Shown: piece after piece, positions 1 to 64,000 of the stretch
Position numbering within the stretch: the stretch's first letter is position 1
How the letters are laid out: every line of letters starts with the position of its first letter
DNA from: Gammaproteobacteria bacterium
Lineage (GTDB): Bacteria; Pseudomonadota; Gammaproteobacteria; Ga0077536
Assembly (NCBI GenBank): GCA_016191285.1
Contig: JACPPA010000013.1
Coordinates: 1-64,000, forward strand
Length of the DNA stretch: 64,000 bases
Reading direction: 5' to 3'
Notes under the pieces: generated by a model
The model's database searches: none
Told to the model about the DNA's origin: nothing
The model's input: only the letters and a program-made list of their open reading frames with translations
Position numbers and translations under genes: made by a program

Positions 1-138
1 CAAAATCCGAGTGTTGCAGCGTCGCGCTTACGGACTGCGTGACGAAGAGTACCTTCGATTGAAGATCCTTACCTGCATGCTGCCTAAGCTTTGAGCGATA
101 AATGATCAAGTTTTACCCACACTAAGTCCGGATGACCC
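1..138 (+). mobile_element. 3' end of an ISL3-family insertion sequence (partial)
   Basis: This is the end of a transposase gene followed by a terminal-repeat-like stretch, GGGTCATCCGGACTTAGTG when read inward on the complementary strand (about 120-138). ISL3 elements typically have ends of this GGNTCNTCCGG type and make 8-bp target duplications. The AT-rich stretch starting at 139 would be the target site. The rest of the element lies outside the window, so the other terminal repeat and the duplication cannot be checked. The family call rests on the transposase tail and this repeat only. Confidence 0.6.
2..94 (+). CDS. ISL3-family transposase, C-terminal end (partial)
   Basis: The frame opened at the window edge reads KIRVLQRRAYGLRDEEY, then LRLKILTCMLPKL and a stop. 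This matches the end typical of ISL3 (IS204/IS1001/IS1096/IS1165) DDE transposases, which finish with a K-x-K-V-L-K-R-x-A-Y-G-F-x-D-x-x-Y-x-x-L-K-I-L pattern. Only about 30 residues are visible, so whether the element is intact or active cannot be judged. It lies directly before the inferred terminal repeat. Confidence 0.65.
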   Translation, partial: KIRVLQRRAYGLRDEEYLRLKILTCMLPKL

Positions 139-261
139 TATAAATTTATCGTCGACGGCGAATGGTGCTGCGAAGCCGGCTGCGAGCACGAATATCGGGG
201 CTGCGTCAAATGCGTGCCGAACGAGTTCGGCACCATGAACCGCGTCTTGGAAGTTGATTGA
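139..261 (+). pseudogene. CBM48 glycogen-binding domain protein, C-terminal fragment cut by the IS
   Basis: Immediately after the IS end an open frame reads YKFIVDGEW, a Cys-rich loop with C-C-x-x-x-C and C-x-x-C, then NEFGTMNRVLEV and a stop. The K-F-x-V-D-G-x-W and N-x-F-G-T-x-N-x-V signatures are those of the carbohydrate-binding module 48/AMPK glycogen-binding fold, found alone or on glycogen enzymes. There is no start codon and the first half is absent, so the insertion has cut the gene. The upstream half should lie on the other side of the IS. A glucoamylase gene downstream supports a glycogen or alpha-glucan context. Confidence 0.6.
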
Positions 262-336
262 GCACGCGACGCGTGGCAACGAGGGTCGTCCCCCGGGCGG
301 GCTGATAGAAACCATTGAGGTCGAACACGCGCCACC

Positions 337-741
337 GTGACTACTGTGACAGGTTCCGTCGAAGACACCATCGTTACTTTCGTGCATTGGCTGAAGCTCG
401 GCGTGGAGATCCTGGGGGCCGGGCTGGTAGCACTTGGCGTCTGCGTCGCGATGACTCATCTCATCCGCACTGCGCTCGCGCGGAAGCCCGCTGAGTTCAC
501 CGCCAGCCGACTGATCCTCGCGCGGTATCTTGCGCTCGCCTTGGAATTCGAACTCGGCGCGGACATTCTCGGCACGGCGATCTCGCCAAGTTGGGATCAG
601 ATCGGCAAGCTCGGCGCTATCGCGGTGATCCGCACGGGGCTTAATTTCTTCCTTTCGATGGAACTGAAAGGAGAGCAGATCCTTGCCAGGAGCGATGCGG
701 CGACCGGGTCAACCGCCAATGACGGTAGCCTGCATGCATAA
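337..741 (+). CDS. DUF1622 family membrane protein
   Basis: This 134-residue protein starts at GTG. It has a hydrophobic segment at about residues 20-42 and further apolar stretches around 50-70 and 90-110. The core FELGADILGTAISPSW followed by a GAIAVIRTGLNFFL helix is the hallmark of DUF1622, a small inner-membrane family of unknown function, and the length fits the family. No strong ribosome site precedes the GTG, so the start is uncertain. It stands between the IS-disrupted CBM48 gene and the glucoamylase gene, and no functional link to either is visible. Confidence 0.75.
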   Translation: MTTVTGSVEDTIVTFVHWLKLGVEILGAGLVALGVCVAMTHLIRTALARKPAEFTASRLILARYLALALEFELGADILGTAISPSWDQIGKLGAIAVIRTGLNFFLSMELKGEQILARSDAATGSTANDGSLHA

Positions 742-957
742 CACCGCGTCCAGCGAAAAACTAATAACGGGCTTGGCGTCGCTAGTCCCGGTTGAAGGGA
801 TGGTACGTCGGCTCGCCACTGCTCGGAAAAGGCTGGCCGGAGCGCGCGCCGATACGCCCGCGCGACGGTCCTTCGTGATGCCAATGCCATTTGATGCCAT
901 GACTTTGTATTCCATGCGTCGTAGGCGAATCCAGTAGACATTGAATTGTCTTGACCG

Positions 958-3327
958 ATGAAAAATAACGCCATCGCCTTTGGTGCGCCAGGGATTGAAC
1001 CGCGGTGGACATCCAGCGCCAAAGATGGCATCGGCACTGCCTATCACAGCAGTTCCCGCGTGTGGTTCACGCTCAGCCACGGCATTATCAACGAGATTTA
1101 TTTTCCCTATGTGGATTCGCCTAACACCCGCGACCTGCAGTTTCTCATCACTGACGGCGAATCGTTCTGCCACGAGGAACGGCGCGACCTGCTCCACCAG
1201 ACTGAATATCCGGCGCCGAACGCTTTGTTTTATCGACTCACTAACGGCGATCGCGGCGGCCGTTATCGCCTCGTCAAAGAAATCTTGGTGGACCCGCATT
1301 CGTCGGTCTTGCTGATGCGGACGCGACTGGAGATCCTGGACGCGAAGCTGCGCGGCAAACTGCGCCTTTACGCGCTGCTCGCCCCTCATTTGAAGGGGAC
1401 CGGTAAACACAACTCAGCGTATTGGTGTGGGTTGAATGGGCGCAAGCTCTTCGATGTGAGGCGGGAGGACATTGATATGTCGTTCGGTTGCACGCCGGAT
1501 TTCACACGGCGCTCCGTCGGCTATGTCGGTTCGAGCGATGGCTGGCAGGACTTGATGAGCAACTTCAAAATGGATTGGGAATTTGAACAGGCCGAGAACG
1601 GCAACATCGCTCTACTCGGGGAGATTGATTTAGCGGATGGAATGGAGTTCACGCTCGGCGTCGCCTTTGGGCATACGCCGCACAGCGCATCGGCCCACCT
1701 CCTGCAGGCGTTCGCCACTCCGTTCGCGGATCTGCGCGAGAAATATGTCAGCCAATGGCAGCGCACGCGTGCCAAAGTCGATTTGAGCGCGCACACCACA
1801 GACGGTGGGGCGATCCTTCGCGTGAGCCAATCCGTGCTGCTGGCGCATGAAGACAAGACGTTCCAGGGCGCATTCGTCGCCTCGCTAAGCATTCCGTGGG
1901 GTGAGACGAAGGACGACCGCGATCGCGGCGGATATCATCTGGTGTGGACGCGCGACATGGTGCAAACCGCCACGGCATTGTTGGCCTGCGGGCATACGGA
2001 GTCGCCATTGCGCGCGTTAATCTGGTTGGCGTGTATCCAGGCAGCCGATGGGAGCTTGCCGCAAAACAGTTCAATTAGCGGCAAGGCTTACTGGCAAGGA
2101 ATCCAATTGGATGAAGTGGCAGTGCCGATCCTGCTCGCGTGGCGCCTGCAGCGCGAGGACGCGCTCCGGCAATTCGATCCCTTTACGCTGGCCGCGCGCG
2201 CCGCGCGTTATCTGATCCTGCACGGGCCGGTGACGCTCCAGGAACGTTGGGAGGAGAATGCTGGCTACTCGCCTTCCACGCTGGCGACAATCATCGCGAG
2301 CGTAGTGTGCGCAGCGGAATTTGCGCGCGGCAAAAAAGACGAATTCGCCGGCTTCTTACTCGATTATGCGGATTGGCTGGCGGCGCACCTAGAAGACTGG
2401 ACAGTCACAAATTGTGGCGAATTGGTCAAGGAGAAACCACGGCACTACATTCGCGTCACGCCCGCCGATCCGAAACAAGGGATAGCTGCACCGAATCCGG
2501 ATCACGCAGCAATATTTCTGGCCAATGGCGGCGGTAAGCATCCGGCGCGCAACATCGTCAGCGGCGATTTTCTCCAGCTCGTGAGGCTGGGAGTACGGGC
2601 TGCGGACGACCAGTTAGTGGTCGATTCCCTTGCGGTGATAGACCGGGTGCTCAAACGCGATCTGCCGCAAGGGCCGTGTTGGCGACGCTACAATCACGAT
2701 GGCTATGGACAGAAGGCCGACGGCAGCGCGTTCGACGGTACGGGTGAAGGCCGAAGCTGGCCGATTCTGGCGGGTGAGCGCGGTCATTATGAGTTGGCCG
2801 TCGGACGTAATCCGCTGCCGTTCATCGAGGGAATGGAGAAGTTTGCCAACGGGAGCGGAATGCTACCGGAGCAGCTGTGGGACGCCGACGATTTACCGGA
2901 AGGAAAAATGACACGCGGTGGGCCGACCGGTGCGGCCATGCCGCTGTGTTGGGCGCACGCCGAGTATGTGACGCTGGTCCGCAGTGGGAAAGATGGAGTG
3001 TGTTTTGACCGTATCGAGCCGGTCTATCAACGTTACGCCAAGGCCGCGACCGGCAGCAAGATTGAAATGTGGACGCTGGCTCATCAACCGCAGCACATCG
3101 CACTAGGTAAAACGCTGCGGATCATCACCGACAAAGAGGCGACGATCCATTGGAGCTCTGATGGATGGGCGGCGGTAAACGACTTGAAAACGCATGATGC
3201 GGGATGCGATTGCTGGTTCGGCGATTTGCCATCGGCCCAACTCCACGCCGGCGCGCGCATCGTCTTCACAATTCGGTGGGAAGCGGGATGGGAAGGTAAA
3301 GATTTTCAGGTGCAGATTGATGCGTAG
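958..3327 (+). CDS. Glycoside hydrolase family 15, glucoamylase-like
   Basis: This 789-residue protein has the two-part layout of prokaryotic glucoamylases. An N-terminal beta-sandwich (about 1-270, beginning near WTSSAKDGIGTAYH) is followed by an (alpha/alpha)6 barrel from about 290. The barrel shows the HLVWTRDMVQ substrate-loop motif. The two catalytic glutamates are probably in WEENAGYSP (E432/E433, general acid) and in MLPEQLWD (E638, general base). Members release glucose from the non-reducing ends of alpha-1,4-glucans, or act on trehalose or dextran. No signal peptide is visible, so a cytoplasmic role in storage-glucan breakdown is likely. The substrate is inferred. The ATG has no clear ribosome site. 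Confidence 0.88.
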   Translation: MKNNAIAFGAPGIEPRWTSSAKDGIGTAYHSSSRVWFTLSHGIINEIYFPYVDSPNTRDLQFLITDGESFCHEERRDLLHQTEYPAPNALFYRLTNGDRGGRYRLVKEILVDPHSSVLLMRTRLEILDAKLRGKLRLYALLAPHLKGTGKHNSAYWCGLNGRKLFDVRREDIDMSFGCTPDFTRRSVGYVGSSDGWQDLMSNFKMDWEFEQAENGNIALLGEIDLADGMEFTLGVAFGHTPHSASAHLLQAFATPFADLREKYVSQWQRTRAKVDLSAHTTDGGAILRVSQSVLLAHEDKTFQGAFVASLSIPWGETKDDRDRGGYHLVWTRDMVQTATALLACGHTESPLRALIWLACIQAADGSLPQNSSISGKAYWQGIQLDEVAVPILLAWRLQREDALRQFDPFTLAARAARYLILHGPVTLQERWEENAGYSPSTLATIIASVVCAAEFARGKKDEFAGFLLDYADWLAAHLEDWTVTNCGELVKEKPRHYIRVTPADPKQGIAAPNPDHAAIFLANGGGKHPARNIVSGDFLQLVRLGVRAADDQLVVDSLAVIDRVLKRDLPQGPCWRRYNHDGYGQKADGSAFDGTGEGRSWPILAGERGHYELAVGRNPLPFIEGMEKFANGSGMLPEQLWDADDLPEGKMTRGGPTGAAMPLCWAHAEYVTLVRSGKDGVCFDRIEPVYQRYAKAATGSKIEMWTLAHQPQHIALGKTLRIITDKEATIHWSSDGWAAVNDLKTHDAGCDCWFGDLPSAQLHAGARIVFTIRWEAGWEGKDFQVQIDA

Positions 3328-3726
3328 CGATCAAGCGTGCACAGACAGACGAATAGTGAATGGGCACGGTGCTTTCTTGCCCCAACGTAGTGCATCGGAG
3401 CGTTTTGGATTTGTTCATGCAGTAACTCTGCGAAACGGTCGGAGCAGGCGCGATCACGAACAACGCTTGCGAAAATACGTGCACGAATGTAAGGCACTCG
3501 GACTCACAATGTGTAGCTTGATTTGTGGCGCCCGGACGTGTTACTAACTCGTCGTATAACGAATACGGACTTCGCCGCGATATCGAGATAGACGTAGTGA
3601 AAGAGTTCGGATTAATTAACATCAAGTAGCGGACATGGCTTGGTAGCGGAGCGCGTCGACAGCTCATTATTGAGGTGAAGGCGAATATTTTTTGACAACG
3701 TAAATACATCGAGAAGGAAAATTGAA
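3328..3726. other. Intergenic region, no gene recognised
   Basis: There are short open frames in several directions, but none has a convincing start, ribosome site or recognisable motif. The right part is AT-richer and holds an FNR-like palindrome (listed separately) and a purine-rich ribosome site (AGAAGGA) ahead of the gene at 3727. Confidence 0.5.
3612..3625. promoter_or_regulatory. Possible FNR-type box (one mismatch)
   Basis: TTAATTAACATCAA matches the FNR consensus TTGAT-N4-ATCAA at nine of ten positions. Its centre is about 108 bp before the start of the secreted protein at 3727, whose paralogue at 9262 has a clear symmetric box 78 bp upstream. The greater distance and the mismatch make this weaker than the other boxes in the island. 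Confidence 0.35.
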
Positions 3727-4095
3727 ATGAAGGAATCTGCAAAAGTACTCGTTCTAAGTAGCGTTTTGGCAATCGGCACACTGATATCGCCAATCTCATA
3801 TAGCGATATGGACGGACATGACCTAGTCGCAAACGCCGTGGCAAACGCAAAGACGAAAGCCGATCATGAGGCGCTTGCCAGTAATTTTGAAAACGAAGCC
3901 GCGGTGACGAAGGCGAAAATAATGGAACACCGCAAAATGTCGCAATCCTACCGGGCCCTTGGACCGAGCAAAGGACCCGCGGCAGGCTTTGTGGGCCATT
4001 GCGATAACTTGATCGCAAAGGAGGAAGAGGTCGCGAAGGACCTTGGTGAACTTGCGAAATTGCACCGGCAATTAGCGGCGGAGGCTGCGAAGTAA
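3727..4095 (+). CDS. Small secreted helical protein (paralogue of the one at 9262)
   Basis: This 122-residue protein has a signal peptide (about 1-26, ending near SPISYS). The mature part is charged and predicted helical, DHEALASNFENEA..., with an EHRKMSQSY motif and then a G-F-x-x-H-C-D motif holding the only cysteine. It aligns with the 109-residue protein at 9262 over its length: D-H-x-x-x-A, E-A-x-x-x-K-x-K-I-x-E-H-R-x-M, HCDxLI, and an L-x-x-L-H terminal helix. Such proteins are probably periplasmic helical hairpins. Function is unknown, but a stress or low-oxygen role is suggested by the neighbouring FNR/FixLJ genes. A purine-rich ribosome site precedes the ATG. Confidence 0.7.
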   Translation: MKESAKVLVLSSVLAIGTLISPISYSDMDGHDLVANAVANAKTKADHEALASNFENEAAVTKAKIMEHRKMSQSYRALGPSKGPAAGFVGHCDNLIAKEEEVAKDLGELAKLHRQLAAEAAK

Positions 4096-4138
4096 GGGGT
4101 CGAACTGAATGGCGCTTAACTTAAGTGCGGTTTACGCC

Positions 4139-4236
4139 GTCACCCCGTGCACCGACACGGGGGTCCAGTCAAAAATGAATCCATCATTTGACTGGATTCC
4201 TCCCGGCGAAAGCCGGGATTTCGCCGGCATGACGAC
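4139..4236. repeat. REP-like palindromes (TGGATTCC...GCCGGCATGACG type)
   Basis: Two adjacent hairpins occur here: GGGGTCCAGTCAAA paired with TTTGACTGGATTCC, then CCCGGC-GAAA-GCCGGG followed by a GGCATGACG tail. The same family recurs near 18.0-18.3 kb, 30.3-30.4 kb and 41.1 kb. The intergenic space 4096-4394 holds nothing else recognisable. Confidence 0.7.
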
Positions 4237-4406
4237 GGGCCAAGATTGCGCATCTTTCCCGGCATTTCAGCTTAAGTAAGCGCCATTCGCATCAGACGGC
4301 TGGTTTCCAGCGCGGATTAGGGTTTACGTTCCACGGACTCGATGACTTAAATGGCGATTGATTTTGGCGGATCACTCACCGTAAGCGGCATCACATGGAG
4401 GACAAA

Positions 4407-4824
4407 ATGGCGACATCGGATCAGCGCATCAAGGCAAACGGCTCGGCTATCGCAACGGTTTTCAATCCGGCCCAAGAGACCCGCGGCCGTTTCGTCCTCG
4501 ACAACGACGGAATAATCGCCGGTTGCGACGCCGGCTGTGAACAGTTGTTTGCCGCTCCAGAGAGGGAACTAGTCGGCTGGCATATATCCAAGCTTCGTAC
4601 CTAAGCTGGCCGCGACGCGCGCCACAGACGACTGGCTCAACCCAACCGCCCTCTTCCTCAGTCACTGCGATATCCCGTTCCGCACGCGACGGGTAGATGG
4701 CATGCCATTGATGAGCGCGCCGTACTTTCGTCGATTCATGCCGGGCAACCTGCCACGCATCACCGTACTCGTACGCAGACTTGACTTGCCGCGGTCTGGG
4801 AAAGCTGAATGGTGCCTGGAATGA
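4407..4824 (+). pseudogene. Small PAS-domain protein, frameshifted
   Basis: The reading frame begins at ATG 4407, five bases after a GGAGG ribosome site (an ATG at 4395 is also in frame), and encodes a PAS-like N-terminus with FVLDNDGIIAGCD and LVGWHISKL. It stops at 4602-4604 after KLRT. In the next frame the protein continues at once as PKLAATRATDDWLNPTA, then ALFLSHCDIPFRTRRVDG..., to a stop at 4822-4824. Removing one base near 4595 gives a continuous protein of about 138 residues with K-L-V-P-K-L at the joint. This is a single-base frameshift, real or an assembly error. The gene precedes fnr and may have served as a redox or oxygen PAS sensor. Confidence 0.65.
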
Positions 4825-4993
4825 AGCGGTGAAACCCCAACCTGCGGCAGCACCGATGGCCTGCGTTCCAGAATGCGCCATCCGTATTTTCCGATCTCGT
4901 TCTACGCGTATCCGCGGATATTCTACGGCCCTGCTGCACTGGACAATCCCTCTCGACACAACAGCCACAAATTTCACACGCGAGGGATCGATT

Positions 4994-5740
4994 ATGCATA
5001 ACGTCATTTTATTTCCGCCGATCGCCGCCAACTGCTCTAACTGCCGCTGGTCGGGGTTCTGCTTCGCACAGAATCTAGATTCGGTCGCACTCGCTGAATT
5101 CTCGCGGCAGGTGATTCATAGCGGTCCGATTAGACGCGGTAATACGCTTTTCCGACAGGGCGATAAACTCAAATCCCTCTATGTGATCCGAGCCGGATCG
5201 GTGAGGACCTATCTCGACAGCGAAGACGGGTGCGAGCAATCGGTCGCATTCCTATACCCAGGTGACCTGCTCGGCTTCGACGCGGTTGCGGAAAACCGCC
5301 ATCCGACCACGGCGGTTGCCCTTGAGACGACCGCATACTGCGCGATTCCCTATGACCGTGTGGTCGCGCTCGCCGGCAAGTTCCCGGGCTTGTGGCACGG
5401 AGTGATACGCACAGCCGCCGCCCAAGTGACGGCGGGCCAAAATCACGTGCTGCTGGTGGGACAGAAATCCGCACCGGCACGGTTGGCGAAGTTCCTGCTG
5501 TGTCTGTCTGAAGGATTCGTGACGCGCGGCTGTTCCAGGACTGAATTCAACCTAAGCATGTCGCGCCAGGAGATCGCGAATTACCTGGCCGTGGCGGTCG
5601 AAACCATTAGCCGGCTGTTCAGCGATCTGCAGCGCCGTGGCGTAATTGCCGTTGACCGCCGGTTTGTGCAGATACTGTCGCTGCCGGCCTTGCAGGAACT
5701 CGCCTGCGACAGCGCGCAACTCAGAACCCGCACTGCTTGA
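4994..5740 (+). CDS. fnr: FNR-type oxygen-sensing transcription regulator
   Basis: A 248-residue protein is read from ATG 4994, preceded by a weak GAGGG ribosome site. An open extension upstream lacks family similarity. C14, C17, C23 and C116 have the same spacing as the [4Fe-4S] ligands C20, C23, C29 and C122 of E. coli FNR. A cyclic-nucleotide-like beta-roll (about 35-130) and dimer helix (about 135-165) precede the helix-turn-helix, whose recognition helix contains VETISR (202-207). That helix is identical to the E. coli FNR residues that read TTGAT. FNR dimers bind DNA only without oxygen. Matching boxes lie at 9177, 9927, 14955, 15086 and 16216, so this is probably the local regulator. 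Its stop overlaps the start of the pseudo-receiver gene. Confidence 0.92.
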   Translation: MHNVILFPPIAANCSNCRWSGFCFAQNLDSVALAEFSRQVIHSGPIRRGNTLFRQGDKLKSLYVIRAGSVRTYLDSEDGCEQSVAFLYPGDLLGFDAVAENRHPTTAVALETTAYCAIPYDRVVALAGKFPGLWHGVIRTAAAQVTAGQNHVLLVGQKSAPARLAKFLLCLSEGFVTRGCSRTEFNLSMSRQEIANYLAVAVETISRLFSDLQRRGVIAVDRRFVQILSLPALQELACDSAQLRTRTA

Positions 5741-6162
5741 TTCTGAACCATCGCCCAAAGGTCAGTGTTGTGGGAGAGTCGCGCGCAACGATCGTAATTG
5801 TGAACGGCGACGAGGCAGAGTGCGCTCGCCTTGCCGGCATCGCAGATGCGGCCGGCTATCGCGTTATAGTGGTGACCGCGCGCGAGGCGTTGCAACGCCT
5901 CGCGCCACCGCCGCGTACGGTGCTCGTGATCGACAGCGATATCGACGAGAAAGCGGACTATAGCCTCGGTCTCATCGATGCGCTGCATGAGCGCGGTGTC
6001 TATCTCCCGACCCTGGTCACGATCCCGCCGTTTGGCATCACCGACGCCGTCAACGCGATCCGCCGCAACGCCACCGACATCCTCGAGCAGCCGCTCGCGT
6101 CGAGCCGTTTCCTACATTCGATCGATGCCGCGTTGCAGAAGAAACACCGTCCGGCAGTGTAG
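5737..6162 (+). CDS. Pseudo-receiver (FixJ-like REC domain without the lysine)
   Basis: A 141-residue protein is read from TTG 5737, which overlaps the fnr stop codon; GTG 5770 is an alternative start. It has receiver-domain order: an acidic start VNGDE (22-26), strand LVIDSDID with D66 at the phosphoacceptor place, and DAVNAIRRNATDILEQPL, which mirrors the FixJ helix alpha-4/beta-5 stretch. The otherwise invariant Lys of the K-P motif is Gln118, and the acidic pocket is reduced to one Asp-Glu pair. Normal phosphorylation is therefore doubtful. It is coupled to fnr and converges with fixJ, and may modulate either. This role is inference. Confidence 0.6.
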   Translation: MILNHRPKVSVVGESRATIVIVNGDEAECARLAGIADAAGYRVIVVTAREALQRLAPPPRTVLVIDSDIDEKADYSLGLIDALHERGVYLPTLVTIPPFGITDAVNAIRRNATDILEQPLASSRFLHSIDAALQKKHRPAV

Positions 6163-6325
6163 TGCAAGTGGTCGAGGAAGCTGTCGGTGCGCGCAGCAGT
6201 CACTGGAGACCGACAGCGCGGCATTTTCGGGCTTTTCGGCATGCGAGAACGCACGCCATCGTCGCGCTTCCTCAGGATGGATAACCAATGCCGATCGGTT
6301 CGACTTGATCCTCACTAGCTGTTTG

Positions 6326-6985
6326 CTAACAGTCGCCTATGACTTTGGCCTTCAGCTCCAGGCGCAACATCTGCTGGGCCAGTTGCGCCACGCCACGTGC
6401 CTTCATCTTTTCGAGGATATGCGCGCGATGGACTTCCACCGTTCGCTCGCTGAGGTTGAGATCGATGGCCAACACTTTGTTGGCCGCGCCGGATGCGAGC
6501 CGCTGTGCGATCTCGCGTTCGCGTACGGTTAGCGTTTCGTAACGTTGGCGTAATTCAGCCACCTCGTGCAGCAGCTTGCGTTGACTAGCGTCGATCGCCA
6601 GCGCGCGGTTCACCCGGCGGATCAACTCGTCGTCGTTGAAAGGTTTCTGCAGAAATTCCACCGCACCAGCACGCATGGCTTCCACCGCCATCGGGACATC
6701 GCCGTGACCGGTGATGAAAATCACCGGCAGACGCCAATCGCGCCGTTTCAGCTCCCGTTGCAGGTCAAGCCCACTCATGCGCGGCATGCGGACGTCTAAC
6801 ACCAAGCAGCCGATTTGTGCCGGGTCATAGTCATCGAGGAAGCTGCGCGCATCTTTAAAGGTCTGTGCAGGTAGACCCACCGAGCGCATCAAGAGCGCAA
6901 CGCTATCACGCACCGCTTCGTCGTCGTCGACAACAAACACCGTGCCGGACGGAATCTGTTCACTTTCTTCATTGTCGGGGTGCAT
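6326..6985 (-). CDS. fixJ: FixJ-family response regulator
   Basis: This 219-residue protein is an N-terminal receiver followed by a LuxR/GerE helix-turn-helix. The receiver (about 15-130) has the acidic triad D20-D22, phosphoacceptor D64 in LVLDVRMP, the threonine in FITGHGDVPMAVEAM and the K-P lysine in LQKPF. The C-terminal LTVREREIAQRLASGAANK and SERTVEVHRAHILEKM are the FixJ DNA-binding signature. It follows fixL with a 9-bp gap and forms an oxygen-responsive pair with it. In rhizobia phosphorylated FixJ activates fixK and nif/fix genes; here the likely targets are in the surrounding low-oxygen island. No FixK-like gene other than fnr is visible. Confidence 0.9.
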   Translation of the reverse strand: MHPDNEESEQIPSGTVFVVDDDEAVRDSVALLMRSVGLPAQTFKDARSFLDDYDPAQIGCLVLDVRMPRMSGLDLQRELKRRDWRLPVIFITGHGDVPMAVEAMRAGAVEFLQKPFNDDELIRRVNRALAIDASQRKLLHEVAELRQRYETLTVREREIAQRLASGAANKVLAIDLNLSERTVEVHRAHILEKMKARGVAQLAQQMLRLELKAKVIGDC

Positions 6986-6994
6986 CGCGGCTCC

Positions 6995-8521
6995 CTACTC
7001 ACTAACGATCGGCAACTGGATCACAAATTCGGCACCGCCCGTGCTGGCCAGTCGGCAGCTGAGGTTTCCGTCCATTGCGGATACGATGGATTTACAGATC
7101 GACAATCCGACTCCCATGCCGCGCGGTTTGGTGGTAAAGAAGGGCTCGAACAGACGCTCTTCCACCTCGGGTGTCAAGCCTGGGCCCGTGTCAGACACGA
7201 CGATCTCTACATAGCCGTCTACCTGAACAGAAGTCGTGACCGTCACTGACTCACCCTGTGCACCGTCCTTCATCGCCTCCAGGGCATTGCGGATAAGATT
7301 TAACACAACTTGCTGAAACTGCACGCCGTCGCCGAAAACTTTCGGTAACGTCGGATCGAGCTCCAGTAGCAGCTCGTGTTCGCTAAAGCGCAGCTCGAAC
7401 TCGATCAACCGCGATACCTCTTGGATCAGCGCATTACAGTCTAATTTGACACGTTCGGTCTCACGTCTGCGCGTGAGCTTGCGGAGGCCGTGTATTACCT
7501 GTCCGGCGCGGACGGCCTGAGCGCTGATCTTCTCTAAAGTCCCAGCTACTTCCATCGGATCGGCGCGGCCACTCTGCAGAAAACGCTTTACAGCGTTGGC
7601 ATAGTTGGCGATGGCCGTGAGCGGTTGGTTCACTTCATGCGCAATGCCGCTGACCATCTCGCCCAGGGTGCCAATCCGACTCACGTGCGCCAATTGCGCG
7701 CGGAGTTCTTCTGCTTCGTGCTCCGCGGCGAACAGCGCGCTGCGATCGATGATCTGACTCACCATCAACCGAGGTTGGCTGTCGGTATTGCACACGGCAC
7801 CGGCGTAGATCATCGCGTGGATCTCCTGCGCGTCTCGCGAGTGGAAGCGGACATCGCGTCTAAAGCTCTCACCGGTGTGATAGAGCTTGTGGATATCCGA
7901 AAGTAACGATTTGCGATCATCTTCCGCCACCAACGTCCGGACCAGGTCTTCCTGCGACTGGCCGGCTAGCGCCTCGATGGAATAGCCGAGCAGTCTTTGG
8001 AAGGCGGGGTTAATGCGGACGAGGCGTCCATCAATGTCGGTAATGGCGATCGCCGTCGGAGTGCTTTCAAGGATCAACCGCAGCTCTTCGCTGTTCTTGC
8101 GCAGCGCGTCTTCCTGACGCTTACGTGCGGTGATGTCGCGAATGATACCGACAAATCCATGCTCGCTGCCGCTCTTGAACTCGCCGACCGACAACTCGAT
8201 CGGAAACATCGAGCCGTCGCGCCGCCGCGCAATGACTTCACGACCGATGCCGATGACGTGCGGCTGTGCGGTGCTCAGATAACGTTGCAGGTATTGATCG
8301 TGCTCGTCGTGATAGGGGTTCGGCATCAGCATTTTGACGTTGTGCCCCAGGATCTCCGCGGCAGTGTAGCCGAATAGACGCTCGGCGGCCGGGTTAAAGC
8401 TGGTGATACGACCCGCGCCATCGATCACGACCATCCCATCGACGGCGGCGTCCAACAGCGCGCTCAGGCGGTCATGGGACGGGTGTACGGGGGAAGTTTC
8501 TTTTAAGCGTGAATCTCGCAT
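6995..8521 (-). CDS. fixL: FixL-type heme-PAS oxygen-sensor histidine kinase
   Basis: The protein has 508 residues: PAS-1 (about 20-135), PAS-2 (145-265), HisKA with H295 in GIAHEVNQP, and HATPase with DTGPGL and PRGMGVGL boxes (about 390-505). PAS-1 carries the FixL heme pocket. H74 in DEHDQYLQRY corresponds to the proximal histidine of Bradyrhizobium FixL (H200), H88 to H214, and R94 in GIGREV to R220, the oxygen-state switch residue. This marks a direct oxygen sensor rather than a generic PAS kinase. No membrane segments are seen, so it is cytoplasmic. It is transcribed with fixJ. Confidence 0.92.
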   Translation of the reverse strand: MRDSRLKETSPVHPSHDRLSALLDAAVDGMVVIDGAGRITSFNPAAERLFGYTAAEILGHNVKMLMPNPYHDEHDQYLQRYLSTAQPHVIGIGREVIARRRDGSMFPIELSVGEFKSGSEHGFVGIIRDITARKRQEDALRKNSEELRLILESTPTAIAITDIDGRLVRINPAFQRLLGYSIEALAGQSQEDLVRTLVAEDDRKSLLSDIHKLYHTGESFRRDVRFHSRDAQEIHAMIYAGAVCNTDSQPRLMVSQIIDRSALFAAEHEAEELRAQLAHVSRIGTLGEMVSGIAHEVNQPLTAIANYANAVKRFLQSGRADPMEVAGTLEKISAQAVRAGQVIHGLRKLTRRRETERVKLDCNALIQEVSRLIEFELRFSEHELLLELDPTLPKVFGDGVQFQQVVLNLIRNALEAMKDGAQGESVTVTTSVQVDGYVEIVVSDTGPGLTPEVEERLFEPFFTTKPRGMGVGLSICKSIVSAMDGNLSCRLASTGGAEFVIQLPIVSE

Positions 8522-8689
8522 CTAGGCTGTTCGGCGAGCCCGTTCGGGGTAACGCCACTATGTGGGAATACTGCCGGACGGGGTGTGGAGAGTAAAGGAT
8601 CACGAGCATTACAACGAAACCAAGCGGACGAATTATTTCTCTTGAATTGTGGATAGGCAGGCCAATATCGCGAGGATTCGCCCTCGGAT

Positions 8690-8957
8690 AATCGAAGAAC
8701 TGGATCGTGTGTACCCGCATGTCGTGCCAGGTGTCGGCACTGAGCGCGCGCAGCGCCGCTAGCTTCTGCCGCGCGATCGCGCTTTTCTCGGCAAGTGCTG
8801 CAATCTATTCGTGCAGTTCGGCGCTGAATTTGTCGCGCGTGTTCTTAGTCGCGACCGTGATTTCGTCGATGCGTTGATCCCATTCGTGGAGTGGGCCTTC
8901 GAGTCGTCGAAGCACTGATTCTTTTTCATCCGGCGTGTTTTGGATGCCGGATTACGT
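8690..8957 (-). pseudogene. sll1863-like coiled-coil stress protein, degraded
   Basis: The minus strand encodes LRRLEGPLHEWDQRIDEI, then TKNTRDKFSAELHE, a TAG stop at 8805-8807, then IAALAEKSAIARQKLAALRA and SADTWHDM. The pattern of a short charged coiled coil followed by a D-x-W-x-x-M segment matches the small sll1863-type stress proteins, often found in general-stress regulons. The internal TAG sits where Gln would be expected (H-E-[Q]-I). The frame is also closed upstream by a TAA at about 8955 with no usable start codon between. Two lesions make it a relic. The frame stays open beyond the homology toward 8472. Confidence 0.5.
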
Positions 8958-9049
8958 TGACGATCAGGCCCCTTGTGTAAGCCCTGACATAAGCTTGTAT
9001 AAGATCGGGATGTCACGCCTTGACGCACGTCACGAAACGATGGGTATCA

Positions 9050-9075
9050 AAGGAATCTGCAAAAGGCAGAGTTTC
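9050..9075. repeat. Dispersed hairpin (copy 1)
   Basis: GGAATCTGC-AAAAG-GCAGAGTTTCC forms a stem-loop. Its reverse complement recurs at 32155-32189 with only a 2-base difference in the core. It lies in the gene-free stretch before the secreted protein at 9262. Confidence 0.6.
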
Positions 9076-9093
9076 CGTGCGACACAGGGCAGT

Positions 9094-9127
9094 CCTCTGA
9101 AAAATCCAGGAGGGACTTATTCAGAGG
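9094..9127. repeat. Inverted repeat CCTCTGAA...TTCAGAGG
   Basis: There is an 8-bp perfect inverted repeat with an 18-bp loop, flanked by GGG/CCC that can extend the stem. It could act as a terminator or transcript-end structure, but no U-tract follows. It lies 50 bp before the FNR box. Confidence 0.4.
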
Positions 9128-9176
9128 TTCCCTAAGTACAATTCGCTGGAAATCGTAGTCAGTTATAAGTAGTTGC

Positions 9177-9190
9177 TTGACCTCGGTCAA
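9177..9190. promoter_or_regulatory. FNR/CRP-family box (TTGAC-CTCG-GTCAA)
   Basis: This is a perfectly symmetric 14-bp site, TTGACCTCGGTCAA, whose centre is about 78 bp before the ATG of the secreted protein at 9262. It deviates from TTGAT-N4-ATCAA symmetrically at position 5. The same box-to-start distance (75-81 bp) occurs for the ion channel and hsp20. Confidence 0.7.
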
Positions 9191-9261
9191 TAAGGATTAG
9201 GTCACCGTGGCGTAGCGTGGACACGGTCTTTAAATCGATGTTGAAATAAAGAGGTCTCGTT

Positions 9262-9591
9262 ATGAATCGCCTGATGAAAGCCACTTTTCTTTCGAGCGTA
9301 TTCGCGCTTGCGTCTCTCGTCACCCCTTTTGCATACAGTGAAGAAACATCGCTCACGACCGCCGCGGATCACGATCGTGTAGCGAACCGTTATGAGTCGG
9401 AAGCAACGGAACTCAAAAGTAAGATTAGTGAACATAGAGGAATGTCTGCGATGTATAGCGGTATGGGCAAATCGTCCAGCGGCTTTACGTCACATTGCGA
9501 TCGGTTGATTCAGGCCTACGAGGCCGCCGCGGGGGAAAGTTCGGCCTTGGCGGATCTGCATCACAAAATGGCAGCGAAACTAAAGAACTAA
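9262..9591 (+). CDS. Small secreted helical protein (paralogue of the one at 3727)
   Basis: This 109-residue protein has a signal peptide (about 1-26, ending near TPFAYS). The mature part contains ADHDRVANRYESEA, a helical charged stretch, SEHRGMSAMYSGM and then SGFTSHCDRLI, followed by a terminal helix ending in HHKMAAKL. A single cysteine sits in the H-C-D motif, as in the paralogue 5.5 kb upstream. It is probably a periplasmic helical hairpin. A symmetric FNR-type box lies upstream, so expression is likely induced at low oxygen. A purine-rich stretch (AAAGAGG) is the ribosome site. Confidence 0.75.
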   Translation: MNRLMKATFLSSVFALASLVTPFAYSEETSLTTAADHDRVANRYESEATELKSKISEHRGMSAMYSGMGKSSSGFTSHCDRLIQAYEAAAGESSALADLHHKMAAKLKN

Positions 9592-9601
9592 CCGCGGTTG
9601 A

Positions 9602-9868
9602 GCAGCGTTGCGCGTTCAGGTCACGCTCGTTGAGGGCGACTTGCGTGGGGCCGCGATCGACCGTGCGTTATCTGCTGCGACGATCGCGAATAGACAGCAG
9701 AATCTGACTTTCGCGTTGGTATATAACGCGCTCGGCGTACCGCTCGTGGGCGGCATCCTTGATCCGTTCACCGGCTGGTTGTTTTCACCGATGATCTCGG
9801 CCGCTGCGATGAGCTTGAGCTCGGTCTCCGTGAACTCGAACGCTTTGCGTTTGAAAACTATTCCATGA
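9602..9868 (+). pseudogene. Copper-type P1B ATPase (CopA), C-terminal fragment
   Basis: The open frame encodes [36 protein letters not shown], then [16 protein letters not shown] and NALRLKTIP. These are the last about 85 residues of copper-transporting P1B ATPases: the post-hinge T-L-V-x-G-D-L segment, transmembrane helix with YNALG-P, and the M-S-S-x-S-V metal-site helix. The front of about 700 residues, including metal-binding and phosphorylation domains, is missing and there is no proper start. It is a deletion relic next to a decayed DedA-PAP2 gene. A working copper exporter exists elsewhere in the window (CusCBA). Confidence 0.75.
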
Positions 9869-9926
9869 GCGCACGACAACCCGCGCACAGTGCTCTGGAT
9901 GGCAAGTGCCTAGTTGGACAACTCGA

Positions 9927-9940
9927 CTGATCGAGATCAA
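9927..9940. promoter_or_regulatory. FNR-type box (CTGAT-CGAG-ATCAA)
   Basis: The sequence matches TTGAT-N4-ATCAA at nine of ten positions. It lies upstream of the decayed DedA-PAP2-LssY gene and dgkA, and suggests that the now broken gene was once part of the FNR regulon. Confidence 0.5.
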
Positions 9941-10068
9941 GAGCTTCCTCGCGCGTCGGAACCCGCCTGAAGATGGAAAGGGAGAATCTTCTGACCGCTT
10001 GCTTGAAATGTGGCCACTGCGAACCCTGAGAACGTAGTTGAGGCCGAAACAGGGTTAAGTCCAGTGCA

Positions 10069-11439
10069 TTGGACGGAAGCAGTAACTGGCAGGGACGCTA
10101 TTACCGAAGTGAACTACTCTTTCGTTGGTCATTCAGTCGCTATCCGACGCTGCTGGCGCGCTTTGGTGGACCGATCCGACGGGTGCTTCCGGTCGTGGCA
10201 GGAGTCCTTGGTATGCCGCGCGCACGCTTTTACGTAGCCAACATCCTACCGGCGCTCGTGTGGGCGCCGACTTATATCCTGCCTGGCGTCGTCTTCGGCG
10301 CCGCGCGGGGATTGGCGGGCGCTGTTGCGAAGCGTCTTGCGCTGATGATTGTGTTCCTGATTGGCATACCTTTGGCAGCCGGTTGGATCGTCAGGCACTC
10401 CTTCGTTTGGCTGCGACTGCGCCTCAAACATCGCTTCGTGCAACTACAAACTTGAGCGGAAAGTGCGTTCGCTTCGAACAGTTGGTCGTTGCGCGGCATG
10501 GTCGCCGCGCTGCTCGATCCGTCACGCGCGGGATCCCGCCTTCTGTTGCTATTAGCAACGATCTTGCTCGCGGCCACCTGGATTTTCGTCGGTGTTATCG
10601 AGGATGTGCTCACCGGTGAGCCCTTGGTACTCGTCGATAAAGCGGTTTATCACCTACTGCAGGGGCTGCGCACGCCAATTACCGACAGCATCATGATCAC
10701 GATCACCGAATTGGGTGATCCCGCGCTCACGCTGCCGCTGATCGGAGCCGTGCTGCTGTGGTTGATCTGGAAACGCGCGTGGCGGGCGGCCTGCCTACTG
10801 GCTCGTCGCGGCGAGTCTCGGCGCTGTGCTCGCGGCCGTTCTTAAAGCGGCTTTCAGTCTGCCGCGCCCGATTCCCCTGTACGACGCCACCCAGGCGTTT
10901 GGTTTTCCCAGCAGTCACGCGGCCATGAGCATTGTGATTTTCGGCTTTCCGGCGGTGCTGTGCGCGCGAACTCTCATTACGCGGTACGCTCTCGCATCGT
11001 TCAGCATGATAGCTGTGCTGGGGTGCCTGGATCGCCTTCTCGCGTGTCTATCTAGGGGCCCACTGGCTATCCGACGTGTTGGGTGGCTTGAGTTTAGGGG
11101 TGGCATGGCTGGCACTGCTCGGCATCGCGTATTTGCAGCGTCCGACGCCTTCGATAGCAGCGCGAGGCCTGCTGGTCGTAGCGACCATTCTGGTTCGACG
11201 CCCGTCGCCCAGCCATGGAATTGCCGCTGCTGCGGCAGGTTCACGATGGTTGCTATGAAGCGCGGGCGTTGATCGCCCCAGTCATGGGTACGACAGACCA
11301 GCGCCTCGTATTGCGTTTGTGGTCAGCAGAAAAATTGTTGCCGACGCGAATTGTCAGGCGGCATGCCGTGCCTGAGTCAGTTAACCAAGAGAGTATCTGG
11401 GATAACACCGTGCTGCTAATCCATCAATTGGATTTCTAG
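10069..11439 (+). pseudogene. DedA-PAP2-LssY fusion protein, multiply frameshifted
   Basis: Pieces of one membrane protein follow each other in different frames. 10069-10455 gives a DedA C-terminal half (RVLPVVAGVLGMPRARFYVAN, then WAPTYILPGVVFGAA). 10489-10845 gives the start of a PAP2 phosphatase (LLQGLRTPITDSIMITITELG). 10826 onward gives FGFPSSHAAMSIVIFG (PAP2 motif 2). Another frame at about 11040-11110 gives SRVYLGAHWLSDVLGG (motif 3). The stretch to 11439 has LssY_C-like RLVLRLW. At least three frameshifts or stops, and loss of the DedA N-terminus, make it non-functional. Intact homologues are about 650-residue bifunctional DedA/PAP2 proteins of lipid recycling. Confidence 0.75.
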
Positions 11440-11441
11440 TC

Positions 11442-11807
11442 ATGAAAAACCAAGCGATCCGGCAGCGGCTTGGCTTTGCGTGGACGGGCATTTCCAAGGC
11501 ATGGCGAAACGAGCGCAGTTTTCGCACTCAGAGCTACTTCGCCGTCGCCCTGTTGGTCGCGCTTCTACTACTGCGGGTGTCAGCAGTCTGGTGGGCGATA
11601 AGTCTCATCATGGCCGTGCTGGTGCTAGCTGCAGAGCTCTTCAACACGGCGCTCGAGGCGCTCATCGACCATTTGCACCCGGATAGCCATCCCGCGATCA
11701 AGACCATCAAGGACTATGCGGCAGGCGCGGTTTTATTGCTAAGCGCAGGCGCGGCGATCGTCGGCGTCGTTGTTCTATTAGTCGCGCTCGGAATTGGAGT
11801 CCGATGA
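11442..11807 (+). CDS. dgkA: Diacylglycerol kinase
   Basis: This 121-residue protein has three membrane helices (about 28-48, 52-70 and 92-118). It carries the DgkA signature AELFNTALEALID, in which the acidic and Asn residues form the active site, preceded by the RNERSFRTQ interfacial helix. DgkA phosphorylates diacylglycerol released by periplasmic glucan or lipid-modification enzymes, recycling it to phosphatidate in the inner membrane. It starts 2 bp after the decayed DedA-PAP2-LssY gene, which also belongs to lipid-phosphate metabolism, so the two were probably one transcription unit. It converges with the P-type ATPase gene. Confidence 0.93.
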   Translation: MKNQAIRQRLGFAWTGISKAWRNERSFRTQSYFAVALLVALLLLRVSAVWWAISLIMAVLVLAAELFNTALEALIDHLHPDSHPAIKTIKDYAAGAVLLLSAGAAIVGVVVLLVALGIGVR

Positions 11808-11845
11808 AGGATCCTACGCCCACCAAGACATTACGCCGTACACAA

Positions 11846-14392
11846 TTATGGATTGTTTCGTTGCCGGGACCGATTCATTGCCTTGTAGAATTCGTAGCCC
11901 TGCAGCCCCACAACGGCGGCCCCGAGGCTCGCGAGCAGATCACCCGGGGTCAATGGCGCAAACTTAAACATGTCGTTCATGCCTGGTACGTAAATCACGC
12001 AGGCTAATCCGACGATAGCGCCGCTTATCAGCCATCCCAGAGCTGGGTTTCGCACCCTCAGCATCGTGATTAGCGAGGCATCCGGTGAACGATTGGCGAG
12101 AATGAGTCCCACATTGCCGAAGACGAGCGTGGCGAAGGCCATCGCTCTCGCGGTGGCTTCCGCTCTTCCATGATCCAGCGCCCAGGCGTAGAGCAGTGCG
12201 ACCGCGAGCAACGCGGTTAATCCCTGCAACAATGCCGTGCTCACTGTTCTCAAGTTGAACAGATGTCCTTCCTTGAGACGGGGCGGGCGCTGCATCAGTC
12301 CCGGTTGTTCCGGTTCCGCTTCGAATGCGATGGAACATGCTGGATCGATCACAAATTCCAGAAACACGATGTGTACCGGATAGAAGATTAAAGGCCAGTC
12401 GAGGAATATGGGGATCAGGGACATTCCCACAATGGGAATGTGCACTGCGAGGATATAGCACATAGCATTGCGAATGTTGTGATAGATGCGTCGGCCCACC
12501 CGTACGGCGCTGACAATCGACGCAAACTCGTCATCAAGTAACACCAACGATGCCGCTTCGCGCGCGACATCCGTACCGCGCCCGCCCATGGCGATGCCGA
12601 TGTGGGCAGCTTTTAAGGCTGGCGCATCGTTCACGCCGTCGCCAGTCATCGCGACGATATCCCCATTCGCTTTAAGGGCTCTCACCAGTCTTAATTTCTG
12701 ATCGGGCGAAACGCGCGCGAAGATATTTGCCGCGTTCACTTGGTGACCGAGCTCAGAGTCGCTTAATTGCGCGATATCATCCCCAGTCAGATGCCGATCC
12801 GGAGAATTTAGGCCGATCTCGCATCCGATAGCTTTGGCCGTTGCGGGATAATCCCCGGTGATCATGACCACGCGGATACCGGCGTGATAGCAATGGGTAA
12901 GCGCCTCGTGAACCGTGGGTCGCACCGGATCCGCCAAACCAAGTAGCCCCAGAAACTCGAATTTAAATGCGGTCTGCTCCGCCGGCCACTGCCGTGGCTC
13001 AGCAGGCGCGCGCGCCACACCGAGCACTCGCAATCCGTCAGCGGCCATCTCATCGACACGTGTTTGTACGCGCTCCCAGCGATCGCGAGACAGCCTGCAC
13101 ACGCTCGCGATCGCTTCCGGTGCCCCCTTCGCCGTGGCCAGTCCATGATGGTTCGGCAGACGCCATGCATGACAATGCACCAGTAATTTTGGCGAGAGCG
13201 CATACTCGCGCTCCAATTTCATCCCTCGCGTATCAATTAGACCGGCGTTCAAAAATGACCGACCCGCATCGTGTAACGCTTTTTCCATTGGATCGAAGGG
13301 CGTTTGCTCGCTCGCGTATATGCTGGTTAATAGGAGCTGCTCAAAGCGCCCCGCGACGGGCCCGACCTGCTTGTCGAGATCGATTCTTTCGTCATCAATC
13401 ACGAGACGCTTCAAAACCATGCGATTCATGGTGAGGGTACCGGTCTTGTCCACGCACAGCACGTTCGCTGCACCGAGCGTCTCGATCGCGGAAATTTGGC
13501 GAGTCAGTACTCGTTCCTTGGAGATACGCCAGGCGCCCAGCGCCAGAAACACCGTAAGCACGACGGGGAATTCCTCAGGCAGGATCGCCATCGCGAGCGT
13601 GATCCCCGCTAGGACTCCATCCAACCACGATCCACGAGTAAGACCGTAGAGAACTACGACGAGCAGACAGAGCGCGAGTCCAATCAGTGCAATCGATTGA
13701 ACAATCTTCGCCGTCTCAAGCTGCAACGGCGATTGCCCTTTGGAAATTCCAGACAGTGCCTGGCCGACCCGTCCGATCTGGCTGGTGGCGCCAGTCGCGA
13801 TAACTTCGCCTAACCCGTGACCGCGCACCACCATCGTTCCCGAAAATACAAACGGCTGATCCTCACCCCCTGCCGCACCGACTTGACGCAAACCGTCCCA
13901 GGCTATTTTGTTCACGGGAACCGACTCGCCGGTCAGCAGCGATTCATCCGCACGCAGATCGCTGACGGTCCACAGCACCGCGTCGGCGGGAACACGATCA
14001 CCCTCTTGTATGACCAGGACGTCACCGCGCACCACCTCACGGCCAGAGATCCGGATCCGTTCACCGTTGCGAATAACAAGAGCGCGCGGGCTCGCGAGAT
14101 CGCGCAACGCCTCCAGCGCTCGCTCGGTTCTGCGTTCCTGATAAATCGTGATAGTCAGGATCACGAATACCGAAGAAAGCAGCACCAAGGCCTCATGCAC
14201 GTTGCCCAGCAACAAATAGATCGCGCCCCCCGCACCGAGCAACAAGAACATTGGCTCGCGCAAAACTTCAAGCGCAATATCTCGCAGGCTTCGGTTCAGC
14301 GGCGACACAAGTTCATTCGAGCCTTCGCGCTGAAGGCGCTCCGTCGCGTCGGCATGGCTCAGACCGTCGAGATTCCGTTGAGTGCGTTCCAA
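11846..14392 (-). CDS. Cation-transporting P-type ATPase (P2/Ca2+-like)
   Basis: This 848-residue protein has an N-terminal cation-ATPase domain, actuator TGES at 154-157, phosphorylation site VDKTGTLT with D315, nucleotide domain with KGAPE, and hinge TGDGVNDAPALKAAHIGIAMG. Six C-terminal hydrophobic helices are visible. The M4 motif reads PEEFP (272-276) in place of PEGLP of classical calcium pumps. That variant is common in bacterial pumps of the PMR1/PacL branch, so Ca2+ or Mn2+ export is likely but not certain. It lies 23 bp after the ion-channel gene, and the pair probably shares the FNR-box promoter at 14955. Confidence 0.88.
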   Translation of the reverse strand: MERTQRNLDGLSHADATERLQREGSNELVSPLNRSLRDIALEVLREPMFLLLGAGGAIYLLLGNVHEALVLLSSVFVILTITIYQERRTERALEALRDLASPRALVIRNGERIRISGREVVRGDVLVIQEGDRVPADAVLWTVSDLRADESLLTGESVPVNKIAWDGLRQVGAAGGEDQPFVFSGTMVVRGHGLGEVIATGATSQIGRVGQALSGISKGQSPLQLETAKIVQSIALIGLALCLLVVVLYGLTRGSWLDGVLAGITLAMAILPEEFPVVLTVFLALGAWRISKERVLTRQISAIETLGAANVLCVDKTGTLTMNRMVLKRLVIDDERIDLDKQVGPVAGRFEQLLLTSIYASEQTPFDPMEKALHDAGRSFLNAGLIDTRGMKLEREYALSPKLLVHCHAWRLPNHHGLATAKGAPEAIASVCRLSRDRWERVQTRVDEMAADGLRVLGVARAPAEPRQWPAEQTAFKFEFLGLLGLADPVRPTVHEALTHCYHAGIRVVMITGDYPATAKAIGCEIGLNSPDRHLTGDDIAQLSDSELGHQVNAANIFARVSPDQKLRLVRALKANGDIVAMTGDGVNDAPALKAAHIGIAMGGRGTDVAREAASLVLLDDEFASIVSAVRVGRRIYHNIRNAMCYILAVHIPIVGMSLIPIFLDWPLIFYPVHIVFLEFVIDPACSIAFEAEPEQPGLMQRPPRLKEGHLFNLRTVSTALLQGLTALLAVALLYAWALDHGRAEATARAMAFATLVFGNVGLILANRSPDASLITMLRVRNPALGWLISGAIVGLACVIYVPGMNDMFKFAPLTPGDLLASLGAAVVGLQGYEFYKAMNRSRQRNNP

Positions 14393-14415
14393 AATATCGG
14401 CAACCTCACTGGATC

Positions 14416-14880
14416 TTAATCGTTCTTCCAGAATCTCTGCATTTCGAGAAATGTGAAGGAGGCTGACCAGGTAATGAGAACGAACCCAGTCAACGCTTCG
14501 GTGCCCGTCAAGAATCGAATCGCACCCGCCGGGATAAGATCGCCAAGACCAAGCGTCGTATAGACGACCGCCGAGAAATAGACCAGATCAAGCAACTCTC
14601 CTCCAGAGCCATGGATCCGGCCAAAACTCCGATCATCCAGCAGCACAAAATACCCGATCCCAAACAGCCAAACCTCTGCAACATGCAGCGCGAGAAGACC
14701 AAAGATAAGCAGTAATATCCGCCGCCGCCGAATGCGGATGTGTAATCTCGCCAACGCGCGAGTAAGCCACGAGAACACTTCGTAGTGCAGTAGGACACAG
14801 GCGAGCACGATAATCCCCGTCACGACTGCAACGACGATATTGTGTCCGTTAAAGAATGCATGATCGGCGGTCATGGACAC
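14416..14880 (-). CDS. Two-pore-helix potassium-channel-like protein
   Basis: This 154-residue protein has hydrophobic segments at about 15-36, 54-80 and 122-145. A pore loop YFSAVVYTTLGLGDLIP precedes the last helix. TLGLGD (109-114) takes the place of the K+ selectivity filter TVGYGD, so ion selectivity may be relaxed. No regulatory domain follows. It is the first gene of an operon with the P-type ATPase. A perfect FNR box centred 81 bp before its ATG predicts induction at low oxygen. Ion-channel/ATPase pairs in such islands are thought to adjust ion balance during anoxia (inference). Confidence 0.8.
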   Translation of the reverse strand: MSMTADHAFFNGHNIVVAVVTGIIVLACVLLHYEVFSWLTRALARLHIRIRRRRILLLIFGLLALHVAEVWLFGIGYFVLLDDRSFGRIHGSGGELLDLVYFSAVVYTTLGLGDLIPAGAIRFLTGTEALTGFVLITWSASFTFLEMQRFWKND

Positions 14881-14954
14881 TTGATATAGGACGGCGCTTA
14901 GTAGTGGCGCTCGATTGACGCCACCACAGTGTGTAGCTTCACTAACCGAGGAAA

Positions 14955-14968
14955 TTGATATAGATCAA
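14955..14968. promoter_or_regulatory. FNR box (TTGAT-ATAG-ATCAA)
   Basis: The sequence matches TTGAT-N4-ATCAA at all ten positions. Its centre is 81 bp before the ion-channel start on the minus strand. The trxC gene on the other side has its own box, so this one is assigned to the channel/ATPase operon. Confidence 0.8.
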
Positions 14969-15085
14969 AGCCCGAAGCACCGCTCGCTTCGATTAGCCTT
15001 TGTCCATTTTCTTCGACAGCGCGTCTGTCGCGGAATCGAACTCCGACGATAAGCTCGACCGTCCAGTTCGCGCCACGCCGCTCGC

Positions 15086-15099
15086 TTGATCGGCGTCAA
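15086..15099. promoter_or_regulatory. FNR box (TTGAT-CGGC-GTCAA)
   Basis: The sequence matches the FNR consensus at nine of ten positions. It lies 66-79 bp before the preferred TTG start of trxC. It is the fourth box of the island with a CG-containing spacer. Confidence 0.7.
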
Positions 15100-15164
15100 G
15101 TGCGGAACCGCTTGCTGTGATTTACTTTAACTTAAACCCATTGTTAAACCGACGAGCTGAGCCC

Positions 15165-15596
15165 TTGCACATTGTCTGCCCGCATTGCCACGTGACGAAT
15201 CGCCTGCCGGACGAGCGTCTCGCTGATCGACCTAACTGCGGAAAGTGCAAGCATCCTCTCTTCAACGCGCTACCGGTCGAACTCGCCGCGACGCATTTCG
15301 ACCGGATGATTCAAGCTACGGACATCCCGGTGGTGGTCGATTTCTGGGCGCCGTGGTGCAGGCCATGTCACGCGATGGCACCGCATTTTGCGGCTGCGGC
15401 GGCCGCGCTTGAACCGCGGGTCCGGTTCGTGAAGGTAAATAGTGACGAGGCACCTGGGATCGCCGAACGCTTCGATATTCGCAGCGTTCCCACACTGGTC
15501 TTGCTTATGAACGGTTTCGAGACAACACGTCAGCCCGGCGCGAGTTCGCGCGAGGCTCTGATCCAATGGATCACTCGGCACATCGGGCCGCAATAA
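15165..15596 (+). CDS. trxC: Thioredoxin 2
   Basis: About 143 residues are read from TTG 15165. An upstream GTG at 15117 is in frame but adds 16 residues unlike the family, whose members begin M-x-I-V-C-P-H-C. The N-terminal zinc-ribbon cysteines are C5/C8 (CPHC) and C25/C28 (CGKC). The thioredoxin fold follows with active site WCRPC (64-68). This is WCRPC rather than the usual WCGPC, which should alter redox potential or partner choice. TrxC is a cytosolic disulfide reductase, oxidatively induced in E. coli; here the FNR box upstream suggests control by oxygen limitation. Confidence 0.88.
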   Translation: MHIVCPHCHVTNRLPDERLADRPNCGKCKHPLFNALPVELAATHFDRMIQATDIPVVVDFWAPWCRPCHAMAPHFAAAAAALEPRVRFVKVNSDEAPGIAERFDIRSVPTLVLLMNGFETTRQPGASSREALIQWITRHIGPQ

Positions 15597-15707
15597 CCTG
15601 AAACTTTTGCCAAGAATTCTCCGGGCCGAGGCACGGCCGCAATGATGACGGTGGAGGCGCCACCCCGCCTGACCAACTCGAGTCCAGGCGGGATGGCGCA
15701 AGGCTTC

Positions 15708-16145
15708 TCAGTTCTTAACCTCGATTTTGCGCGGCTGGGCAATCGCACGTTTGGGGATCTCGATCTCAAGCACACCGTCCTTGCTTGTCGCCTTGATGTG
15801 TTCCGCATCCGCCGTATCGGGCATCGCGAAGCGACGGTAGAAACTGCCGTGTGACCGCTCGATCCGATGATAGCCATTGTTTTTCTCGCGTTTCTCCTCG
15901 CTACGCTCGCCACGGATCGTGAGTGCACCGCTCTCCATCGTAACTTCGATTGCCTCCGGTTTAACACCCGGAATATCAGCCTTGATCAGGAAGCGATTTG
16001 ATTCCTCTTTTATATCGACCAGCGGCATCCAGTTGCTGGTTGCAACATTGCTCGTCTCCAGCTCCGACGTGCCGCGCCACATATCGTTCAACTGCTGTTG
16101 CATGCGGGCCCACAAATCAACCGGTTCGTAACGGGTCAGTGCCAT
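15708..16145 (-). CDS. Hsp20/alpha-crystallin small heat-shock protein
   Basis: This 145-residue protein consists of a short N-terminal arm (MALTRYEPVDLWARMQQQLN), an alpha-crystallin domain from about 40 to 132 (PLVDIKEESNRFLIKADIPG, LTIRGERSEE, SHGSFYRRFAMP, KDGVLEIEIPK) and a C-terminal tail. It lacks a clear I-x-I anchor, having RKIEVKN at the end. Such proteins hold unfolded clients in oligomers without ATP. An FNR-type box lies about 77 bp upstream, so it belongs to the low-oxygen regulon and not only to heat shock. It is convergent with trxC. Confidence 0.92.
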   Translation of the reverse strand: MALTRYEPVDLWARMQQQLNDMWRGTSELETSNVATSNWMPLVDIKEESNRFLIKADIPGVKPEAIEVTMESGALTIRGERSEEKREKNNGYHRIERSHGSFYRRFAMPDTADAEHIKATSKDGVLEIEIPKRAIAQPRKIEVKN

Positions 16146-16215
16146 AGCTAATTCCTTTCATTGTAAGTAGGATTTGTCCGGTAGTTACAACCTACGCGAT
16201 TCGAAGCCTGATTAC

Positions 16216-16229
16216 TTGATCGAGGTCAA
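16216..16229. promoter_or_regulatory. FNR box (TTGAT-CGAG-GTCAA)
   Basis: The sequence matches the consensus at nine of ten positions. Its centre is 77 bp before the hsp20 start on the minus strand. Confidence 0.72.
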
Positions 16230-16959
16230 ACCGACGGACAATGAAAACGCACTAGACAATCCCAACGCGGCATGATGAACCTGACGTACGGGCTCAGGGT
16301 AAGCTTCCAGTACAACCGGATTTAGTCGAGTCGCGCGGATGCTTAAGCAGATCGCCGATCCGAAACACGAGTTCGCCAGCGCGGCATTACGCGGCATGTG
16401 CGGTAGCTGTCGTGCATTGGGAAGCGCGCAGGCGCGGGACCGCACGCCATGAGTATTCGCAATATCGCGCCGCACGTGTGCTCCTATACGCGAGGTGCTA
16501 CGCCGACTCGGCACATCAAGACTTCTTGTTCGTGTACGCCGGCGAACAGACGCCGGATACCAGAATACGAATTAATCGATTCGCGGGCGAGCGGCGTGCG
16601 GCACCGTTTCCACTGCTATCCACAATCGCGTCACGCTGCTTTTTAACCGAGCCTGCTCGTCCATCTATATGATCCAAGTCAACATCCATAATGTCGCGGC
16701 GGCGTATAAAGAACGCGAGTTCGATGGTCAAATGATCGACGATTTGAAATCGTTAGTTGGAATAGGCGGACTTCTTTGAAGTTCCTGTTTCGCGCAATTT
16801 GTGCCGCAGCGGTGCTTCAATTGAACGTTATCGCAGCGCTTGTGACCGAGGTCGAATTCAACATTGCAACGTGATTAGCGCCGCCGCCACCGAAGCCGAT
16901 CTGGGGAAGATTGCTGAAGATGAAGAACACTTATCAGCATAAGGGGCCTTTAAGACTAT
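16230..16959. other. Gene-poor stretch, probable decayed sequence
   Basis: About 730 bp lie between hsp20 and the DUF2933 gene. Several frames of 60-130 codons are open on the plus strand, for example one with VLLYARCYADSAHQDFLFVY, but none has a credible start with a ribosome site or a family motif I recognise. The pieces may be relics of former island genes. No promoter or RNA is evident. Confidence 0.45.
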
Positions 16960-17250
16960 GTGCGCATGCGCATGAATAACGCCAACGACGAGTCGCCCGA
17001 CGAACCTCGCACCGGATGGTTCTTTTCGCGTGGAACGTTAGTCACCTGCATCGCGCTCACGACGGTGGGGATATTGCTGCTCACCGGACATAAGGCGCAT
17101 CTTCTAGGTTTTGCACCGTACTTGCTGATTTTAGCGTGCCCCCTGATGCATTTTTTTATGCACGGTCGACATCATCACACCCCCAAGCCGGCGCGCGAGG
17201 ATCACGGCGATACTAACTCAAGTGCGGTTGGACCACGGGAAAAACCCTGA
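16960..17250 (+). CDS. DUF2933 family small membrane protein
   Basis: This is a 96-residue protein read from GTG 16960; ATG codons at 16966 and 16972 are alternatives. An AAGGGG ribosome-like site lies 13 bp before the GTG. It has two apolar segments (about 28-43 and 49-65) and the DUF2933 core GHKAHLLGFAPYLLILACPLM followed by HFFMHGRHHH. The histidine-rich tail suggests metal handling. DUF2933 genes are commonly found in heavy-metal efflux clusters, frequently beside an isoprenylcysteine-methyltransferase-like gene, as here. The stop codon overlaps the next start (TGATG). Confidence 0.8.
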   Translation: MRMRMNNANDESPDEPRTGWFFSRGTLVTCIALTTVGILLLTGHKAHLLGFAPYLLILACPLMHFFMHGRHHHTPKPAREDHGDTNSSAVGPREKP

Positions 17251-17936
17251 TGAATCACGATCCCGGATCAATGGCTTACGGACTGTGGGGGTTGGTCATT
17301 CTCAATTCGGTGATCTTCATCGCCTTCGCCTTCAGCTTCTTCAAGCCGCAGACCCGGACCGACTGGCGCACATTCGGCGCATTTTCGGGATTCATCGTCG
17401 CGCTATTCGTCGAGATGTATGGATTTCCACTGACCTTATATCTGCTGTCAGGCTGGCTGGCGACTCGTTACCCTGGGGTCGACTTCCTGGCCCATGACAG
17501 TGGCCACCTGTTACACACCCTTCTGCGCATCAAAGGCAATCCCCATTTCGATATTTTTCATCTTCTAAGCAACCTATTCATCATGGGCGGCTTTCTAGTC
17601 CTGTCCTATGCGTGGCATACGCTGTGGCAGGCGCAGCGTGGGCATCGACTGGCACACACCGGCCTTTATGCTCGGGTACGACATCCACAATATGTAGGTT
17701 TTATACTAATCATGTTCGGCTTTCTGCTGCAGTGGCCGACGATCCTGACCTTGGCGATGTTTCCGGTGCTCATGACAATGTACGTGCGGTTGGCCTTGGC
17801 TGAGGAGCGGCAGGCTGAAGCGGAATTCGGTGATGAGTATCGCAGCTGGGCGGCAGTGACGCCGCGTTTTGTGCCGTTTCTGTTCGGTCGTCGTAGTCTG
17901 GTGCACGGACGATCAGGTCCCATGCCTCAAGGTTAA
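17250..17936 (+). CDS. Isoprenylcysteine carboxyl-methyltransferase-like membrane protein
   Basis: This 228-residue protein has about five hydrophobic segments. It carries the ICMT/phospholipid-methyltransferase C-terminal motif: GLYARVRHPQYVGFILIMFG, then E-E-R-x-x-E-x-E-F-G-x-E-Y-x-x-W near the end. The R-H-P-x-Y and E-E...Y motifs bind S-adenosylmethionine and the lipid-like substrate. Bacteria do not make prenylated CaaX proteins, so the natural substrate is unknown. The gene is translationally coupled to the DUF2933 gene, a pairing typical of metal-resistance loci. Confidence 0.8.
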   Translation: MNHDPGSMAYGLWGLVILNSVIFIAFAFSFFKPQTRTDWRTFGAFSGFIVALFVEMYGFPLTLYLLSGWLATRYPGVDFLAHDSGHLLHTLLRIKGNPHFDIFHLLSNLFIMGGFLVLSYAWHTLWQAQRGHRLAHTGLYARVRHPQYVGFILIMFGFLLQWPTILTLAMFPVLMTMYVRLALAEERQAEAEFGDEYRSWAAVTPRFVPFLFGRRSLVHGRSGPMPQG

Positions 17937-17997
17937 TTGTTTCGTGGTTAATAGATTCGGGCCGCCGGACACGCCTTTCATGTCCTTGTGTTCGCAC

Positions 17998-18364
17998 ATT
18001 ACGCGTTGTTCTGGATTCCGGCGTTCGCCGGAATGACGTGTACAGAGTCGGACGCTACGGCGACAACTCCTGTCTCACGCTGTCATCCCGGAATTCGCGT
18101 AGCGAATATCCGGGATCCAGTCAGAATAGGCGTCCGCGCAGCGCGCGGACCTCATTTCTTCACTGGATTCCGGCGTGCGCCGGAATGACGGTGGTGGGGG
18201 TGCTCGAAGGCTCTTTGGATTCCGGCGGCCGCCGGAATGACGGGTGCAGGGTCGAACGCTACGACCACAACTCCTATCGAGTTTTCACACCGCTTGCTGC
18301 GCCGGAATGACGCGGTTAAAGCCCTGCCCCTGTAGGGCGGCCGGTATTTCCGCTTCGCTATTTA
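17998..18364. repeat. REP-like cluster with composite tail
   Basis: Several hairpins of the GGATTCCGGC-x-GCCGGAATGACG type are arrayed in both orientations: about 18013-18038, 18079-18121 (CCCGGAATTCG...CGAATATCCGGG), 18164-18190, 18219-18242 and 18297-18311. The cluster ends with a tail (GGCCGGTATTTCCGCTTCGC...) that is repeated at 30447-30470. The space 17937-18502 contains no gene. Confidence 0.75.
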
Positions 18365-18502
18365 GTCCATGTGCAGTCTTTTCACATCCGCGTCGGCGGC
18401 GCTTGTACGCTTGTGATAGAGCATCGCCGACGTGCAAGCGCTGAGTTGGTGGCAACGCCGCGCGCCGCGGAACCAAGCCCATAAGAATGAGTCCGACTCA
18501 AC

Positions 18503-18922
18503 ATGCGACGAACTAACCTCAATGGAACTCCGCTGCGTTGGCTGATGGCGTTAGCGGTGCTCGCTGTGCTGTCGAGCGTCGCGACAGGCTTCGCGAAGCA
18601 ACACCTCGCGGCCGCTGACGTCTACTTGCCTATGCGTCTCGCTAATCCTGGTGCGGACTGTCGGATGCATACTTCCTGTGATCCCGCCGGGTTTGCTGGC
18701 GCCTGCTGCGAATGGGGTGCAGGGATGGTGCTTGCGACGGCGGGCACCGAGATAGCGCCGAGCGACAGTAAGAACGACCGATCACCGCCTTTTACAATCA
18801 ATTCGAAGAACCTGCCAGAGACCCTCGCTTACGCTAATCGTCGGACTTTCAAACCAGACAAAACCTATTCGGCATCCGCGGGGACCGAGACCTATCTCGC
18901 GACCGCGCGACTTCGGATTTAA
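18503..18922 (+). CDS. Small secreted Cys-containing protein, copper-cluster type
   Basis: This 139-residue protein has an N-terminal hydrophobic signal (about 12-31), then a Cys-containing segment (DCRMHTSCDPAG and GACCEW), a low-complexity middle, and the end TYLATARLRI. The terminal Y-L-x-T-x-R-L-R-I motif is shared with the protein at 20365 and, in altered form, with the first gene of the cus operon at 29145. These appear to be divergent members of one periplasmic family tied to copper efflux. No catalytic motif is seen. A metal-binding or sensing role is inferred from the cysteines and location. Confidence 0.6.
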   Translation: MRRTNLNGTPLRWLMALAVLAVLSSVATGFAKQHLAAADVYLPMRLANPGADCRMHTSCDPAGFAGACCEWGAGMVLATAGTEIAPSDSKNDRSPPFTINSKNLPETLAYANRRTFKPDKTYSASAGTETYLATARLRI

Positions 18923-19003
18923 AGCCTTCCTCGAATCGCGCTTGCTTTGCTATCGGCGTTGCCGATCGCCTGTAATTCATTTATCGATTAGAGGAAATTT
19001 CAC

Positions 19004-19288
19004 ATGAAGACACGTACCACACTTGGCTTGATTGCCGCGTTGACGCTCTCTACCGCCATGCTCACTCCGTTGCCGGCTTTTGCCGGAAACAATTACTGGG
19101 GACAGCAGCAACTCGAATTGACTCGCGCGCAAGCCTTGCGCACGCACTGCATGGATGCGCACGGTCGCTGCATCGAATCGAAGATGCTCGGCGATAACTA
19201 CTATTACCGGTGCCCGATGCGTCAACTCAAACCGACTGACGCCTCGGGTATCCAATCCGGGTTGCTGTCAGTGATGTTCTGCGAATAA
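19004..19288 (+). CDS. Small secreted protein with four cysteines
   Basis: This 94-residue protein is preceded by a good ribosome site (AGAGGA). The signal peptide covers about 1-27 (ending PLPAFA). The mature 67 residues contain cysteines in THCMDAHGRCIESK, YYRCPM and the final MFCE, plus methionines and histidines. This suggests a disulfide-bonded or metal-binding periplasmic protein. I do not recognise the family. It is followed by a strong terminator and probably forms a two-gene unit with the protein at 18503. Confidence 0.6.
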   Translation: MKTRTTLGLIAALTLSTAMLTPLPAFAGNNYWGQQQLELTRAQALRTHCMDAHGRCIESKMLGDNYYYRCPMRQLKPTDASGIQSGLLSVMFCE

Positions 19289-19317
19289 CACCGCGTCGGA
19301 TCTGATCAACCGCCATT

Positions 19318-19350
19318 GCCGGGGGTCTTCAGCCCCCGGCTTTTTATTTT
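19318..19350 (+). terminator. Rho-independent terminator
   Basis: An 8-bp perfect GC stem, GCCGGGGG/CCCCCGGC, with a 7-base loop is followed by TTTTTATTTT. It ends the transcript of the gene at 19004. Confidence 0.9.
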
Positions 19351-19603
19351 GCCTTGGATGGAAACGATAGGGTTCGTTTAGCGACGCCGTAGCTCGCGAG
19401 GTGACACGCTCGACCTGCGGTGGGTGCCATCGTTCGCCTCCATTAGCACACACGCTGTGCCATTGGGATAGGCTCCGCACCGCCGTAGTGCAAATATCGC
19501 CACGCGCAACGAGATGTTCCGCGTAACGCATTGAACCGGCGAGGTCGCGTTTGGTATGAATGTTGCTGACTTTCGCGGACAGGCTACTAGGAGTGAGTTC
19601 GTA

Positions 19604-20113
19604 ATGAACCGTTCATTGATCACCGGTTTCTACGTCTTCGTTATAGTCACCGTTGGCGCGGGCGCCGCGGACGCCACTGAATTTGCCGCGGTCGTGCCGC
19701 TACACGGCGGCAACGCTTACTACGTGTCCGCGCGTATCGGAAACACCGCCGATACCGGGGATCTGATGCTCGATACTGGGTCAGGTTACGTCACGATCAA
19801 TGAACGGACGCTCGCCCGTCTTCAACAGGATGGCGATGCGCCCTACGTGAAAGACGTGTCAGGGATACTAGCCGACGGTTCGCGTAAATCGGTGCCGGTT
19901 TATCGTGTCGGTTCGATTTCGATCGGCTGCTGCTGTGTCGTGCAGGATGTAGAAGCAGCGGTATTCCCGGGGGTCACACGTCAAATCCTTGGCATGAGCG
20001 CGTTGAAGAAGGTCGCGCCGTTTGCGGTCGCGATTGACCCGCCCAACTTAAGTCTAAGTAAATGCCGCAGTGACGTATCGACAAATACCGAAGTCGATTT
20101 GAAAAGCTTCTAG
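19604..20113 (+). CDS. Retropepsin-like aspartic protease, secreted
   Basis: A 169-residue protein is read from ATG 19604, chosen because an AGGAG site precedes it and a signal peptide starts there (MNRSLITGFYVFVIVTVGAG). The catalytic motif of clan AA proteases is clear, LMLDTGSGYVTIN with D-T-G-S, followed by a flap-like region and ILGMSALKKV, which corresponds to the hydrophobic-hydrophobic-Gly motif. One Asp per chain implies a dimer. TIGR02281-type bacterial retropepsins of this kind are periplasmic or membrane anchored, with unknown substrates. A Cys triplet (GCCCVV) is unusual. Confidence 0.75.
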   Translation: MNRSLITGFYVFVIVTVGAGAADATEFAAVVPLHGGNAYYVSARIGNTADTGDLMLDTGSGYVTINERTLARLQQDGDAPYVKDVSGILADGSRKSVPVYRVGSISIGCCCVVQDVEAAVFPGVTRQILGMSALKKVAPFAVAIDPPNLSLSKCRSDVSTNTEVDLKSF

Positions 20114-20230
20114 CGCGTCACCACTAATTCGCTCGCCAGCCAGTTCCCCTGGTCCATCCGCTCTCCGGCGGTAGCTACCCTCCGCCCGTCGATCATTAAC
20201 CAAAATAACGACCGCCTATGAAGTGGCCAT

Positions 20231-20258
20231 TTGTTGGCTATACTTTGCTAGGTATGAT
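20231..20258 (+). promoter_or_regulatory. Sigma-70-like promoter
   Basis: TTGTTG, a 16-bp spacer and TATGAT lie about 107-134 bp before the start of the gene at 20365, in an otherwise empty 250-bp stretch. Confidence 0.45.
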
Positions 20259-20364
20259 GCTGCGTAGCGCACTCAAATGCGGTTGCGCGGGATATCGATT
20301 ACAGGAGTGATGGGCTCGTGATAATCAGAAATGGGAGAGTCCGCGTAAGCCACTCGCAAGGCAC

Positions 20365-20787
20365 ATGAGGCTGATCGTAAATAACGCATTCGCCAAACGG
20401 CTGCTTAGCGCGTTGTGGCTGGTATTGGTAGTCCCCGAGGGACATCTGGCGTTTGCGTGTCAGCTCATGAACGATGACGTACGTGCCGTCTGCTGCTGCA
20501 CGGAAAAAATTACCGGCGCCTGCGACCTGCACGGCCATTGCGACGGGCATCTGGCGGGCAAACAGCACGGGTGCTGCGTCGTTTCGGAGCAATCGGCGCA
20601 TGCCGTGACTACCGCACCCAGCGACGACTCCGGTTGGCTTACGCCCCAGCGCCCGATCGTGGCGATCCCAGTCGCTCTTTATCTCACGCAACAAACCTTC
20701 CACGGGAGCGCCCTTTCGCGCTCGTTGGTGACAGTCGCTCGGTCAGAGCAGTCGCTTTATCTGACTACCCGTCGACTCCGGATTTAG
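20365..20787 (+). CDS. Cys/His-rich secreted protein, copper-cluster type
   Basis: This 140-residue protein has an N-terminal hydrophobic signal (about 12-32). A metal-ligand-rich region follows: VCCCTEKITGACDLHGHCDGHLAGKQHGCC, about 11 Cys/His within 40 residues. The tail ends LYLTTRRLRI, as in the protein at 18503. The Cys/His cluster strongly suggests binding of a soft metal such as Cu(I) in the periplasm. It is followed by a small lipoprotein gene and, 0.6 kb on, the porin gene. Family name not recognised. Confidence 0.6.
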   Translation: MRLIVNNAFAKRLLSALWLVLVVPEGHLAFACQLMNDDVRAVCCCTEKITGACDLHGHCDGHLAGKQHGCCVVSEQSAHAVTTAPSDDSGWLTPQRPIVAIPVALYLTQQTFHGSALSRSLVTVARSEQSLYLTTRRLRI

Positions 20788-20879
20788 ATCGGTCCTTCCC
20801 CTGTCCTTGGCGCTGAGCCACACCGGTTAAGTCCGGCGGCCCGGTGCTACGTATCCGATTACATCAGGAGGACCGTTCA

Positions 20880-21101
20880 ATGAAAACGCATTTCGAATTC
20901 ATCCATACTGCCGCCGTGGCGGCACTCGTTGGCTTGAGCATCACCACACTCTTGACCGCTTGCGCTACCGCCCCCGCTCCGCGGTTGGCCGGCCATGCTG
21001 TCGAACAGGCCGAGATGGCAAAGTTCGAGGAGACGAGGCCGCAACGGCACTGCTACCTGCAACCGCCCAAGAACGTGAGTTGGCAATGCGAAGTGTATTA
21101 A
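20880..21101 (+). CDS. Small lipoprotein
   Basis: A 73-residue protein is read from ATG 20880, which has an AGGAGG ribosome site seven bases away; an in-frame start at 20844 has none. The lipobox LLTAC at about residues 24-28 predicts lipid attachment and cleavage before Cys28. The mature part is short, with two further cysteines (HCYLQPP and WQCEVY at the end), suggesting a disulfide. It probably sits in the outer membrane. Function unknown. The copper-cluster context is the only hint. Confidence 0.65.
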   Translation: MKTHFEFIHTAAVAALVGLSITTLLTACATAPAPRLAGHAVEQAEMAKFEETRPQRHCYLQPPKNVSWQCEVY

Positions 21102-21126
21102 GTCGCATTCTGTAAGAGCAGACATC

Positions 21127-21152
21127 ACGGGGCCACGGACGGCCCCGTTCCT
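21127..21152 (+). terminator. Hairpin, probable terminator
   Basis: ACGGGGCC and GGCCCCGT form an 8-bp perfect stem with a 6-base loop (ACGGAC) 25 bp after the lipoprotein gene. The following T-tract is poor (TCCTT), so efficiency is uncertain. The rest of 21153-21393 shows no gene. Confidence 0.55.
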
Positions 21153-21393
21153 TGCCCCACGCAAGTGATCCCATCTGCGCGGATCGTGGTCGATTTGGTG
21201 CCTTATGCGTAATGGGCGAGCCAATAACGCACTACCTATGTCGCAAACCCAAGTCGTTTTGGCACGGAACTTGATCGATAAGTGCGTGCATTAAGAATCT
21301 TCTAAAAATAGTAGATAACTGCTCGGGTCTATTCTGATTGCCGCACCTATGTGGTGCCGTGGTGTTTAATTTTGAGTCAAATCGAGATTTAAA

Positions 21394-22656
21394 ATGAGCA
21401 AAAACTACTTGAAGACAATCTTCTCGCCAAACATTAACGTCAAACGCGTTATTTCGAACATTGCACTTGTTACGGCCGCTGCGTTGATGTGCGTCAACAC
21501 AGCGAGTGCCGATGAAACAAAACCACCCGAGCCTCGATTTAAGATTTATGGCTGGTTGGAGGGTGGCTTCACCACCAACGCGGATTCGCCAAACGATGAT
21601 CGGAACTTCGGCCACTTGTTTACCGACCGATCCAATCAACCGCTGCTGAATCAGGCCGTCATCACTGGCGAGCGCTTGCTTGTGCCCCAACCTGGCGAAT
21701 TTGATTGGGGTATGAAATTCCAGTTCATGTACGGCAGCGACGCCCGCTTCATCCACTCCTTGGGATTGCTGAGCAACACCACCGATGATCGTGCACAGCC
21801 GGATATCGTTGAAGCCTACCTGAATCTGCACTTCCCCATCTTCACCGAGGGCGGGCTGGATGTGAGGGCCGGGAAATTCGTGACGCTCGAAGGCGCCGAG
21901 ACTATCGATCCGCGCACCAACGTATTCTATTCGCACACCTACATCTTCAACTTCGGTATACCGTTTAATCACTCTGGCGCTCTGGCGACTTTGCACGCCA
22001 CCCCTTGGTTGGATGTCTTCGCCGGCATTACGCGCGGGGTGAATACCAGCCTCGCCGACAACAACGGGTCCGCCGCGTTTCATGGCGGGTTCGGTTTGAC
22101 GCTTCTCGGTGGCAAGGTGGTGTCTTTTGCCAGCACGCACATCGGTGCAGAGAATCCCCGTGACAATCACAATACCCGCTATCTCAGCGATATCACGACC
22201 ACCTGGAAGATCAGCGATACGTTCACTTCAATCACCGATTTGAATTACATTTATGAGGAGTCGGTTGATGCCCGCGGTTACGGTATAGCGCAATACTTCA
22301 CCTATGCCTATAGCGACTGGCTGATCCCCGCCATACGCTTCGAAGTTTGGCGCGATGAAAAAGGCTTTTTTGTCGCGCAGTTCGGCGCTAACAACGACTT
22401 CATCCGTATCGAGCGCGGCGATCTGTTTACGCCCAGCCCGCGAACGGTGGGCGGCGGCAACACCACTTACGGCGCAATTACCGCCGGGGTGACCATCAAG
22501 CCGGCGACACCCCAGCGACTCAATGGCCTGCTCGCCGGAATTATGGTACGCCCGGAGCTGCGCTATGACCGCTCGTTGAACGACACGCGACCGTTCAACG
22601 ACTCAGGCACGAAGGATCAGTTCACCGCTTCTTTTGACGTGATATTGCAGTTTTAA
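21394..22656 (+). CDS. Outer-membrane beta-barrel porin (OmpL/Bbp2-like)
   Basis: This 420-residue protein has an N-terminal signal (about 18-38, ending NTASA). The rest alternates in the manner of a beta-barrel and ends in the outer-membrane signature phenylalanine (FDVILQF). The start of the mature part, FKIYGWLEGGFTTNADSP, with repeated aromatic girdles and RPELRYDRS near the end, fits the putative beta-barrel porin-2 family. Such barrels mediate diffusion of small solutes. Its place between copper-related genes suggests metal-linked permeability (inference). The gene ends 4 bp into the convergent merR gene. Confidence 0.8.
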   Translation: MSKNYLKTIFSPNINVKRVISNIALVTAAALMCVNTASADETKPPEPRFKIYGWLEGGFTTNADSPNDDRNFGHLFTDRSNQPLLNQAVITGERLLVPQPGEFDWGMKFQFMYGSDARFIHSLGLLSNTTDDRAQPDIVEAYLNLHFPIFTEGGLDVRAGKFVTLEGAETIDPRTNVFYSHTYIFNFGIPFNHSGALATLHATPWLDVFAGITRGVNTSLADNNGSAAFHGGFGLTLLGGKVVSFASTHIGAENPRDNHNTRYLSDITTTWKISDTFTSITDLNYIYEESVDARGYGIAQYFTYAYSDWLIPAIRFEVWRDEKGFFVAQFGANNDFIRIERGDLFTPSPRTVGGGNTTYGAITAGVTIKPATPQRLNGLLAGIMVRPELRYDRSLNDTRPFNDSGTKDQFTASFDVILQF

Positions 22657-23015
22657 GGCTTGCTTTGCTTCCCCTCTGTAACAGGGCGTTCGAGTGCCGC
22701 AAAGGTCTCGCGGATCGCCATCAGTTCGCGGATCTTGCGATCGAGGGCGGCGATCCGTCGCCTGGCCCGGGCCCGCGCTTGCTCACGGCGACCGCTGTCT
22801 TCCGTTAACTTCAGCAATTCGGCGATATCTTCCACGGTCAAGCCGCACGCTTTAGCCTCGCAAATAAGGCGCAGGCGTTCGATATCGGCTGCCGAGTAGA
22901 GTCCGTGACCGCGCACCGTCCGCGACGTCGGGCACACGAGGCCTTGTTGCACGTAGCGACGTGCGGTGTCGATGCCGACTCCGGCGGCTTTAGCCACGTC
23001 ACTGATCATGTACAT
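22653..23015 (-). CDS. MerR-family regulator
   Basis: About 120 residues are read from ATG 23015; the open frame continues upstream to a GTG at 23087 that overlaps the stop of the small ORF, so a longer product is possible. The start MYMISDVAKAAGVGIDTARRYVQQGL is the MerR helix-turn-helix, followed by wing residues R-G-H-G-x-Y and an E-R-L-R-L-I-C-E-A dimer helix. The C-terminal metal loop with paired cysteines of CueR/CadR is absent; only two cysteines exist, in the ICEAKACGL helix. It is the last gene of the cus operon and may regulate it, but its effector cannot be assigned. Confidence 0.78.
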   Translation of the reverse strand: MYMISDVAKAAGVGIDTARRYVQQGLVCPTSRTVRGHGLYSAADIERLRLICEAKACGLTVEDIAELLKLTEDSGRREQARARARRRIAALDRKIRELMAIRETFAALERPVTEGKQSKP

Positions 23016-23083
23016 AGGCGAAATAAATGAATTTTCAATCTTATGAATCAGCGTCGAGCCGCTTAGATCCCTGCGTACCATTC

Positions 23084-23209
23084 TCACCCCTGGTCTTCCC
23101 AGTAACCGCCCTTGCCTTCACCGATGTTGCTGAAGTTTTCGACAAGTTCGATACCCATGATGTACTTGGCCATTTTGTAGCCGAATTGGCGTTCAATCAG
23201 GTGTGACAT
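23084..23209 (-). CDS. 41-residue ORF in the cus operon
   Basis: Read on the minus strand from ATG 23209, 11 bp after the cusA stop, with a strong AAAGGAG ribosome site ending 5 bp before the start. The 41-residue product runs MSHLIERQFGYKMAKYIMG, IELVENFSNIGEG and ends GGYWEDQG. It contains a His, three Met and aromatic residues but no cysteine or membrane helix. The stop TGA overlaps a GTG in frame with merR, so the two may be translationally coupled. The good ribosome site and tight spacing argue it is real. Function is unknown. Confidence 0.65.
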   Translation of the reverse strand: MSHLIERQFGYKMAKYIMGIELVENFSNIGEGKGGYWEDQG

Positions 23210-23220
23210 GCGGTCTCCTT

Positions 23221-26200
23221 TCATGAGTCAGTAACTGGCAACGACTCAGATACCGCAGTACCGGGAACCGGATCATGAATGACCGTGCGCGCCTGCGCTG
23301 CACGCGATCGCCGCCGAAGTAAATAGACGGCGGGGATCACGAACATCGAGAGCAGCGGCGCCGTAATCATCCCGCCAATCATCGGCGCGGCAATGCGCTG
23401 CATGACTTCCGAACCGGTGCCCGATCCAAACATGATCGGCAAGAGGCCGGCGATGATCACGGCTACCGTCATTGCTTTCGGCCGCACGCGCAACACCGCG
23501 CCTTCGCGAATGGCGTCGAGCAGATCGACCTCACTGCATTTGCCGGCGGCGACCCGCGCCTCCCACGCTTGTTTCAAATACAACAACATGATCACGCCGA
23601 ATTCGGCGGCCACCCCTGCCAGCGCGATGAAACCGACGGCGCTCGCAATCGAGAGGTTGTGACCGAGCGCCCACAGCAGCCAGAAGCCGCCGACGAGCGC
23701 GAAGGGCAGGGTCGCCATGATCAACACCGCTTCATCGAAGCGCCGGAACGTCAGATACAGCAGCACGAAGATGATCATCAACGTCGCCGGTACCACCACT
23801 TTAAGTTTGGCGGTGGCGCGCTCCAGAAACTCGAACTGCCCGGACCACGAGATCGAATAGCCCGCCGGTAGCGGCACCTCCTTGGCGACGGCGCGCTGCA
23901 TGTCGTGGACCGCCGAGCTGAGATCGCGGCCGCGGATGTCGACGTACACCCAGCCTGACAGGCGTGAATTTTCGCTCCGCAACATCGGCGGACCGTCCGT
24001 GATCTTGATCGTCGTCACATCGCCTAAGCGGATCTGCGCGCCGCGCGCGGTTAGCACGGGCAGGTCGCGAAGCTTTTCGATTGAATCGCGCACTTCGCGG
24101 GGGTAACGCACATTGATCGGAAAGCGTTGCAGGCCTTCAACCGTCTCGCCGATGTTTTCGCCGCCGATCGCGGCGGCGACGATGCTTTGGACATCGGCAA
24201 TATTGAGTCCATAGCGCCCCGCGAGATCGCGATCGATCGTGACATCGATGTAGCGGCCGCCGGTCAAACGTTCAGCCAGCGCGGAGGTCACACCGGGTAC
24301 TTGTTTAACCACTCGTTCGACGGCGGCAGTCACCTTGTCGATCTCTAGCAGACTAGGACCCGCGACCTTCACGCCAACCGGGCTCTTGATGCCGGTCGCG
24401 ATCATGTCGATGCGGTTGCGGATCGGCGGGATCCAGATATTCGACAACCCCGGTATTTTGACGATGCGGTCCATCTCCTCGATCAGCTTGTCGGGAGTCA
24501 TGTCCGGCCGCCACTGATCGCGCGGTTTGAATTGGATCGCGGTTTCAAACATCTCCAACGGCGCCGGATCGGTGGCGGTCTCGGCACGCCCGACTTTGCC
24601 GAAGACGCTCTTCACCTCCGGGACAGTTTTGATCAACCGGTCGGTCTGCTGTAGAAGCTCGCCCACTTTGCCGGCGGAAATACCCGGCAGGGCGGAGGGC
24701 ATGTAAAGCACGTCGCCCTCGTCGAGCGGCGGCATGAACTCACCCCCCAATTGACTGGCGGGCCACAGCGTCACCAGCGCGATTAACACAGCCACCATCA
24801 GTGTTATTTTCGGCGCGCGCAGCACGCCGTTCAGCAGCGGCCGGTACAGCGCGATGAGCCACCGATTGAGTGGATTGGTTTGTTCAGCGGGGATCTTGCC
24901 GCGGATCAAATAACCCATCAGCACCGGGATCAAGGTTACCGCGAGCGCCGCTGCCGCGGCCATCGCGTAGGTCTTGGTAAACGCAAGCGGTGAGAATAGT
25001 CGCCCCTCCTGCGCTTCGAGCGTGAACACCGGAATGAACGACAGCACGATGATCAAGAGCGAGAAGAACAACGCCGGCCCGACTTCGACCGCCGCATCGC
25101 CGATGACCCGCCAGCGCAATTCGCCAACGAGTTCCCGACCGGGATGCGCGTGGTGCCAGGCTTCGAGCTTCTTGTGCGCGTTCTCGATCATCACCACCGC
25201 GGCATCGACCATCGCGCCGATCGCAATCGCGATCCCGCCCAAGGACATGATGTTGGCGTTGACGCCTTGGTAGTACATAACGATAAAGGCAGCCAGGATC
25301 CCGAGCGGCAAGGAGACGATAGCCACGAATGCCGAGCGCAGATGAAACAGGAACACGACGCAGACGACGGCAACCACGATGAATTCCTCGAGCAACTTTT
25401 CTTGCAGATTCTTGACCGCGCGCTTGATGAGGTCGGAGCGATCATAGGTCGTCACGACTTCAACCCCGGCGGGGAGACTCGGTTTAAGTTCTGCGAGCTT
25501 CGTCTTCACCGCTTCGATCGTCGCCAGCGCGTTCTTGCCCGAGCGCATGACGATGATGCCGCCGGCCACCTCGCCTTCGCCATTGAGCTCCGCAATCCCG
25601 CGGCGCATTTCTGGACCCACCTGCACCCGCGCCACGTCGCCCAGACGCACACTGACGCCGGTCTCGGTGGTGGTGAGGGGGATCTTGCGGAAGTCGTCGA
25701 GCGAAGTCAGATAGCCTGCGGCGCGCACGATGTACTCGGCTTCGCCCAGTTCCAGCACCGAGCCGCCGGTCTCCTGATTCGCGCGCTTTACTGCCTCGAT
25801 GACGGTGTTAAGCGGGATCGCGTAAGCGCGCAACTTGTCCGGATTGAGGACGATTTGATATTGACGCACCATGCCCCCCAATGACGCGACTTCGGAGACA
25901 TTCGGTACGGCCTTCAATTCGTACTTGAGGAACCAGTCTTGCAGCGCACGTAACTGCGACAAATCCAGCTTGCCGCTTTTGTCGGTGAGCGCGTATTCGA
26001 ATACCCAACCCACCCCGGTCGCGTCCGGTCCCAACGCGGTTTTGGCCTGCGGCGGTAGGCGCGACTGCACCTGGTTCAAGTATTCGAGCACGCGCGAACG
26101 CGCCCAATAGAGATCGGTGCCGTCCTCGAAGATCACGTACACATAAGAGTCGCCGAAGAATGAAAATCCGCGCACGGTCTTGGCGCCCGGCACGGATAAC

Positions 26201-26418
26201 ATCGCGGTGGTGAGCGGATAGGTCACCTGATTCTCGACGATCTGCGGCGCCTGGCCCGGAAGCGTGGTGCGGATGATCACCTGCACATCGGAGAGATCCG
26301 GAATCGCATCGAGCGGGATCTTCGACAGTGACCAGAGCCCCCATACCATGAGCATGACGGTGGCGAGCAACACCAGGAAGCGGTTGGCGATCGACCAGCG
26401 AATAAGCAGCGCAATCAT
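23221..26418 (-). CDS. cusA: CusA-type Cu(I)/Ag(I) efflux RND pump
   Basis: This 1065-residue inner-membrane proton-driven pump has twelve helices and two large periplasmic loops. Signature features are [11 protein letters not shown] at the start, the helix-4 motif [19 protein letters not shown] with the proton-relay Asp and Glu (HME-RND Cu/Ag subtype), and the three methionines that in E. coli CusA are M573, M623 and M672. These lie in [20 protein letters not shown] and [13 protein letters not shown]. All three are kept, which supports Cu(I)/Ag(I) as substrate over Zn/Co. It is third in the operon and overlaps cusB by 4 bp. Confidence 0.93.
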
Positions 26419-27728
26419 TGCGGCTCCGCCATGCCGTCTTTCTTTTCGCTGGTCATCGCGGGCGCGGGTGGCGCGTCGCTCATCCTTGTCACGCTCGCCT
26501 TCAGACTGGCTTCGGAATCGATCAGGAACTGACCGGAGATCACCACTGTTTGATCAGCGGTCAGCCCCTTGCGAATTTCAGTCTGCCCGCCTGCCTCCTG
26601 GCCCAGTTCGACATCGACCGGCGCGAATTTGTCGCCGTCAGTAACGATCACCACAGCGCGCGTCCCGGTCTGGATGATCGCCTCGGTTGGCACCAGCACC
26701 ATCTCCGCCCCTCCCGTCGGTGCGAAACTGACCGTGACGAACATCCCGGGCTTCAATAGTGCGCGCGGGTTGGCGAGTTCAATCCGCACCTTGAGTGTCC
26801 GGGTGGTCATATTGACCTCCGGTAGCAACGTACCGACCTTGCCGGTAAACGTTTGACCGGGATAGGCTGCGGCACGCGCGGTCACCGCGCTGTCGGGGGT
26901 GAGCAGTCCTGCCTCAGCTTCCGGTACCTCCGCGTTGACCCACACCGAGGTAAGGCCATTGATCCGGAATAGAGCCGCCCCCGCCATCACGGTCATGCCC
27001 TCGCGTGCAGCGAGTTCGGTCACGACTCCACTCCGCGGCGCGGTGACGGTCAACCGCGCCTGCACCTGATGGGTGGTATCGACGAGTCGTATTTGCGCGT
27101 CGCTCATGCCGGCGAGACGCATCCGTTGCCGCGCGCCGTCGCGAAGCCCATCGAGACCCAAGCCCGCGGCGCGCGCGGTGAGTCGTTTTGCGGATAGGTA
27201 TTCTTCCTGCGCCGCGACCCAGTCCGGGACATACAGTGCCGCCAACGCTTGGCCCTGGTGGACCGAGTCGAGCGGCGCCCGCACGTAGAGCTTTTCGAGG
27301 TAGCCATTGCTGCGTGCCTGCACGACCGCGACATCGCGTTCGTTGTAGGCCACGCTGCCGATCGCTTCTACTCTAGATCTCAATACCCCGCGCACGACTT
27401 TGGCCGTCCGTACGCCGAGGTTCTGTGCGACTCTGGGGCTAATGCTAACTTTTCCCTGATCGGCATCGCCTTCGGGATACATCGCGACCAATTGCATGTC
27501 CATGAAGGGCGATTTGCCGGGCTTATCGAATTTCTGCTGCGGGTACATGGGGTCGTACCAATACAAGGGTTGCTTCGCGCTCGTGGCGGGCGGGTCCGAC
27601 TTGGCTTGATTGGACGTGCTGTTCGACGCCATTTGCATGCCGTGCCGCATCCCGAACTCATAGAAGCCGTAGCCGCTCGCGCCGACTAAAGCGATCACCA
27701 CGATGATCGAGGGTGTCTTGACACTCAT
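26415..27728 (-). CDS. cusB: CusB-type periplasmic adaptor
   Basis: A 437-residue protein is read from ATG 27728 ([16 protein letters not shown]), where a signal/anchor helix begins; longer upstream frames overlap cusC and lack family similarity. A heavy-metal-binding domain follows, with [20 protein letters not shown] and MDMQLVAMY, the M/Y/P-rich motif of CusB and CopZ-like domains. Lipoyl, alpha-hairpin and beta-barrel domains come next. The adaptor links CusA to the outer-membrane channel and hands over metal through methionines. The start overlaps the cusC stop (ATGA). Confidence 0.92.
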
Positions 27729-29068
27729 TTCGATTCCTCGCTGACAGTGACCGGTGCGCTCGCGTGCGCCGACTCCTCCGGGAATAAAAAGTTGAGTTGT
27801 GCCCACAGGCGCGCCGTGTCCCTTTCGAGTTGCAGCGCGCGCAGGCGTACATCGATCTCGTCGCGGCGGGCACGCGATAATTCGCTCGCGTTCGCTTTAC
27901 CGCCACGATAGGCAGCGAGGGTGGCCTCGATCCGTGCATTGGCGAGTGGGATGAGCTCACGCGCGTAACGGGCGAGCCGTTCGCGGCCGTTCTCCCACGC
28001 CTGCATTTCCGCGAGCACGGCGCCGACATGCGAGCGCACCGCCTCCTCGCGCTCGGCGGTCGCCTGCTCGGCCAGCGCCAGTTTGGCGGCGACTTCGCGA
28101 TCTTGACGATGTCCCTGATCCCATTGGAGCGGGATCGAGACACTGACGGAGGCGAAATCGGAGAACGCCGAACCGCGCTGGGCATACGCGAGTTCAACAC
28201 TCCAATCCGCCCGCTTGTTCGCCACCGCAAGTTTGGCTTCGGTTTCGGCCAATGCTTCCTGCTTGGCGAGCACCGCGACTTCCGGATGGTGCGCAAGCTG
28301 AGTTTCGAGCGTGTGTTTATCGAGCGACACCGAATCCAACGCGGGCTTGCCGGCCAGTGGTAGCTCGGCGGCGTCACCCACCCAGCGCGCCAGGTTGGCC
28401 TTGGCCGCGCGGCCGCGACTATCGATTTCGCTGGCGCTATCCGCCAGTTCAGCGCGGGCGCTGCGCGCGGCGATGACATCAGCCTGCCCCCCGCTACCGC
28501 CACGATAGGCGCTGTCCGCGGCCGCGATTTCGAGCTCCACTGCCTGACGCTGTTCAGCGATGACGGCCGCCATTGCCTCGGCGTAATAGCGATCCAGCCA
28601 CGCGATGGCGGTATCGCGTTCGATCGCGGCGATCGCGACTGTCTTCTCGGCCAAGGTCTTCTCGCCTTCCCGTTCGAAGCGCTGGGTCCGCAACTGGCGC
28701 TTCTCGGCGCGCGTCCATTCTTGACTTAAGGAGACGCGACCCATCGTGAAATCGTCGTCGCCGACACTGAATCGATGGGGGCCGTTCACCGGCCAACTAT
28801 CCAGGCCGAACTTCAACACCGGATCGGGGAGTTGACCGGCGGCCACCGCCATTTCGCGCGCGGCGAGCACCGCTGAATCCGCGCCCGACAACTGGCGCGA
28901 GCGTTCGACCGCGTAGTGCAGCGCCGCGCCTAAGGTCAGCGGCACCGCCGCCGCGGTGGTCGCGGCGGACCAGGCCAATAGACCGGCCGCGCCGATAAGC
29001 GCGCTTGGTAAGAGAACTCCGCGAACGAAAGTGCGCCGACGACCGAGCGCGCGTAATTGCAATGACAT
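27725..29068 (-). CDS. cusC: CusC/CzcC-type outer-membrane channel (TolC family)
   Basis: A 447-residue protein is read from ATG 29068, selected because GGAGG lies 4 bp before it; an in-frame start at 29098 has no such site. The N-terminus carries a hydrophobic signal (about 20-45) after an Arg-rich region. Two outer-membrane-efflux repeats follow, with long coiled helices such as TAEREEAVRSHVGAVLAEMQ and the second-half motif ANASELSRARRDEID. It is the trimeric exit duct of the Cus system. No N-terminal lipobox cysteine is visible, unlike E. coli CusC. Confidence 0.88.
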   Translation of the reverse strand: MSLQLRALGRRRTFVRGVLLPSALIGAAGLLAWSAATTAAAVPLTLGAALHYAVERSRQLSGADSAVLAAREMAVAAGQLPDPVLKFGLDSWPVNGPHRFSVGDDDFTMGRVSLSQEWTRAEKRQLRTQRFEREGEKTLAEKTVAIAAIERDTAIAWLDRYYAEAMAAVIAEQRQAVELEIAAADSAYRGGSGGQADVIAARSARAELADSASEIDSRGRAAKANLARWVGDAAELPLAGKPALDSVSLDKHTLETQLAHHPEVAVLAKQEALAETEAKLAVANKRADWSVELAYAQRGSAFSDFASVSVSIPLQWDQGHRQDREVAAKLALAEQATAEREEAVRSHVGAVLAEMQAWENGRERLARYARELIPLANARIEATLAAYRGGKANASELSRARRDEIDVRLRALQLERDTARLWAQLNFLFPEESAHASAPVTVSEESK

Positions 29069-29144
29069 GACGCCTCCAGCAGGCAACGGGACAACCACCG
29101 ACCACGCCTCATGCGCGGTGATGAAGTACTACACGGCTGAAGGG

Positions 29145-29528
29145 TTAAATCAGGAATCTACAGTGATGAAGATAGAGCGGCTGTCCGACGAGATCCGGCG
29201 GCAGCTCCTTCCACGCGAACCACCTCGCCGGCGCGTGCACGATCGCGCGCGAAGTGATCCAGAGGACGGGGAATACAGACAAGTCGATTTCGGTCTGGAT
29301 GCGACTGTCCACTGATTGTGCGGATTGTTCGCAATGCTGTTTACACAGCGGCGGGTTCAACGAGTCCATGCCGTAGCAGGGTTGCGTCGTTATTTTCTGC
29401 ACCACTGTTTTGCCGACGTACTGTATCGAGTTCATGCCCGGACACACGTACGCAGCCACCGCGAGCTGCGCAAAGAGCAGCAGATTAATGCTGAGAGTGG
29501 CGATGATTTTCCGACGGACCCGAGTCAT
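29145..29528 (-). CDS. Small secreted Cys/Met protein, first gene of the cus operon
   Basis: This 127-residue protein has a signal peptide (about 1-25, ending LAVAA). The mature part begins YVCPGMNSIQYVG, then PCYGMD, LCKQHC, and ends LYLHHCRFLI. Paired Cys and Met residues fit a copper-binding periplasmic protein. The C-terminal L-Y-L-x-x-x-R-x-x-I pattern relates it to the proteins at 18503 and 20365. It starts 76 bp upstream of cusC and is probably co-transcribed. Members of this type regularly precede cus/czc operons in beta- and gammaproteobacteria, but their role is not established. Confidence 0.65.
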   Translation of the reverse strand: MTRVRRKIIATLSINLLLFAQLAVAAYVCPGMNSIQYVGKTVVQKITTQPCYGMDSLNPPLCKQHCEQSAQSVDSRIQTEIDLSVFPVLWITSRAIVHAPARWFAWKELPPDLVGQPLYLHHCRFLI

Positions 29529-29689
29529 GGTTGTACCGTATACCTTAAAGGTTGCCGCGCAACAAGCGAAAACTCAAATTTCGCGGGTTCCCCCATTCGA
29601 GTTTATTCGCGACATGGCAATCCGCAGCGTGAGTCACGTCAATTAGGCGCTATTGAGGCTGAGTGTTCGGCGTGAGGATGAGCATCGAC

Positions 29690-29816
29690 TGTTACCATCC
29701 AGTCCGCTCTCCCCTTGCGGGAGAGGGAGGGCAAGATCGTCTATGACGCGACGGCGATCACCGTTACCATCCAGTCCCCTCTCCCCTTGCGGGAGAGGGC
29801 TAGGGTGAGGGGTCGA
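29690..29816. repeat. Two REP-like hairpins (CTCTCCCCTTGCGGGAGAGGG type)
   Basis: Two direct copies of TTACCATCCAGTCC(G/C)CTCTCC, each followed by the CTTGCGG loop and GAGAGGG, are separated by about 40 bp. The family recurs at 30.5, 33.6-33.7 and 38.5-38.6 kb. Nothing else is recognisable between 29529 and 29853. Confidence 0.75.
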
Positions 29817-29853
29817 AAAACAATCACTGCACCACCCCAGAAGATGCCGAACT

Positions 29854-30243
29854 TTACACATCAACTTTGTACCCTAAAGCCAGCTCGTCACCACACAAAC
29901 CTCGAATGCCCCACTGTTGTTTTGGCGTTTCTTGAATCGTGATCTCAATGTCTTGAGGTCTGATACCGGCCTCGCGCTCGATGTTGGTAAACAATAATCG
30001 AATAAGCGCTTTCTTGGCCTCGGTTGAACGGCCTTCGAACATCGAAATTTCAATAATCGTGTAGTTTTCACCGCGGTCGCGTGGGTAGATGAACTCAGAT
30101 TTCTCGAGCCCAATAAAGCGCTGAAATTTCTTGTCGGGTGAATACGCCAGCGCCTCAACCACTGCACGGTGTATGGCGCTTGAAAGCGATTCGGCGTTTG
30201 CAACGAGTGAGGTTTTAAGACCGTAAATTTTGACTTGTGCCAT
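29854..30243 (-). CDS. Tautomerase-superfamily protein lacking Pro1
   Basis: This 129-residue protein has features of the larger tautomerase-fold family: the start AQVKIYGLKTSLV, LSSAIHRAVVEAL, KKFQRFIGLEKSEFIYP, then E-I-x-M-F-E-G-R-S-T-E-A-K-K-x-L and DIEITIQETPKQQWGIRG. In catalytic tautomerases an N-terminal Pro (exposed after Met removal) is the base. Here residue 2 is Ala, so classical tautomerase chemistry is unlikely. The length fits the roughly 130-residue subgroup of 4-oxalocrotonate tautomerase-like proteins. It is flanked by REP elements on both sides and is monocistronic. Confidence 0.75.
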   Translation of the reverse strand: MAQVKIYGLKTSLVANAESLSSAIHRAVVEALAYSPDKKFQRFIGLEKSEFIYPRDRGENYTIIEISMFEGRSTEAKKALIRLLFTNIEREAGIRPQDIEITIQETPKQQWGIRGLCGDELALGYKVDV

Positions 30244-30334
30244 AGGCGACCTAATATTCCAACTAAATAAAAGAGCATCAATACCGACCAGATCGCGGCG
30301 AAGCGTCGAGTCATGAAGATTGCACGGCCGTCGT

Positions 30335-30524
30335 CCCGGCGCGATCCCGGCTTTCGCCGGGAGGGACTTAAGTCGAACGACTCAAGGTCCTGGATTCCGG
30401 CTTCCGCCGGAATGACGAAGTTAAAGCCCAGCACCCGCGGGGTGGCCGGTATTTCCGCTTCGCTATTTAGAAGCCCATAAACTGTTACTGTCCAGTCCCC
30501 TCTCCCACGAGGGGAGAGGGCGTA
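30335..30524. repeat. REP-like hairpins with composite tail
   Basis: CCCGGCTTTCGCCGGGAGGG and GGATTCCGGCTTCCGCCGGA hairpins occupy about 30344-30418. The shared tail GGCCGGTATTTCCGCTTCGC... follows (30447-30470, also at 18340-18364), then a CCCTCTCCC-ACGAG-GGGAGAGGG hairpin at 30496-30521. The space 30244-30686 holds no gene. Confidence 0.75.
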
Positions 30525-30686
30525 ATACGATCCGCGTGGCGCAATTCAAAAGCAAGACATGGAGTATACCGGCCCGCCTGTGCCCCTAGACTACCCACCT
30601 GCTACATTTATCCGGCAGCGAGTGATGCCGCCCGTCCAGCTACAATTCGACCGCGTAACGAGGAATCTTCGAATGGCGTTTCGTCC

Positions 30687-31421
30687 ATGGACTTGATTGA
30701 CTCCGTCGCGAATAACGCGATCGCCCTGCGCCTACTGGCAATCGACTGGAATCAAATCGCGAGCGCGCTAGACGCGCACGGCGCCGCCACGATCGAAGGC
30801 CTGCTAACCCCGGCTGAATGCCAGGCAGTAGCCGCGCTCTACGCACGCGATGAACTTTTTCGCAGTCGCGTGGTAATGGCTCGCCATGGCTATGGTCGTG
30901 GCGAATATCAATATTTTCGGTATCCGTTACCTGACTTGGTCGCGACTTTGAGGACCGCGTTGTACACGCCATTGGTGTCGATTGCGAATCGTTGGAATCA
31001 GGCCCTCAATATTGAGGTGCACTATCCATTCGCACATCGCGAATTCATCGCGCGCTGTCACGCCGCCGGTCAACGACGGCCAACACCTTTGTTGTTGCAG
31101 TACGCAGCCGAGGACTACAACTGCTTGCATCAAGATCTCTACGGCGAACATGTATTTCCATTGCAGATCGCGACGCTACTTTCCGCGCCAGGGCGCGATT
31201 TCACCGGCGGCGAATTCGTGCTCACCGAGCAACGTCCGCGGATGCAATCGCGCGCGGAAGTCGTGCCGCTGGCCCAAGGCGATGCCGTGGTGTTCGCCGT
31301 TCATCACCGCCCCATTCCCGGCACGCGTGGCGTATATCGAGTCAATCTCCGCCATGGGGTAAGCCGGATCCGCAGCGGCCATCGCCACACGCTCGGGATC
31401 ATTTTTCATGACGCCACGTGA
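30687..31421 (+). CDS. 2-oxoglutarate/Fe(II)-dependent oxygenase, AlkB partner
   Basis: This 244-residue protein contains a double-stranded beta-helix with iron ligands H148 and D150 in CLHQDLYGEHVFPLQ and a distal histidine in NLRHGVSRIRSG (H223). The 2OG-binding basic residue is probably R233 in GHRHTLGIIFHD. The GEFVLTEQRPRMQSRAEVVP stretch is typical of the bacterial family encoded next to alkB. Its stop overlaps the alkB start by 14 bp, so the two are co-translated. The substrate is unknown; a role in nucleic-acid or protein damage handling is inferred from the partnership. Confidence 0.8.
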   Translation: MDLIDSVANNAIALRLLAIDWNQIASALDAHGAATIEGLLTPAECQAVAALYARDELFRSRVVMARHGYGRGEYQYFRYPLPDLVATLRTALYTPLVSIANRWNQALNIEVHYPFAHREFIARCHAAGQRRPTPLLLQYAAEDYNCLHQDLYGEHVFPLQIATLLSAPGRDFTGGEFVLTEQRPRMQSRAEVVPLAQGDAVVFAVHHRPIPGTRGVYRVNLRHGVSRIRSGHRHTLGIIFHDAT

Positions 31422-32082
31422 AACTCGTTCTAGCACCGCCGATCTATTCGCCGACGCGCCAACCGAGCCGCGCAGCGAAGCCTTGGTTTCCGGCGCCGTG
31501 GTGTTGCGCGCCTTTGCGATTCCTTACGTAACGCAGATTTTTACCGCCTTGCGGACCATTACAGCCGCGGCGCCGTTTCGTCACATGGTCACGCCGGGTG
31601 GGTTTGAAATGTCGGTGGCGATGACCAATTGTGGCGCTTACGGCTGGGTCACCGATCGCACCGGTTACCGTTATACCGCCGACGATCCCGAGAGCGGACT
31701 GCCGTGGCCAAGTCTGCCCGAGGCGTTCGGGCAACTCGCGGTAGCCGCCGCCGCGGCCGCCGGTTTCGGGGGATTCGCGCCGGATGCCTGTCTCATCAAT
31801 CGCTACGCCGCGGGTACGCGGCTGTCGCTACACCAAGACCGGAACGAGCGCGACTTCGACGCGCCGATCGTTTCAGTCTCGTTAGGTTTACCGGCCATAT
31901 TTTTATTCGGCGGGGCACGCCGCGCCGATCGAGCGCAGCGCGTGCCGCTATGGCATGGCGATGTGGTGGTGTGGGGTGGACCCGCGCGCTTGCATTACCA
32001 CGGCGTTCTGCCGCTCGCCGCAGGTGAGCATTCGATTACCGGCCCATATCGATTTAATTTGACGCTACGCAAAGCGGTCTAG
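31408..32082 (+). CDS. alkB: AlkB DNA/RNA oxidative demethylase
   Basis: This 224-residue protein has the AlkB signatures: NRYAAGTRLSLHQDRNERDF with iron ligands H142 and D144, distal ligand H198 in ARLHYHGV, and 2OG/substrate arginines R215 and R221 in RFNLTLRKA (R204 and R210 in E. coli). The nucleotide-recognition lid contains MSVAMTNCGAYGWVTDR and YRYT. AlkB oxidatively removes methyl groups from 1-methyladenine and 3-methylcytosine. The length matches the E. coli enzyme (216). It lies in a two-gene operon with the preceding oxygenase. No Ada-type regulator is visible nearby. Confidence 0.93.
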   Translation: MTPRETRSSTADLFADAPTEPRSEALVSGAVVLRAFAIPYVTQIFTALRTITAAAPFRHMVTPGGFEMSVAMTNCGAYGWVTDRTGYRYTADDPESGLPWPSLPEAFGQLAVAAAAAAGFGGFAPDACLINRYAAGTRLSLHQDRNERDFDAPIVSVSLGLPAIFLFGGARRADRAQRVPLWHGDVVVWGGPARLHYHGVLPLAAGEHSITGPYRFNLTLRKAV

Positions 32083-32154
32083 CGCGCGATACGACAGCAA
32101 GAATCGTGGCGGCGCGCGATGCACCTTACCGTATGCTGCTGAACGCGATCGAAA

Positions 32155-32189
32155 TTAAGGAAACTCTGCCTTTTGCAGAGATTCCTTAA
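32155..32189. repeat. Dispersed hairpin (copy 2)
   Basis: TTAAGGAA-A-CTCTGC, loop CTTTT, GCAGAG-A-TTCCTTAA is a 14-bp stem with one mismatch. It is the inverted counterpart of the element at 9050-9075. It may terminate alkB transcription, but it lies just before the DUF3617 gene. Confidence 0.6.
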
Positions 32190-32206
32190 CAAACCCAGGA
32201 TGCCAA

Positions 32207-32647
32207 ATGAAATTTAACGCTGGAATTCGTTTTGTGGGCATTCTGGCGATGACGCTACTATCGCATTCCGCAATGGCGGGAAGTCTCGCGCTCCCCGCTG
32301 GAGGCTATGACATTACCGCGCAAATGGTCATGCCGCATCTGGATGAAATGCGCCGGATTGTCACGCACGAGCATTACTGCATACGCGACGCCGATCCTGC
32401 CGCGTTGTTTCCGGTTCTGCGTCAGCATGCCCTGCGTGGTTGCAAATTTGGCTTCGAAAAAGAAACCGGCACCGGCATTGAGTACGTGCTGGTGTGCGAC
32501 ACCGCGCGCGTCGCGACCGGCACCGTGCGCTTAAATCGCGATAGCGCGCATATCGTCGGCGCCATCGATGTCAAAATGGGCGGGAAAAATATGACGTTCT
32601 CGCAGCACATCGAAGCTTCGCGGCAGGGGAACTGCGCCGCCGAATGA
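32207..32647 (+). CDS. DUF3617 family secreted protein
   Basis: This 146-residue protein has a signal peptide (about 1-24, ending SAMA). The mature part fits DUF3617: a G-x-Y-D-I-T start, the first conserved cysteine in HEHYCIRDADP, the second in LRGCKFGFE, VCDTARVATGTVRL and a terminal IEASRQGNC. Four cysteines suggest two disulfides. Members are small periplasmic proteins of unknown function. A weak AGGAT ribosome site precedes the ATG. No operon partner is evident. Confidence 0.8.
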   Translation: MKFNAGIRFVGILAMTLLSHSAMAGSLALPAGGYDITAQMVMPHLDEMRRIVTHEHYCIRDADPAALFPVLRQHALRGCKFGFEKETGTGIEYVLVCDTARVATGTVRLNRDSAHIVGAIDVKMGGKNMTFSQHIEASRQGNCAAE

Positions 32648-32779
32648 TCGGCCATGCCGAGGCGGTCCATCGATCCCGTGGCGTGCGTAGGAGGCAAGGA
32701 ACCATCCAACGGGTAGCGCCAACCGGCAGTCCACGGTATCGTCGCAACTCGCGAAATCACACAAAAAACCGGAGGTCCC

Positions 32780-33574
32780 ATGCCCACCATCACCCGCAAC
32801 GGCGTCAGTACTTATTACGAATCCATCGGCAAAGGCACGCCCATTGTTTTCATTCATCCCTTTTCGACCAGCGGCTATATCTGGACTTTTCAACTCTCCG
32901 CCTTTGCACAAACTAATCAGTGCATAGTGGTCGACCACCGCGGCCACGGCCGCTCGGATAAGCCGCAACAAGGCTACGACATCAAGGAAATCGCCGCCGA
33001 CGTGCTGGCGGTCCTCGACGCCTTAAAAGTCTCGAGCGCGATATTCGTCGGTAACTCCATCGGCGGCATGATCACCATGCAAATCAATTTGGATGCACCG
33101 CAGCGCGTGATCGGCAATGTAATCGTCAGCAGCGGCACCAACTTCGGCGCCGGCATGCCACCGGAAGTTGGCCAAGCTTTTCAAAACGACCTCAAAGGCG
33201 CGTTTGGTGGATTGATCGATGGCGCGGTATCGGCCAAGACGAAACGCGAGCGTCCCGAAGTTGTCGATTTCCTCATGTCGCAATTCCTGGTCCAAGACAA
33301 TTTTCCGCATCATGTGTTCCATGCGTCGGCCGGTGATCCCAACGGGGTCTTCAGCTGGAACATCACGGATCGACTGAAAGACATCAAAAAGCCCACGCTG
33401 ATCCTGGCCGGTGAAGAAGATCAAGCCACACCGGTCGCGATGAACCAGTTCCTGGCGGACCATATTCCCGGCGCGACGATCAAGATCTTGAAAGATGTGG
33501 GGCATTTCTACGAAATAGAACGACCGGCTGAATTCAATCGCGAGCTGAAGCAATTTGTCGCGCGAGTGAGTTAA
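32780..33574 (+). CDS. Alpha/beta hydrolase
   Basis: This 264-residue single-domain alpha/beta hydrolase has a strong GGAGG ribosome site. It carries the oxyanion region PIVFIHPFSTSGYIW, DHRGHGRSDKP, the nucleophile elbow GNSIGG (Ser at about 95), the acid in LAGEEDQATP and the catalytic His in VGHFYEIERP. The family includes esterases, haloperoxidase-like and 3-oxoadipate enol-lactonase-like enzymes. The cap-domain sequence does not allow a substrate call. It is read alone between REP clusters. Confidence 0.85.
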   Translation: MPTITRNGVSTYYESIGKGTPIVFIHPFSTSGYIWTFQLSAFAQTNQCIVVDHRGHGRSDKPQQGYDIKEIAADVLAVLDALKVSSAIFVGNSIGGMITMQINLDAPQRVIGNVIVSSGTNFGAGMPPEVGQAFQNDLKGAFGGLIDGAVSAKTKRERPEVVDFLMSQFLVQDNFPHHVFHASAGDPNGVFSWNITDRLKDIKKPTLILAGEEDQATPVAMNQFLADHIPGATIKILKDVGHFYEIERPAEFNRELKQFVARVS

Positions 33575-33599
33575 CTTTCCTCTCTGTTTGCGAGACAGC

Positions 33600-33699
33600 T
33601 CCCTCTCCCCTTGCGGGAGACGGCCGGGGTGAGGGGAAAAGATCTGCGTTGCCACACCTGCCCCTCACCCTAACCCTCTCCCGCAAGGGGAGAGGGGAC
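33600..33699. repeat. Inverted pair of REP-like hairpins
   Basis: CCCTCTCCCCTTGCGGGAGA...GGTGAGGGG and its inverse CCCCTCACCC...CTCTCCCGCAAGGGGAGAGG are separated by about 25 bp. The stretch 33575-33938 contains no gene apart from this. Confidence 0.75.
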
Positions 33700-33938
33700 G
33701 ACTGATCTGGGTTCTTCTTGCGAGAGATCGCGCTCCGGCATAGCCGGTAGGACCTGCGCGCCAAACTGTAAGCCTCGTCCTATAGCCCCAAAGAAAAATT
33801 GCCTCTATTTTCGGTAGTCGCTTAAGATTCAGCTTGTAACTGATTAATCTTAAAAAAAATATACAGCACGTTAATCGCAGGTGCCATTCAGTGGTGAAGG
33901 CATCTAGGTATGCGACCGAGATAGGGGGACGAAAGCCA

Positions 33939-35495
33939 ATGACGAGTTGCACCAGAGGGTGGCGCACGGCGGCGCTCGCAACCAGTATCACGATGAGTGT
34001 GACGCCAATGGCAGTCCACGCCGATGCCATGGACAATGCCTTTTCTAAATTCGATCGTGCGCTGGCGACCTTCGACCCCATCGGCACCTATGTACGCGAG
34101 CCACTCGAGCGCGCGCTGCCGAACTTGAGCCTCAAAGGTTCGTTTCGACAATGGACCGATATTCTCCTCGATGAACACGGCCAAGTCGGGTTTCAAAATC
34201 AGGATTATCGCTTTCTCCAACTGCAAAACCTCTTCGAGGTCAAAGGCGCATACCACCTCGCGCCCGGACTCGATGTCAATGCGGTGGCCCACGCGCTCTA
34301 CGACGGCGTCTACGATTGGCAAAGCTCGTCCGGCCTCTCGGCCGATCGACTCGACCGCACCGCCGAGCTCTATAACAACAGCGATCGGATCCTGCGCGAG
34401 TTCTACGTCAGCTATCGTACCCCCGCGTTCGATATCGCGATCGGCAAACAGCAAATCGCGTGGGGCAAGATGGACGGTCAGTTCATCGATATCGTGAACG
34501 CGATGGATCGCCGCGAATCGGTCCAGCTCGAATCGGAAGACTATGAGATCCGCCGCCTCCCAACATGGATGTTGAACACCACGTTTCACTTCGGGCGCAA
34601 TTCGCTGCAGGTGTTATATATCTTCGATTTCAAGCAGGACCAGAATCCACTACCCGGCTCGCCGTGGGCTTCGCCATTGATCCCACCGCCGTCCTTGAAT
34701 ACCGATATCGTGCTCCCCGCGCGCCGCCCGCAGAACGGCAATTTTGGCGATCATGAATTCGGCATGCGCTTCGATCGATCGACCGGAGCGCTAACCTACG
34801 GCTTCATTTACGCTTATATGTGGGACAAAAATCCCGTCGATCGCATCCTTGGCACGCAGCAGTCAAATGGCTCTACCCAGCTCATTCTTGAACCACGCCA
34901 CGAACGCCTGCATCACTTTGGATTGACGGGCGATTACGCCACCACCCTGCCCCAGTTGCCAATGGTCGGTGCGTTACCGGCGGTGTTCCGGGTCGAGGCG
35001 TTGTGGACCAAGGGTGTGCGCTTTGTGGATTTCGCGGCACAGGCAGCGGCGCGCGCGGGCGCTATCACCGACGGTACCGTGACGCATGACACCCTACGCG
35101 CGGCCGTGGCCGGCGAATTTGGGTTGCCCGCCAATACCACGCTGATCTTTCAAGCCTCGTACTACCAGACGATTAATTGGAAAAACACGCTTGGCGGCGG
35201 TTTCGGTGGCGGTATCTTGGATGAATGGACACTCGTGCCGTTGGTTTACGTCTCGCGCCCGTTTGCCTTTACGCGCGATCGGCTGAGCGCGCAGTTCACC
35301 GCCTTCCCGGTCCTCAGTGGCCCTGATCGGCACTGGCAGGGCCTGAAAACCAAGCTCCGTGTGAAGTACAAGTTTTCGCAATTTGTCACCGGCCAACTGG
35401 TTTACAACGGCTACGACACGGGCAGTTCCCAAGACCTCTACGGTCAGTACGATAAATGGGACAACATTGGCTGGGAGCTCAAATATGAATTCTAA
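33939..35495 (+). CDS. DUF1302-type outer-membrane protein
   Basis: About 518 residues are read from ATG 33939, after which a signal peptide (MTSCTRGWRTAALATSITMS ... AVHA) begins; an earlier in-frame start at 33891 is possible. The body is beta-rich with repeated amphipathic strands and ends in WELKYEF, a typical outer-membrane C-terminus. The order and motifs (LKGSFRQWTDILLDEHG, IAIGKQQIAWGKMDG) fit DUF1302, long outer-membrane proteins that almost always sit beside a DUF1329 gene, as here. The pair has been linked to lipid or hydrophobic-compound transport. The next gene overlaps by 11 bp. Confidence 0.78.
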   Translation: MTSCTRGWRTAALATSITMSVTPMAVHADAMDNAFSKFDRALATFDPIGTYVREPLERALPNLSLKGSFRQWTDILLDEHGQVGFQNQDYRFLQLQNLFEVKGAYHLAPGLDVNAVAHALYDGVYDWQSSSGLSADRLDRTAELYNNSDRILREFYVSYRTPAFDIAIGKQQIAWGKMDGQFIDIVNAMDRRESVQLESEDYEIRRLPTWMLNTTFHFGRNSLQVLYIFDFKQDQNPLPGSPWASPLIPPPSLNTDIVLPARRPQNGNFGDHEFGMRFDRSTGALTYGFIYAYMWDKNPVDRILGTQQSNGSTQLILEPRHERLHHFGLTGDYATTLPQLPMVGALPAVFRVEALWTKGVRFVDFAAQAAARAGAITDGTVTHDTLRAAVAGEFGLPANTTLIFQASYYQTINWKNTLGGGFGGGILDEWTLVPLVYVSRPFAFTRDRLSAQFTAFPVLSGPDRHWQGLKTKLRVKYKFSQFVTGQLVYNGYDTGSSQDLYGQYDKWDNIGWELKYEF

Positions 35496-36804
35496 ACTCT
35501 GCCAAGCGCTCGGCGGCCTGGCGTTAGCCGCGTGCTGTGTGTTCACCGTCGCAGCAGATCCTAGCTGGAAAACCGTCGATCAACTCACCGCCGAAGAACG
35601 CGCGCTCTTTGATCCCAGCACCTCGAAGCCGCGCGACAGCAAGTATGCGTACCTACCCGCCGAGCCGTACCCGTTTAAAGCGCCGTTTACGGCCGAAGAA
35701 ATGGGCTTTCGCTCGGCTGAATTCGTGCATATTTCGCGCTGGCCGTATTCATTAGTGGATGTGTTCGGCGTCATCACCAGTTCCGGCTATATCAACCAAG
35801 GCGTCTCGGTCGGTTACGTCACGCAATCCGCAGCGCCCGGGCTCGACGGCTACATGCGCGGCTTGAACGTCGGCGATGTGCATTCAAGGTGGATGCTGTT
35901 CAGCACCTTTCCGCCGGAAGCGGAAGCCGAACAACAGCTTTGGATCCTGTATCGCACCGATCAGAAATTCAGCACTAAGATGGATTTCTTCATCTATTCG
36001 CCACAGTTGCGGCGAGTACGTCGGCAACCGCAACCGCGCCGCGATCAACGCTTCCCCGACAATGCGCAAACGTTCGATGACGTGATCGGACGCGATCCGT
36101 GGGAAATGGATTGGACGCTGCTCGGCACCGACGTCATTCACGAAACCGTGCGTTTCCCCAATACACGTCAGCACATCACGCTGAACGAGCCACCGAAAGG
36201 CTACGTTGAGTATGCCACCTCGGCCATCAAGCCCATGGGCGAGCAGTATCCGTTCTATACCGCGGACGGTGGTGTCGATTGTTGGGTGCTGAAGGCCGAA
36301 GTCAAATCCGACTGGTTGCCGGGCTATAACGAGAAGACACTGATATTCTGGGTCGATAAACATAACTTCTATCCGCTACGGACGGAAAAATATGATCACA
36401 AGGGCGAATTAATCATGGTTGAAGTGCGTAACACCAAACTGCAAAACCCGGCGCGTGGCGAGTTTGGCTACGCGGCGTTGATGACGACGTATTGGGATTT
36501 ACCGCACGACATCATCAGCTACAGCATGCACGATGCGCATAATCCGCATTCGTGGACGGCCGAGCAGACCGAGATGATCTTCACGCCCGAATTCATGCGT
36601 CGCGAGTGGCTGTATGAACCGAATAAATCGCAGGCGCTGATTCGTGAGCCGGATCAATACTTCATGCGTCCGCTGCTGTATCGCGATAAGTTTCCCGCCG
36701 TTCGTAAAATCGTGATCGCGCCGGAACTCGAAGCGCGTATTCAAGCGCAAGAAGCCGCGGGTCACTTAATCTTTGAGACCGGCACCGCCACCGCCAAGCA
36801 ATGA
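35485..36804 (+). CDS. DUF1329 family outer-membrane lipid-handling protein
   Basis: A 439-residue protein is read from ATG 35485, inside the last codons of the DUF1302 gene; a further in-frame start upstream lacks a signal peptide. The signal peptide covers about 1-24 (VAA). DUF1329 features include RRVRRQPQPRRDQRFP, FDDVIGRDPWEMDW, and the second half WVDKHNFYPLRTEKYDHKG, a LolA/LolB-like half-barrel. It is the obligate neighbour of DUF1302 proteins, and the overlap implies translational coupling. The natural cargo is unknown. The gene is followed by a lipoprotein gene. Confidence 0.8.
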   Translation: MNSKLCQALGGLALAACCVFTVAADPSWKTVDQLTAEERALFDPSTSKPRDSKYAYLPAEPYPFKAPFTAEEMGFRSAEFVHISRWPYSLVDVFGVITSSGYINQGVSVGYVTQSAAPGLDGYMRGLNVGDVHSRWMLFSTFPPEAEAEQQLWILYRTDQKFSTKMDFFIYSPQLRRVRRQPQPRRDQRFPDNAQTFDDVIGRDPWEMDWTLLGTDVIHETVRFPNTRQHITLNEPPKGYVEYATSAIKPMGEQYPFYTADGGVDCWVLKAEVKSDWLPGYNEKTLIFWVDKHNFYPLRTEKYDHKGELIMVEVRNTKLQNPARGEFGYAALMTTYWDLPHDIISYSMHDAHNPHSWTAEQTEMIFTPEFMRREWLYEPNKSQALIREPDQYFMRPLLYRDKFPAVRKIVIAPELEARIQAQEAAGHLIFETGTATAKQ

Positions 36805-36826
36805 ACGGCAGCACGCGACCCTAATC

Positions 36827-37798
36827 GTGCGACGGCGCTTGCCAGTGACGACGCTGGCGCGGGCCGCGCGTTGCTGTGGCCTGATCACGATGCTCGCGTT
36901 GGGAAGTGCGTGCGGTAAGCAAACCGCGCTGTCGATCGATGGCGCGCCCGCGGGACCCTATCGTCTCAACCTTGCGCTAACGCCGCCCGCACCAGGCCCT
37001 GGCGACGAAGCAACACTTACCTTTCATCTCAGCCACACCGCGACCGGCGAACCCCTGCACGACCTGCAAGTGGTTCACGAACGCGTGCTGCACACGTTTA
37101 TTGTCGCGCGCGATTTCAGCAGTTTTGCGCACATTCACCACGAGGATTTCCAGGCGTTGACCACGGTTGATCTCGCCGCCGCCACTTTGCATTTTCCGTA
37201 TCGATTCCCGCATGTGGGCCATTATCGGATCGTGAGCGAATTCGTGTATCGCGATCGCACGTGGATCAAGCAATTTGAATTGACCGTTGGCAATCCGCGT
37301 GACGCCGATGCCGTAAAAATAGATCTCAGGCGCGAACAAACCGTAGGACCCTATCGCGCGCGCTTGGCGGTATCGCCCGCGTCACCCGTCGCCGGCGCGG
37401 AGACCCAACTCATTCTCGAACTCGCGCGTGACGGACAACCCGTCACCGATCTAGCGCTCTTGCTCGGCACCGAGGCGCACGTCGCCTTGTGGCGGATCGA
37501 TGGCGAACACTTCGGACACACTCACAGCTACACGCCCGAGATGGCGGCGATGATGGCGGCGATGCACGGGCACGCGATGAATGCACAGGAAGCGGCCGAC
37601 ATGATGCTGAAGATGATGTCGGGACCACCGACACTTAATTTTCCCGGGCCGCGCGTGCCGGTGCGCTACACGTTTCCAACGTCCGGGGTTTACGCCGTGT
37701 TCATGCAAGTCGCACCGCGCGGTGAGCCGCGCGTGTTCGGCTTCATGCTCGAAGTGAAAGACATGGCGTCGTCCGCCGCTGCGCCGGCTGCGCGATGA
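36827..37798 (+). CDS. His/Met-rich lipoprotein with two Ig-like repeats
   Basis: A 324-residue protein is read from GTG 36827; a TTG at 36773 inside the preceding gene is an in-frame alternative. A basic N-terminus and hydrophobic stretch lead to the lipobox MLALGSACGK. Two similar beta-sandwich domains follow, each with GPYRxxLxxxPxxPxxGxExxLxxxL (about 50-160 and 180-305), resembling YtkA-like or periplasmic metal-binding folds. The second contains a metal-ligand-rich insert, FGHTHSYTPEMAAMMAAMHG then HAMNAQEAADMMLKMM. That suggests copper binding. It overlaps the next gene by ATGA. Confidence 0.6.
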   Translation: MRRRLPVTTLARAARCCGLITMLALGSACGKQTALSIDGAPAGPYRLNLALTPPAPGPGDEATLTFHLSHTATGEPLHDLQVVHERVLHTFIVARDFSSFAHIHHEDFQALTTVDLAAATLHFPYRFPHVGHYRIVSEFVYRDRTWIKQFELTVGNPRDADAVKIDLRREQTVGPYRARLAVSPASPVAGAETQLILELARDGQPVTDLALLLGTEAHVALWRIDGEHFGHTHSYTPEMAAMMAAMHGHAMNAQEAADMMLKMMSGPPTLNFPGPRVPVRYTFPTSGVYAVFMQVAPRGEPRVFGFMLEVKDMASSAAAPAAR

Positions 37799-38397
37799 GC
37801 AGGCGCGGGATCCTCGCGCTATGCTGTCTGCTGTATTCGACTAACGACTACGCGGGCCACGGCATGCTGAATGCGTTCGCCGGCATTCCCTGGTTACCAC
37901 CCGCCGGCATTACGCCCGACAGCGCCCTGTACCGCTTCGAGCGCTGGCGCGAACAAGCTATCTGGCAGTTCACCAGACCTCTCGCCGCGCGCGTGACGCT
38001 CGATCTTGATTTTGCGCGCGAACGGCTCGCTGAAGCCGAAGCCATGGTCCGTCGCGGCAACACTCAGGCGATGGCAATCGCTGTCGTGGACTACCGCGCG
38101 AGCATCGAGCGCGCGACGCACAGTGTGTTCGCAGCCGCGGCCGATGCCCAACCGCCGCTGCTTGCAATGACCGTCAATGCCTTGCTCGAACATCAGTACA
38201 TCATCGCGACGGATTATCAGGACCTGCCACGTCAGTCACGAATCGCACTAGCCGAGATCATCGCCATCGCGTCGACGAACTACACCGCGCTGACCGAACA
38301 TCTGCCACGGCGGAGCAAGGAGATCTTGTTCTTCAAAGAAGAAGAAGTTCGCTGGTCGTGGGAGATGGCCCTCGCCGCCGACGCGCAAGGCTTGTAG
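37795..38397 (+). CDS. DUF5667-like secreted protein
   Basis: This 200-residue protein is coupled to the lipoprotein gene by a 4-bp overlap. A short hydrophobic N-terminus (GILALCCLLYS) may be a signal. The core PDSALYRFERWREQAIWQFT, RVTLDLDFARERLAEAEAMV, then helices with YRASIERA, resembles DUF5667, a helical family of extracytoplasmic proteins often beside sigma factors. A pair of helices continues to the end. No catalytic residue is apparent. It is the last gene of the 33.9-38.4 kb unit. Confidence 0.6.
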   Translation: MSRRGILALCCLLYSTNDYAGHGMLNAFAGIPWLPPAGITPDSALYRFERWREQAIWQFTRPLAARVTLDLDFARERLAEAEAMVRRGNTQAMAIAVVDYRASIERATHSVFAAAADAQPPLLAMTVNALLEHQYIIATDYQDLPRQSRIALAEIIAIASTNYTALTEHLPRRSKEILFFKEEEVRWSWEMALAADAQGL

Positions 38398-38487
38398 AGT
38401 TGATGTGAATTTTTGAGGATGCGCGACATCTCAGTCCAGTACCCTAGCCCTACCGCGCGGGGAGAAAGATTAACGCTGCGTCATAGT

Positions 38488-38610
38488 CTCCCCCTCACCC
38501 TCACCCTAGCCCTCTCCCGCAAGGAGAGAGGGGACGGGACGGGATGGTCGACACAACGTCGAACGACACGCTCCCTCTCCCCTTGCGGAAGAGGGCCGGG
38601 GTGAGGGGTG
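38488..38610. repeat. Inverted pair of REP-like hairpins
   Basis: CTCACCCTAGCCCTCTCCCG...GGGAGAGGGG-like and CTCCCTCTCCCCTTGCGGAA...GGGTGAGGGG elements face each other about 50 bp apart. They fill the space 38398-38681, which otherwise shows no gene. Confidence 0.75.
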
Positions 38611-38681
38611 AGTTTCCTTTATTGCGTTCTTAACTAAATGTATCAAATAAAAGTCACTCCAGATTCGTCGCAGAGCCCACC

Positions 38682-39899
38682 ATGAGCGGCGCACTCGACG
38701 GCGTAAGGATCATCGATCTCACCACCGTATTGATGGGCCCCTTCGCCACGCAAACCCTCGGCGACCTGGGTGCGAATGTCATCAAAGTCGAGCCACCGCT
38801 TGGCGACGGCACGCGCAAGATCGGACCGATGCGAAATCCTGGCATGGGGGCGGCTTTTCTGCATGTAAATCGCAATAAGCGCAGCCTGGTACTGGACCTC
38901 AAACGCCCCGCAGGCCATGCGGCGTTGTTGCGTCTCATCGAGGGCGCGGACGTTCTGATTTATAACGTGCGGCCGCAAGCCATGGCGCGTCTTAGGCTCA
39001 CATGGAGGACCTTGTCGGCGCTTAACCCACGGCTTATTTATGTCGGTGTCTTCGGCTATGCCCAGTCGGGACCGTATGCGGCGAAACCGGCGTACGACGA
39101 TTTGATCCAAGGTGCGATTGGGTTGCCGTCGATGATCGCGACAGTCGGCGATGGCGTGCCGCGTTATGTGCCGGTGGCGATCATCGATCGCACGGTTGGC
39201 CTCGCCGCTGCGAATGCCGTGACGGCTGCGCTTTATCGTCGCGAGAAAACCGGCGTCGGCCAGGCGGTGGATGTGCCAATGTTCGAAACCATGGTGCCGT
39301 ACGTGCTGGGCGAACACCTCGGCGGGCGCACCTTCGAGCCGAGTCTGGGGCCGAGTGGTTATCCGCGCATGTTGGCGCGCGATCGCACACCATTCGCCAC
39401 TCGCGATGGTTATCTCTGTACGTTGATTTACACCGATCGCCACTGGCGTGATTTCTTCGCGATGCTAGGCGATGCCGCACGCTTCACGTCTGATCCACGA
39501 CTGCGCGATCTGGAGACGCGCACGCGCCACATCGAGGCCCTCTATGCCGAGGTCGCGGAGATTCTGAAAACACGTACCACCGCCGAATGGCTGGAACGCT
39601 TCGATGCCGCGGATCTCCCCGCGATGACGCTCAACACGCTTGAGTCGCTCCCCGCGGATCCGCATCTCACTGCCAGCGGTTATTTTCAACTTAGCGAACA
39701 TCCAAGCGAAGGACCGATCTGGCAAATGAATCCAGCTTCAACTTGGTCGGAGTCGCCAACTGCGATTAGGCGTGGCGCGCCGCGCCTGGGTGAACACAGC
39801 GCGGAAGTCCTCGCCGAAATCGGCTATTCGGCTGCTGCTATCGCCGAGTTAGTCGCGTGCGGCGCGACACGTCTCGATCAGTCCGCGACGTCGGTTTAA
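38682..39899 (+). CDS. Family III CoA-transferase (CaiB/BaiF)
   Basis: This 405-residue protein begins with the family start LDGVRIIDLTTVLMGPFATQ TLGDLG, then ANVIKVEPP and HVNRNKRSLVLDLK. The catalytic aspartate, which forms an acyl anhydride and enzyme-CoA thioester, lies in PAYDDLIQGAIGL. A C-terminal helical part with LNTLESLPADPHL closes the interlocked dimer fold. Substrates in the family range from formyl- and succinyl-CoA to carnitine and bile acids, and none can be chosen here. The following small monooxygenase gene, 46 bp away, may be co-transcribed. Confidence 0.88.
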   Translation: MSGALDGVRIIDLTTVLMGPFATQTLGDLGANVIKVEPPLGDGTRKIGPMRNPGMGAAFLHVNRNKRSLVLDLKRPAGHAALLRLIEGADVLIYNVRPQAMARLRLTWRTLSALNPRLIYVGVFGYAQSGPYAAKPAYDDLIQGAIGLPSMIATVGDGVPRYVPVAIIDRTVGLAAANAVTAALYRREKTGVGQAVDVPMFETMVPYVLGEHLGGRTFEPSLGPSGYPRMLARDRTPFATRDGYLCTLIYTDRHWRDFFAMLGDAARFTSDPRLRDLETRTRHIEALYAEVAEILKTRTTAEWLERFDAADLPAMTLNTLESLPADPHLTASGYFQLSEHPSEGPIWQMNPASTWSESPTAIRRGAPRLGEHSAEVLAEIGYSAAAIAELVACGATRLDQSATSV

Positions 39900-39945
39900 C
39901 AACACCCACTACAACCACCGTAACTTCGAGAATCAGGAGAACACA

Positions 39946-40248
39946 ATGCTCATCGTCCACGTCTGCGCCGAAATCGCCCCAGAATTTCTTGTCGACTTAC
40001 GCGACGTCGTCAGCGCGATGGTCGCGGCCACCACCGCCGAGCCAGGCTGCATTACGTATGCCTTCACGTTCGATATGTTGACGCCGGGTTTGATGCGCAT
40101 TGTTGAAGTGTGGCACGACCAGGCCGCGCTCGATGCCCATTTCAAGACGCCGCACATGGCGGAATTTCAAGCGGCAATCCGCGGCAAGCTCCGAATCGTG
40201 AGCGGCGAGAAATATTTGACTGACGGACCGCGTCCGCTGCGCGAATAA
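39946..40248 (+). CDS. Antibiotic biosynthesis monooxygenase (ABM) domain protein
   Basis: This 100-residue protein has an AGGAG ribosome site. It is a ferredoxin-like ABM fold with VHVCAEIAPEFLVDLRD, AEPGCITYAFTFDM and IVEVWHDQAALDAHFKTPHM. The E-x-x-x-x-x-x-L-x-x-H-x-x-x-x-H-x-x motif is typical of quinol monooxygenases such as YgiN. These cofactor-free dimers oxidise quinols or related phenolics, or remove reactive quinones. The adjacent CoA-transferase gene is the only context. Confidence 0.85.
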   Translation: MLIVHVCAEIAPEFLVDLRDVVSAMVAATTAEPGCITYAFTFDMLTPGLMRIVEVWHDQAALDAHFKTPHMAEFQAAIRGKLRIVSGEKYLTDGPRPLRE

Positions 40249-40278
40249 ATTTTTCGCCCGATAGGCTTAGCGCGTAGC

Positions 40279-40312
40279 TCGTAGGCTGGGATGGGGAACG
40301 AACCCCAGCATC
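40279..40312. repeat. Dispersed repeat (GTAGGCTGGG...GAACCCCAGC)
   Basis: An imperfect hairpin of the family seen as TTGGGGTTCGCTTCGCTCAC at 43411 and in variants at 42431 and 59972. It lies before the first toxin-antitoxin module. Confidence 0.5.
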
Positions 40313-40434
40313 GCCAGTCACCACCCTGCCTACGCCCGCTACTGTGGTTCGCTCCGTTCACCGCAACCTGTCGGACTAATATTTTGGTTGCGTTGTCTTG
40401 GCTCTATCGGACTAACTGGACTAATGTCGCTCGC

Positions 40435-40668
40435 ATGAAGGCAGTCAACATCCACGAGGCGAAAACGGGTCTATCACGTCTACTCGCCGAGGTTGAGAAA
40501 AGCGGCAAGCGGTTCGTGATTTGCCGGAACGGCGAACCGATAGCCGATCTCATCCTGCACCAAGTCGATGTATCGATGGCGGCGGATAAGCACCTGGGCG
40601 CCATTAAAATCAAATACGATCCGAGCGAAGAAGCCGACGACACCGATTGGCCCCTCAACCTACGGTGA
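40435..40668 (+). CDS. Phd/YefM-type antitoxin
   Basis: This 77-residue protein, read from ATG 40435, starts MKAVNIHEAKTGLSRLLAEV and continues SGKRFVICRNGEPIADLIL, the DNA-binding domain of Phd/YefM antitoxins. The acidic tail (DPSEEADDTDWPLNLR) would wrap the toxin. Antitoxin dimers repress their own promoter and neutralise the partner RNase. The PIN toxin gene starts 22 bp before its stop. A longer in-frame upstream extension lacks family similarity. Confidence 0.88.
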   Translation: MKAVNIHEAKTGLSRLLAEVEKSGKRFVICRNGEPIADLILHQVDVSMAADKHLGAIKIKYDPSEEADDTDWPLNLR

Positions 40669-41042
40669 TTCTTGATACCTGTGCGTTGCCGTTCCTCGCC
40701 AGCGGTGATCGACGATTGTCGAAGCGCGTTCGGCAACAACTGTCCGCCGCGCCATTGCGCCGGTTCTGCGCCATTAGCAGTTTCGAAATTGCGCTGAAAT
40801 GGCAGCAAGGAAAGCTTGAACTGCCGGTGCCACCATCAGAGTGGGTGAGTGAAATGATAGGCCGTTATATGTTGACCGAAATTCCGCTCGACTCAACCCC
40901 GTATGTCGCTGCGGCGCAACTGCCACCGCACCATCGGGATCCATTCGACCGTTTCATTATCGCGACCGCTCTTCAGTTACGCGCTCCTGTTGTCGCCATA
41001 GATCCAAAATTTGTTCCATACGGTGTCGAAGTAGTGAATTAA
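40647..41042 (+). CDS. VapC-like PIN-domain toxin
   Basis: A 131-residue protein is read from TTG 40647, overlapping the antitoxin end. The PIN acidic residues are present: VILDTCALPFL (first Asp), ISSFEIALKW (Glu), and HHRDPFDRFIIATAL (two Asp). This is the YhcS/Sll0205-like subgroup with R-D-P-F-D-R. PIN toxins cleave tRNA or rRNA when the antitoxin is lost. All catalytic residues are intact, so it is probably active. Confidence 0.88.
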   Translation: MAPQPTVILDTCALPFLASGDRRLSKRVRQQLSAAPLRRFCAISSFEIALKWQQGKLELPVPPSEWVSEMIGRYMLTEIPLDSTPYVAAAQLPPHHRDPFDRFIIATALQLRAPVVAIDPKFVPYGVEVVN

Positions 41043-41107
41043 ACGAGTGCAATTAGCTAAATAACCGAGCCTAAATGCTGACTAGGTGTAGAAAACGTCC
41101 TCGCGAA

Positions 41108-41156
41108 GACGTCATCCCGGGCGGAGCGGCGCTAGCCGCGTAGACCCGGGATCCAG
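41108..41156. repeat. REP-like hairpin (TCATCCCGGG...CCCGGGATCCAG)
   Basis: The hairpin is related to the GCCGGAATGACG family. It lies in the gene-free stretch 41043-41401, where nothing else is recognisable apart from AT-richer sequence before the next antitoxin. Confidence 0.6.
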
Positions 41157-41401
41157 ACCTGTCAGAGTGTCAGAGTCGCTGCTCGCACTGACTAGCTCCA
41201 TTGTTGAACTCAAATTCAGTAACCCTGCGCTCCGATCTTGCGGCTTGCGAGCCTGCACTGTCGCGAAAGAAAGGAGCAGAAGTAGTGTCGCATCGGACCT
41301 TCGGCGTAGAACGAAATAAGTAAGCTGTCCCCGACATACATTGCGCCGACATTTCCCGATGACTACAATGCCTGCATTGCAATCACTCAACAGGTGCTCT
41401 G

Positions 41402-41647
41402 ATGGCCAACCTCACTATCCGCAATATCGATGAGGAATTGAAGACGAGTTTGCGCGTGCGTGCCGCGCGCAATGGTTGCTCGATGGAGCAGGAAGTGCGA
41501 GAGATCTTGCGCCGGGCAGTGCTTCCCCCAGTCGCCGATTCAAGCTTTGTCGAACGCATCCGTGCGCGCTTCGTCGATCTAAAAGTCGACGCATTACCGA
41601 TTCCGAAGCGTCGACCGGCGCGTGTTCCACGCGCACCTGCAAGATAA
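41402..41647 (+). CDS. FitA-type ribbon-helix-helix antitoxin
   Basis: This 81-residue protein begins MANLTIRNIDEELKTSLRVR and continues AARNGCSMEQEVREIL. This is the FitA/Arc-like ribbon-helix-helix domain with the R-A-A-x-x-G-x-S-M-E-x-E-V-R signature. The remainder is a basic and proline-rich tail that should bind the toxin. The stop codon shares one base with the toxin start (TAATG). It forms a FitAB (VapBC-like) module. Confidence 0.88.
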   Translation: MANLTIRNIDEELKTSLRVRAARNGCSMEQEVREILRRAVLPPVADSSFVERIRARFVDLKVDALPIPKRRPARVPRAPAR

Positions 41648-42078
41648 TGGTTGCGGGGTACCTCCTCGACACGAATGTCCTTTCGGAGTTTATGCGCCCG
41701 ACGCCAGAACCCCGTGTGTTGCGATGGTTTGAAGCGCAGCAAGGATTGAAGTTTCTTACCACTGCCGTTACCCGCGCCGAACTTCTGCTTGGAGTCGCAT
41801 TACTTCCACCGGGGAAACGCCGGGATCGGATCGCGCTCGCCATCGAGCAAACTTTCGAAGAAGATTTTGCTGGCAACTGCCTGCCATTTGATACCGCTGC
41901 CGCCGGCGAGTACGCAATACTGGTCGCCGCGCGCGTCCGGGCGGGCAAACCGATTTCGACCGAAGACGCGCAGATCGCCGCGATTGCGCTGACCAATGGC
42001 CTGACTTTGGTCACGCGTAATCACAAGGACTTCGTCGCGATTGCCGGGTTGGCGTTAGTCGATCCTTGGACGGAATAA
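41647..42078 (+). CDS. FitB-type PIN-domain toxin
   Basis: A 143-residue protein is read from ATG 41647. The motif YLLDTNVLSEFMRP is the FitB start, TRAELLLGVALLP carries the conserved Glu, STEDAQIAAIA and LVTRNHKDF supply the third and fourth acidic residues, and LVDPW is the typical end. All metal ligands are present. It is an RNase toxin controlled by the preceding FitA. Longer upstream frames run through the antitoxin gene and are not credible. Confidence 0.9.
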   Translation: MVAGYLLDTNVLSEFMRPTPEPRVLRWFEAQQGLKFLTTAVTRAELLLGVALLPPGKRRDRIALAIEQTFEEDFAGNCLPFDTAAAGEYAILVAARVRAGKPISTEDAQIAAIALTNGLTLVTRNHKDFVAIAGLALVDPWTE

Positions 42079-42111
42079 GTCCTGAATAATCTACATACTC
42101 GAATCTCCGGC

Positions 42112-42393
42112 ACCGACTAAGAATCAGCTGTCCAAATTGGTGAAAGCCGCGATGGCTGGCGAAGACGTTGTGATCCCTAGCAACGGCACGCCCCTAGTGC
42201 GCTTGGTTCCTATCACAAACTCGCGCGGACTCCTCGCCTGGGGCAGATTGTGCAAGTATCGGGCGAGCATCGATGCGGCGTTTTCAATCTCGAAACACGC
42301 GAGACAGCGCTGGTCACTGCGGATGCGCGATATATGAAACCGGGTTTTACATTGGGCAATATTGTGAGTTTGGCCGATTGGGGTAACGCATAG
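42112..42393 (+). pseudogene. Fused relic of a Phd-PIN toxin-antitoxin module
   Basis: The first 170 bp are nearly identical to the antitoxin gene at 42561: KNQLSKLVKAAMAGEDVVIP, SNGTPLVRLVPIT, RGLLAWGRL. The upstream start is lost. The sequence then joins a PIN-toxin C-terminus in another frame: ETALVTADARYMKPGFTLGN, IVSLADWGNA, stop at 42391-42393. Most of the toxin gene is deleted. It looks like an old copy of the neighbouring module after an internal deletion. Confidence 0.75.
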
Positions 42394-42430
42394 GCGAAAT
42401 CCGCACCCGCACGATACTGCACTCGAACTG

Positions 42431-42464
42431 GCTGTTGGGGTTCGCACGGCTCACCCCAACCCGC
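42431..42464. repeat. Dispersed repeat (TTGGGGTTCG...CACCCCAAC)
   Basis: A hairpin of the same family as those at 40279, 43348-43440 and 59972. It lies between the decayed and the intact copies of the toxin-antitoxin module. Confidence 0.6.
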
Positions 42465-42560
42465 CGTGCTGTAGCCGGATGATGCGGGTTGATATTTTGG
42501 TTGGCCAGGCTGGCTAAGTGCGCTAGCATTCTGTTAGGTGTCCCTAGCGGTATTGCAGTC

Positions 42561-42800
42561 ATGCAGGTCAATATTCTTGAAGCCAAGAATCAGCTCTCCA
42601 AATTGGTGAAAGCCGCAACGGCTGGCGAGGACGTGGTGATCGCGAGCAACGGCACGCCCCTAGTGCGTTTGGTCCCCATCACAAACCCGCGCGGACTCCT
42701 CGCCTGGGGCAAGTTGCGCAAGTATCAGGCGAGCATCGATGCCGCGTTTTCGAGCGACGTTGAGCACGAAGTCGAACGTCTGCTGACGGGGCGTAAATGA
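42561..42800 (+). CDS. Phd/YefM-type antitoxin
   Basis: This 79-residue protein is read from ATG 42561. MQVNILEAKNQLSKLVKAAT, then GEDVVIASNGTPLVRLVPI, is the Phd/YefM DNA-binding fold, and the end DVEHEVERLLTGRK should bind the toxin. It overlaps the toxin gene by ATGA. The decayed paralogue lies 450 bp upstream. Confidence 0.88.
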   Translation: MQVNILEAKNQLSKLVKAATAGEDVVIASNGTPLVRLVPITNPRGLLAWGKLRKYQASIDAAFSSDVEHEVERLLTGRK

Positions 42801-43177
42801 AGTTATTGCTCGATACGCAAATCGCGTTGTGGTGGCTCACCGGCAGTAAACGACTGAAGCCGCGCGTGAAACGTCAGATTATGGAAGCTGCTTGTTATCT
42901 GTCCGTAGCCAGCCTCTGGGAAGTGGCGAATAAATTCCAAATCGGCAAGCTCCCAATTCCGCCAGAAACGTACCGACTTGAGATGCTCAATGCCGGGGTG
43001 ACCATGCTCCCTATTTTGGATACCCATGTATTGGCGCTCACCCAGAATGATCCGAATCATCGCGATCCTTTCGATAATCTCTTGTTGGCGGTGGCACGCG
43101 CTGAGCAATTGAAGTTGTTAACCTCCGACGCGCGGATGCTAGCGGTTGGTGCTGGCGTGACGTTAAATGCTGGTTAG
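42797..43177 (+). CDS. VapC-like PIN-domain toxin
   Basis: This 126-residue protein shows LLLDTQIALWWLTGSKRLKP (first Asp), VASLWEVANKFQIGKL (Glu) and NHRDPFDNLLLAVARAE with the C-terminal acidic pair, then LLTSDARMLAVGA. This is the Sll0205-like PIN subfamily with H-R-D-P-F-D. All catalytic positions are kept. It is the partner of the preceding Phd antitoxin. Confidence 0.9.
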   Translation: MKLLLDTQIALWWLTGSKRLKPRVKRQIMEAACYLSVASLWEVANKFQIGKLPIPPETYRLEMLNAGVTMLPILDTHVLALTQNDPNHRDPFDNLLLAVARAEQLKLLTSDARMLAVGAGVTLNAG

Positions 43178-43347
43178 GAAATTCTACGGGTAGCAGGTTG
43201 GTGGGTGCCGAAACCGGACCTTTTGCTCATTCGGAAGTGCACGTGGCGCCCGTCGCCTTGCCATTGCACGGTGCGCTCCACGACAACGTGTGACGATGTT
43301 CCCCCGCAAAGCCTACGCCGGTATCCCTGAGCCGGATGAATCACCCG

Positions 43348-43440
43348 TCGTAGGCTGAGGTGAGGCACGAACCCCAACGTTGCTCGACACCACCACGCAA
43401 GCGCCGGTTGTTGGGGTTCGCTTCGCTCACCCCAACCTAC
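43348..43440. repeat. Dispersed hairpin repeats (TTGGGGTTCGCTTCGCTCAC type)
   Basis: Two elements, GTAGGCTGAGGTGAGGCACG...CCCCAACG and GTTGTTGGGGTTCGCTTCGC...CCCAACCTAC, form inverted arrangements. The space 43178-43478 has no other recognisable content except the ribosome site of the next gene. Confidence 0.65.
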
Positions 43441-43478
43441 CGGTCCATCAACGCTGATCGATCCTGGGCAGGAAGTTA

Positions 43479-46400
43479 ATGGCAAAAAGCAAAAATACCG
43501 CAGCCGCCTACGCCGCCCTCGAATGCGAGCTTGCCGAAGCCCGCGCCTACCAGGCCGCGACGGCTGAAGTATTGCGCGTGATTGGCAGTTCGATGGCAGA
43601 TTCGCGGCCGGTGTTCGAGAAAATTCTCGATAGCTGCGAGGTGCTGTTCGATGTAAAGCAGATGTTTTTGATCTTAGTCGATGACGAAGGACAAGCGCAC
43701 GCCGTTACCTGGCGCGGAGAACAGATGGATGCGGCAGCGCGAACGCTACCGCGGCCGGTAGAAGAGACAGCGACAGGACTCGCCATCCGCGTCGGCCAGC
43801 CTGTCCATTTTCCGGATATCGAAAAGGTCGCAGAGACAATACCGCCAGCGGTGCGCGCTCTTTTCGATCAGGTCGGGAATTTCTCGGTGGTGTTTGCGCC
43901 GTTGCTGCGGAATGGCCGAGGTATTGGATCCATTGGCCTATTTCGTATCCCGCAGAAGGCCTTCACCGACAAGGAAATCTCGCTGCTGACCACTTTCGCC
44001 GACCAAGCCGTGATCGCGATCGAGAACGCGCGCCTGTTCCGCGAGACCCAGGAAGCCTTAGAGCGCCAGACCGCGACGGCTGAAATCTTGCAGGTCATCA
44101 GCGAATCGCCGACTGATGTGCAGCCGGTGTTCGATGCGATCACCGAACGGGCGATGGCGCTGTCCAATGCGGCGTTCGGCGCGATGATGCGTTTTGACGG
44201 CGAGTTGCAGGACGTGCTGGCGGTACGCGGGTTCTCGCCGGCCGGCGAGGCGGCGTTCAGAGCGCTGTGGCCGCAGAAACTGACACCGGACGACTCCTCC
44301 GCACGCGCCATTCTGGCCTGTGCGCCGGTACAAATTCCCGACTACGCGTCCGAACGCGGTGGAGCGGCATTGGTGTTTCTTGATGCTAAGGAACCCATTC
44401 GAGGTGCGCTATCGGTGCCGTTAGTCCGCGAAGGACGCTGCATCGGTACGATTAACGTCGGTCGCCCGGAACCTGGAAATTTCCCGCAAGAAACGGTCAC
44501 GCTGCTACAAACCTTCGCGTCGCAGGCCGTCATCGCGATCGAGAACGTGCGAATGTTCAACGAAACGCGCGAAGCGCTGGAACACCAAACGGCGAGTGCC
44601 GAAGTGTTGCGCGTGATCTCGAGTTCGGTCGCGGATGCACAGCCGGTGTTCGAGAAAATCCTCGATAGTTGTGAGAGTCTATTTGTGGTCGATCAGGTGG
44701 TGATTACCTTAGTGCAACCCGATGACCAGCTGGACGTTGCCGCTGGTCGGGGAAAATTTATTGAAGCCGTTAGACGAAGCTTTCCAAAGCCCTTGGCCGA
44801 AACCAGCACCGCACAAGCAATCCTTGAACTCCGCACCATCCATATCGCCGATGCGGCCGCAGTCGCGGAGACGCTGTCTCCCGGGCTGCACGCTGTGCTC
44901 GAACAGGGCGGAAACTACTCGATTGTCATTGCGCCGCTCATCCGAAATCACTTAGGCATTGGCTCGATCACGCTTTTGCGTACTCCGCCAAAACCCTTCA
45001 CCGACAAAGAAATATCGCTACTCACTACCTTCGCCGACCAAGCCGTGATCGCAATCGAGAACGCGCGGATGTTCCGCGAGACCCAGGAAGCGCTCGAACG
45101 CCAGACCGCGATGAGCGACATCCTGCGCGTCATCTCCGAATCGCCGACCGATGTGCAACCGGTGTTCGACGCGATCGTCGATCGCGCGATTACGTTGACC
45201 CGTGCAACGATGGGGGTCGCCACGCGCTTCGACGGCGAACGCCTGCATCTGGTAGGCATAGGGGATATGTCCGAGGCTCAAATCGCCTCGGCACGGAATA
45301 TCTTTCCGACTGTGCCGACTCGCGGCACGTTGAACGGTCGCGCGGCGTTGGCGCGCGCGCCCGTGCAAATTCCAGATTTTGCCCTGGACGAGGATTACCG
45401 CGTCCAGGTTCGGGATGACAGTGTGACAAGTGGGCTCGCGGTACCGCTGCTCCGCGAAGGTCGTGTGCTCGGCACGATAATGGTGGTGCGGCCAGAACGC
45501 GGGTTGTTTCCGGAGAATCTGGTCGATCTCTTGCGCGCGTTTGCGGATCAAGCAGTCATTGCCATCGAAAACGTGCGCCTCTTCAACGAAACCCGCGAAG
45601 CGCTCGAACAGCAGACCGCGATCAGCGAAATCCTGCGCGTAACCACTGAGTCACCCACCGATGTGCAGCCGGTGCTCGATGCGATCGCCGATCACGCGGT
45701 GCGACTGTGCGCGGCGGCCTCGGCGTCGATATTTCTAATCGAAGGAGACCACCTGCGCCACGTGTCCACGCGGGGTGCGTTGGCGAGCCAAGCGCTCGCG
45801 CTCGCGCTGGAGTTGGTGCCGATCGATCGCACCTCGACCTCCGGGCGCGCGGTGGTCGATCGGGCAACCATCCATGTCGAAGACCTACAGCTTCCCGCCA
45901 TGGCCGCCGAGTACCCACGCGGCTTTGAGATCGCGAGACGTCTCGGTCACCGCACCCTCGTCGTCACGCCCTTGTTCCGCGAAGGCAAACCGTTCGGCAC
46001 CATTCTGCTGCGGCGGCTGGAAGTGAAACCGTTCAACGAACGCGAGATCGCGTTGCTGCGCACTTTCGGCGACCAGGCCGCGATCGCGCTGGAGAACACG
46101 CGGCTGTTCAATGAGACGCAGGAGGCACTCGCGCGGCAGACCGCGACCGCCGACATTCTGCGCGTGATCAGCGGTTCGCCGACCGATGTGCGGCCGGTGT
46201 TTGATAGCATCGTTTTAACTGCCATCCAACTGCTCGGCTGCGACATGGCGTTCGTCATGCTGCGCGATGCCACCACCGTCTCGACCGTGGCGGCCGCGAC
46301 ACGCGACGGTCTGCGCGCCGATTTCGCGGCCATCACGATGCCGATAGATCCGCAGCACAATTTTCCGGCGCGCGTTATTGTCGATAAGGCCACGTTGCAC

Positions 46401-49241
46401 CTTCCGGACTGGTCACAGATCGAACTCCCAGCGCACGAGCGCGCGATCCGAGATCAGTTTGGCGTGAACTCGGCAATTTTCCTGCCGCTGCTCCGCGACG
46501 GCGAGTGCATCGGTTTACTCACCTTCAGCAGTTATCGATCCCACGCCTTCGGCGATAAGCTGGTCGCGCTGGCGGAATCGTTCCGCGACCAGGCCTTGAT
46601 CGCGATCCAAAACACGCGACTGTTCAACGAAACCAGGGAAGCGTTGGAGCAGCAAACCGCGACGGCCGAAATTCTCCGCGTGATCAGTGAATCCCCGAGC
46701 GACATTCAGCCGGTGTTCCATGCGATCACGCAGGCCGCGCGGCGTTTGTTCGCGGTGCCTCACGCCGGTTTGATTTTGCGTGAAGGTGAGTGCTTTCGGG
46801 TGATGTCGAGAGCCGCGCTCGGTCAATCCGTCATGGGACCCTTTTCCGATCTCACCCCACTTGACGTGAATGCGAACTTTCCATCACGGGTGATCGTGAA
46901 CAAGCAGATGTTGCACATCCCGAACTGGGACGCGGTGGAACTGCCACCCTATGAGCAGCGCGTGTACGAAAAGGAAGGTTTCCGTGCAATCCTCGCGTTG
47001 CCGATCATGCGTGGGCCCGAATGCATCGGCGTCGTGGGCGTCATGCGCGATAAGGCGGGTGCCTTCTCGGACAAGGAAATCAACTTGATGCGGTCGTTCG
47101 TGAGTCAAGCCGTGATCGCGATTGAGAACGTGCGGCTGTTCAATGAGACGAAGGAAGCGTTGGAACAGCAGACGGCGACCGCCGAAGTGCTGAAGGTGAT
47201 CAGCAGTTCGGTCGCCGATACGCAGCCGGTGTTCGAGAAGATCCTGGACAGTTGCGAGCAGTTGTTCGAGACCAATCACCTCGCTATGTTTCTGTCGCGC
47301 GACGGTCTCATGCACATCGCTGCAATGCGTGGCAGCAGAAATGATGCGATCAAGTCCATTTATCCGCTGCCAATAGAGGACACGGTGAGTGGGATTGCGC
47401 TTCGTGAACGGCGCACCCTGCATTACCCCAACTACGCCAGCGTCGAAAACCCGCCGGCGGTTCTGCAGCGCATTTACGATCGGACCGGCGATCAATCCTT
47501 CATGGTCGCGCCAATGTTGTGGGAAGGCGGTGGCATCGGCACGATAGTCATCGGACGTTACCCCCCACGGCCATTCTCGGACAAGGAGCTGGCGTTGCTG
47601 ACAACCTTCGCCGATCAAGCCGTGATCGCAATTCAGAACGCGCGATTGTTCAAAGAGGCCCAGGAAGCGCGCGCCGCCGCTGAAACCGCCAACGAGGCCA
47701 AGAGTTCGTTCCTGGCGACGATGAGCCATGAGATCCGCACACCGATGAATGCGGTGATCGGCCTGAGCGGGCTGTTGCTGGATACGCAGTTGGATTCCGA
47801 GCAGCGCGACTATGCGGCGACGATCCGCGATTCGGGCGACGCGCTGTTGACCATCATCAATGACATCCTCGACTTCTCCAAAATCGAAGCGGGGCGCATG
47901 GATATCGAGGCGCATCCGTTCGATCTGCGCGAGTGTGTGGAGTCCGCGCTCGATCTGGTGAGTTCGCGCGCGGCCGAAAAGCATCTTGATCTCGCCTACT
48001 TGTTCGAGGGTGAGATACCGGTCGCGATCGACAGCGACGTGACGCGGCTGCGACAGATCTTGCTTAATTTATTGGCAAATGCGGTGAAGTTTACGGAGCG
48101 TGGTGAGGTGGTGTTGGCGGTGAGTGCGCGGCCCTCGACAGCAGGCCGCGTGGAGCTGACTTTCGCCGTACGCGATACCGGCATCGGCCTCACGGCTGAA
48201 GGGATGAGGCGGTTGTTCCAATCGTTCTCCCAGGCCGACTCCTCGACCACACGGAAATACGGCGGCACTGGGCTGGGCTTGGCGATCAGCCGGCGGCTCG
48301 CCGAACTGATGGGCGGGCGCATGTGGGCCGAGAGCGCCGGCCCGGGCTTGGGATCCACCTTCTTTTTTTCCATCGATGCCCCCACTGCCGAGGCGCCGCA
48401 CACGCGAGCGCGCGACTTCGTCGGCCCTCAGCCCGAGTTGCGCGGCAAACGGCTGTTGGTGGTGGACGACAATGCCACCAATCGACGAGTACTGGCGCTG
48501 CAGGCGGAAAAGTGGGGCATGGTGTCGCGCGCGACCGACTCCCCGGTCGAGGCCTTGCGCTGGCTGGCGGCGGGTGAAGCATTCGATGCCGCTATTCTCG
48601 ACATGCACATGCCCGAAATGGATGGCATTGCGCTGGCGCGCCAGGTGCGCGCGCTGCGTCCGACGTTGCTACTGATGCTGTTCAGCTCACTCGGCCGGCG
48701 CGAAGCCGCCGATACCGAGGGTCTGTTCGGGGCGTATCTGATGAAGCCGATGCGGCAGTCGCAGTTGTTCGATGCGCTGGTCGGTCTGCTGCTGCACGAT
48801 ATTCCCGAGCGCCCCGTGCTGCCGGCGAAGCCGAGCATGGACCCCGGCATGGCCACGCGCCACCCGCTGCGGATCTTATTGGCCGAAGACAATGTCGTGA
48901 ACCAGAAGCTCGCGTTGCGTCTGCTGCAGCAGCTCGGGTACCGCGCCGACCTCGCCGCCAACGGCGTCGAGGCCATCGAATCGGTCGAGCGCCAGCCCTA
49001 TGATGTGGTGCTGATGGATGTGCAGATGCCGGAGATGGATGGGCTTGAAGCGTCGCGCCGCATCACCACGCGCTGGTCATTACCTGCGAGGCCGCGGATT
49101 GTCGCGATGACCGCGAACGCCATGCAGGGCGATCGCGAGATGTGCCTCGCCGCGGGCATGGATGATTATCTGACCAAACCGATTCGCGTCGACCAGTTGG
49201 TCAAGGCACTGCATCAAGTCACTGCGCGTAAGGATTCATGA
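43479..49241 (+). CDS. Hybrid sensor histidine kinase with eight GAF domains and two receivers
   Basis: This 1920-residue soluble protein has eight GAF domains repeated every 170-174 residues, starting near 29, 199, 371, 543, 713, 887, 1059 and 1232. Each ends in a signalling-helix linker of the type I-E-N-x-R-L-F-x-E-T-x-E-A-L-E-x-Q-T-A. HisKA follows with H1417 in [13 protein letters not shown], and HATPase with DTGIGL and [10 protein letters not shown]. Receiver 1 has D1708 in [10 protein letters not shown] and receiver 2 has D1847 in [10 protein letters not shown]. By sequence class the GAFs run A-B-A-B-C-D-E-A. GAF domains bind cyclic nucleotides, heme, tetrapyrroles or small molecules; the ligands here cannot be named. 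The Hpt gene downstream likely relays its phosphate. Confidence 0.93.
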
Positions 49242-49307
49242 AGCGCCAGACGCTCTCACCGACTCAGCGAATTGACACTTTCGTCACCGTTCGACTAGTT
49301 TGCTCCC

Positions 49308-49616
49308 ATGATTAATGTGGTTAAAAAGGACCTTGAGAAGGTCGCCGAGCGGTGTCGACGCGTTGGGGCTTTACGGCTGGATATCTTCGGATCGGCTGTT
49401 CGGCCGGATTTTGATCCGACAACCAGCGATCTCGATTTTTTGGTGCAGTTCGAGGATCTCCCTCCAGCAAGATACGCCGATGCCTATTTCATACTCAAGG
49501 AAAGTCTGGAGGCTCTTTTCGGCAGACAAATCGATCTAATCACCGAAGCCAGCTTGGAAAATCCATACTTTCGCGCACGCGTGCAAGCTGAGCGCCAGAC
49601 GGTTTATGCACGCTGA
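49308..49616 (+). CDS. MNT-type nucleotidyltransferase (MNT/HEPN antitoxin)
   Basis: This 102-residue minimal nucleotidyltransferase has RLDIFGSAVRPDFDPTTSDLDFLVQF, the G-S-x(10)-D-x-D catalytic motif, followed by the third Asp in FGRQIDLITEAS. In MNT-HEPN systems this protein inactivates the HEPN ribonuclease by adding nucleotides to it. Only a C-terminal relic of the HEPN partner remains downstream. The module lies between the hybrid kinase and its probable Hpt partner, so it appears to have inserted into the signalling operon. Confidence 0.85.
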   Translation: MINVVKKDLEKVAERCRRVGALRLDIFGSAVRPDFDPTTSDLDFLVQFEDLPPARYADAYFILKESLEALFGRQIDLITEASLENPYFRARVQAERQTVYAR

Positions 49617-49710
49617 CACCCGCATCGATAACCGCATTGTCTGGGGTGTCGTCGAGATCAATCCAGCGCCGTTACTGGCCTCGCTGGAAAACCTTCTGGC
49701 GCAACCCTAA
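49606..49710 (+). pseudogene. HEPN toxin relic (C-terminal end)
   Basis: A 34-codon frame opens at ATG 49606, overlapping the MNT gene end. It reads MHADTRIDNRIVWGVVEINP, then PLLASLENLLAQP. This resembles the last helix of MNT-partner HEPN toxins, in which R-N-x-I/L-V/I-H-x-Y-W-x-V-D is followed by L-P-x-L-I-x-x-L-E-x-L-L. The key R-x4-6-H motif has its His replaced by Trp (NRIVWG). The first about 80 residues of a normal HEPN protein are missing. It cannot be an active RNase, leaving the antitoxin an orphan. Confidence 0.55.
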
Positions 49711-49724
49711 CCGGTATCCACGAT

Positions 49725-50060
49725 ATGACCGAGCAGGTGATCGACCATCAGACGTTTGACGAATTGAAGCAGACCGTAGGGGCCGATTTTGTTCGCGAAC
49801 TGGCCGACACATTTCTCGAAGAAGCGCCACCGATGATAGCCGAGCTGCGCGCCGCGTTTGAGGCGCGTGCCGCCGAACCGTTCCAACGCGCCGCACATTC
49901 GCTGAAGACCAATGCGAATACTTTCGGCGCGCTGGCGCTGGGCGCACAGGCGCGTGAGCTTGAACAGGGCGGCCTGCCGGCTGACGCAACCAAACTCGAT
50001 GCACTCGACACGGCTTACGCTGCAGCGGCCGCCGCCTTGCGAGCGCTCGCGCATGGCTGA
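49725..50060 (+). CDS. Stand-alone histidine phosphotransfer (Hpt) protein
   Basis: This 111-residue four-helix protein has the Hpt motif RAAHSLKTNANTFGA with phosphoacceptor H58. Helix 1 (FDELKQTVGADFVRELADTF) precedes it. Hpt proteins pass phosphate from the receiver of a hybrid kinase to a final receiver. The 1920-residue hybrid kinase ends in two receivers without an Hpt, and REC proteins follow, so this is the likely connector. Its stop overlaps the start of the REC-cyclase gene. Confidence 0.88.
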   Translation: MTEQVIDHQTFDELKQTVGADFVRELADTFLEEAPPMIAELRAAFEARAAEPFQRAAHSLKTNANTFGALALGAQARELEQGGLPADATKLDALDTAYAAAAAALRALAHG

Positions 50061-51111
50061 ACGCGGCGCGCGGCTGCTGATCGCCGACGACAACAAAGTG
50101 AACCGCCTGCTGCTCGCGCGCAGCGTCGAACTACAGGGCCATCGCGTGGCCAGCGCCGAGAACGGTCGCATCGCGCTCGATCTGTTGAAGCGCGAACCGT
50201 TCGACCTGTTGCTGCTCGATATGGAGATGCCCGAGATGGACGGCTTCCAGGTCATGGAGCAGCTGGCGGCCGATCCTCAATTGCGTGACCTGCCAGTGAT
50301 CGTGACGAGCTCACTCGAAGGCTTGGCGCATGTCGTACGCTGTATCGAACTCGGCGCGGACGATTATCTGCACAAACCGGTGAATCAGGTGCTGCTGAAG
50401 GCGCGCATCGATTCCAGCCTGGAAAAGAAGCGCCTGCGCGATCAACAGAAGGAAATGGTTAAACGGTTTGCGACCTCCGAGGTCGCGGCCGATCTGCAGC
50501 AGTCGGGCTTCGCGCTCGGCGGCCGCCGGCTACACGGCACCGTGATGTTCTGCGACATCCGCGGCTTTACTGCGCTCGTTGAATCACAGCCGCCAGAACA
50601 GATTATCGAACTACTCAACGCCTACTACGCACTGATGTTCGAAGCCATCGCGGCGCACAGTGGCGTGGTCAACCAGATGATCGGCGATGGCCTGATGGCG
50701 ATCTTTGGCGCGCCACTGCCACTGCCCGAGCCGGCGCTCGCCGCCGTGCGTGCGGCGTTAGACATGATCGAGATGATCGAACTGCTGAACGCCGAGCGCG
50801 CGGCGCAGGCAAAGCCGCCAATCGCGATCGGGATCGGGATCGCGACGGGCGAGATGATCGCCGGCTACACCGGGACCCAAACTCGCGCCACCTACACCTG
50901 CATCGGCGACACGGTTAATCTCGCGGCGCGGTTGGAAGCGCACACCAAAGTCGTTGGTCGCGCAATTTTGATCGACGGCGACACGCGCACCGCGCTCGCG
51001 GCGCGTCTGCCGACTTCCCCGCTCGGACCAGTGGTGTTCAAGGGCAAGGCGTTGCCGGTGGAGGTGTTTGTCGTGGATAGCGCTGATCGACCCTTGGGCA
51101 GGTTAAATTAA
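50053..51111 (+). CDS. Response regulator with class III nucleotidyl cyclase output (first)
   Basis: This 352-residue protein is read from ATG 50053, overlapping the Hpt stop. The receiver (1-125) has D56 in [13 protein letters not shown] and the K-P motif YLHKPV. The class III cyclase (about 160-340) has metal-binding D168 ([13 protein letters not shown]) and D212 ([12 protein letters not shown]), and [10 protein letters not shown] with the transition-state Asn and Arg. The place of the adenine-selecting Lys is Gln in VVNQMIGDG and the second base-contact site is Thr (ATYTCIGD), so the nucleotide made cannot be deduced. It should be switched by phosphorylation through the Hpt. Confidence 0.9.
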
Positions 51112-54011
51112 TGGCAAGGACTATGCACTCTCCCGAAGCCTACGCCGCCCTCGAACGCGAACTAGCGGATGCACGCACTTACCAGGCCGCGATCGTGCTG
51201 GAGAACACGCGGTTGCTTAACGAGACCCGCGAGGCGCTCGAACAGCAGATCGCGACCGCCGAGGTGCTGCGTGTCATCGGCAGTTCGGTCGCCGATACCC
51301 AGCCCGTGTTCGAGAAGATACTAGACAGCTGCCGGACGCTGTTTGACGTGGACGAGATGACGATCTCGCTGGTCCACGACGATGGGCACGTGCATATCAA
51401 GGCCTGGCGCGGTGAGTCGATGCAGATTGCCGTTCGCGCTTTTCCCAGGCCACTCGAAGAAACGACCGCCGCGCAGGTGATTCTCGAGCGCCGAACCATT
51501 CATGTTCCAAACGTCGGTGCGGTCGTGGACACCCTGTCACCCGCTGCACGGTCCGTCTACGACCTTATTGGTAACTATTCCGCGATCAACGCACCGATGA
51601 TCCGCGATGATCGGGGCATCGGGACCATCACGCTTTTCCGCGTGCCGCCAAAGCCATTCTCGGACAAGGAAATCGCACTGCTGACGACGTTCGCCGATCA
51701 AGCCGTGATCGCGATTGAGAACGCGCGGCTGTTCCGCGAGACGCAGGAAGCGCTCGAACGCCAGACTGCGATGAGCGACATCCTGCGCGTGATCTCGGAA
51801 TCGCCGACCGATGTGCAGCCGGTGTTCGATGCGATCACCGAGCGCGCGATGGCGCTGTGCAATGCGCGGATGGGTGGCATGTCGCGCTTCGACGGCGAGC
51901 TGGTGCACCTGATGGCATTGCACGGCGTGTCGCCGGCGGCATTGGAGGCGATGCACGCCGCCTTTCCGATGAAGCCCGGTCGGAGTTCACTCAATGCGCG
52001 GGCGATCCGCGAGTGCGCGCCGGTCCAGTGCGCCGACGTGTTCGAAGACGCTAACTACGGTCCGAAGGATGCTGCCCGGCAGGCGGGTTTTCGGAGCTGC
52101 CTCGCGGTGCCGCTGCTACGCGACGGACAGGCCGTCGGCGCGATCTGGGTCGGGGGCGCGGAGCCTGGCTTGTTCGCCGACAAGCTCGTAAACCTTCTCC
52201 AAACCTTCGCCTCACAGGCCGTGATCGCCGTCGAGAACGTCCGTCTATTCAACGAGACCCGCGAAGCTCTCGAACAACAAACCGCCATCAGCGACATCCT
52301 GCGCGTGACTACCGAGTCCCCCACTGATGTGAAGCCGGTGCTGGAAGTGATCGCGGATCACGCGGTGCGGCTATGCGATGCATCGTCCGCCTCGGTTTTC
52401 TTGATCGAAGGCGACGGGTTGCGTCACGTGGCATCCGGGGGACCGACTGCGGTTCAAGCCATCACCTTGGACCTGTTGCCGATCGATCGCCAGTCCACTT
52501 CCGGTCGCGCGATCATCGACCGCACCACCGTACAAGTCGCGGACATGCATGCCGAGCAGGCGGAATTTCCGCGCGGCTATGAATATGCAAAGCGCCTGGG
52601 GCATCGCTCGATCGTCGTCGCGCCGTTGTTCCGCGAAGGCAAGCCGTTCGGCACTATTCTTCTGAGACGCTTGGATGTACGCCCGTTCAATGATCGCGAA
52701 GTGTCCCTGCTGCGCACCTTCGGTGACCAGGCCGCGATTGCGCTGGAGAACACACGCTTGTTCAACGAAACGCAGGACGCGCTCGCCCGGCAGACCGCGA
52801 CCGCCGACATTTTGCGCATCATCAGTAGTTCGCCAACCGATGTGACGCCGGTATTCGATGCCATTGTGGTCACCGCAGTGAGGCTGCTCGACTGCGATAT
52901 GGCCTTCGTGATGCGCTGTGACGACACGACGGTCTGGACGGAGGTTGCCGCGACGATTGATGGCGTGGCGCCGGAACTCGGACGCGTCACAATGCCCCTC
53001 GACCCACACGCCAATTTTCCCTCCCGCGCCATTGTGGATAAGGCAACCTTGCACTTGCCGGACTGGTCGGCCATTGAACTTCCCGCCCACGAGCTCAACA
53101 TCCGAAATCGGTTCGGGGTGAACTCGACACTGTATTTGCCGTTGTTACGACACGGTGAGTGTATTGGTTTACTGACTTTGGTCAGCTATCGGACCGGCAC
53201 CTTCGGCGATAAAGAAGTCGCACTGGCCGAGTCGTTTCGCGATCAAGCCGTAATCGCGATCGAGAACTCTCGCCTTTTCCACGAAATCCAGGACAAGAGC
53301 CGCCAGCTCGAAGCCGCCAACCAGCACAAATCCGAATTCCTCGCCAACATGTCGCACGAGCTGCGCACGCCGTTGAATGCGATCATCGGCTTCTCCGAAG
53401 TGCTGATTGAACGCATGTTCGGTGAGCTCAACGAGAAGCAGGACGATTACCTCAAGGATATCTTTACGTCCGGCAAGCATCTGCTGTCGTTAATCAACGA
53501 TATCCTCGACCTCTCGAAGATCGAAGCGGGACGCATGGAACTCGAACTTTCAACTTTCGAGGTGTCGAGTGCGATCTCGAACGCATTGATCTTGATCCGC
53601 GAACGCGCAACCCAGCATGGAATTGGTCTTAGCGTTGAAGTCGCACCGGAAGTTGGAGAATGTCGCGCGGACGAGCGCAAGTTCAAGCAGATATTGCTGA
53701 ATCTATTGTCCAACGCGGTGAAGTTCACGCCAGATGGTGGGCGCATCGAAGTGCGCGCGAACATCGTGGACGACGATGATTTGGCGGTGGCGGTGCGCGA
53801 CACCGGGATTGGCATCGCACCAGCAGATCAAGCCGCCGTGTTCGAAGAGTTCAAGCAGGTGGGGCGTCATTACACCAATAAGCAGGAAGGCACCGGCCTC
53901 GGCCTCGCGCTGACCAAGCGTTTTGTCGAATTACATGGTGGGACGCTCGGTGTGGTGAGCGCCCCGGGCGAGGGATCGACCTTTACGTTTACGATTCCGA
54001 GGCAAGCGTGA
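51111..54011 (+). CDS. Sensor histidine kinase with four GAF domains
   Basis: This 966-residue soluble kinase starts at ATG 51111 (TAATG overlap with the cyclase gene). Its first 25 residues and ribosome-site region copy the start of the 1920-residue kinase. It then joins the tail of a GAF domain ([19 protein letters not shown]) and four GAF domains beginning near 47, 218, 390 and 562. Their classes are A-B-C-D, the same order as GAFs 3-6 of the larger kinase. HisKA has H749 in [13 protein letters not shown], and HATPase has RDTGIGIAP and [10 protein letters not shown]. There is no attached receiver, so phosphate goes to separate REC proteins, probably those encoded next. Confidence 0.92.
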
Positions 54012-54134
54012 TGATGCATTCGATAGGGCGGAAGGCGCTGCGCTTTTCCACCCTACTTGCAATACAAACTACGCACACGAATTCACGAAGATCCGATTTA
54101 TTAATGACCAAAGGCGGCCTCGGTATATAGTGAC

Positions 54135-54509
54135 ATGAAGAAAATACTCATCGTGGAAGACAACGACAAGAACATGAAGCTGGCGCGCGATATCCTGCAG
54201 GCTAAGGGTTACGCAACCTTGGAAGCGATCAGCGGCGAGGACGGTGTACGCGTGGCCACGGAACAATTACCGGACCTGGTATTGATGGATATTCAGCTAC
54301 CAGGGATCAACGGCATCGAAGCGTTCAGGCAAATTCGAGCCGATCCGCGCACCGCTGGGATCCCGGTGATTGCGTTCACCGCCTTGGTGACACCGACGGA
54401 TCGCAGCCAAGTGACCGCCGCCGGCTTCGATGCTTTTCTGAGTAAGCCGATCAACCTCAAAGAATTTGTCGCGACCATCAAGCGACTTGCCGGCGACCGC
54501 ACGCCATGA
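54135..54509 (+). CDS. Single-domain response regulator (DivK/CheY-like)
   Basis: This 124-residue receiver has no output domain: ILIVEDNDKNMKLARDIL (acidic pair), D52 in LVLMDIQLPGING, T82 in IAFTAL and K104 in FLSKPI. All catalytic residues are present. Such proteins act as phosphate shuttles or sinks, or bind target proteins. It follows the 4-GAF kinase by 123 bp and overlaps the next small gene by 4 bp. Confidence 0.92.
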   Translation: MKKILIVEDNDKNMKLARDILQAKGYATLEAISGEDGVRVATEQLPDLVLMDIQLPGINGIEAFRQIRADPRTAGIPVIAFTALVTPTDRSQVTAAGFDAFLSKPINLKEFVATIKRLAGDRTP

Positions 54510-54739
54510 ATACGACAGGCCTTACGATAACTCAGCGTCGCGCGAATCGACGTGCCTGGAAGGTAGTGCGAACGACCTTGGCCGCGGACAGCACTGTGTC
54601 ATTGGTTCCATCGGAGCAGGCGCTCGACATGATGTGGCAACTGGCCGTCGATGCCTGGGCCATGACCGGTCGGCCTTTGCCGGATTACCCACGCTGCCAA
54701 GCGCCGATACGTCGGGTGACCTTGGCAACTGACCGCTAG
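54506..54739 (+). CDS. 77-residue protein preceding an AbiEii-like nucleotidyltransferase
   Basis: The gene starts inside the REC stop (ATGA). The protein is basic at the start (ITQRRANRRAWKVVRTTL) and continues SEQALDMMWQLAVDAWAMTG and PLPDYPRCQAPIRR. Proteins with this W-x-L-(A/T)-x-x-A-W...P-x-P-x-Y-x-R pattern are, from memory, often encoded next to DUF6036/AbiEii-type nucleotidyltransferases, as here, which suggests an antitoxin- or partner-like role. This is inference from arrangement; no DNA-binding motif is clear. Confidence 0.6.
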   Translation: MNTTGLTITQRRANRRAWKVVRTTLAADSTVSLVPSEQALDMMWQLAVDAWAMTGRPLPDYPRCQAPIRRVTLATDR

Positions 54740-54748
54740 GGCCGCTAC

Positions 54749-55210
54749 TTGAACGAAGATTTCCTCGATATCTTGCGCGCGCTCTGCGCCACGGGTGCCC
54801 GCTTTCTGGTGGTGGGCGCACACGCGCTAGCGGGGCATGGAGTGCCACGCGCGACTGGCGCTCTCGACCTCCGGGTCGAGACAGCGCCGGACAACATTCC
54901 GCGCATCTGGCAGGCGCTTGCGGAATTCGGCGCCCCCGTTGAAGCGTTGAGAATTAGGCCGCAGGATTTTGCCGCGCCGGGAGCGGTCGTGCAGATTGGT
55001 TTGCCACCGCGGCGAATCGATTTGATGACCAGCATCGCGGGCGTCGATTTTGGTGACGCATGGACTTCGCGAGTGGAGCTCAACGTGGCCGGTATCGTCG
55101 TCCCGGTGCTCGGCCGTGAATGCCTGATCGCCAACAAACAAGCGCTCGCGCGACCACCGGATCTCGCCGACGTCTATGCGTTATCACGCGCCGACGGTCG
55201 CGCGAAATGA
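54749..55210 (+). CDS. AbiEii/DUF6036-like nucleotidyltransferase, degenerate
   Basis: This 153-residue protein, read from TTG 54749, has the compact fold of AbiEii/DUF6036 transferases: FLVVGAHALAGHGVPRATGA, LDLRVETAPDN, then RRIDLMTSIAGVDF with the third acidic residue and LGRECLIANKQALARPPDLADV. The usual D-L-D catalytic pair after RATG reads A-L-D, so one metal-binding Asp is lost, and the G-G of the nucleotide loop is G-A. It may be inactive or have altered function. Its stop overlaps the REC-cyclase start (ATGA), placing it in the signalling operon. Relatives are toxins in AbiE or MenAT-like systems. Confidence 0.7.
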   Translation: MNEDFLDILRALCATGARFLVVGAHALAGHGVPRATGALDLRVETAPDNIPRIWQALAEFGAPVEALRIRPQDFAAPGAVVQIGLPPRRIDLMTSIAGVDFGDAWTSRVELNVAGIVVPVLGRECLIANKQALARPPDLADVYALSRADGRAK

Positions 55211-56328
55211 GTCCATCGCTACCCCAGATCCTCGTGGTGGACGATACACCGGCGAACGTTAAGCTGCTGGTGGATGTGCTTGGCGCGAAAGGGTACGCCG
55301 CGACGGCCGCCGTAAACGGCGAAGAAGCGCTTGCGAGTATCGCGCGCGATCCGCCGGATTTAGTGTTGCTCGACATCATGATGCCGGGCCTGTCTGGCTA
55401 CGACGTCTGTCGCCGGATCCGCGCCAATCCGGAGACGGCCTTGCTGCCCGTGGTGTTGTGCACCTCGCTCGATCCGCAGCAGGAGCGGCTGAATGGGATC
55501 GAAGCCGGTGCAGATGATTTTGTCTCCAAACCGATCAATCGCCCCGAACTGCTGGCACGCGTGAAGTCGTTGTTACGTATCAAGTCGCTGCAAGACGAAG
55601 TGAAAGTGCAGGCAGCTCAGCTTGCGGAATGGAACAGTAAGCTCGAAACGCGCGTTGAGGCGCAGGTCGCGCAGCTCGAACGATTGTCGCGCTTGAAGGG
55701 GTTTTTCTCACCGCAGCTTGCCGAGGCAATCCTGGCCGGCGGCGAGGAACTGCTGAAAACCCACCGCCGCGAGATCAGTGTGGTGTTCCTCGATCTGCGC
55801 GGCTTCACCGCCTTTACCGATCAAGCCGAACCCGAGGAAGTGATGGAGTTGCTGCATGACTACCATGCTCGCATGGGTGAGATCGTGCTCGCCCATGACG
55901 GCACCTTGGAGCGTTTCGCGGGCGATTCGATCATGGTGTTCTTTAACGATCCCCTACCGGTGGAACAGCCTGCGCACAAGGCGGTGCGCATGGCGCTTGC
56001 CATGCGGCAGTCCTTCCCCGAGATAGCGTCGCGTTGGCGCAAACGCGGCTTCGAATTAGGACTTGGCTGTGGGATCGCGCAGGGCTACGCGACGCTCGGC
56101 ATGATTGGCTTCGACGGCCGCCGCGACTACGCGGCGATCGGCAACGTCACCAATCTCGCGGCACGGCTGTGTGCCGAGGCGACGGCCGGGCAGGTACTGG
56201 TCGATCGCAAAATCATCGCCAGGCTTGACGGCGAAGTCGAGGCGACGTCTATCGGGCCGCTGAGTTTAAAAGGATTCAGCCAACCCGTGCCGGCGTTTCT
56301 GGTCGAGCGCATGGGCGCGACAACATGA
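55207..56328 (+). CDS. Response regulator with class III nucleotidyl cyclase output (Pycsar-like cyclase)
   Basis: This 373-residue protein is read from ATG 55207. The receiver (1-125) has phosphoacceptor D56 in LVLLDIMMPGLSG and K108 in FVSKPI. A coiled coil (about 126-165, VQAAQLAEWNSKLETRVEAQ) leads to the cyclase (about 185-365) with metal ligands D196 (VVFLDLRGF) and D240 (FAGDSIMVFF), and N316/R320 in VTNLAARL. The base-selecting Lys of adenylyl cyclases is R236 (TLERFAGD), with D307 (RRDYAAIG) at the second contact. Product identity is therefore open. The stop overlaps the start of the membrane-effector gene, the arrangement of Pycsar cyclase-effector pairs. Confidence 0.9.
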   Translation: MSPSLPQILVVDDTPANVKLLVDVLGAKGYAATAAVNGEEALASIARDPPDLVLLDIMMPGLSGYDVCRRIRANPETALLPVVLCTSLDPQQERLNGIEAGADDFVSKPINRPELLARVKSLLRIKSLQDEVKVQAAQLAEWNSKLETRVEAQVAQLERLSRLKGFFSPQLAEAILAGGEELLKTHRREISVVFLDLRGFTAFTDQAEPEEVMELLHDYHARMGEIVLAHDGTLERFAGDSIMVFFNDPLPVEQPAHKAVRMALAMRQSFPEIASRWRKRGFELGLGCGIAQGYATLGMIGFDGRRDYAAIGNVTNLAARLCAEATAGQVLVDRKIIARLDGEVEATSIGPLSLKGFSQPVPAFLVERMGATT

Positions 56329-56909
56329 ATAACGCAGTTCACGCAGCGGCGATTAGCACGGATAAGGATCTCGGAAGCGAATTGCCGCGCATCGAATTTG
56401 CGCGGGAAACGTTGCGCGGGATCCAATTACTGATCCAGCTGCTGGATCAAAAGAGCTATTTGGTGCTTGTGATCATGGGGGTGACGTCGGCCGCTTTCTT
56501 CTCGATCGTGGGCGCTTATCTCGGGAAGATCGAGCGGCTATTGAGTCCGCAATCGATGGTGCCACTGCTTGCTGCGTGGTTCTTGGTCGAGGCGGGTCTT
56601 GTCCTCTGGTATTGTTTGAAGAGCATTCAGGGTGTCGTCGCGAAACCGGTCACGATGGATGCGCCGAACATGGTCTTCCCGCACAGCCTGCTGCGACATT
56701 ACGACAGCAATCCGCTGCGCTATTTCGATCGCCTCTGCAGCCTCGAAGCCGACGATATCCTGCGTGACTACGCCGCTGAAATCATCAAAACCTCGACTAT
56801 CTTCGTCGAGAAATCACACCAAGTGAACGACGCCGTGAGAGCACTCTATCGCTCGATGCTGCCGTGGATGGCCGGTATCCTCGCGACCATCGCTCTGCGG
56901 GTGATGTGA
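56325..56909 (+). CDS. PycTM-like membrane effector of a Pycsar-type module
   Basis: This 194-residue protein begins inside the cyclase stop (ATGA). It has a helix RETLRGIQLLIQLLDQKSYL, membrane segments at about 43-66 and 78-98, a loop with MVFPHSLLRHYDSNPLRYFD, a helix LEADDILRDYAAEIIKTSTI, FVEKSHQVNDAVRALYRSML, and a terminal membrane helix (about 176-194). The D-x-K before TM1, the aromatic S-x-x-x-x-Y...L-x-x-x-x-x-E-I...K motif and the final helix fit the PycTM (formerly DUF5706) family. In Pycsar antiphage defence, PycTM is triggered by cyclic pyrimidine nucleotides and damages the inner membrane. The assignment is by pattern and neighbour, not by a profile search. Confidence 0.7.
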   Translation: MNNAVHAAAISTDKDLGSELPRIEFARETLRGIQLLIQLLDQKSYLVLVIMGVTSAAFFSIVGAYLGKIERLLSPQSMVPLLAAWFLVEAGLVLWYCLKSIQGVVAKPVTMDAPNMVFPHSLLRHYDSNPLRYFDRLCSLEADDILRDYAAEIIKTSTIFVEKSHQVNDAVRALYRSMLPWMAGILATIALRVM

Positions 56910-56918
56910 GTATCAACT

Positions 56919-57012
56919 GGTGCCGGAGTTTCGTGTATTCGTTTATTACGGTCTTCGGACGGGAGCACCGCAGCTTGCAACGTAATAAACGAATACGCGA
57001 AACTCCGGCACC
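56919..57012. repeat. Long inverted repeat, 32-bp arms
   Basis: The left arm 56919-56950 (GGTGCCGGAGTTTCGTGTAT...) and right arm 56981-57012 (...GCGAAACTCCGGCACC) are complementary at 31 of 32 positions, with a 30-bp loop. It starts 10 bp after the stop of the PycTM-like gene and should form a very stable RNA or cruciform hairpin, plausibly ending both convergent transcripts. The end of the right arm is the start of the tandem repeat that follows. Confidence 0.85.
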
Positions 57013-57155
57013 TTGCCGCTTCAGGCACCTTGCCGCTTCAGGCACCTTGCCGCTTCAGGCACCTTGCCGCTTCAGGCACCTTGCCGCTTCAGGCACCTTG
57101 CCGCTTCAGGCACCTTGCCGCTTCCGGCACCTTGCCGCTACGGCACCTCGCCGCT
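57007..57155. repeat. 17-bp tandem repeat, about 8.6 units
   Basis: Units of GGCACCTTGCCGCTTCA begin at 57007, 57024, 57041, 57058, 57075, 57092, 57109 and 57126, with a 16-bp degenerate unit at 57142. Units 1-6 are identical and changes occur only at the far end. There are no spacers, so this is not a CRISPR array. The array ends at the stop codon of the RND transporter gene. Confidence 0.9.
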
Positions 57156-59904
57156 ATTTTCCTTCGGCTGCCCGTAGCAGACGCTGATGCGAGTCGAGCA
57201 GCCGTGCGCCCAATACCTTACTGATGTTGCGAAACAATCGCGTCGCGATCCCCGGATAGAAACGCAGGCCTTTCTGCGCGCGAGTCGCGTCGAGACGTAC
57301 GGCGGTCACGGGCGCGGTCGCCGTGATCGTGGCCGTGCGCGCCACACCCGTGCCGGCAAAGCCTATTTCGCCGAAGAGATCGCCGGGGTGTCCCTGATCG
57401 ATGGTGAGATGCGTACCGTCTTTTACGATACTCACGTCCACATTGCCCTTCAACAACACAAACATGCCGGACGATACTTCGCCCTGCGTCAGCAGCGCCT
57501 GCCCTTGTGGGAACTCGACTATCTCGGATAACAGAATCAGTTTCTTGACCTGATACGGCGACATGCCCCCGAACAACGGACAGCGTGAAAGGACGGCCGC
57601 ATCGATCTTGAGCGCGACAATATCCCAGACCGTCGCGAGTCGCAGATTCTTAAGCAAGATCGGCATCAGCAACAGATCCGAGATGGCGGCATACACCATG
57701 GTGCCTGCCGCCAACAAGCCAAACTCCGTGATGATTCTGAAGTTCGAGAGGCCGAAGACCGCGAAGCCGAGCGCCAGCGCGGCACTCGTCGTCAGCACCG
57801 GCACCGCTTCGCCGCGAATGGTCGCGCGCACCGCCGCGCGCTCGTCCACGCGCAGCCGGCTCTCGGTGCCGAAGCGCGTCATCAGATGAATGGTGTCATC
57901 CACTGCGAGACCGATGGCGATAGCCGCTACCATCGCTGTACCGGGATTGAGCGGCACGCCGAGGGAGCTCATCACGCCGAAGTTCAACACGATGGGGATC
58001 ACGTTCGGGATCAAGGCGAGAAGACCCGCCAACCACGACGTATAAAGAAAACTGAAGAGCGCGAAGATCACCACCAGAATCAGGCCTAAGGATTGCAGTT
58101 CGCCACCGATCAACGACTCCGCCGCACGATTGACCATCAGGTTCTTACCGACCACCGCGAAGGCGGCGCGCTCGCCGAGCACCGTTGGCAACACCGATTG
58201 CAGATGATCGATCGCAGCGTTCAGTTTCACCGAGTCCGCCACGTTATGCCGAACCGTGATCTGCGCGACCGAATAATTCTCGGTCACAAATGAAGCCAAT
58301 TCGCTGCGCGGCAGGCTCGATAGATAAAGTTCATAGTCGGCCTGGGTGGTCGGCACGGTGTTAAAGGCTTTGTCACCTCGGTGCATTTCCTGGTGCATCA
58401 GCGCCATCAAGTCCGCGAGTGACAGCGTCTTGTCGTAGAGGTGTTGGTTATTCAACAAGGCCTGAACCTCGGCCACGGTACGCAGGCCATCGACGGTCTT
58501 GAACCAACCGGGTTGACTCGCATGAAGCGTAACGCTGAAGCTCTGCAAGCCCGCCAGATCGTCGTGCACTTTTTGCACGTCGGTCACGAACGGATGCTTC
58601 GTGTGAAAATACGCCATCGGATCGTTGTTCACTTTCAAGCCGCTGATCTGCGTGCCGAATCCAATCACCAGCGCGGCGATCCCGATGACGACGTGAACGG
58701 GATAACGATCGCTCAAGGTCTCGACCACTTTCACCACGGCGCCGATAAGCCCGCGCGGCGTCTCATCCGCGGTGCGCAAGCGATTCACTCGCGGACCGAA
58801 GGCGTGCAGCATCAACGGCATCGCGACCACCGTGACCACGAAGTTCGCGAACATCGCGAACGCCGCGGCAATTGAGAACTCGCGGATCAGCGGAATATCC
58901 GTGATCACGTTCGACGCAAACCCAAACACATTGGCAAACGACGTGATGAGAATGGCCGATCCCACATGACGGGCCATATGCGCAATGGCGCGTTGGCGCA
59001 GATCGACCGCGCCGGTTTCGATACCGTCGAGATAACTCGCCGTGAGGTGCACGTCCTCCACCGAACCAACGACGATGATCAAGGCCGGCAGGATGGCTGT
59101 TAGCAACGTAATCGGAATGCCGACCGCGGCCATGAAACCCAAGGTCCACAAGATAGTGAGGCTGGCGGTAATCAACGGGATGGGAACCACGCGTAGCGAA
59201 CGCAGAAGGAGCGTGACCGTCGTCACCAACACGAGGATCGATAGCGGCATGAGTCGCTGCATGTCGCTAACCAACCCACGATCGATCTCCGCATTCAACC
59301 GTGGCCACCCGAGTTGGAACACCACCTCGAAGTGATCGCGCAGCGGCGCGATCTTGTTTTCAATCAAGCGATAGACGTCGAGTTCGTAATTAGGATCGCC
59401 AGGTTTCGCGGCATAGCCGATGGTGATGGCCGTCGCGTTGGCGTCATCGGAAAGATAGTTGCGGCGGATGAGCGGACTGTAGCGCGCGTCGGCGCGGATC
59501 TCGGCCAGACCCTCGGCGGTGGTCGGCACGATATCGACCAGCGGACCGGCGTCTACGAAACTGCCCTTGTCGCGGATATTGGTCGCCGACAGCAGGCTTT
59601 TGACCGAGATAATGCCTGGCGCGTCTTGCAGCGCGTACGTGGCTTTTTGGATGGCAGTGAGTCGCGCCGTGGTCCACATATCCTTGGCGCGCAGATAGAC
59701 GATCACCGCCTGCTCCGCACCGAAGTCCTTTTGCATCTGGCGCAACGCCGGCCAGCCCGGATCGTCAGCCCCGACCAGTCGCTCATCACTGCGATCGATC
59801 TTCAGATGAGGTAATTGTGAGATCGCCGCCAGGCTCACGAGGACGAGCAGCGCGAACATGACGAACCGCCCACGTGGGCCTAAGGTTAGAAGACGTTCAA
59901 TCAT
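57154..59904 (-). CDS. RND/MMPL transporter with C-terminal cyclic-nucleotide-binding domain
   Basis: This 916-residue inner-membrane protein has the duplicated MMPL/HpnN-like layout: one helix (13-30), a large periplasmic loop, a block of helices (about 225-370) with GSVEDVHLTASYLDG, a second loop (about 410-610), and a second block (about 610-755) with IAIGLAVDDTIHLMTRFG. From about 770 a CNB domain is fused: CPLFGGMSPYQVKKL, then the phosphate-binding cassette FGEIGFAGTGVARTATITA with E846 and R856, the residues that bind ribose and phosphate. Fusion of a CNB to an RND transporter suggests gating by cyclic nucleotide. It is read together with a cyclase gene 87 bp upstream. Confidence 0.88.
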   Translation of the reverse strand: MIERLLTLGPRGRFVMFALLVLVSLAAISQLPHLKIDRSDERLVGADDPGWPALRQMQKDFGAEQAVIVYLRAKDMWTTARLTAIQKATYALQDAPGIISVKSLLSATNIRDKGSFVDAGPLVDIVPTTAEGLAEIRADARYSPLIRRNYLSDDANATAITIGYAAKPGDPNYELDVYRLIENKIAPLRDHFEVVFQLGWPRLNAEIDRGLVSDMQRLMPLSILVLVTTVTLLLRSLRVVPIPLITASLTILWTLGFMAAVGIPITLLTAILPALIIVVGSVEDVHLTASYLDGIETGAVDLRQRAIAHMARHVGSAILITSFANVFGFASNVITDIPLIREFSIAAAFAMFANFVVTVVAMPLMLHAFGPRVNRLRTADETPRGLIGAVVKVVETLSDRYPVHVVIGIAALVIGFGTQISGLKVNNDPMAYFHTKHPFVTDVQKVHDDLAGLQSFSVTLHASQPGWFKTVDGLRTVAEVQALLNNQHLYDKTLSLADLMALMHQEMHRGDKAFNTVPTTQADYELYLSSLPRSELASFVTENYSVAQITVRHNVADSVKLNAAIDHLQSVLPTVLGERAAFAVVGKNLMVNRAAESLIGGELQSLGLILVVIFALFSFLYTSWLAGLLALIPNVIPIVLNFGVMSSLGVPLNPGTAMVAAIAIGLAVDDTIHLMTRFGTESRLRVDERAAVRATIRGEAVPVLTTSAALALGFAVFGLSNFRIITEFGLLAAGTMVYAAISDLLLMPILLKNLRLATVWDIVALKIDAAVLSRCPLFGGMSPYQVKKLILLSEIVEFPQGQALLTQGEVSSGMFVLLKGNVDVSIVKDGTHLTIDQGHPGDLFGEIGFAGTGVARTATITATAPVTAVRLDATRAQKGLRFYPGIATRLFRNISKVLGARLLDSHQRLLRAAEGK

Positions 59905-59971
59905 GCCGGTGTCTGGGTATTTTTCGCCAGTATACGGAATTAACGGCTACCTCAGCGCTGTTTGGGCACCC

Positions 59972-60006
59972 GTAGGTCAGGTTACGCTGCGCTAACCCCG
60001 ACCTAC
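59972..60006. repeat. Dispersed hairpin repeat (GTAGGTC-AGGTTA...TAACC-CCGACCTAC)
   Basis: This is an imperfect hairpin related to the repeats at 40.3, 42.4 and 43.4 kb. It overlaps the last codons of the cyclase-AAA gene on the minus strand, supplying its VGRG end and stop codon. Confidence 0.65.
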
Positions 60007-63000
60007 ATTTGGGTCGATCGCGTCCAGCCTCGTGACATGCGCGGTGGCCTCTAACGCTGCGTAGTGTCCGCGAGCAGCGATGAGTTCCGTGGCGCGTGAC
60101 CAGGGCCCGCCGAAGGCGTGAGCATAGGCCGCGCGAGCTTCATGCAGTTCGCCGAGGTGCGCGTTCGCGCCGGTCTTGGCGATTACGGCAGCGGCGGAAT
60201 CTAGCGCGCGCAACGCGCTCGCGGCGTCGCCGCTTGCAATCAGGCAGCGCGCCTTCACTGTCCAGGGCCAAGGACAGTACAGCAGATTATTCGATTCGCA
60301 GAAGTCGACCGCCTCGGTGGCATAACCTATCGCTGCGTCCAGATCGCCAAGCCCGAGATGTGCTTCGGCAATTCCGCTCATCACTGCGCGAGAGCCGACT
60401 CTTGCGCAGTTCCGCAGATGACCTACGCGGTACGCCTCATCGAACATAACCAGCGCATCGGTCCACCGCGCCGCAACGAGATGTGCGAGCCCCGCGGCGT
60501 AGACCACGAAGAGCCGGACCATGGGGGTGTCGAAGTGACGACCAAGCTCGGCAACGCCGGCAGCGTGCCGTTCCGTGCCCTGGATGTCGCCTTGCAGCGC
60601 GGATAAATAACACAGCCACAGGGTGGCCCAAACGGCCGGCTCCAGGTCACCCGTACGCTGCGCGAGGTGCGATCCTTCTTCGAGATGGAGATGCGCCGCC
60701 GGCACTTTGCCCATGAAAAGGTAGGCGATTCCGATATGATTTATAACGTTGGCATATGAGCTAAAGCCGACCGAAGACGTTCCCACCTGGGCATCTCCGG
60801 CCAGCGACTCTCGGACCTGCAATCCGAGCGAGAGCGCGCGTTCGAAATCCCCAGCCCACGTGAATGCATCCATTCGGAAAAGCTGTACTGCGGCGAGCGC
60901 ATCCATGTCAGCCGCGACCCCGGCCAGCCTTGTGGCTTCTTCGGCATGCGACAAGAAATGATGCATATCGCCATACGCAAGGCCGATGTTCGCGCCATAA
61001 GCGACGGTCATCAGCGCCAGTAGTTTGGGAGTCTGCGCACGCTCGGCGAATCGCTTGCCCGTCTCAAAAACTTGGCGCGTTTCCTCGCGAGAGCCTTCGA
61101 GGCGAAAACCAAGCGACAGGTACTGAACGCATGCTTCAGCGCCAATGGTGAGAATGGTTTGTTCCGCAGGTAGTTGTTCCGCCAGCACACGTACCCGCGA
61201 CCAATGTCGACGCGCGGCGGCTTGATCCGCAACTCCAGCGCGCATCGCCGCGCGGCGATGCCAGCCGATCGCTTGCGCAGGCTCCGCGGCCTCGTCCCAG
61301 TGGTGCGCGAGCAGGGCCGCGAATTCGTCGAGCTTAGCGCCCTGCTCGCTCTCGATTGCGCGAGCGACTGCGCCATGTAACGCCGTCCGCCGCTGTTGTA
61401 ACAAGGAACGGTACGCCACCTCTTGCGTCAGCGGATGTTTGAACGCGTATTCGTGAATCGGATACAACGCGTGTTCATGCACAAAATCGCCGCTCTGCAA
61501 GGCATCGAGCGCGCGTGCTTGGTCGAGTGGTGTGAGTTCACTGATCGTACTCAACACCGTTTCCGAGAATACCAAGCCGATCACCGCAGCACTTTGTAAT
61601 AGGCGCTTCGCGTTTTCCGGTAGTCGATCGATACGCGCCGCGAGCACCGTCTGCACATTCACGGGGACTTGCAGCCGACCAATATCGGTGGCGAGCAGGT
61701 AGGCGCCTGGTTTGCCCGAAAGATGATCTGTTTCGGCCAGCGCTAAAATCAGTTCCTCGGTGTAGAACGGATTGCCGCTAGTCCATTCAGCAATGCGTGG
61801 CGCTAAGGTGGCGAGCGACGGATCAGTACCCATCAAACTCGCTATCAATTCCGTTGCGGCCTCGATGCCCAACGGCACCAGCGGCAATTGTCGATAGTGC
61901 GGCTTGCGCGCGAACGCCGCGACATACTCCGGGCGAAAATTCAGCAGCAGCAGGCTATGACTGCCAGCGGTGGCCGCGACCATCTGCGCGACAAAGGCAT
62001 CGCTACCGGGATCAATCCAATGCAGATCATCGATCAAGGTCACGACCAATTTGCGCTCGACGGAATGCGCGCGATACACGCGATGGATGATCTCGAAGAG
62101 TTGACGCTGGCGTATGTCGCCATCGAGTATCGGCGCGGGATGCTTGGGATCGCCCACGCCCATGAACTCAAACAGCACCGGCAATTGGGCCGACAGCGCC
62201 GCATCGAGCAACACCAGGCTGCCCGCGATCTTCTGTCGCGCGAGCTCCGCGCTATCCGCAAGCGCAATGCCAAAATAGGCGCGGAAAAGTTCGAGAATGG
62301 GCAGGAACGGAATATTACGACCATGCGCCGGGCAGCGACCTTCGACGACCATGAGGCCCTGCGCACGACAGTGCTGAACGAACTCGAAGCACAAGCGGCT
62401 TTTTCCTTGACCCGGATCACCCACCACCCCAACCACCTGGCCGTGTCCATCGGCCGCGCGCGCCAGTGCTGCATTCAGGCTTTGCATCTCGTGATATCGT
62501 CCCACGAAGCGCGACAAGCCGCGGGTAATAGACACGTCGAGACGAGTGCGCGCAGCGCCGAGGCTCAGCAACTCAAACAGCGCGACTGGCTGATCAGTGC
62601 CGGTGAGCTTGATGTCACCCACACCACGCACCTGAAAATAACTCTCGACCAGGCGTTGCGTAGTGCCACTCATATAAACCCGGCCTGCCGCCGCCACCTG
62701 TTCGATACGTTGCGCCACACCGACCGTACTGCCTTGCGCGGTGTAGTCCATGCGCAGATCGTCGCCAATCTTGCCCACCACTACTTCGCCCGAATTGAGG
62801 CCGATCCGCGTGCCGAAATTGATCCCGCGCGAAACCCGTAGTTCATCCGCGTAACGCAGGAGATCGTCGCGCGCCTGCAAGGCGGCGAAGCACGCGCGCT
62901 GCGCATGGTCTTCATGCGCGATGGGCGCGCCGAATAAAGCCATGATGCCGTCACCGGTGTATTGATTGACCGTGCCCTCATAGCGATGCACGGCAGCGGT

Positions 63001-63408
63001 CAGAATCGCGAAATAACGTTCAAGGATCTGATGCCACGCTTCCGGGTCGAGCCCCGTCGCAAGCTGCATCGAACCCTGAATGTCCGCAAACAGCACGGTC
63101 ACCTGCTTGCGCTCGCCTTCGAGCGCGGATCGCGACTGCAAGATTTTATCGGCGAGGTGTTTCGGCGTGTAGTCGCGCGGATCGCGGTTTGGAACACTAA
63201 CGAGAAGCGCCGGAGCCGGCGTCTCGCCAATCCATACAAGAGCAAGCCCGTCACGCCGTGCGACTTGTTGGATTTCGATGAGTTCGGCGATTAATTCATC
63301 GAGCTCTTCGCCGGCGCACTCGGTTTCACGCGCGAGCGCGCGAGTAGACAGCCGTTTTTGCTGCTCAAGGACCTCGCGCGCGCGTTGGAGTTTGGCGATG
63401 AAGCTCAT
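59992..63408 (-). CDS. Class III cyclase fused to AAA ATPase and helical-repeat region
   Basis: A 1138-residue protein is read from ATG 63408; an open extension upstream runs through the neighbouring toxin relic and is not part of the family. An N-terminal helical domain (about 1-65) precedes the cyclase (about 100-275) with metal ligands D109 (VLFADIQGSMQL) and D153 (NQYTGDGIMALFG). The AAA_16/STAND-like ATPase follows (Walker A GDPGQGKSRL, Walker B LVVTLIDDLHWID), then about 450 residues of TPR-like helices. Such fusions are large signal-integrating cyclases or STAND ATPases of unknown ligand. The gene is upstream of, and probably co-transcribed with, the CNB-bearing transporter. Confidence 0.9.
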   Translation of the reverse strand: MSFIAKLQRAREVLEQQKRLSTRALARETECAGEELDELIAELIEIQQVARRDGLALVWIGETPAPALLVSVPNRDPRDYTPKHLADKILQSRSALEGERKQVTVLFADIQGSMQLATGLDPEAWHQILERYFAILTAAVHRYEGTVNQYTGDGIMALFGAPIAHEDHAQRACFAALQARDDLLRYADELRVSRGINFGTRIGLNSGEVVVGKIGDDLRMDYTAQGSTVGVAQRIEQVAAAGRVYMSGTTQRLVESYFQVRGVGDIKLTGTDQPVALFELLSLGAARTRLDVSITRGLSRFVGRYHEMQSLNAALARAADGHGQVVGVVGDPGQGKSRLCFEFVQHCRAQGLMVVEGRCPAHGRNIPFLPILELFRAYFGIALADSAELARQKIAGSLVLLDAALSAQLPVLFEFMGVGDPKHPAPILDGDIRQRQLFEIIHRVYRAHSVERKLVVTLIDDLHWIDPGSDAFVAQMVAATAGSHSLLLLNFRPEYVAAFARKPHYRQLPLVPLGIEAATELIASLMGTDPSLATLAPRIAEWTSGNPFYTEELILALAETDHLSGKPGAYLLATDIGRLQVPVNVQTVLAARIDRLPENAKRLLQSAAVIGLVFSETVLSTISELTPLDQARALDALQSGDFVHEHALYPIHEYAFKHPLTQEVAYRSLLQQRRTALHGAVARAIESEQGAKLDEFAALLAHHWDEAAEPAQAIGWHRRAAMRAGVADQAAARRHWSRVRVLAEQLPAEQTILTIGAEACVQYLSLGFRLEGSREETRQVFETGKRFAERAQTPKLLALMTVAYGANIGLAYGDMHHFLSHAEEATRLAGVAADMDALAAVQLFRMDAFTWAGDFERALSLGLQVRESLAGDAQVGTSSVGFSSYANVINHIGIAYLFMGKVPAAHLHLEEGSHLAQRTGDLEPAVWATLWLCYLSALQGDIQGTERHAAGVAELGRHFDTPMVRLFVVYAAGLAHLVAARWTDALVMFDEAYRVGHLRNCARVGSRAVMSGIAEAHLGLGDLDAAIGYATEAVDFCESNNLLYCPWPWTVKARCLIASGDAASALRALDSAAAVIAKTGANAHLGELHEARAAYAHAFGGPWSRATELIAARGHYAALEATAHVTRLDAIDPNVGRG

Positions 63409-63448
63409 GGGCGCATTATGGCGGCGTGGGTTGCATTTATAGGCCGGA

Positions 63449-63860
63449 TTAGCACAGCCCGAAGTGCGGTGCTGCGGCAACGAGGTGCCGGTCGCTACTA
63501 CATACTTCGTGCAGCCTGGCTTCCGCGGCACAAGCGAGATGCAATGCATCGGCGGCGCGCAAGAAAGCGCTCGCCGGAAGCGTGGACATGCGGTGCACCT
63601 GTGCCTCGATAAGTGAGGACGTCACGGGCAACTCACAGCCCGGCATTGATGTCGGCTTCGACCTGCGCCGCGAGCTGTCGAAATTCGCGCTGCGTTAGTC
63701 GCTTTTCTCGAAATTTCCGATGAAAAGTAGTCACCGCTTCACCGCGACCGGTCGCGCAACAGCAGATCCCGTCCGACTCTTTCGCATAAGCGCGAACCGG
63801 CGCGCTGTCGGGTTCATTCAAGTACAGCTTCACGAGATAGCACGAGTCGAATTAGATCAT
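63449..63860 (-). pseudogene. PIN-domain toxin, broken by a stop and a frameshift
   Basis: The frame starts at ATG 63860 as M-I-stop-F-D-S-C-Y-L-V-K-L-Y-L-N-E-P, where the third codon TAA stands for the Tyr of a normal start MIYFDSCYLVKLYLNEP. Downstream the frame ends after VEADINAGL and resumes one base over as ELPVTSSLIEAQVHRMSTLP, LRAADALHLACAAEARL, CSSDRHLVAAA. These are VapC/PIN features with the catalytic A-D-A-L-H. Two lesions make it inactive unless one is a sequencing error. Confidence 0.75.
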
Positions 63861-64000
63861 CGACCTTCGCGCATCTCCGAAATAATGGCCGCGCTATCGA
63901 GGCCCTCGATCGGCCGCGCCACGATTCGTGCGACGCCACGCAATAGCTTACGTTTAGCGAACGGGTTACTTGCGGGAGGTTCCGCCGGCGGCAACATTCG
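63857..64000 (-). CDS. Antitoxin of the PIN module, C-terminal part (runs off the window)
   Basis: The frame is open from the window edge for 47 codons and ends at a TGA that overlaps the toxin ATG (ATGA). It ends KLLRGVARIVARPIEGLDSA, then AIISEMREGR. Such tails (R-P-x-x-G-x-D-S-A-x-I-I-x-E-M-R) are typical of Phd- or AbrB-type antitoxins encoded directly before VapC. The DNA-binding N-terminus lies beyond 64000. Confidence 0.65.
   Translation of the reverse strand, partial: RMLPPAEPPASNPFAKRKLLRGVARIVARPIEGLDSAAIISEMREGR

Follow-up and report, generated by a model that had tools for sequence, protein, structure and literature searches.

The 64,000-nucleotide stretch analysed here (the window), from an uncultured gammaproteobacterium, contains, at positions 4994–16229, genes for two oxygen sensors of different chemistry, a [4Fe-4S]-type FNR regulator and a haem-type FixL kinase with its partner FixJ, which raises the question of how the two sensors are arranged. 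The earlier note had proposed graded control by both sensors. The two chemistries stand in our analysis, but a FixJ-type element lies before fnr both here and in relatives, so that a serial arrangement of the sensors is more probable than a parallel one.

The fnr gene (4994–5737, forward strand) matches Pfam cNMP_binding, HTH_Crp_2 and Crp. Its product contains four cysteines (Cys14, Cys17, Cys23 and Cys116, i.e. a CxxCx5C pattern plus a distal cysteine) that match solved FNR chains in a gap-free alignment, and an E-x-x-S-R recognition helix in the form VETISR, in agreement with the earlier description of four cluster cysteines at E. coli spacing. The NCBIfam Fnr model gave 206 bits, below its cut-off of 228 yet the top score among 14 models; because this model is of the enterobacterial type, the assignment to FNR was retained on the residues. 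The four cysteines are conserved in 18 of 18 aligned family FNRs, including four partnered by a FixL without a haem PAS domain, and the residues between Cys17 and Cys23 are unlike those of solved FNR and variable across the family. FixK, which has no cluster cysteines, was ruled out as the identity of this protein, and its linkage to fixLJ with a putative FixJ site upstream can be regarded as a FixK-like trait. All 13 HTH_Crp_2 matches in the genome were read, and they comprise the FNR described here, two CRP-like proteins, six proteins sharing another helix type (one a short frame), three other HTH kinds and one broken Crp/Fnr gene on contig 19, which is split over several frames and still encodes an ETLSR helix. 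The FNR of the window is the only one of the 13 to combine the cysteines with the E-x-x-S-R helix without a frame break. None of the 13 was recognised as an intact FixK-type protein, and the other Crp/Fnr proteins were rejected as FNR-box binders. A second binder could exist if the frame break on contig 19 is an assembly error.

The fixL gene (6995–8521, reverse strand) encodes a haem PAS domain, over which it aligns to FixL structures, followed by HisKA (phospho-His 295) and HATPase domains. His74 and Arg94 of the PAS domain occupy alignment columns that we take to be those of the haem His and the switch Arg, both of which the earlier note had likewise reported as kept. The fixJ gene (6326–6985, reverse strand) encodes a receiver with Asp64, Thr92 and Lys114 (Response_reg) and a LuxR-type HTH domain (GerE). 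The scores against the corresponding NCBIfam models are below the cut-offs (368 versus 850 bits for the rhizobial FixL model and 224 versus 255 bits for FixJ). The fixLJ and fnr genes are convergent and form separate units in this genome, and the fixLJ frames are unbroken within a stretch in which other genes are frame-broken. Downstream of fnr, a frame overlapping its stop codon (5737–6162, forward strand; aligned part from 5773) encodes a degenerate single-domain receiver, identified as such by alignment; it matched the NCBIfam FixJ model weakly (36 bits), no match was obtained in a Pfam scan of this frame, and 11 of the 17 clusters of the family have a homologue 3′ of fnr. FixT, a single-domain receiver that inhibits FixL, is likewise small and linked to a FixLJ–Fnr/FixK unit, and its 4-Cys motif is described as restricted to Caulobacter (PMC7078487); the receiver in the window lacks this motif. 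A literal FixT assignment was not adopted.

The FixJ-type element TCCGTATTTTCCG is located at 4881–4893 (forward strand), 113 bp before the fnr ATG, with a second part, TACGC, at 4903–4907; the strict two-part FixJ pattern was matched at C50:4884–4907. The element scores 11 of 12 on a family-derived consensus and resembles published FixJ sites, matching the published motif GTAGTTTCCC at 8 of 10 positions and the S. meliloti site at 10 of 16, a score also reached by 12.6% of random pieces and by 4 of 13 unlinked fnr genes; on published motifs it is thus among the weaker elements. Family-derived elements scoring at least 9 of 12 precede all 17 FixLJ-linked fnr genes (16 loci from relatives plus that of the window), whereas the single FNR without FixLJ scores just 7; the null for this score was 992 of 20,000 random pieces at 9 or more, but the consensus derives from the same family, the null pool contained the same loci and the relatives are not independent. 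The published motif GTAGTTTCCC, which was not derived here, is matched at 8 or more of 10 positions before 11 of 17 linked versus 1 of 13 unlinked fnr genes of the class (null, 4.9%). In 36 family genomes, all seven matches to the strict element precede fnr or its remnant and none precedes another gene; since a backward control was equally common (7 versus 7), the element is special in location only, and a claim based on counts was dropped. A second form of the element yielded 6 matches in 369 genomes of the class (control, 1), 4 of which are before fnr or its remnant.

Of the 17 family neighbourhoods fetched, 16 have FixL and FixJ homologues next to fnr, and 4 of 17 family FixL proteins lack the haem PAS domain. 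Outside the family, a cysteine-containing FNR is located near FixJ in 6 of 10 fetched FixL loci, with an element scoring at least 10 in five of these six; three of the 10 loci contain no FNR in the fetched stretch, and the FNR of G060 is separated from FixJ by 1.3 kb and has 28% identity. A stretch of S. meliloti pSymA was unusable as a control because it was unannotated and yielded no more than part of a FixL and a Crp/Fnr match of 26%.

The FNR-box pattern TTGAYNNNNRTCAA occurs six times in the window (9177, 14955, 15086, 16216, 21484 and 47847) versus 0.20 copies expected, and none of 100 shuffles reached six. The copies at 21484 and 47847 are inside frames and were rejected as regulatory, whereas the other four, already listed in the earlier note, precede genes. 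The box at 9177–9190 (TTGACCTCGGTCAA, forward strand), with a TANNNT motif 22 nt downstream, is centred 78.5 bp before a gene for a secreted helical-hairpin protein (9262–9591, forward strand). This protein was rejected as a member of a known family, none having been found in Pfam or NCBIfam, and a structure model built from two sequences (mean pLDDT, 78) retrieved helical hairpins only, none at E ≤ 0.001. The box at 14955–14968 (TTGATATAGATCAA, reverse strand) is centred 81.5 bp from the GTG, or 87.5 bp from the ATG, of a two-helix ion channel gene (Ion_trans_2; 14416–14880, reverse strand), the first gene of a unit continuing with a P2-type cation ATPase (11846–14392, reverse strand; domain and family model matches); it is conserved with at most one mismatch in all four channel copies of at least 79% identity, the window's own included. 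The box at 15086–15099 (TTGATCGGCGTCAA, forward strand) is centred 72.5 bp before the likely TTG start, at 15165, of trxC (thioredoxin 2; 15165–15596, forward strand; TrxC model, 139 bits when scanned from 15168, cut-off 125), and only 24.5 bp from a GTG at 15117. The box at 16216–16229 (reverse strand; TTGACCTCGATCAA on this strand) is centred 77.5 bp before hsp20 (15708–16145, reverse strand; Pfam HSP20, 89.5 bits), and is found with at most one mismatch 76–84 bp upstream in all six close copies read, two of them from this genome. A fifth site at 9927–9940 (CTGATCGAGATCAA, forward strand), also proposed earlier, is present with one mismatch, but only frame-broken remnants lie downstream and it was rejected as a working promoter. 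The site at 3612–3625 (TTAATTAACATCAA, forward strand) is weak, as had been stated, an A replacing the half-site G; it is 108.5 bp before a paralogue of the secreted protein (3727–4095, forward strand; 41% identity). Of 15 promoters picked by hand, 8 have TANNNT 21–23 nt past the box, versus 4 at 540 other positions; the seven without it include the channel promoter of the window.

The low-oxygen island of the earlier note holds as two sensor chemistries with FNR-box promoters, but not as a single intact island, as gene remnants occur in the region and contig 32 carries a further box-rich island that includes cbb3 oxidase genes and remnants of fnr. There, boxes precede another hsp20 and a gene with a BON domain, a box with one mismatch lies before the cbb3 oxidase genes, and the FixJ-type element is retained before the fnr remnant. 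By reading, BON, cytochromes c and an ADH were recognised on contig 32, and a USP elsewhere. An Rfam scan of the window at gathering scores and a tRNA search returned no match. The number of perfect boxes was rejected as a marker of the unit: unit-bearing genomes contain 1 to 17 (one apiece in the family members G004, G008, G032 and G035) and one genome without an FNR match contains 59.

The best model, which we regard as likely on the sequence evidence, is a serial two-gate low-oxygen circuit running from FixL through FixJ and fnr to the FNR boxes, in which an iron-sulfur FNR would occupy the seat of the cysteine-less FixK. As oxygen falls, haem-bound FixL would lose O2 and phosphorylate FixJ, as in its family, and FixJ~P would bind the element 113 bp before fnr and raise its transcription. 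The FNR produced would be active only if its [4Fe-4S] cluster, for which the ligands are present, survives, at still lower oxygen. Active FNR would then bind the boxes lying 72–88 bp upstream of the genes for the channel/ATPase, trxC, hsp20 and the secreted protein, many boxes being at class II spacing, and would also activate the second hsp20, the BON-domain gene and the cbb3 oxidase on contig 32. The small receiver may conceivably feed back on FixL in a FixT-like manner.

Alternatively, the sensors could act in parallel, FixLJ on its own targets and FNR on the genes behind the boxes, with each sensor responding to oxygen and fnr free of FixJ control. The convergent, separate units and the modest strength of the window's element are compatible with this arrangement, but we consider it unlikely given the element before 17 of 17 linked fnr genes, the score of just 7 before the unlinked one and the exclusive location of the seven strict matches before fnr or its remnant. 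It is also conceivable, and in our judgement improbable, that the FNR has an empty cluster site or a cluster that tolerates oxygen, leaving FixL as the sole oxygen sensor, as for a FixK. In favour of this are the divergent residues between Cys17 and Cys23, and in E. coli FNR the stability towards oxygen is tuned by positions 24 and 28. The gene order FixL–FixJ–receiver–FixK of Azospirillum is similar, and low cluster affinity is noted for an FNR of Acidithiobacillus (PMC9104804). The conservation of four cysteines in all 18 family FNRs, even where FixL has no haem PAS, argues against this possibility. That FixLJ is a passenger in an ordinary ANR/FNR stress regulon, with working boxes and a FixJ element non-functional in this genome, appears very improbable: the boxes and targets do look like those typical of FNR/ANR regulons, but the fixLJ frames are intact amid broken genes, and on contig 32 the element is kept even though the fnr behind it is a remnant.

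The preferred serial circuit has partial counterparts. In the rhizobial and Caulobacter cascade (PMC4999443), a haem-PAS FixL, FixJ, a Crp/Fnr gene with a FixJ site upstream and FNR-type target boxes are found as here, but FixK has no cysteines, whereas the gene behind the FixJ-type site here encodes a four-Cys FNR. The hFixL–FxkR–FixK–FnrN cascade of Rhizobium leguminosarum likewise places a haem sensor and an iron-sulfur FNR in series, but includes a FixK intermediate, FxkR with K-boxes and anaeroboxes driving fnrN (PMC7888657), whereas here fnr appears to be a direct target of FixJ. In Burkholderia, FixLJ activates fixK at low oxygen and the lxa locus encodes a heat shock protein, a BON protein and a cytochrome c (PMC5234846, PMC6127331). 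By gene numbers, fixLJ is away from lxa, which includes six universal stress proteins; among the genes named in 4994–16229 there is no universal stress protein, and of the several universal stress proteins, Hsp20 and BON expected of lxa, just Hsp20 was recognised.

FNR and FixLJ are already known, and so is the use of FixL and FnrN in series by rhizobia; searches of an open-licence library gave no example from Gammaproteobacteria of FixJ directly controlling an iron-sulfur FNR. We lean towards the view that an apparently undescribed circuit is common to several families of Gammaproteobacteria, with an iron-sulfur FNR driven directly by FixLJ and a haem gate followed by a cluster gate forming an AND gate without FixK. 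Some lineages would have lost the FixL haem domain, so that no oxygen sensor of their unit is recognisable apart from FNR, and the family may therefore record how oxygen sensing passed from one chemistry to the other during evolution. The reasons for keeping two oxygen sensors of different chemistry are discussed for rhizobia in a section entitled ‘Why So Redundant?’ of a review cited above (PMC4999443). A compact FixJ-to-iron-sulfur-FNR circuit would make this question testable, as one promoter and one regulator would set two thresholds, and would extend FixLJ signalling to Gammaproteobacteria known from metagenomes, tying it to protein-repair, ion-transport and thioredoxin genes.

The fnr gene at 4994–5737 (forward strand) encodes an FNR regulator that gives a gap-free alignment with solved FNR chains (E of about 1e-50 versus just 2e-15 for FixK2 in structure-chain alignment). 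The top NCBIfam model was Fnr (206 bits, under its cut-off of 228), followed by Caulobacter FixK (94 bits). The cysteines lie at positions 14, 17, 23 and 116, and their steps of 3, 6 and 93 match those of E. coli FNR. FixL in the window could be aligned to FixL haem-PAS structures, and FixJ contains a receiver and a LuxR-type HTH domain. All 13 places with HTH_Crp_2 matches in the genome were read, and the island FNR is the only one whose intact frame encodes both the cysteines and an E-x-x-S-R helix. Contig 19 (about 60900–61150, L163) has a Crp/Fnr gene that is split over several frames, retains an ETLSR helix and adjoins the end of a frame encoding a FixJ-like regulator.

From 76 relatives, 17 matches of at least 41% identity within the host's family (16 genomes) were fetched, leaving out seven weaker family matches, and FNR has FixL and FixJ homologues as neighbours in 16 of these 17. 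The four cysteines and VETxSR or DETLSR are kept in all 18 FNRs (including that of the host); the earlier note's description of an FNR with four cluster cysteines and a VETISR helix holds, as does its identification of FixL. Among the 17 linked clusters, 13 have fixLJ upstream of fnr in the same orientation; it is downstream on the opposite strand in the host, G003 and G016, and divergent in G020. The cluster of G030 adjoins cbb3 oxidase genes, as judged by reading. The haem PAS is missing from 4 of 17 FixL proteins (G008, G027, G032 and G035); those of G019 and G024 are truncated at contig ends, and the G001 match covers only the kinase part. FixL homologues without a haem PAS lie near fnr in loci L081, L082, L084 and L085, which retain FixJ and fnr together with a FixJ-type element scoring 9. 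Record titles of 14 named FNR-protein loci comprise nine Gammaproteobacteria bacterium, two Klebsiella pneumoniae (metagenome records), one Oxalobacteraceae and two Vreelandella; the Klebsiella title of L031 and L034, both FixLJ–FNR loci on public metagenome records, seems wrong for the lineage.

Eleven of 17 family clusters, and also families f71, f120 and f133, encode a receiver-like protein 3' of fnr. Its conserved Lys is substituted in all 11 family copies (alignment) and kept in five copies read from other families. By analogy only, this small receiver recalls FixT, described as an inhibitor of FixL (PMC7078487). Just 5' of fnr, at 4380–4790, a short PAS protein survives as a frame-broken remnant. 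Intact proteins (139–146 aa) resembling it by eye are found in L031 and L080, where they lie near fnr, and on contig 32 of the host genome (L045).

The upstream regions of fnr share TACGTANTTTCCG, followed in many by TACGC; in the window this FixJ-type element lies at 4881–4893 (forward strand), 113 bp before the fnr ATG. Our consensus scored at least 9 of 12 ahead of all 17 linked fnr genes, 101–203 bp from the start, and 7 at the unlinked G001b; 992 of 20000 null pieces reached 9. The published FixJ motifs GTAGTTTCCC, GTAMGTAG and TAAGTAATTTCCCTTA are given in PMC4999443. GTAGTTTCCC scored at least 8 in 11/17 linked versus 1/13 unlinked fnr (null 4.9%), GTAMGTAG at least 7 in 7/17 versus 2/13 (null 5.4%), and the 16-base published site at least 10 in 16/17 versus 4/13 (null 12.6%), where 'unlinked' rests on a search for FixLJ only within 1.5 kb, in which one of the 13 had a weak FixJ match. 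A strict two-part element gave seven matches in 36 genomes, all ahead of fnr (one before an N-terminal remnant, contig 32:127168), and its backward control likewise gave seven. A second form gave six matches in 369 class genomes versus one for the control; four precede fnr (G167, G279, G374 and the host's contig 32 remnant), and two are at unrelated genes.

With at most four candidates scored per genome, FixL was detected at E of 1e-70 or better in 15 of 369 class genomes. Ten of the 14 extra-family FixL places were fetched, and a cysteine FNR lies near FixJ in six (f26, f71, f120 and three of f133); three showed none in the stretch fetched, and in one the contig ends first. These six loci, which played no part in building the consensus, gave element scores of 10 (G060), 12 (G374), 8 (G105), 12 (G167), 11 (G279) and 11 (G154). 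The G060 FNR is 1.3 kb from FixJ and 28% identical. In contrast to the cysteine-FNR loci, that of Azospirillum lipoferum 4B is FixK-like: besides FixL, FixJ and a short receiver it encodes a Crp/Fnr protein that lacks N-terminal cysteines, and its element scores just 8.

Within the window, TTGAYNNNNRTCAA occurs 6 times against 0.20 expected. The genome scan proposed in the earlier note (5.10 Mb in 60 contigs; the window is bases 1–64000 of contig 50, which has 215,332 bp) located 39 places of TTGATNNNNRTCAA and 12 of TTGACNNNNGTCAA (backward control of the latter, 3). Four of these 51 places cluster in 9177–16229 (0.07 expected) and seven in contig 32:110774–126602 (0.16 expected); the Poisson values for both clusters are a guide only, because the regions were chosen post hoc. 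By reading, eight of the 39 TTGATNNNNRTCAA (TTGAT-type) places are 70–105 bp ahead of a plausible start (clpB, a Met-rich secreted protein, a DNA-glycosylase-like gene, hsp20-2, a usp/transporter pair, the channel, trxC and hsp20), 25 are within some open frame, and the remaining six include a place 131.5 bp ahead of a rubrerythrin-like gene; gene names were assigned by eye except where a family search is given. Two FNR-like two-mismatch matches with equal 33-base spacing recur at 42170–42216 and 42636–42682, beyond a PIN-domain-like frame (by eye), and look like a duplicated unit. The 15-base repeat CTGCAAAAGGCAGAG, possibly a small mobile repeat, is present at 9057–9071, at 32164–32178 and within the fnr-remnant region of contig 32.

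Of 16 hsp20 loci found, one lacked a start and was left out. All six genes of at least 71% identity (two from the host) have a box with no more than one mismatch, its centre 76.5–83.5 bp before the ATG, and none of the nine below 55% does. The channel genes behave similarly (4/4 at 79% identity or above, host included, 84.5–139.5 bp upstream; 0/4 below 46%). For the secreted protein, six of seven loci were supplied, one without a match, and among the three relatives read a perfect box was found at 73.5 bp in G003 and none in the two others. TANNNT follows the box by 21–23 nt in 8 of 15 hand-picked and hand-oriented promoters, compared with 4 occurrences at 540 positions elsewhere, and the box therefore lies near −41; it is absent at this spacing from the window channel promoter and six others, and three more hsp20 promoters (G003, G004 and G016) have it. 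The regions 3727–4095 and 9262–9591 encode paralogous secreted proteins (41% identity) with His, Met and Cys in common and no Pfam or NCBIfam family, one of which is predicted to form a helical hairpin. By eye, 9608–11440 contains the last part of a gene resembling heavy-metal P-type ATPases and then a multi-frame DedA/PAP2-like gene, broken frames that could reflect decay or assembly error.

Contig 32 (110,774–135,792; L045 and L171) is a second low-oxygen island, with hsp20-2 (82% identity), a BON protein, cytochromes c, glucan phosphorylase, cbb3 oxidase genes and seven boxes; the site upstream of ccoN has one mismatch. Its fnr remnants are an N-terminal piece that ends at a stop codon and, about 10 kb from it, a C-terminal piece, and the FixJ-type element still stands before one of the two. 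Here an fnr probably underwent duplication and loss.

The literature consulted comprised PMC4999443, PMC7888657, PMC7078487, PMC5234846, PMC6127331, PMC9104804, PMC4422417 and PMC7713065. Searches of an open-licence library showed no account of a gammaproteobacterial iron-sulfur FNR under FixJ control. According to PMC7713065, some proteins called FixK, including a Bradyrhizobium one, contain the cysteines, and an iron-sulfur regulator controlled indirectly by FixLJ may therefore have a precedent in a FixLJ–FixK2–FixK1 cascade, named in a cited title. The low-oxygen island with FNR, FixLJ and boxes stands as the earlier note had it. Its reading of two sensors giving graded control is recast: with a FixJ-type element before all 17 linked fnr genes, the FixLJ–FNR circuit would be a serial cascade, whose parts are known and whose arrangement appears to be new.
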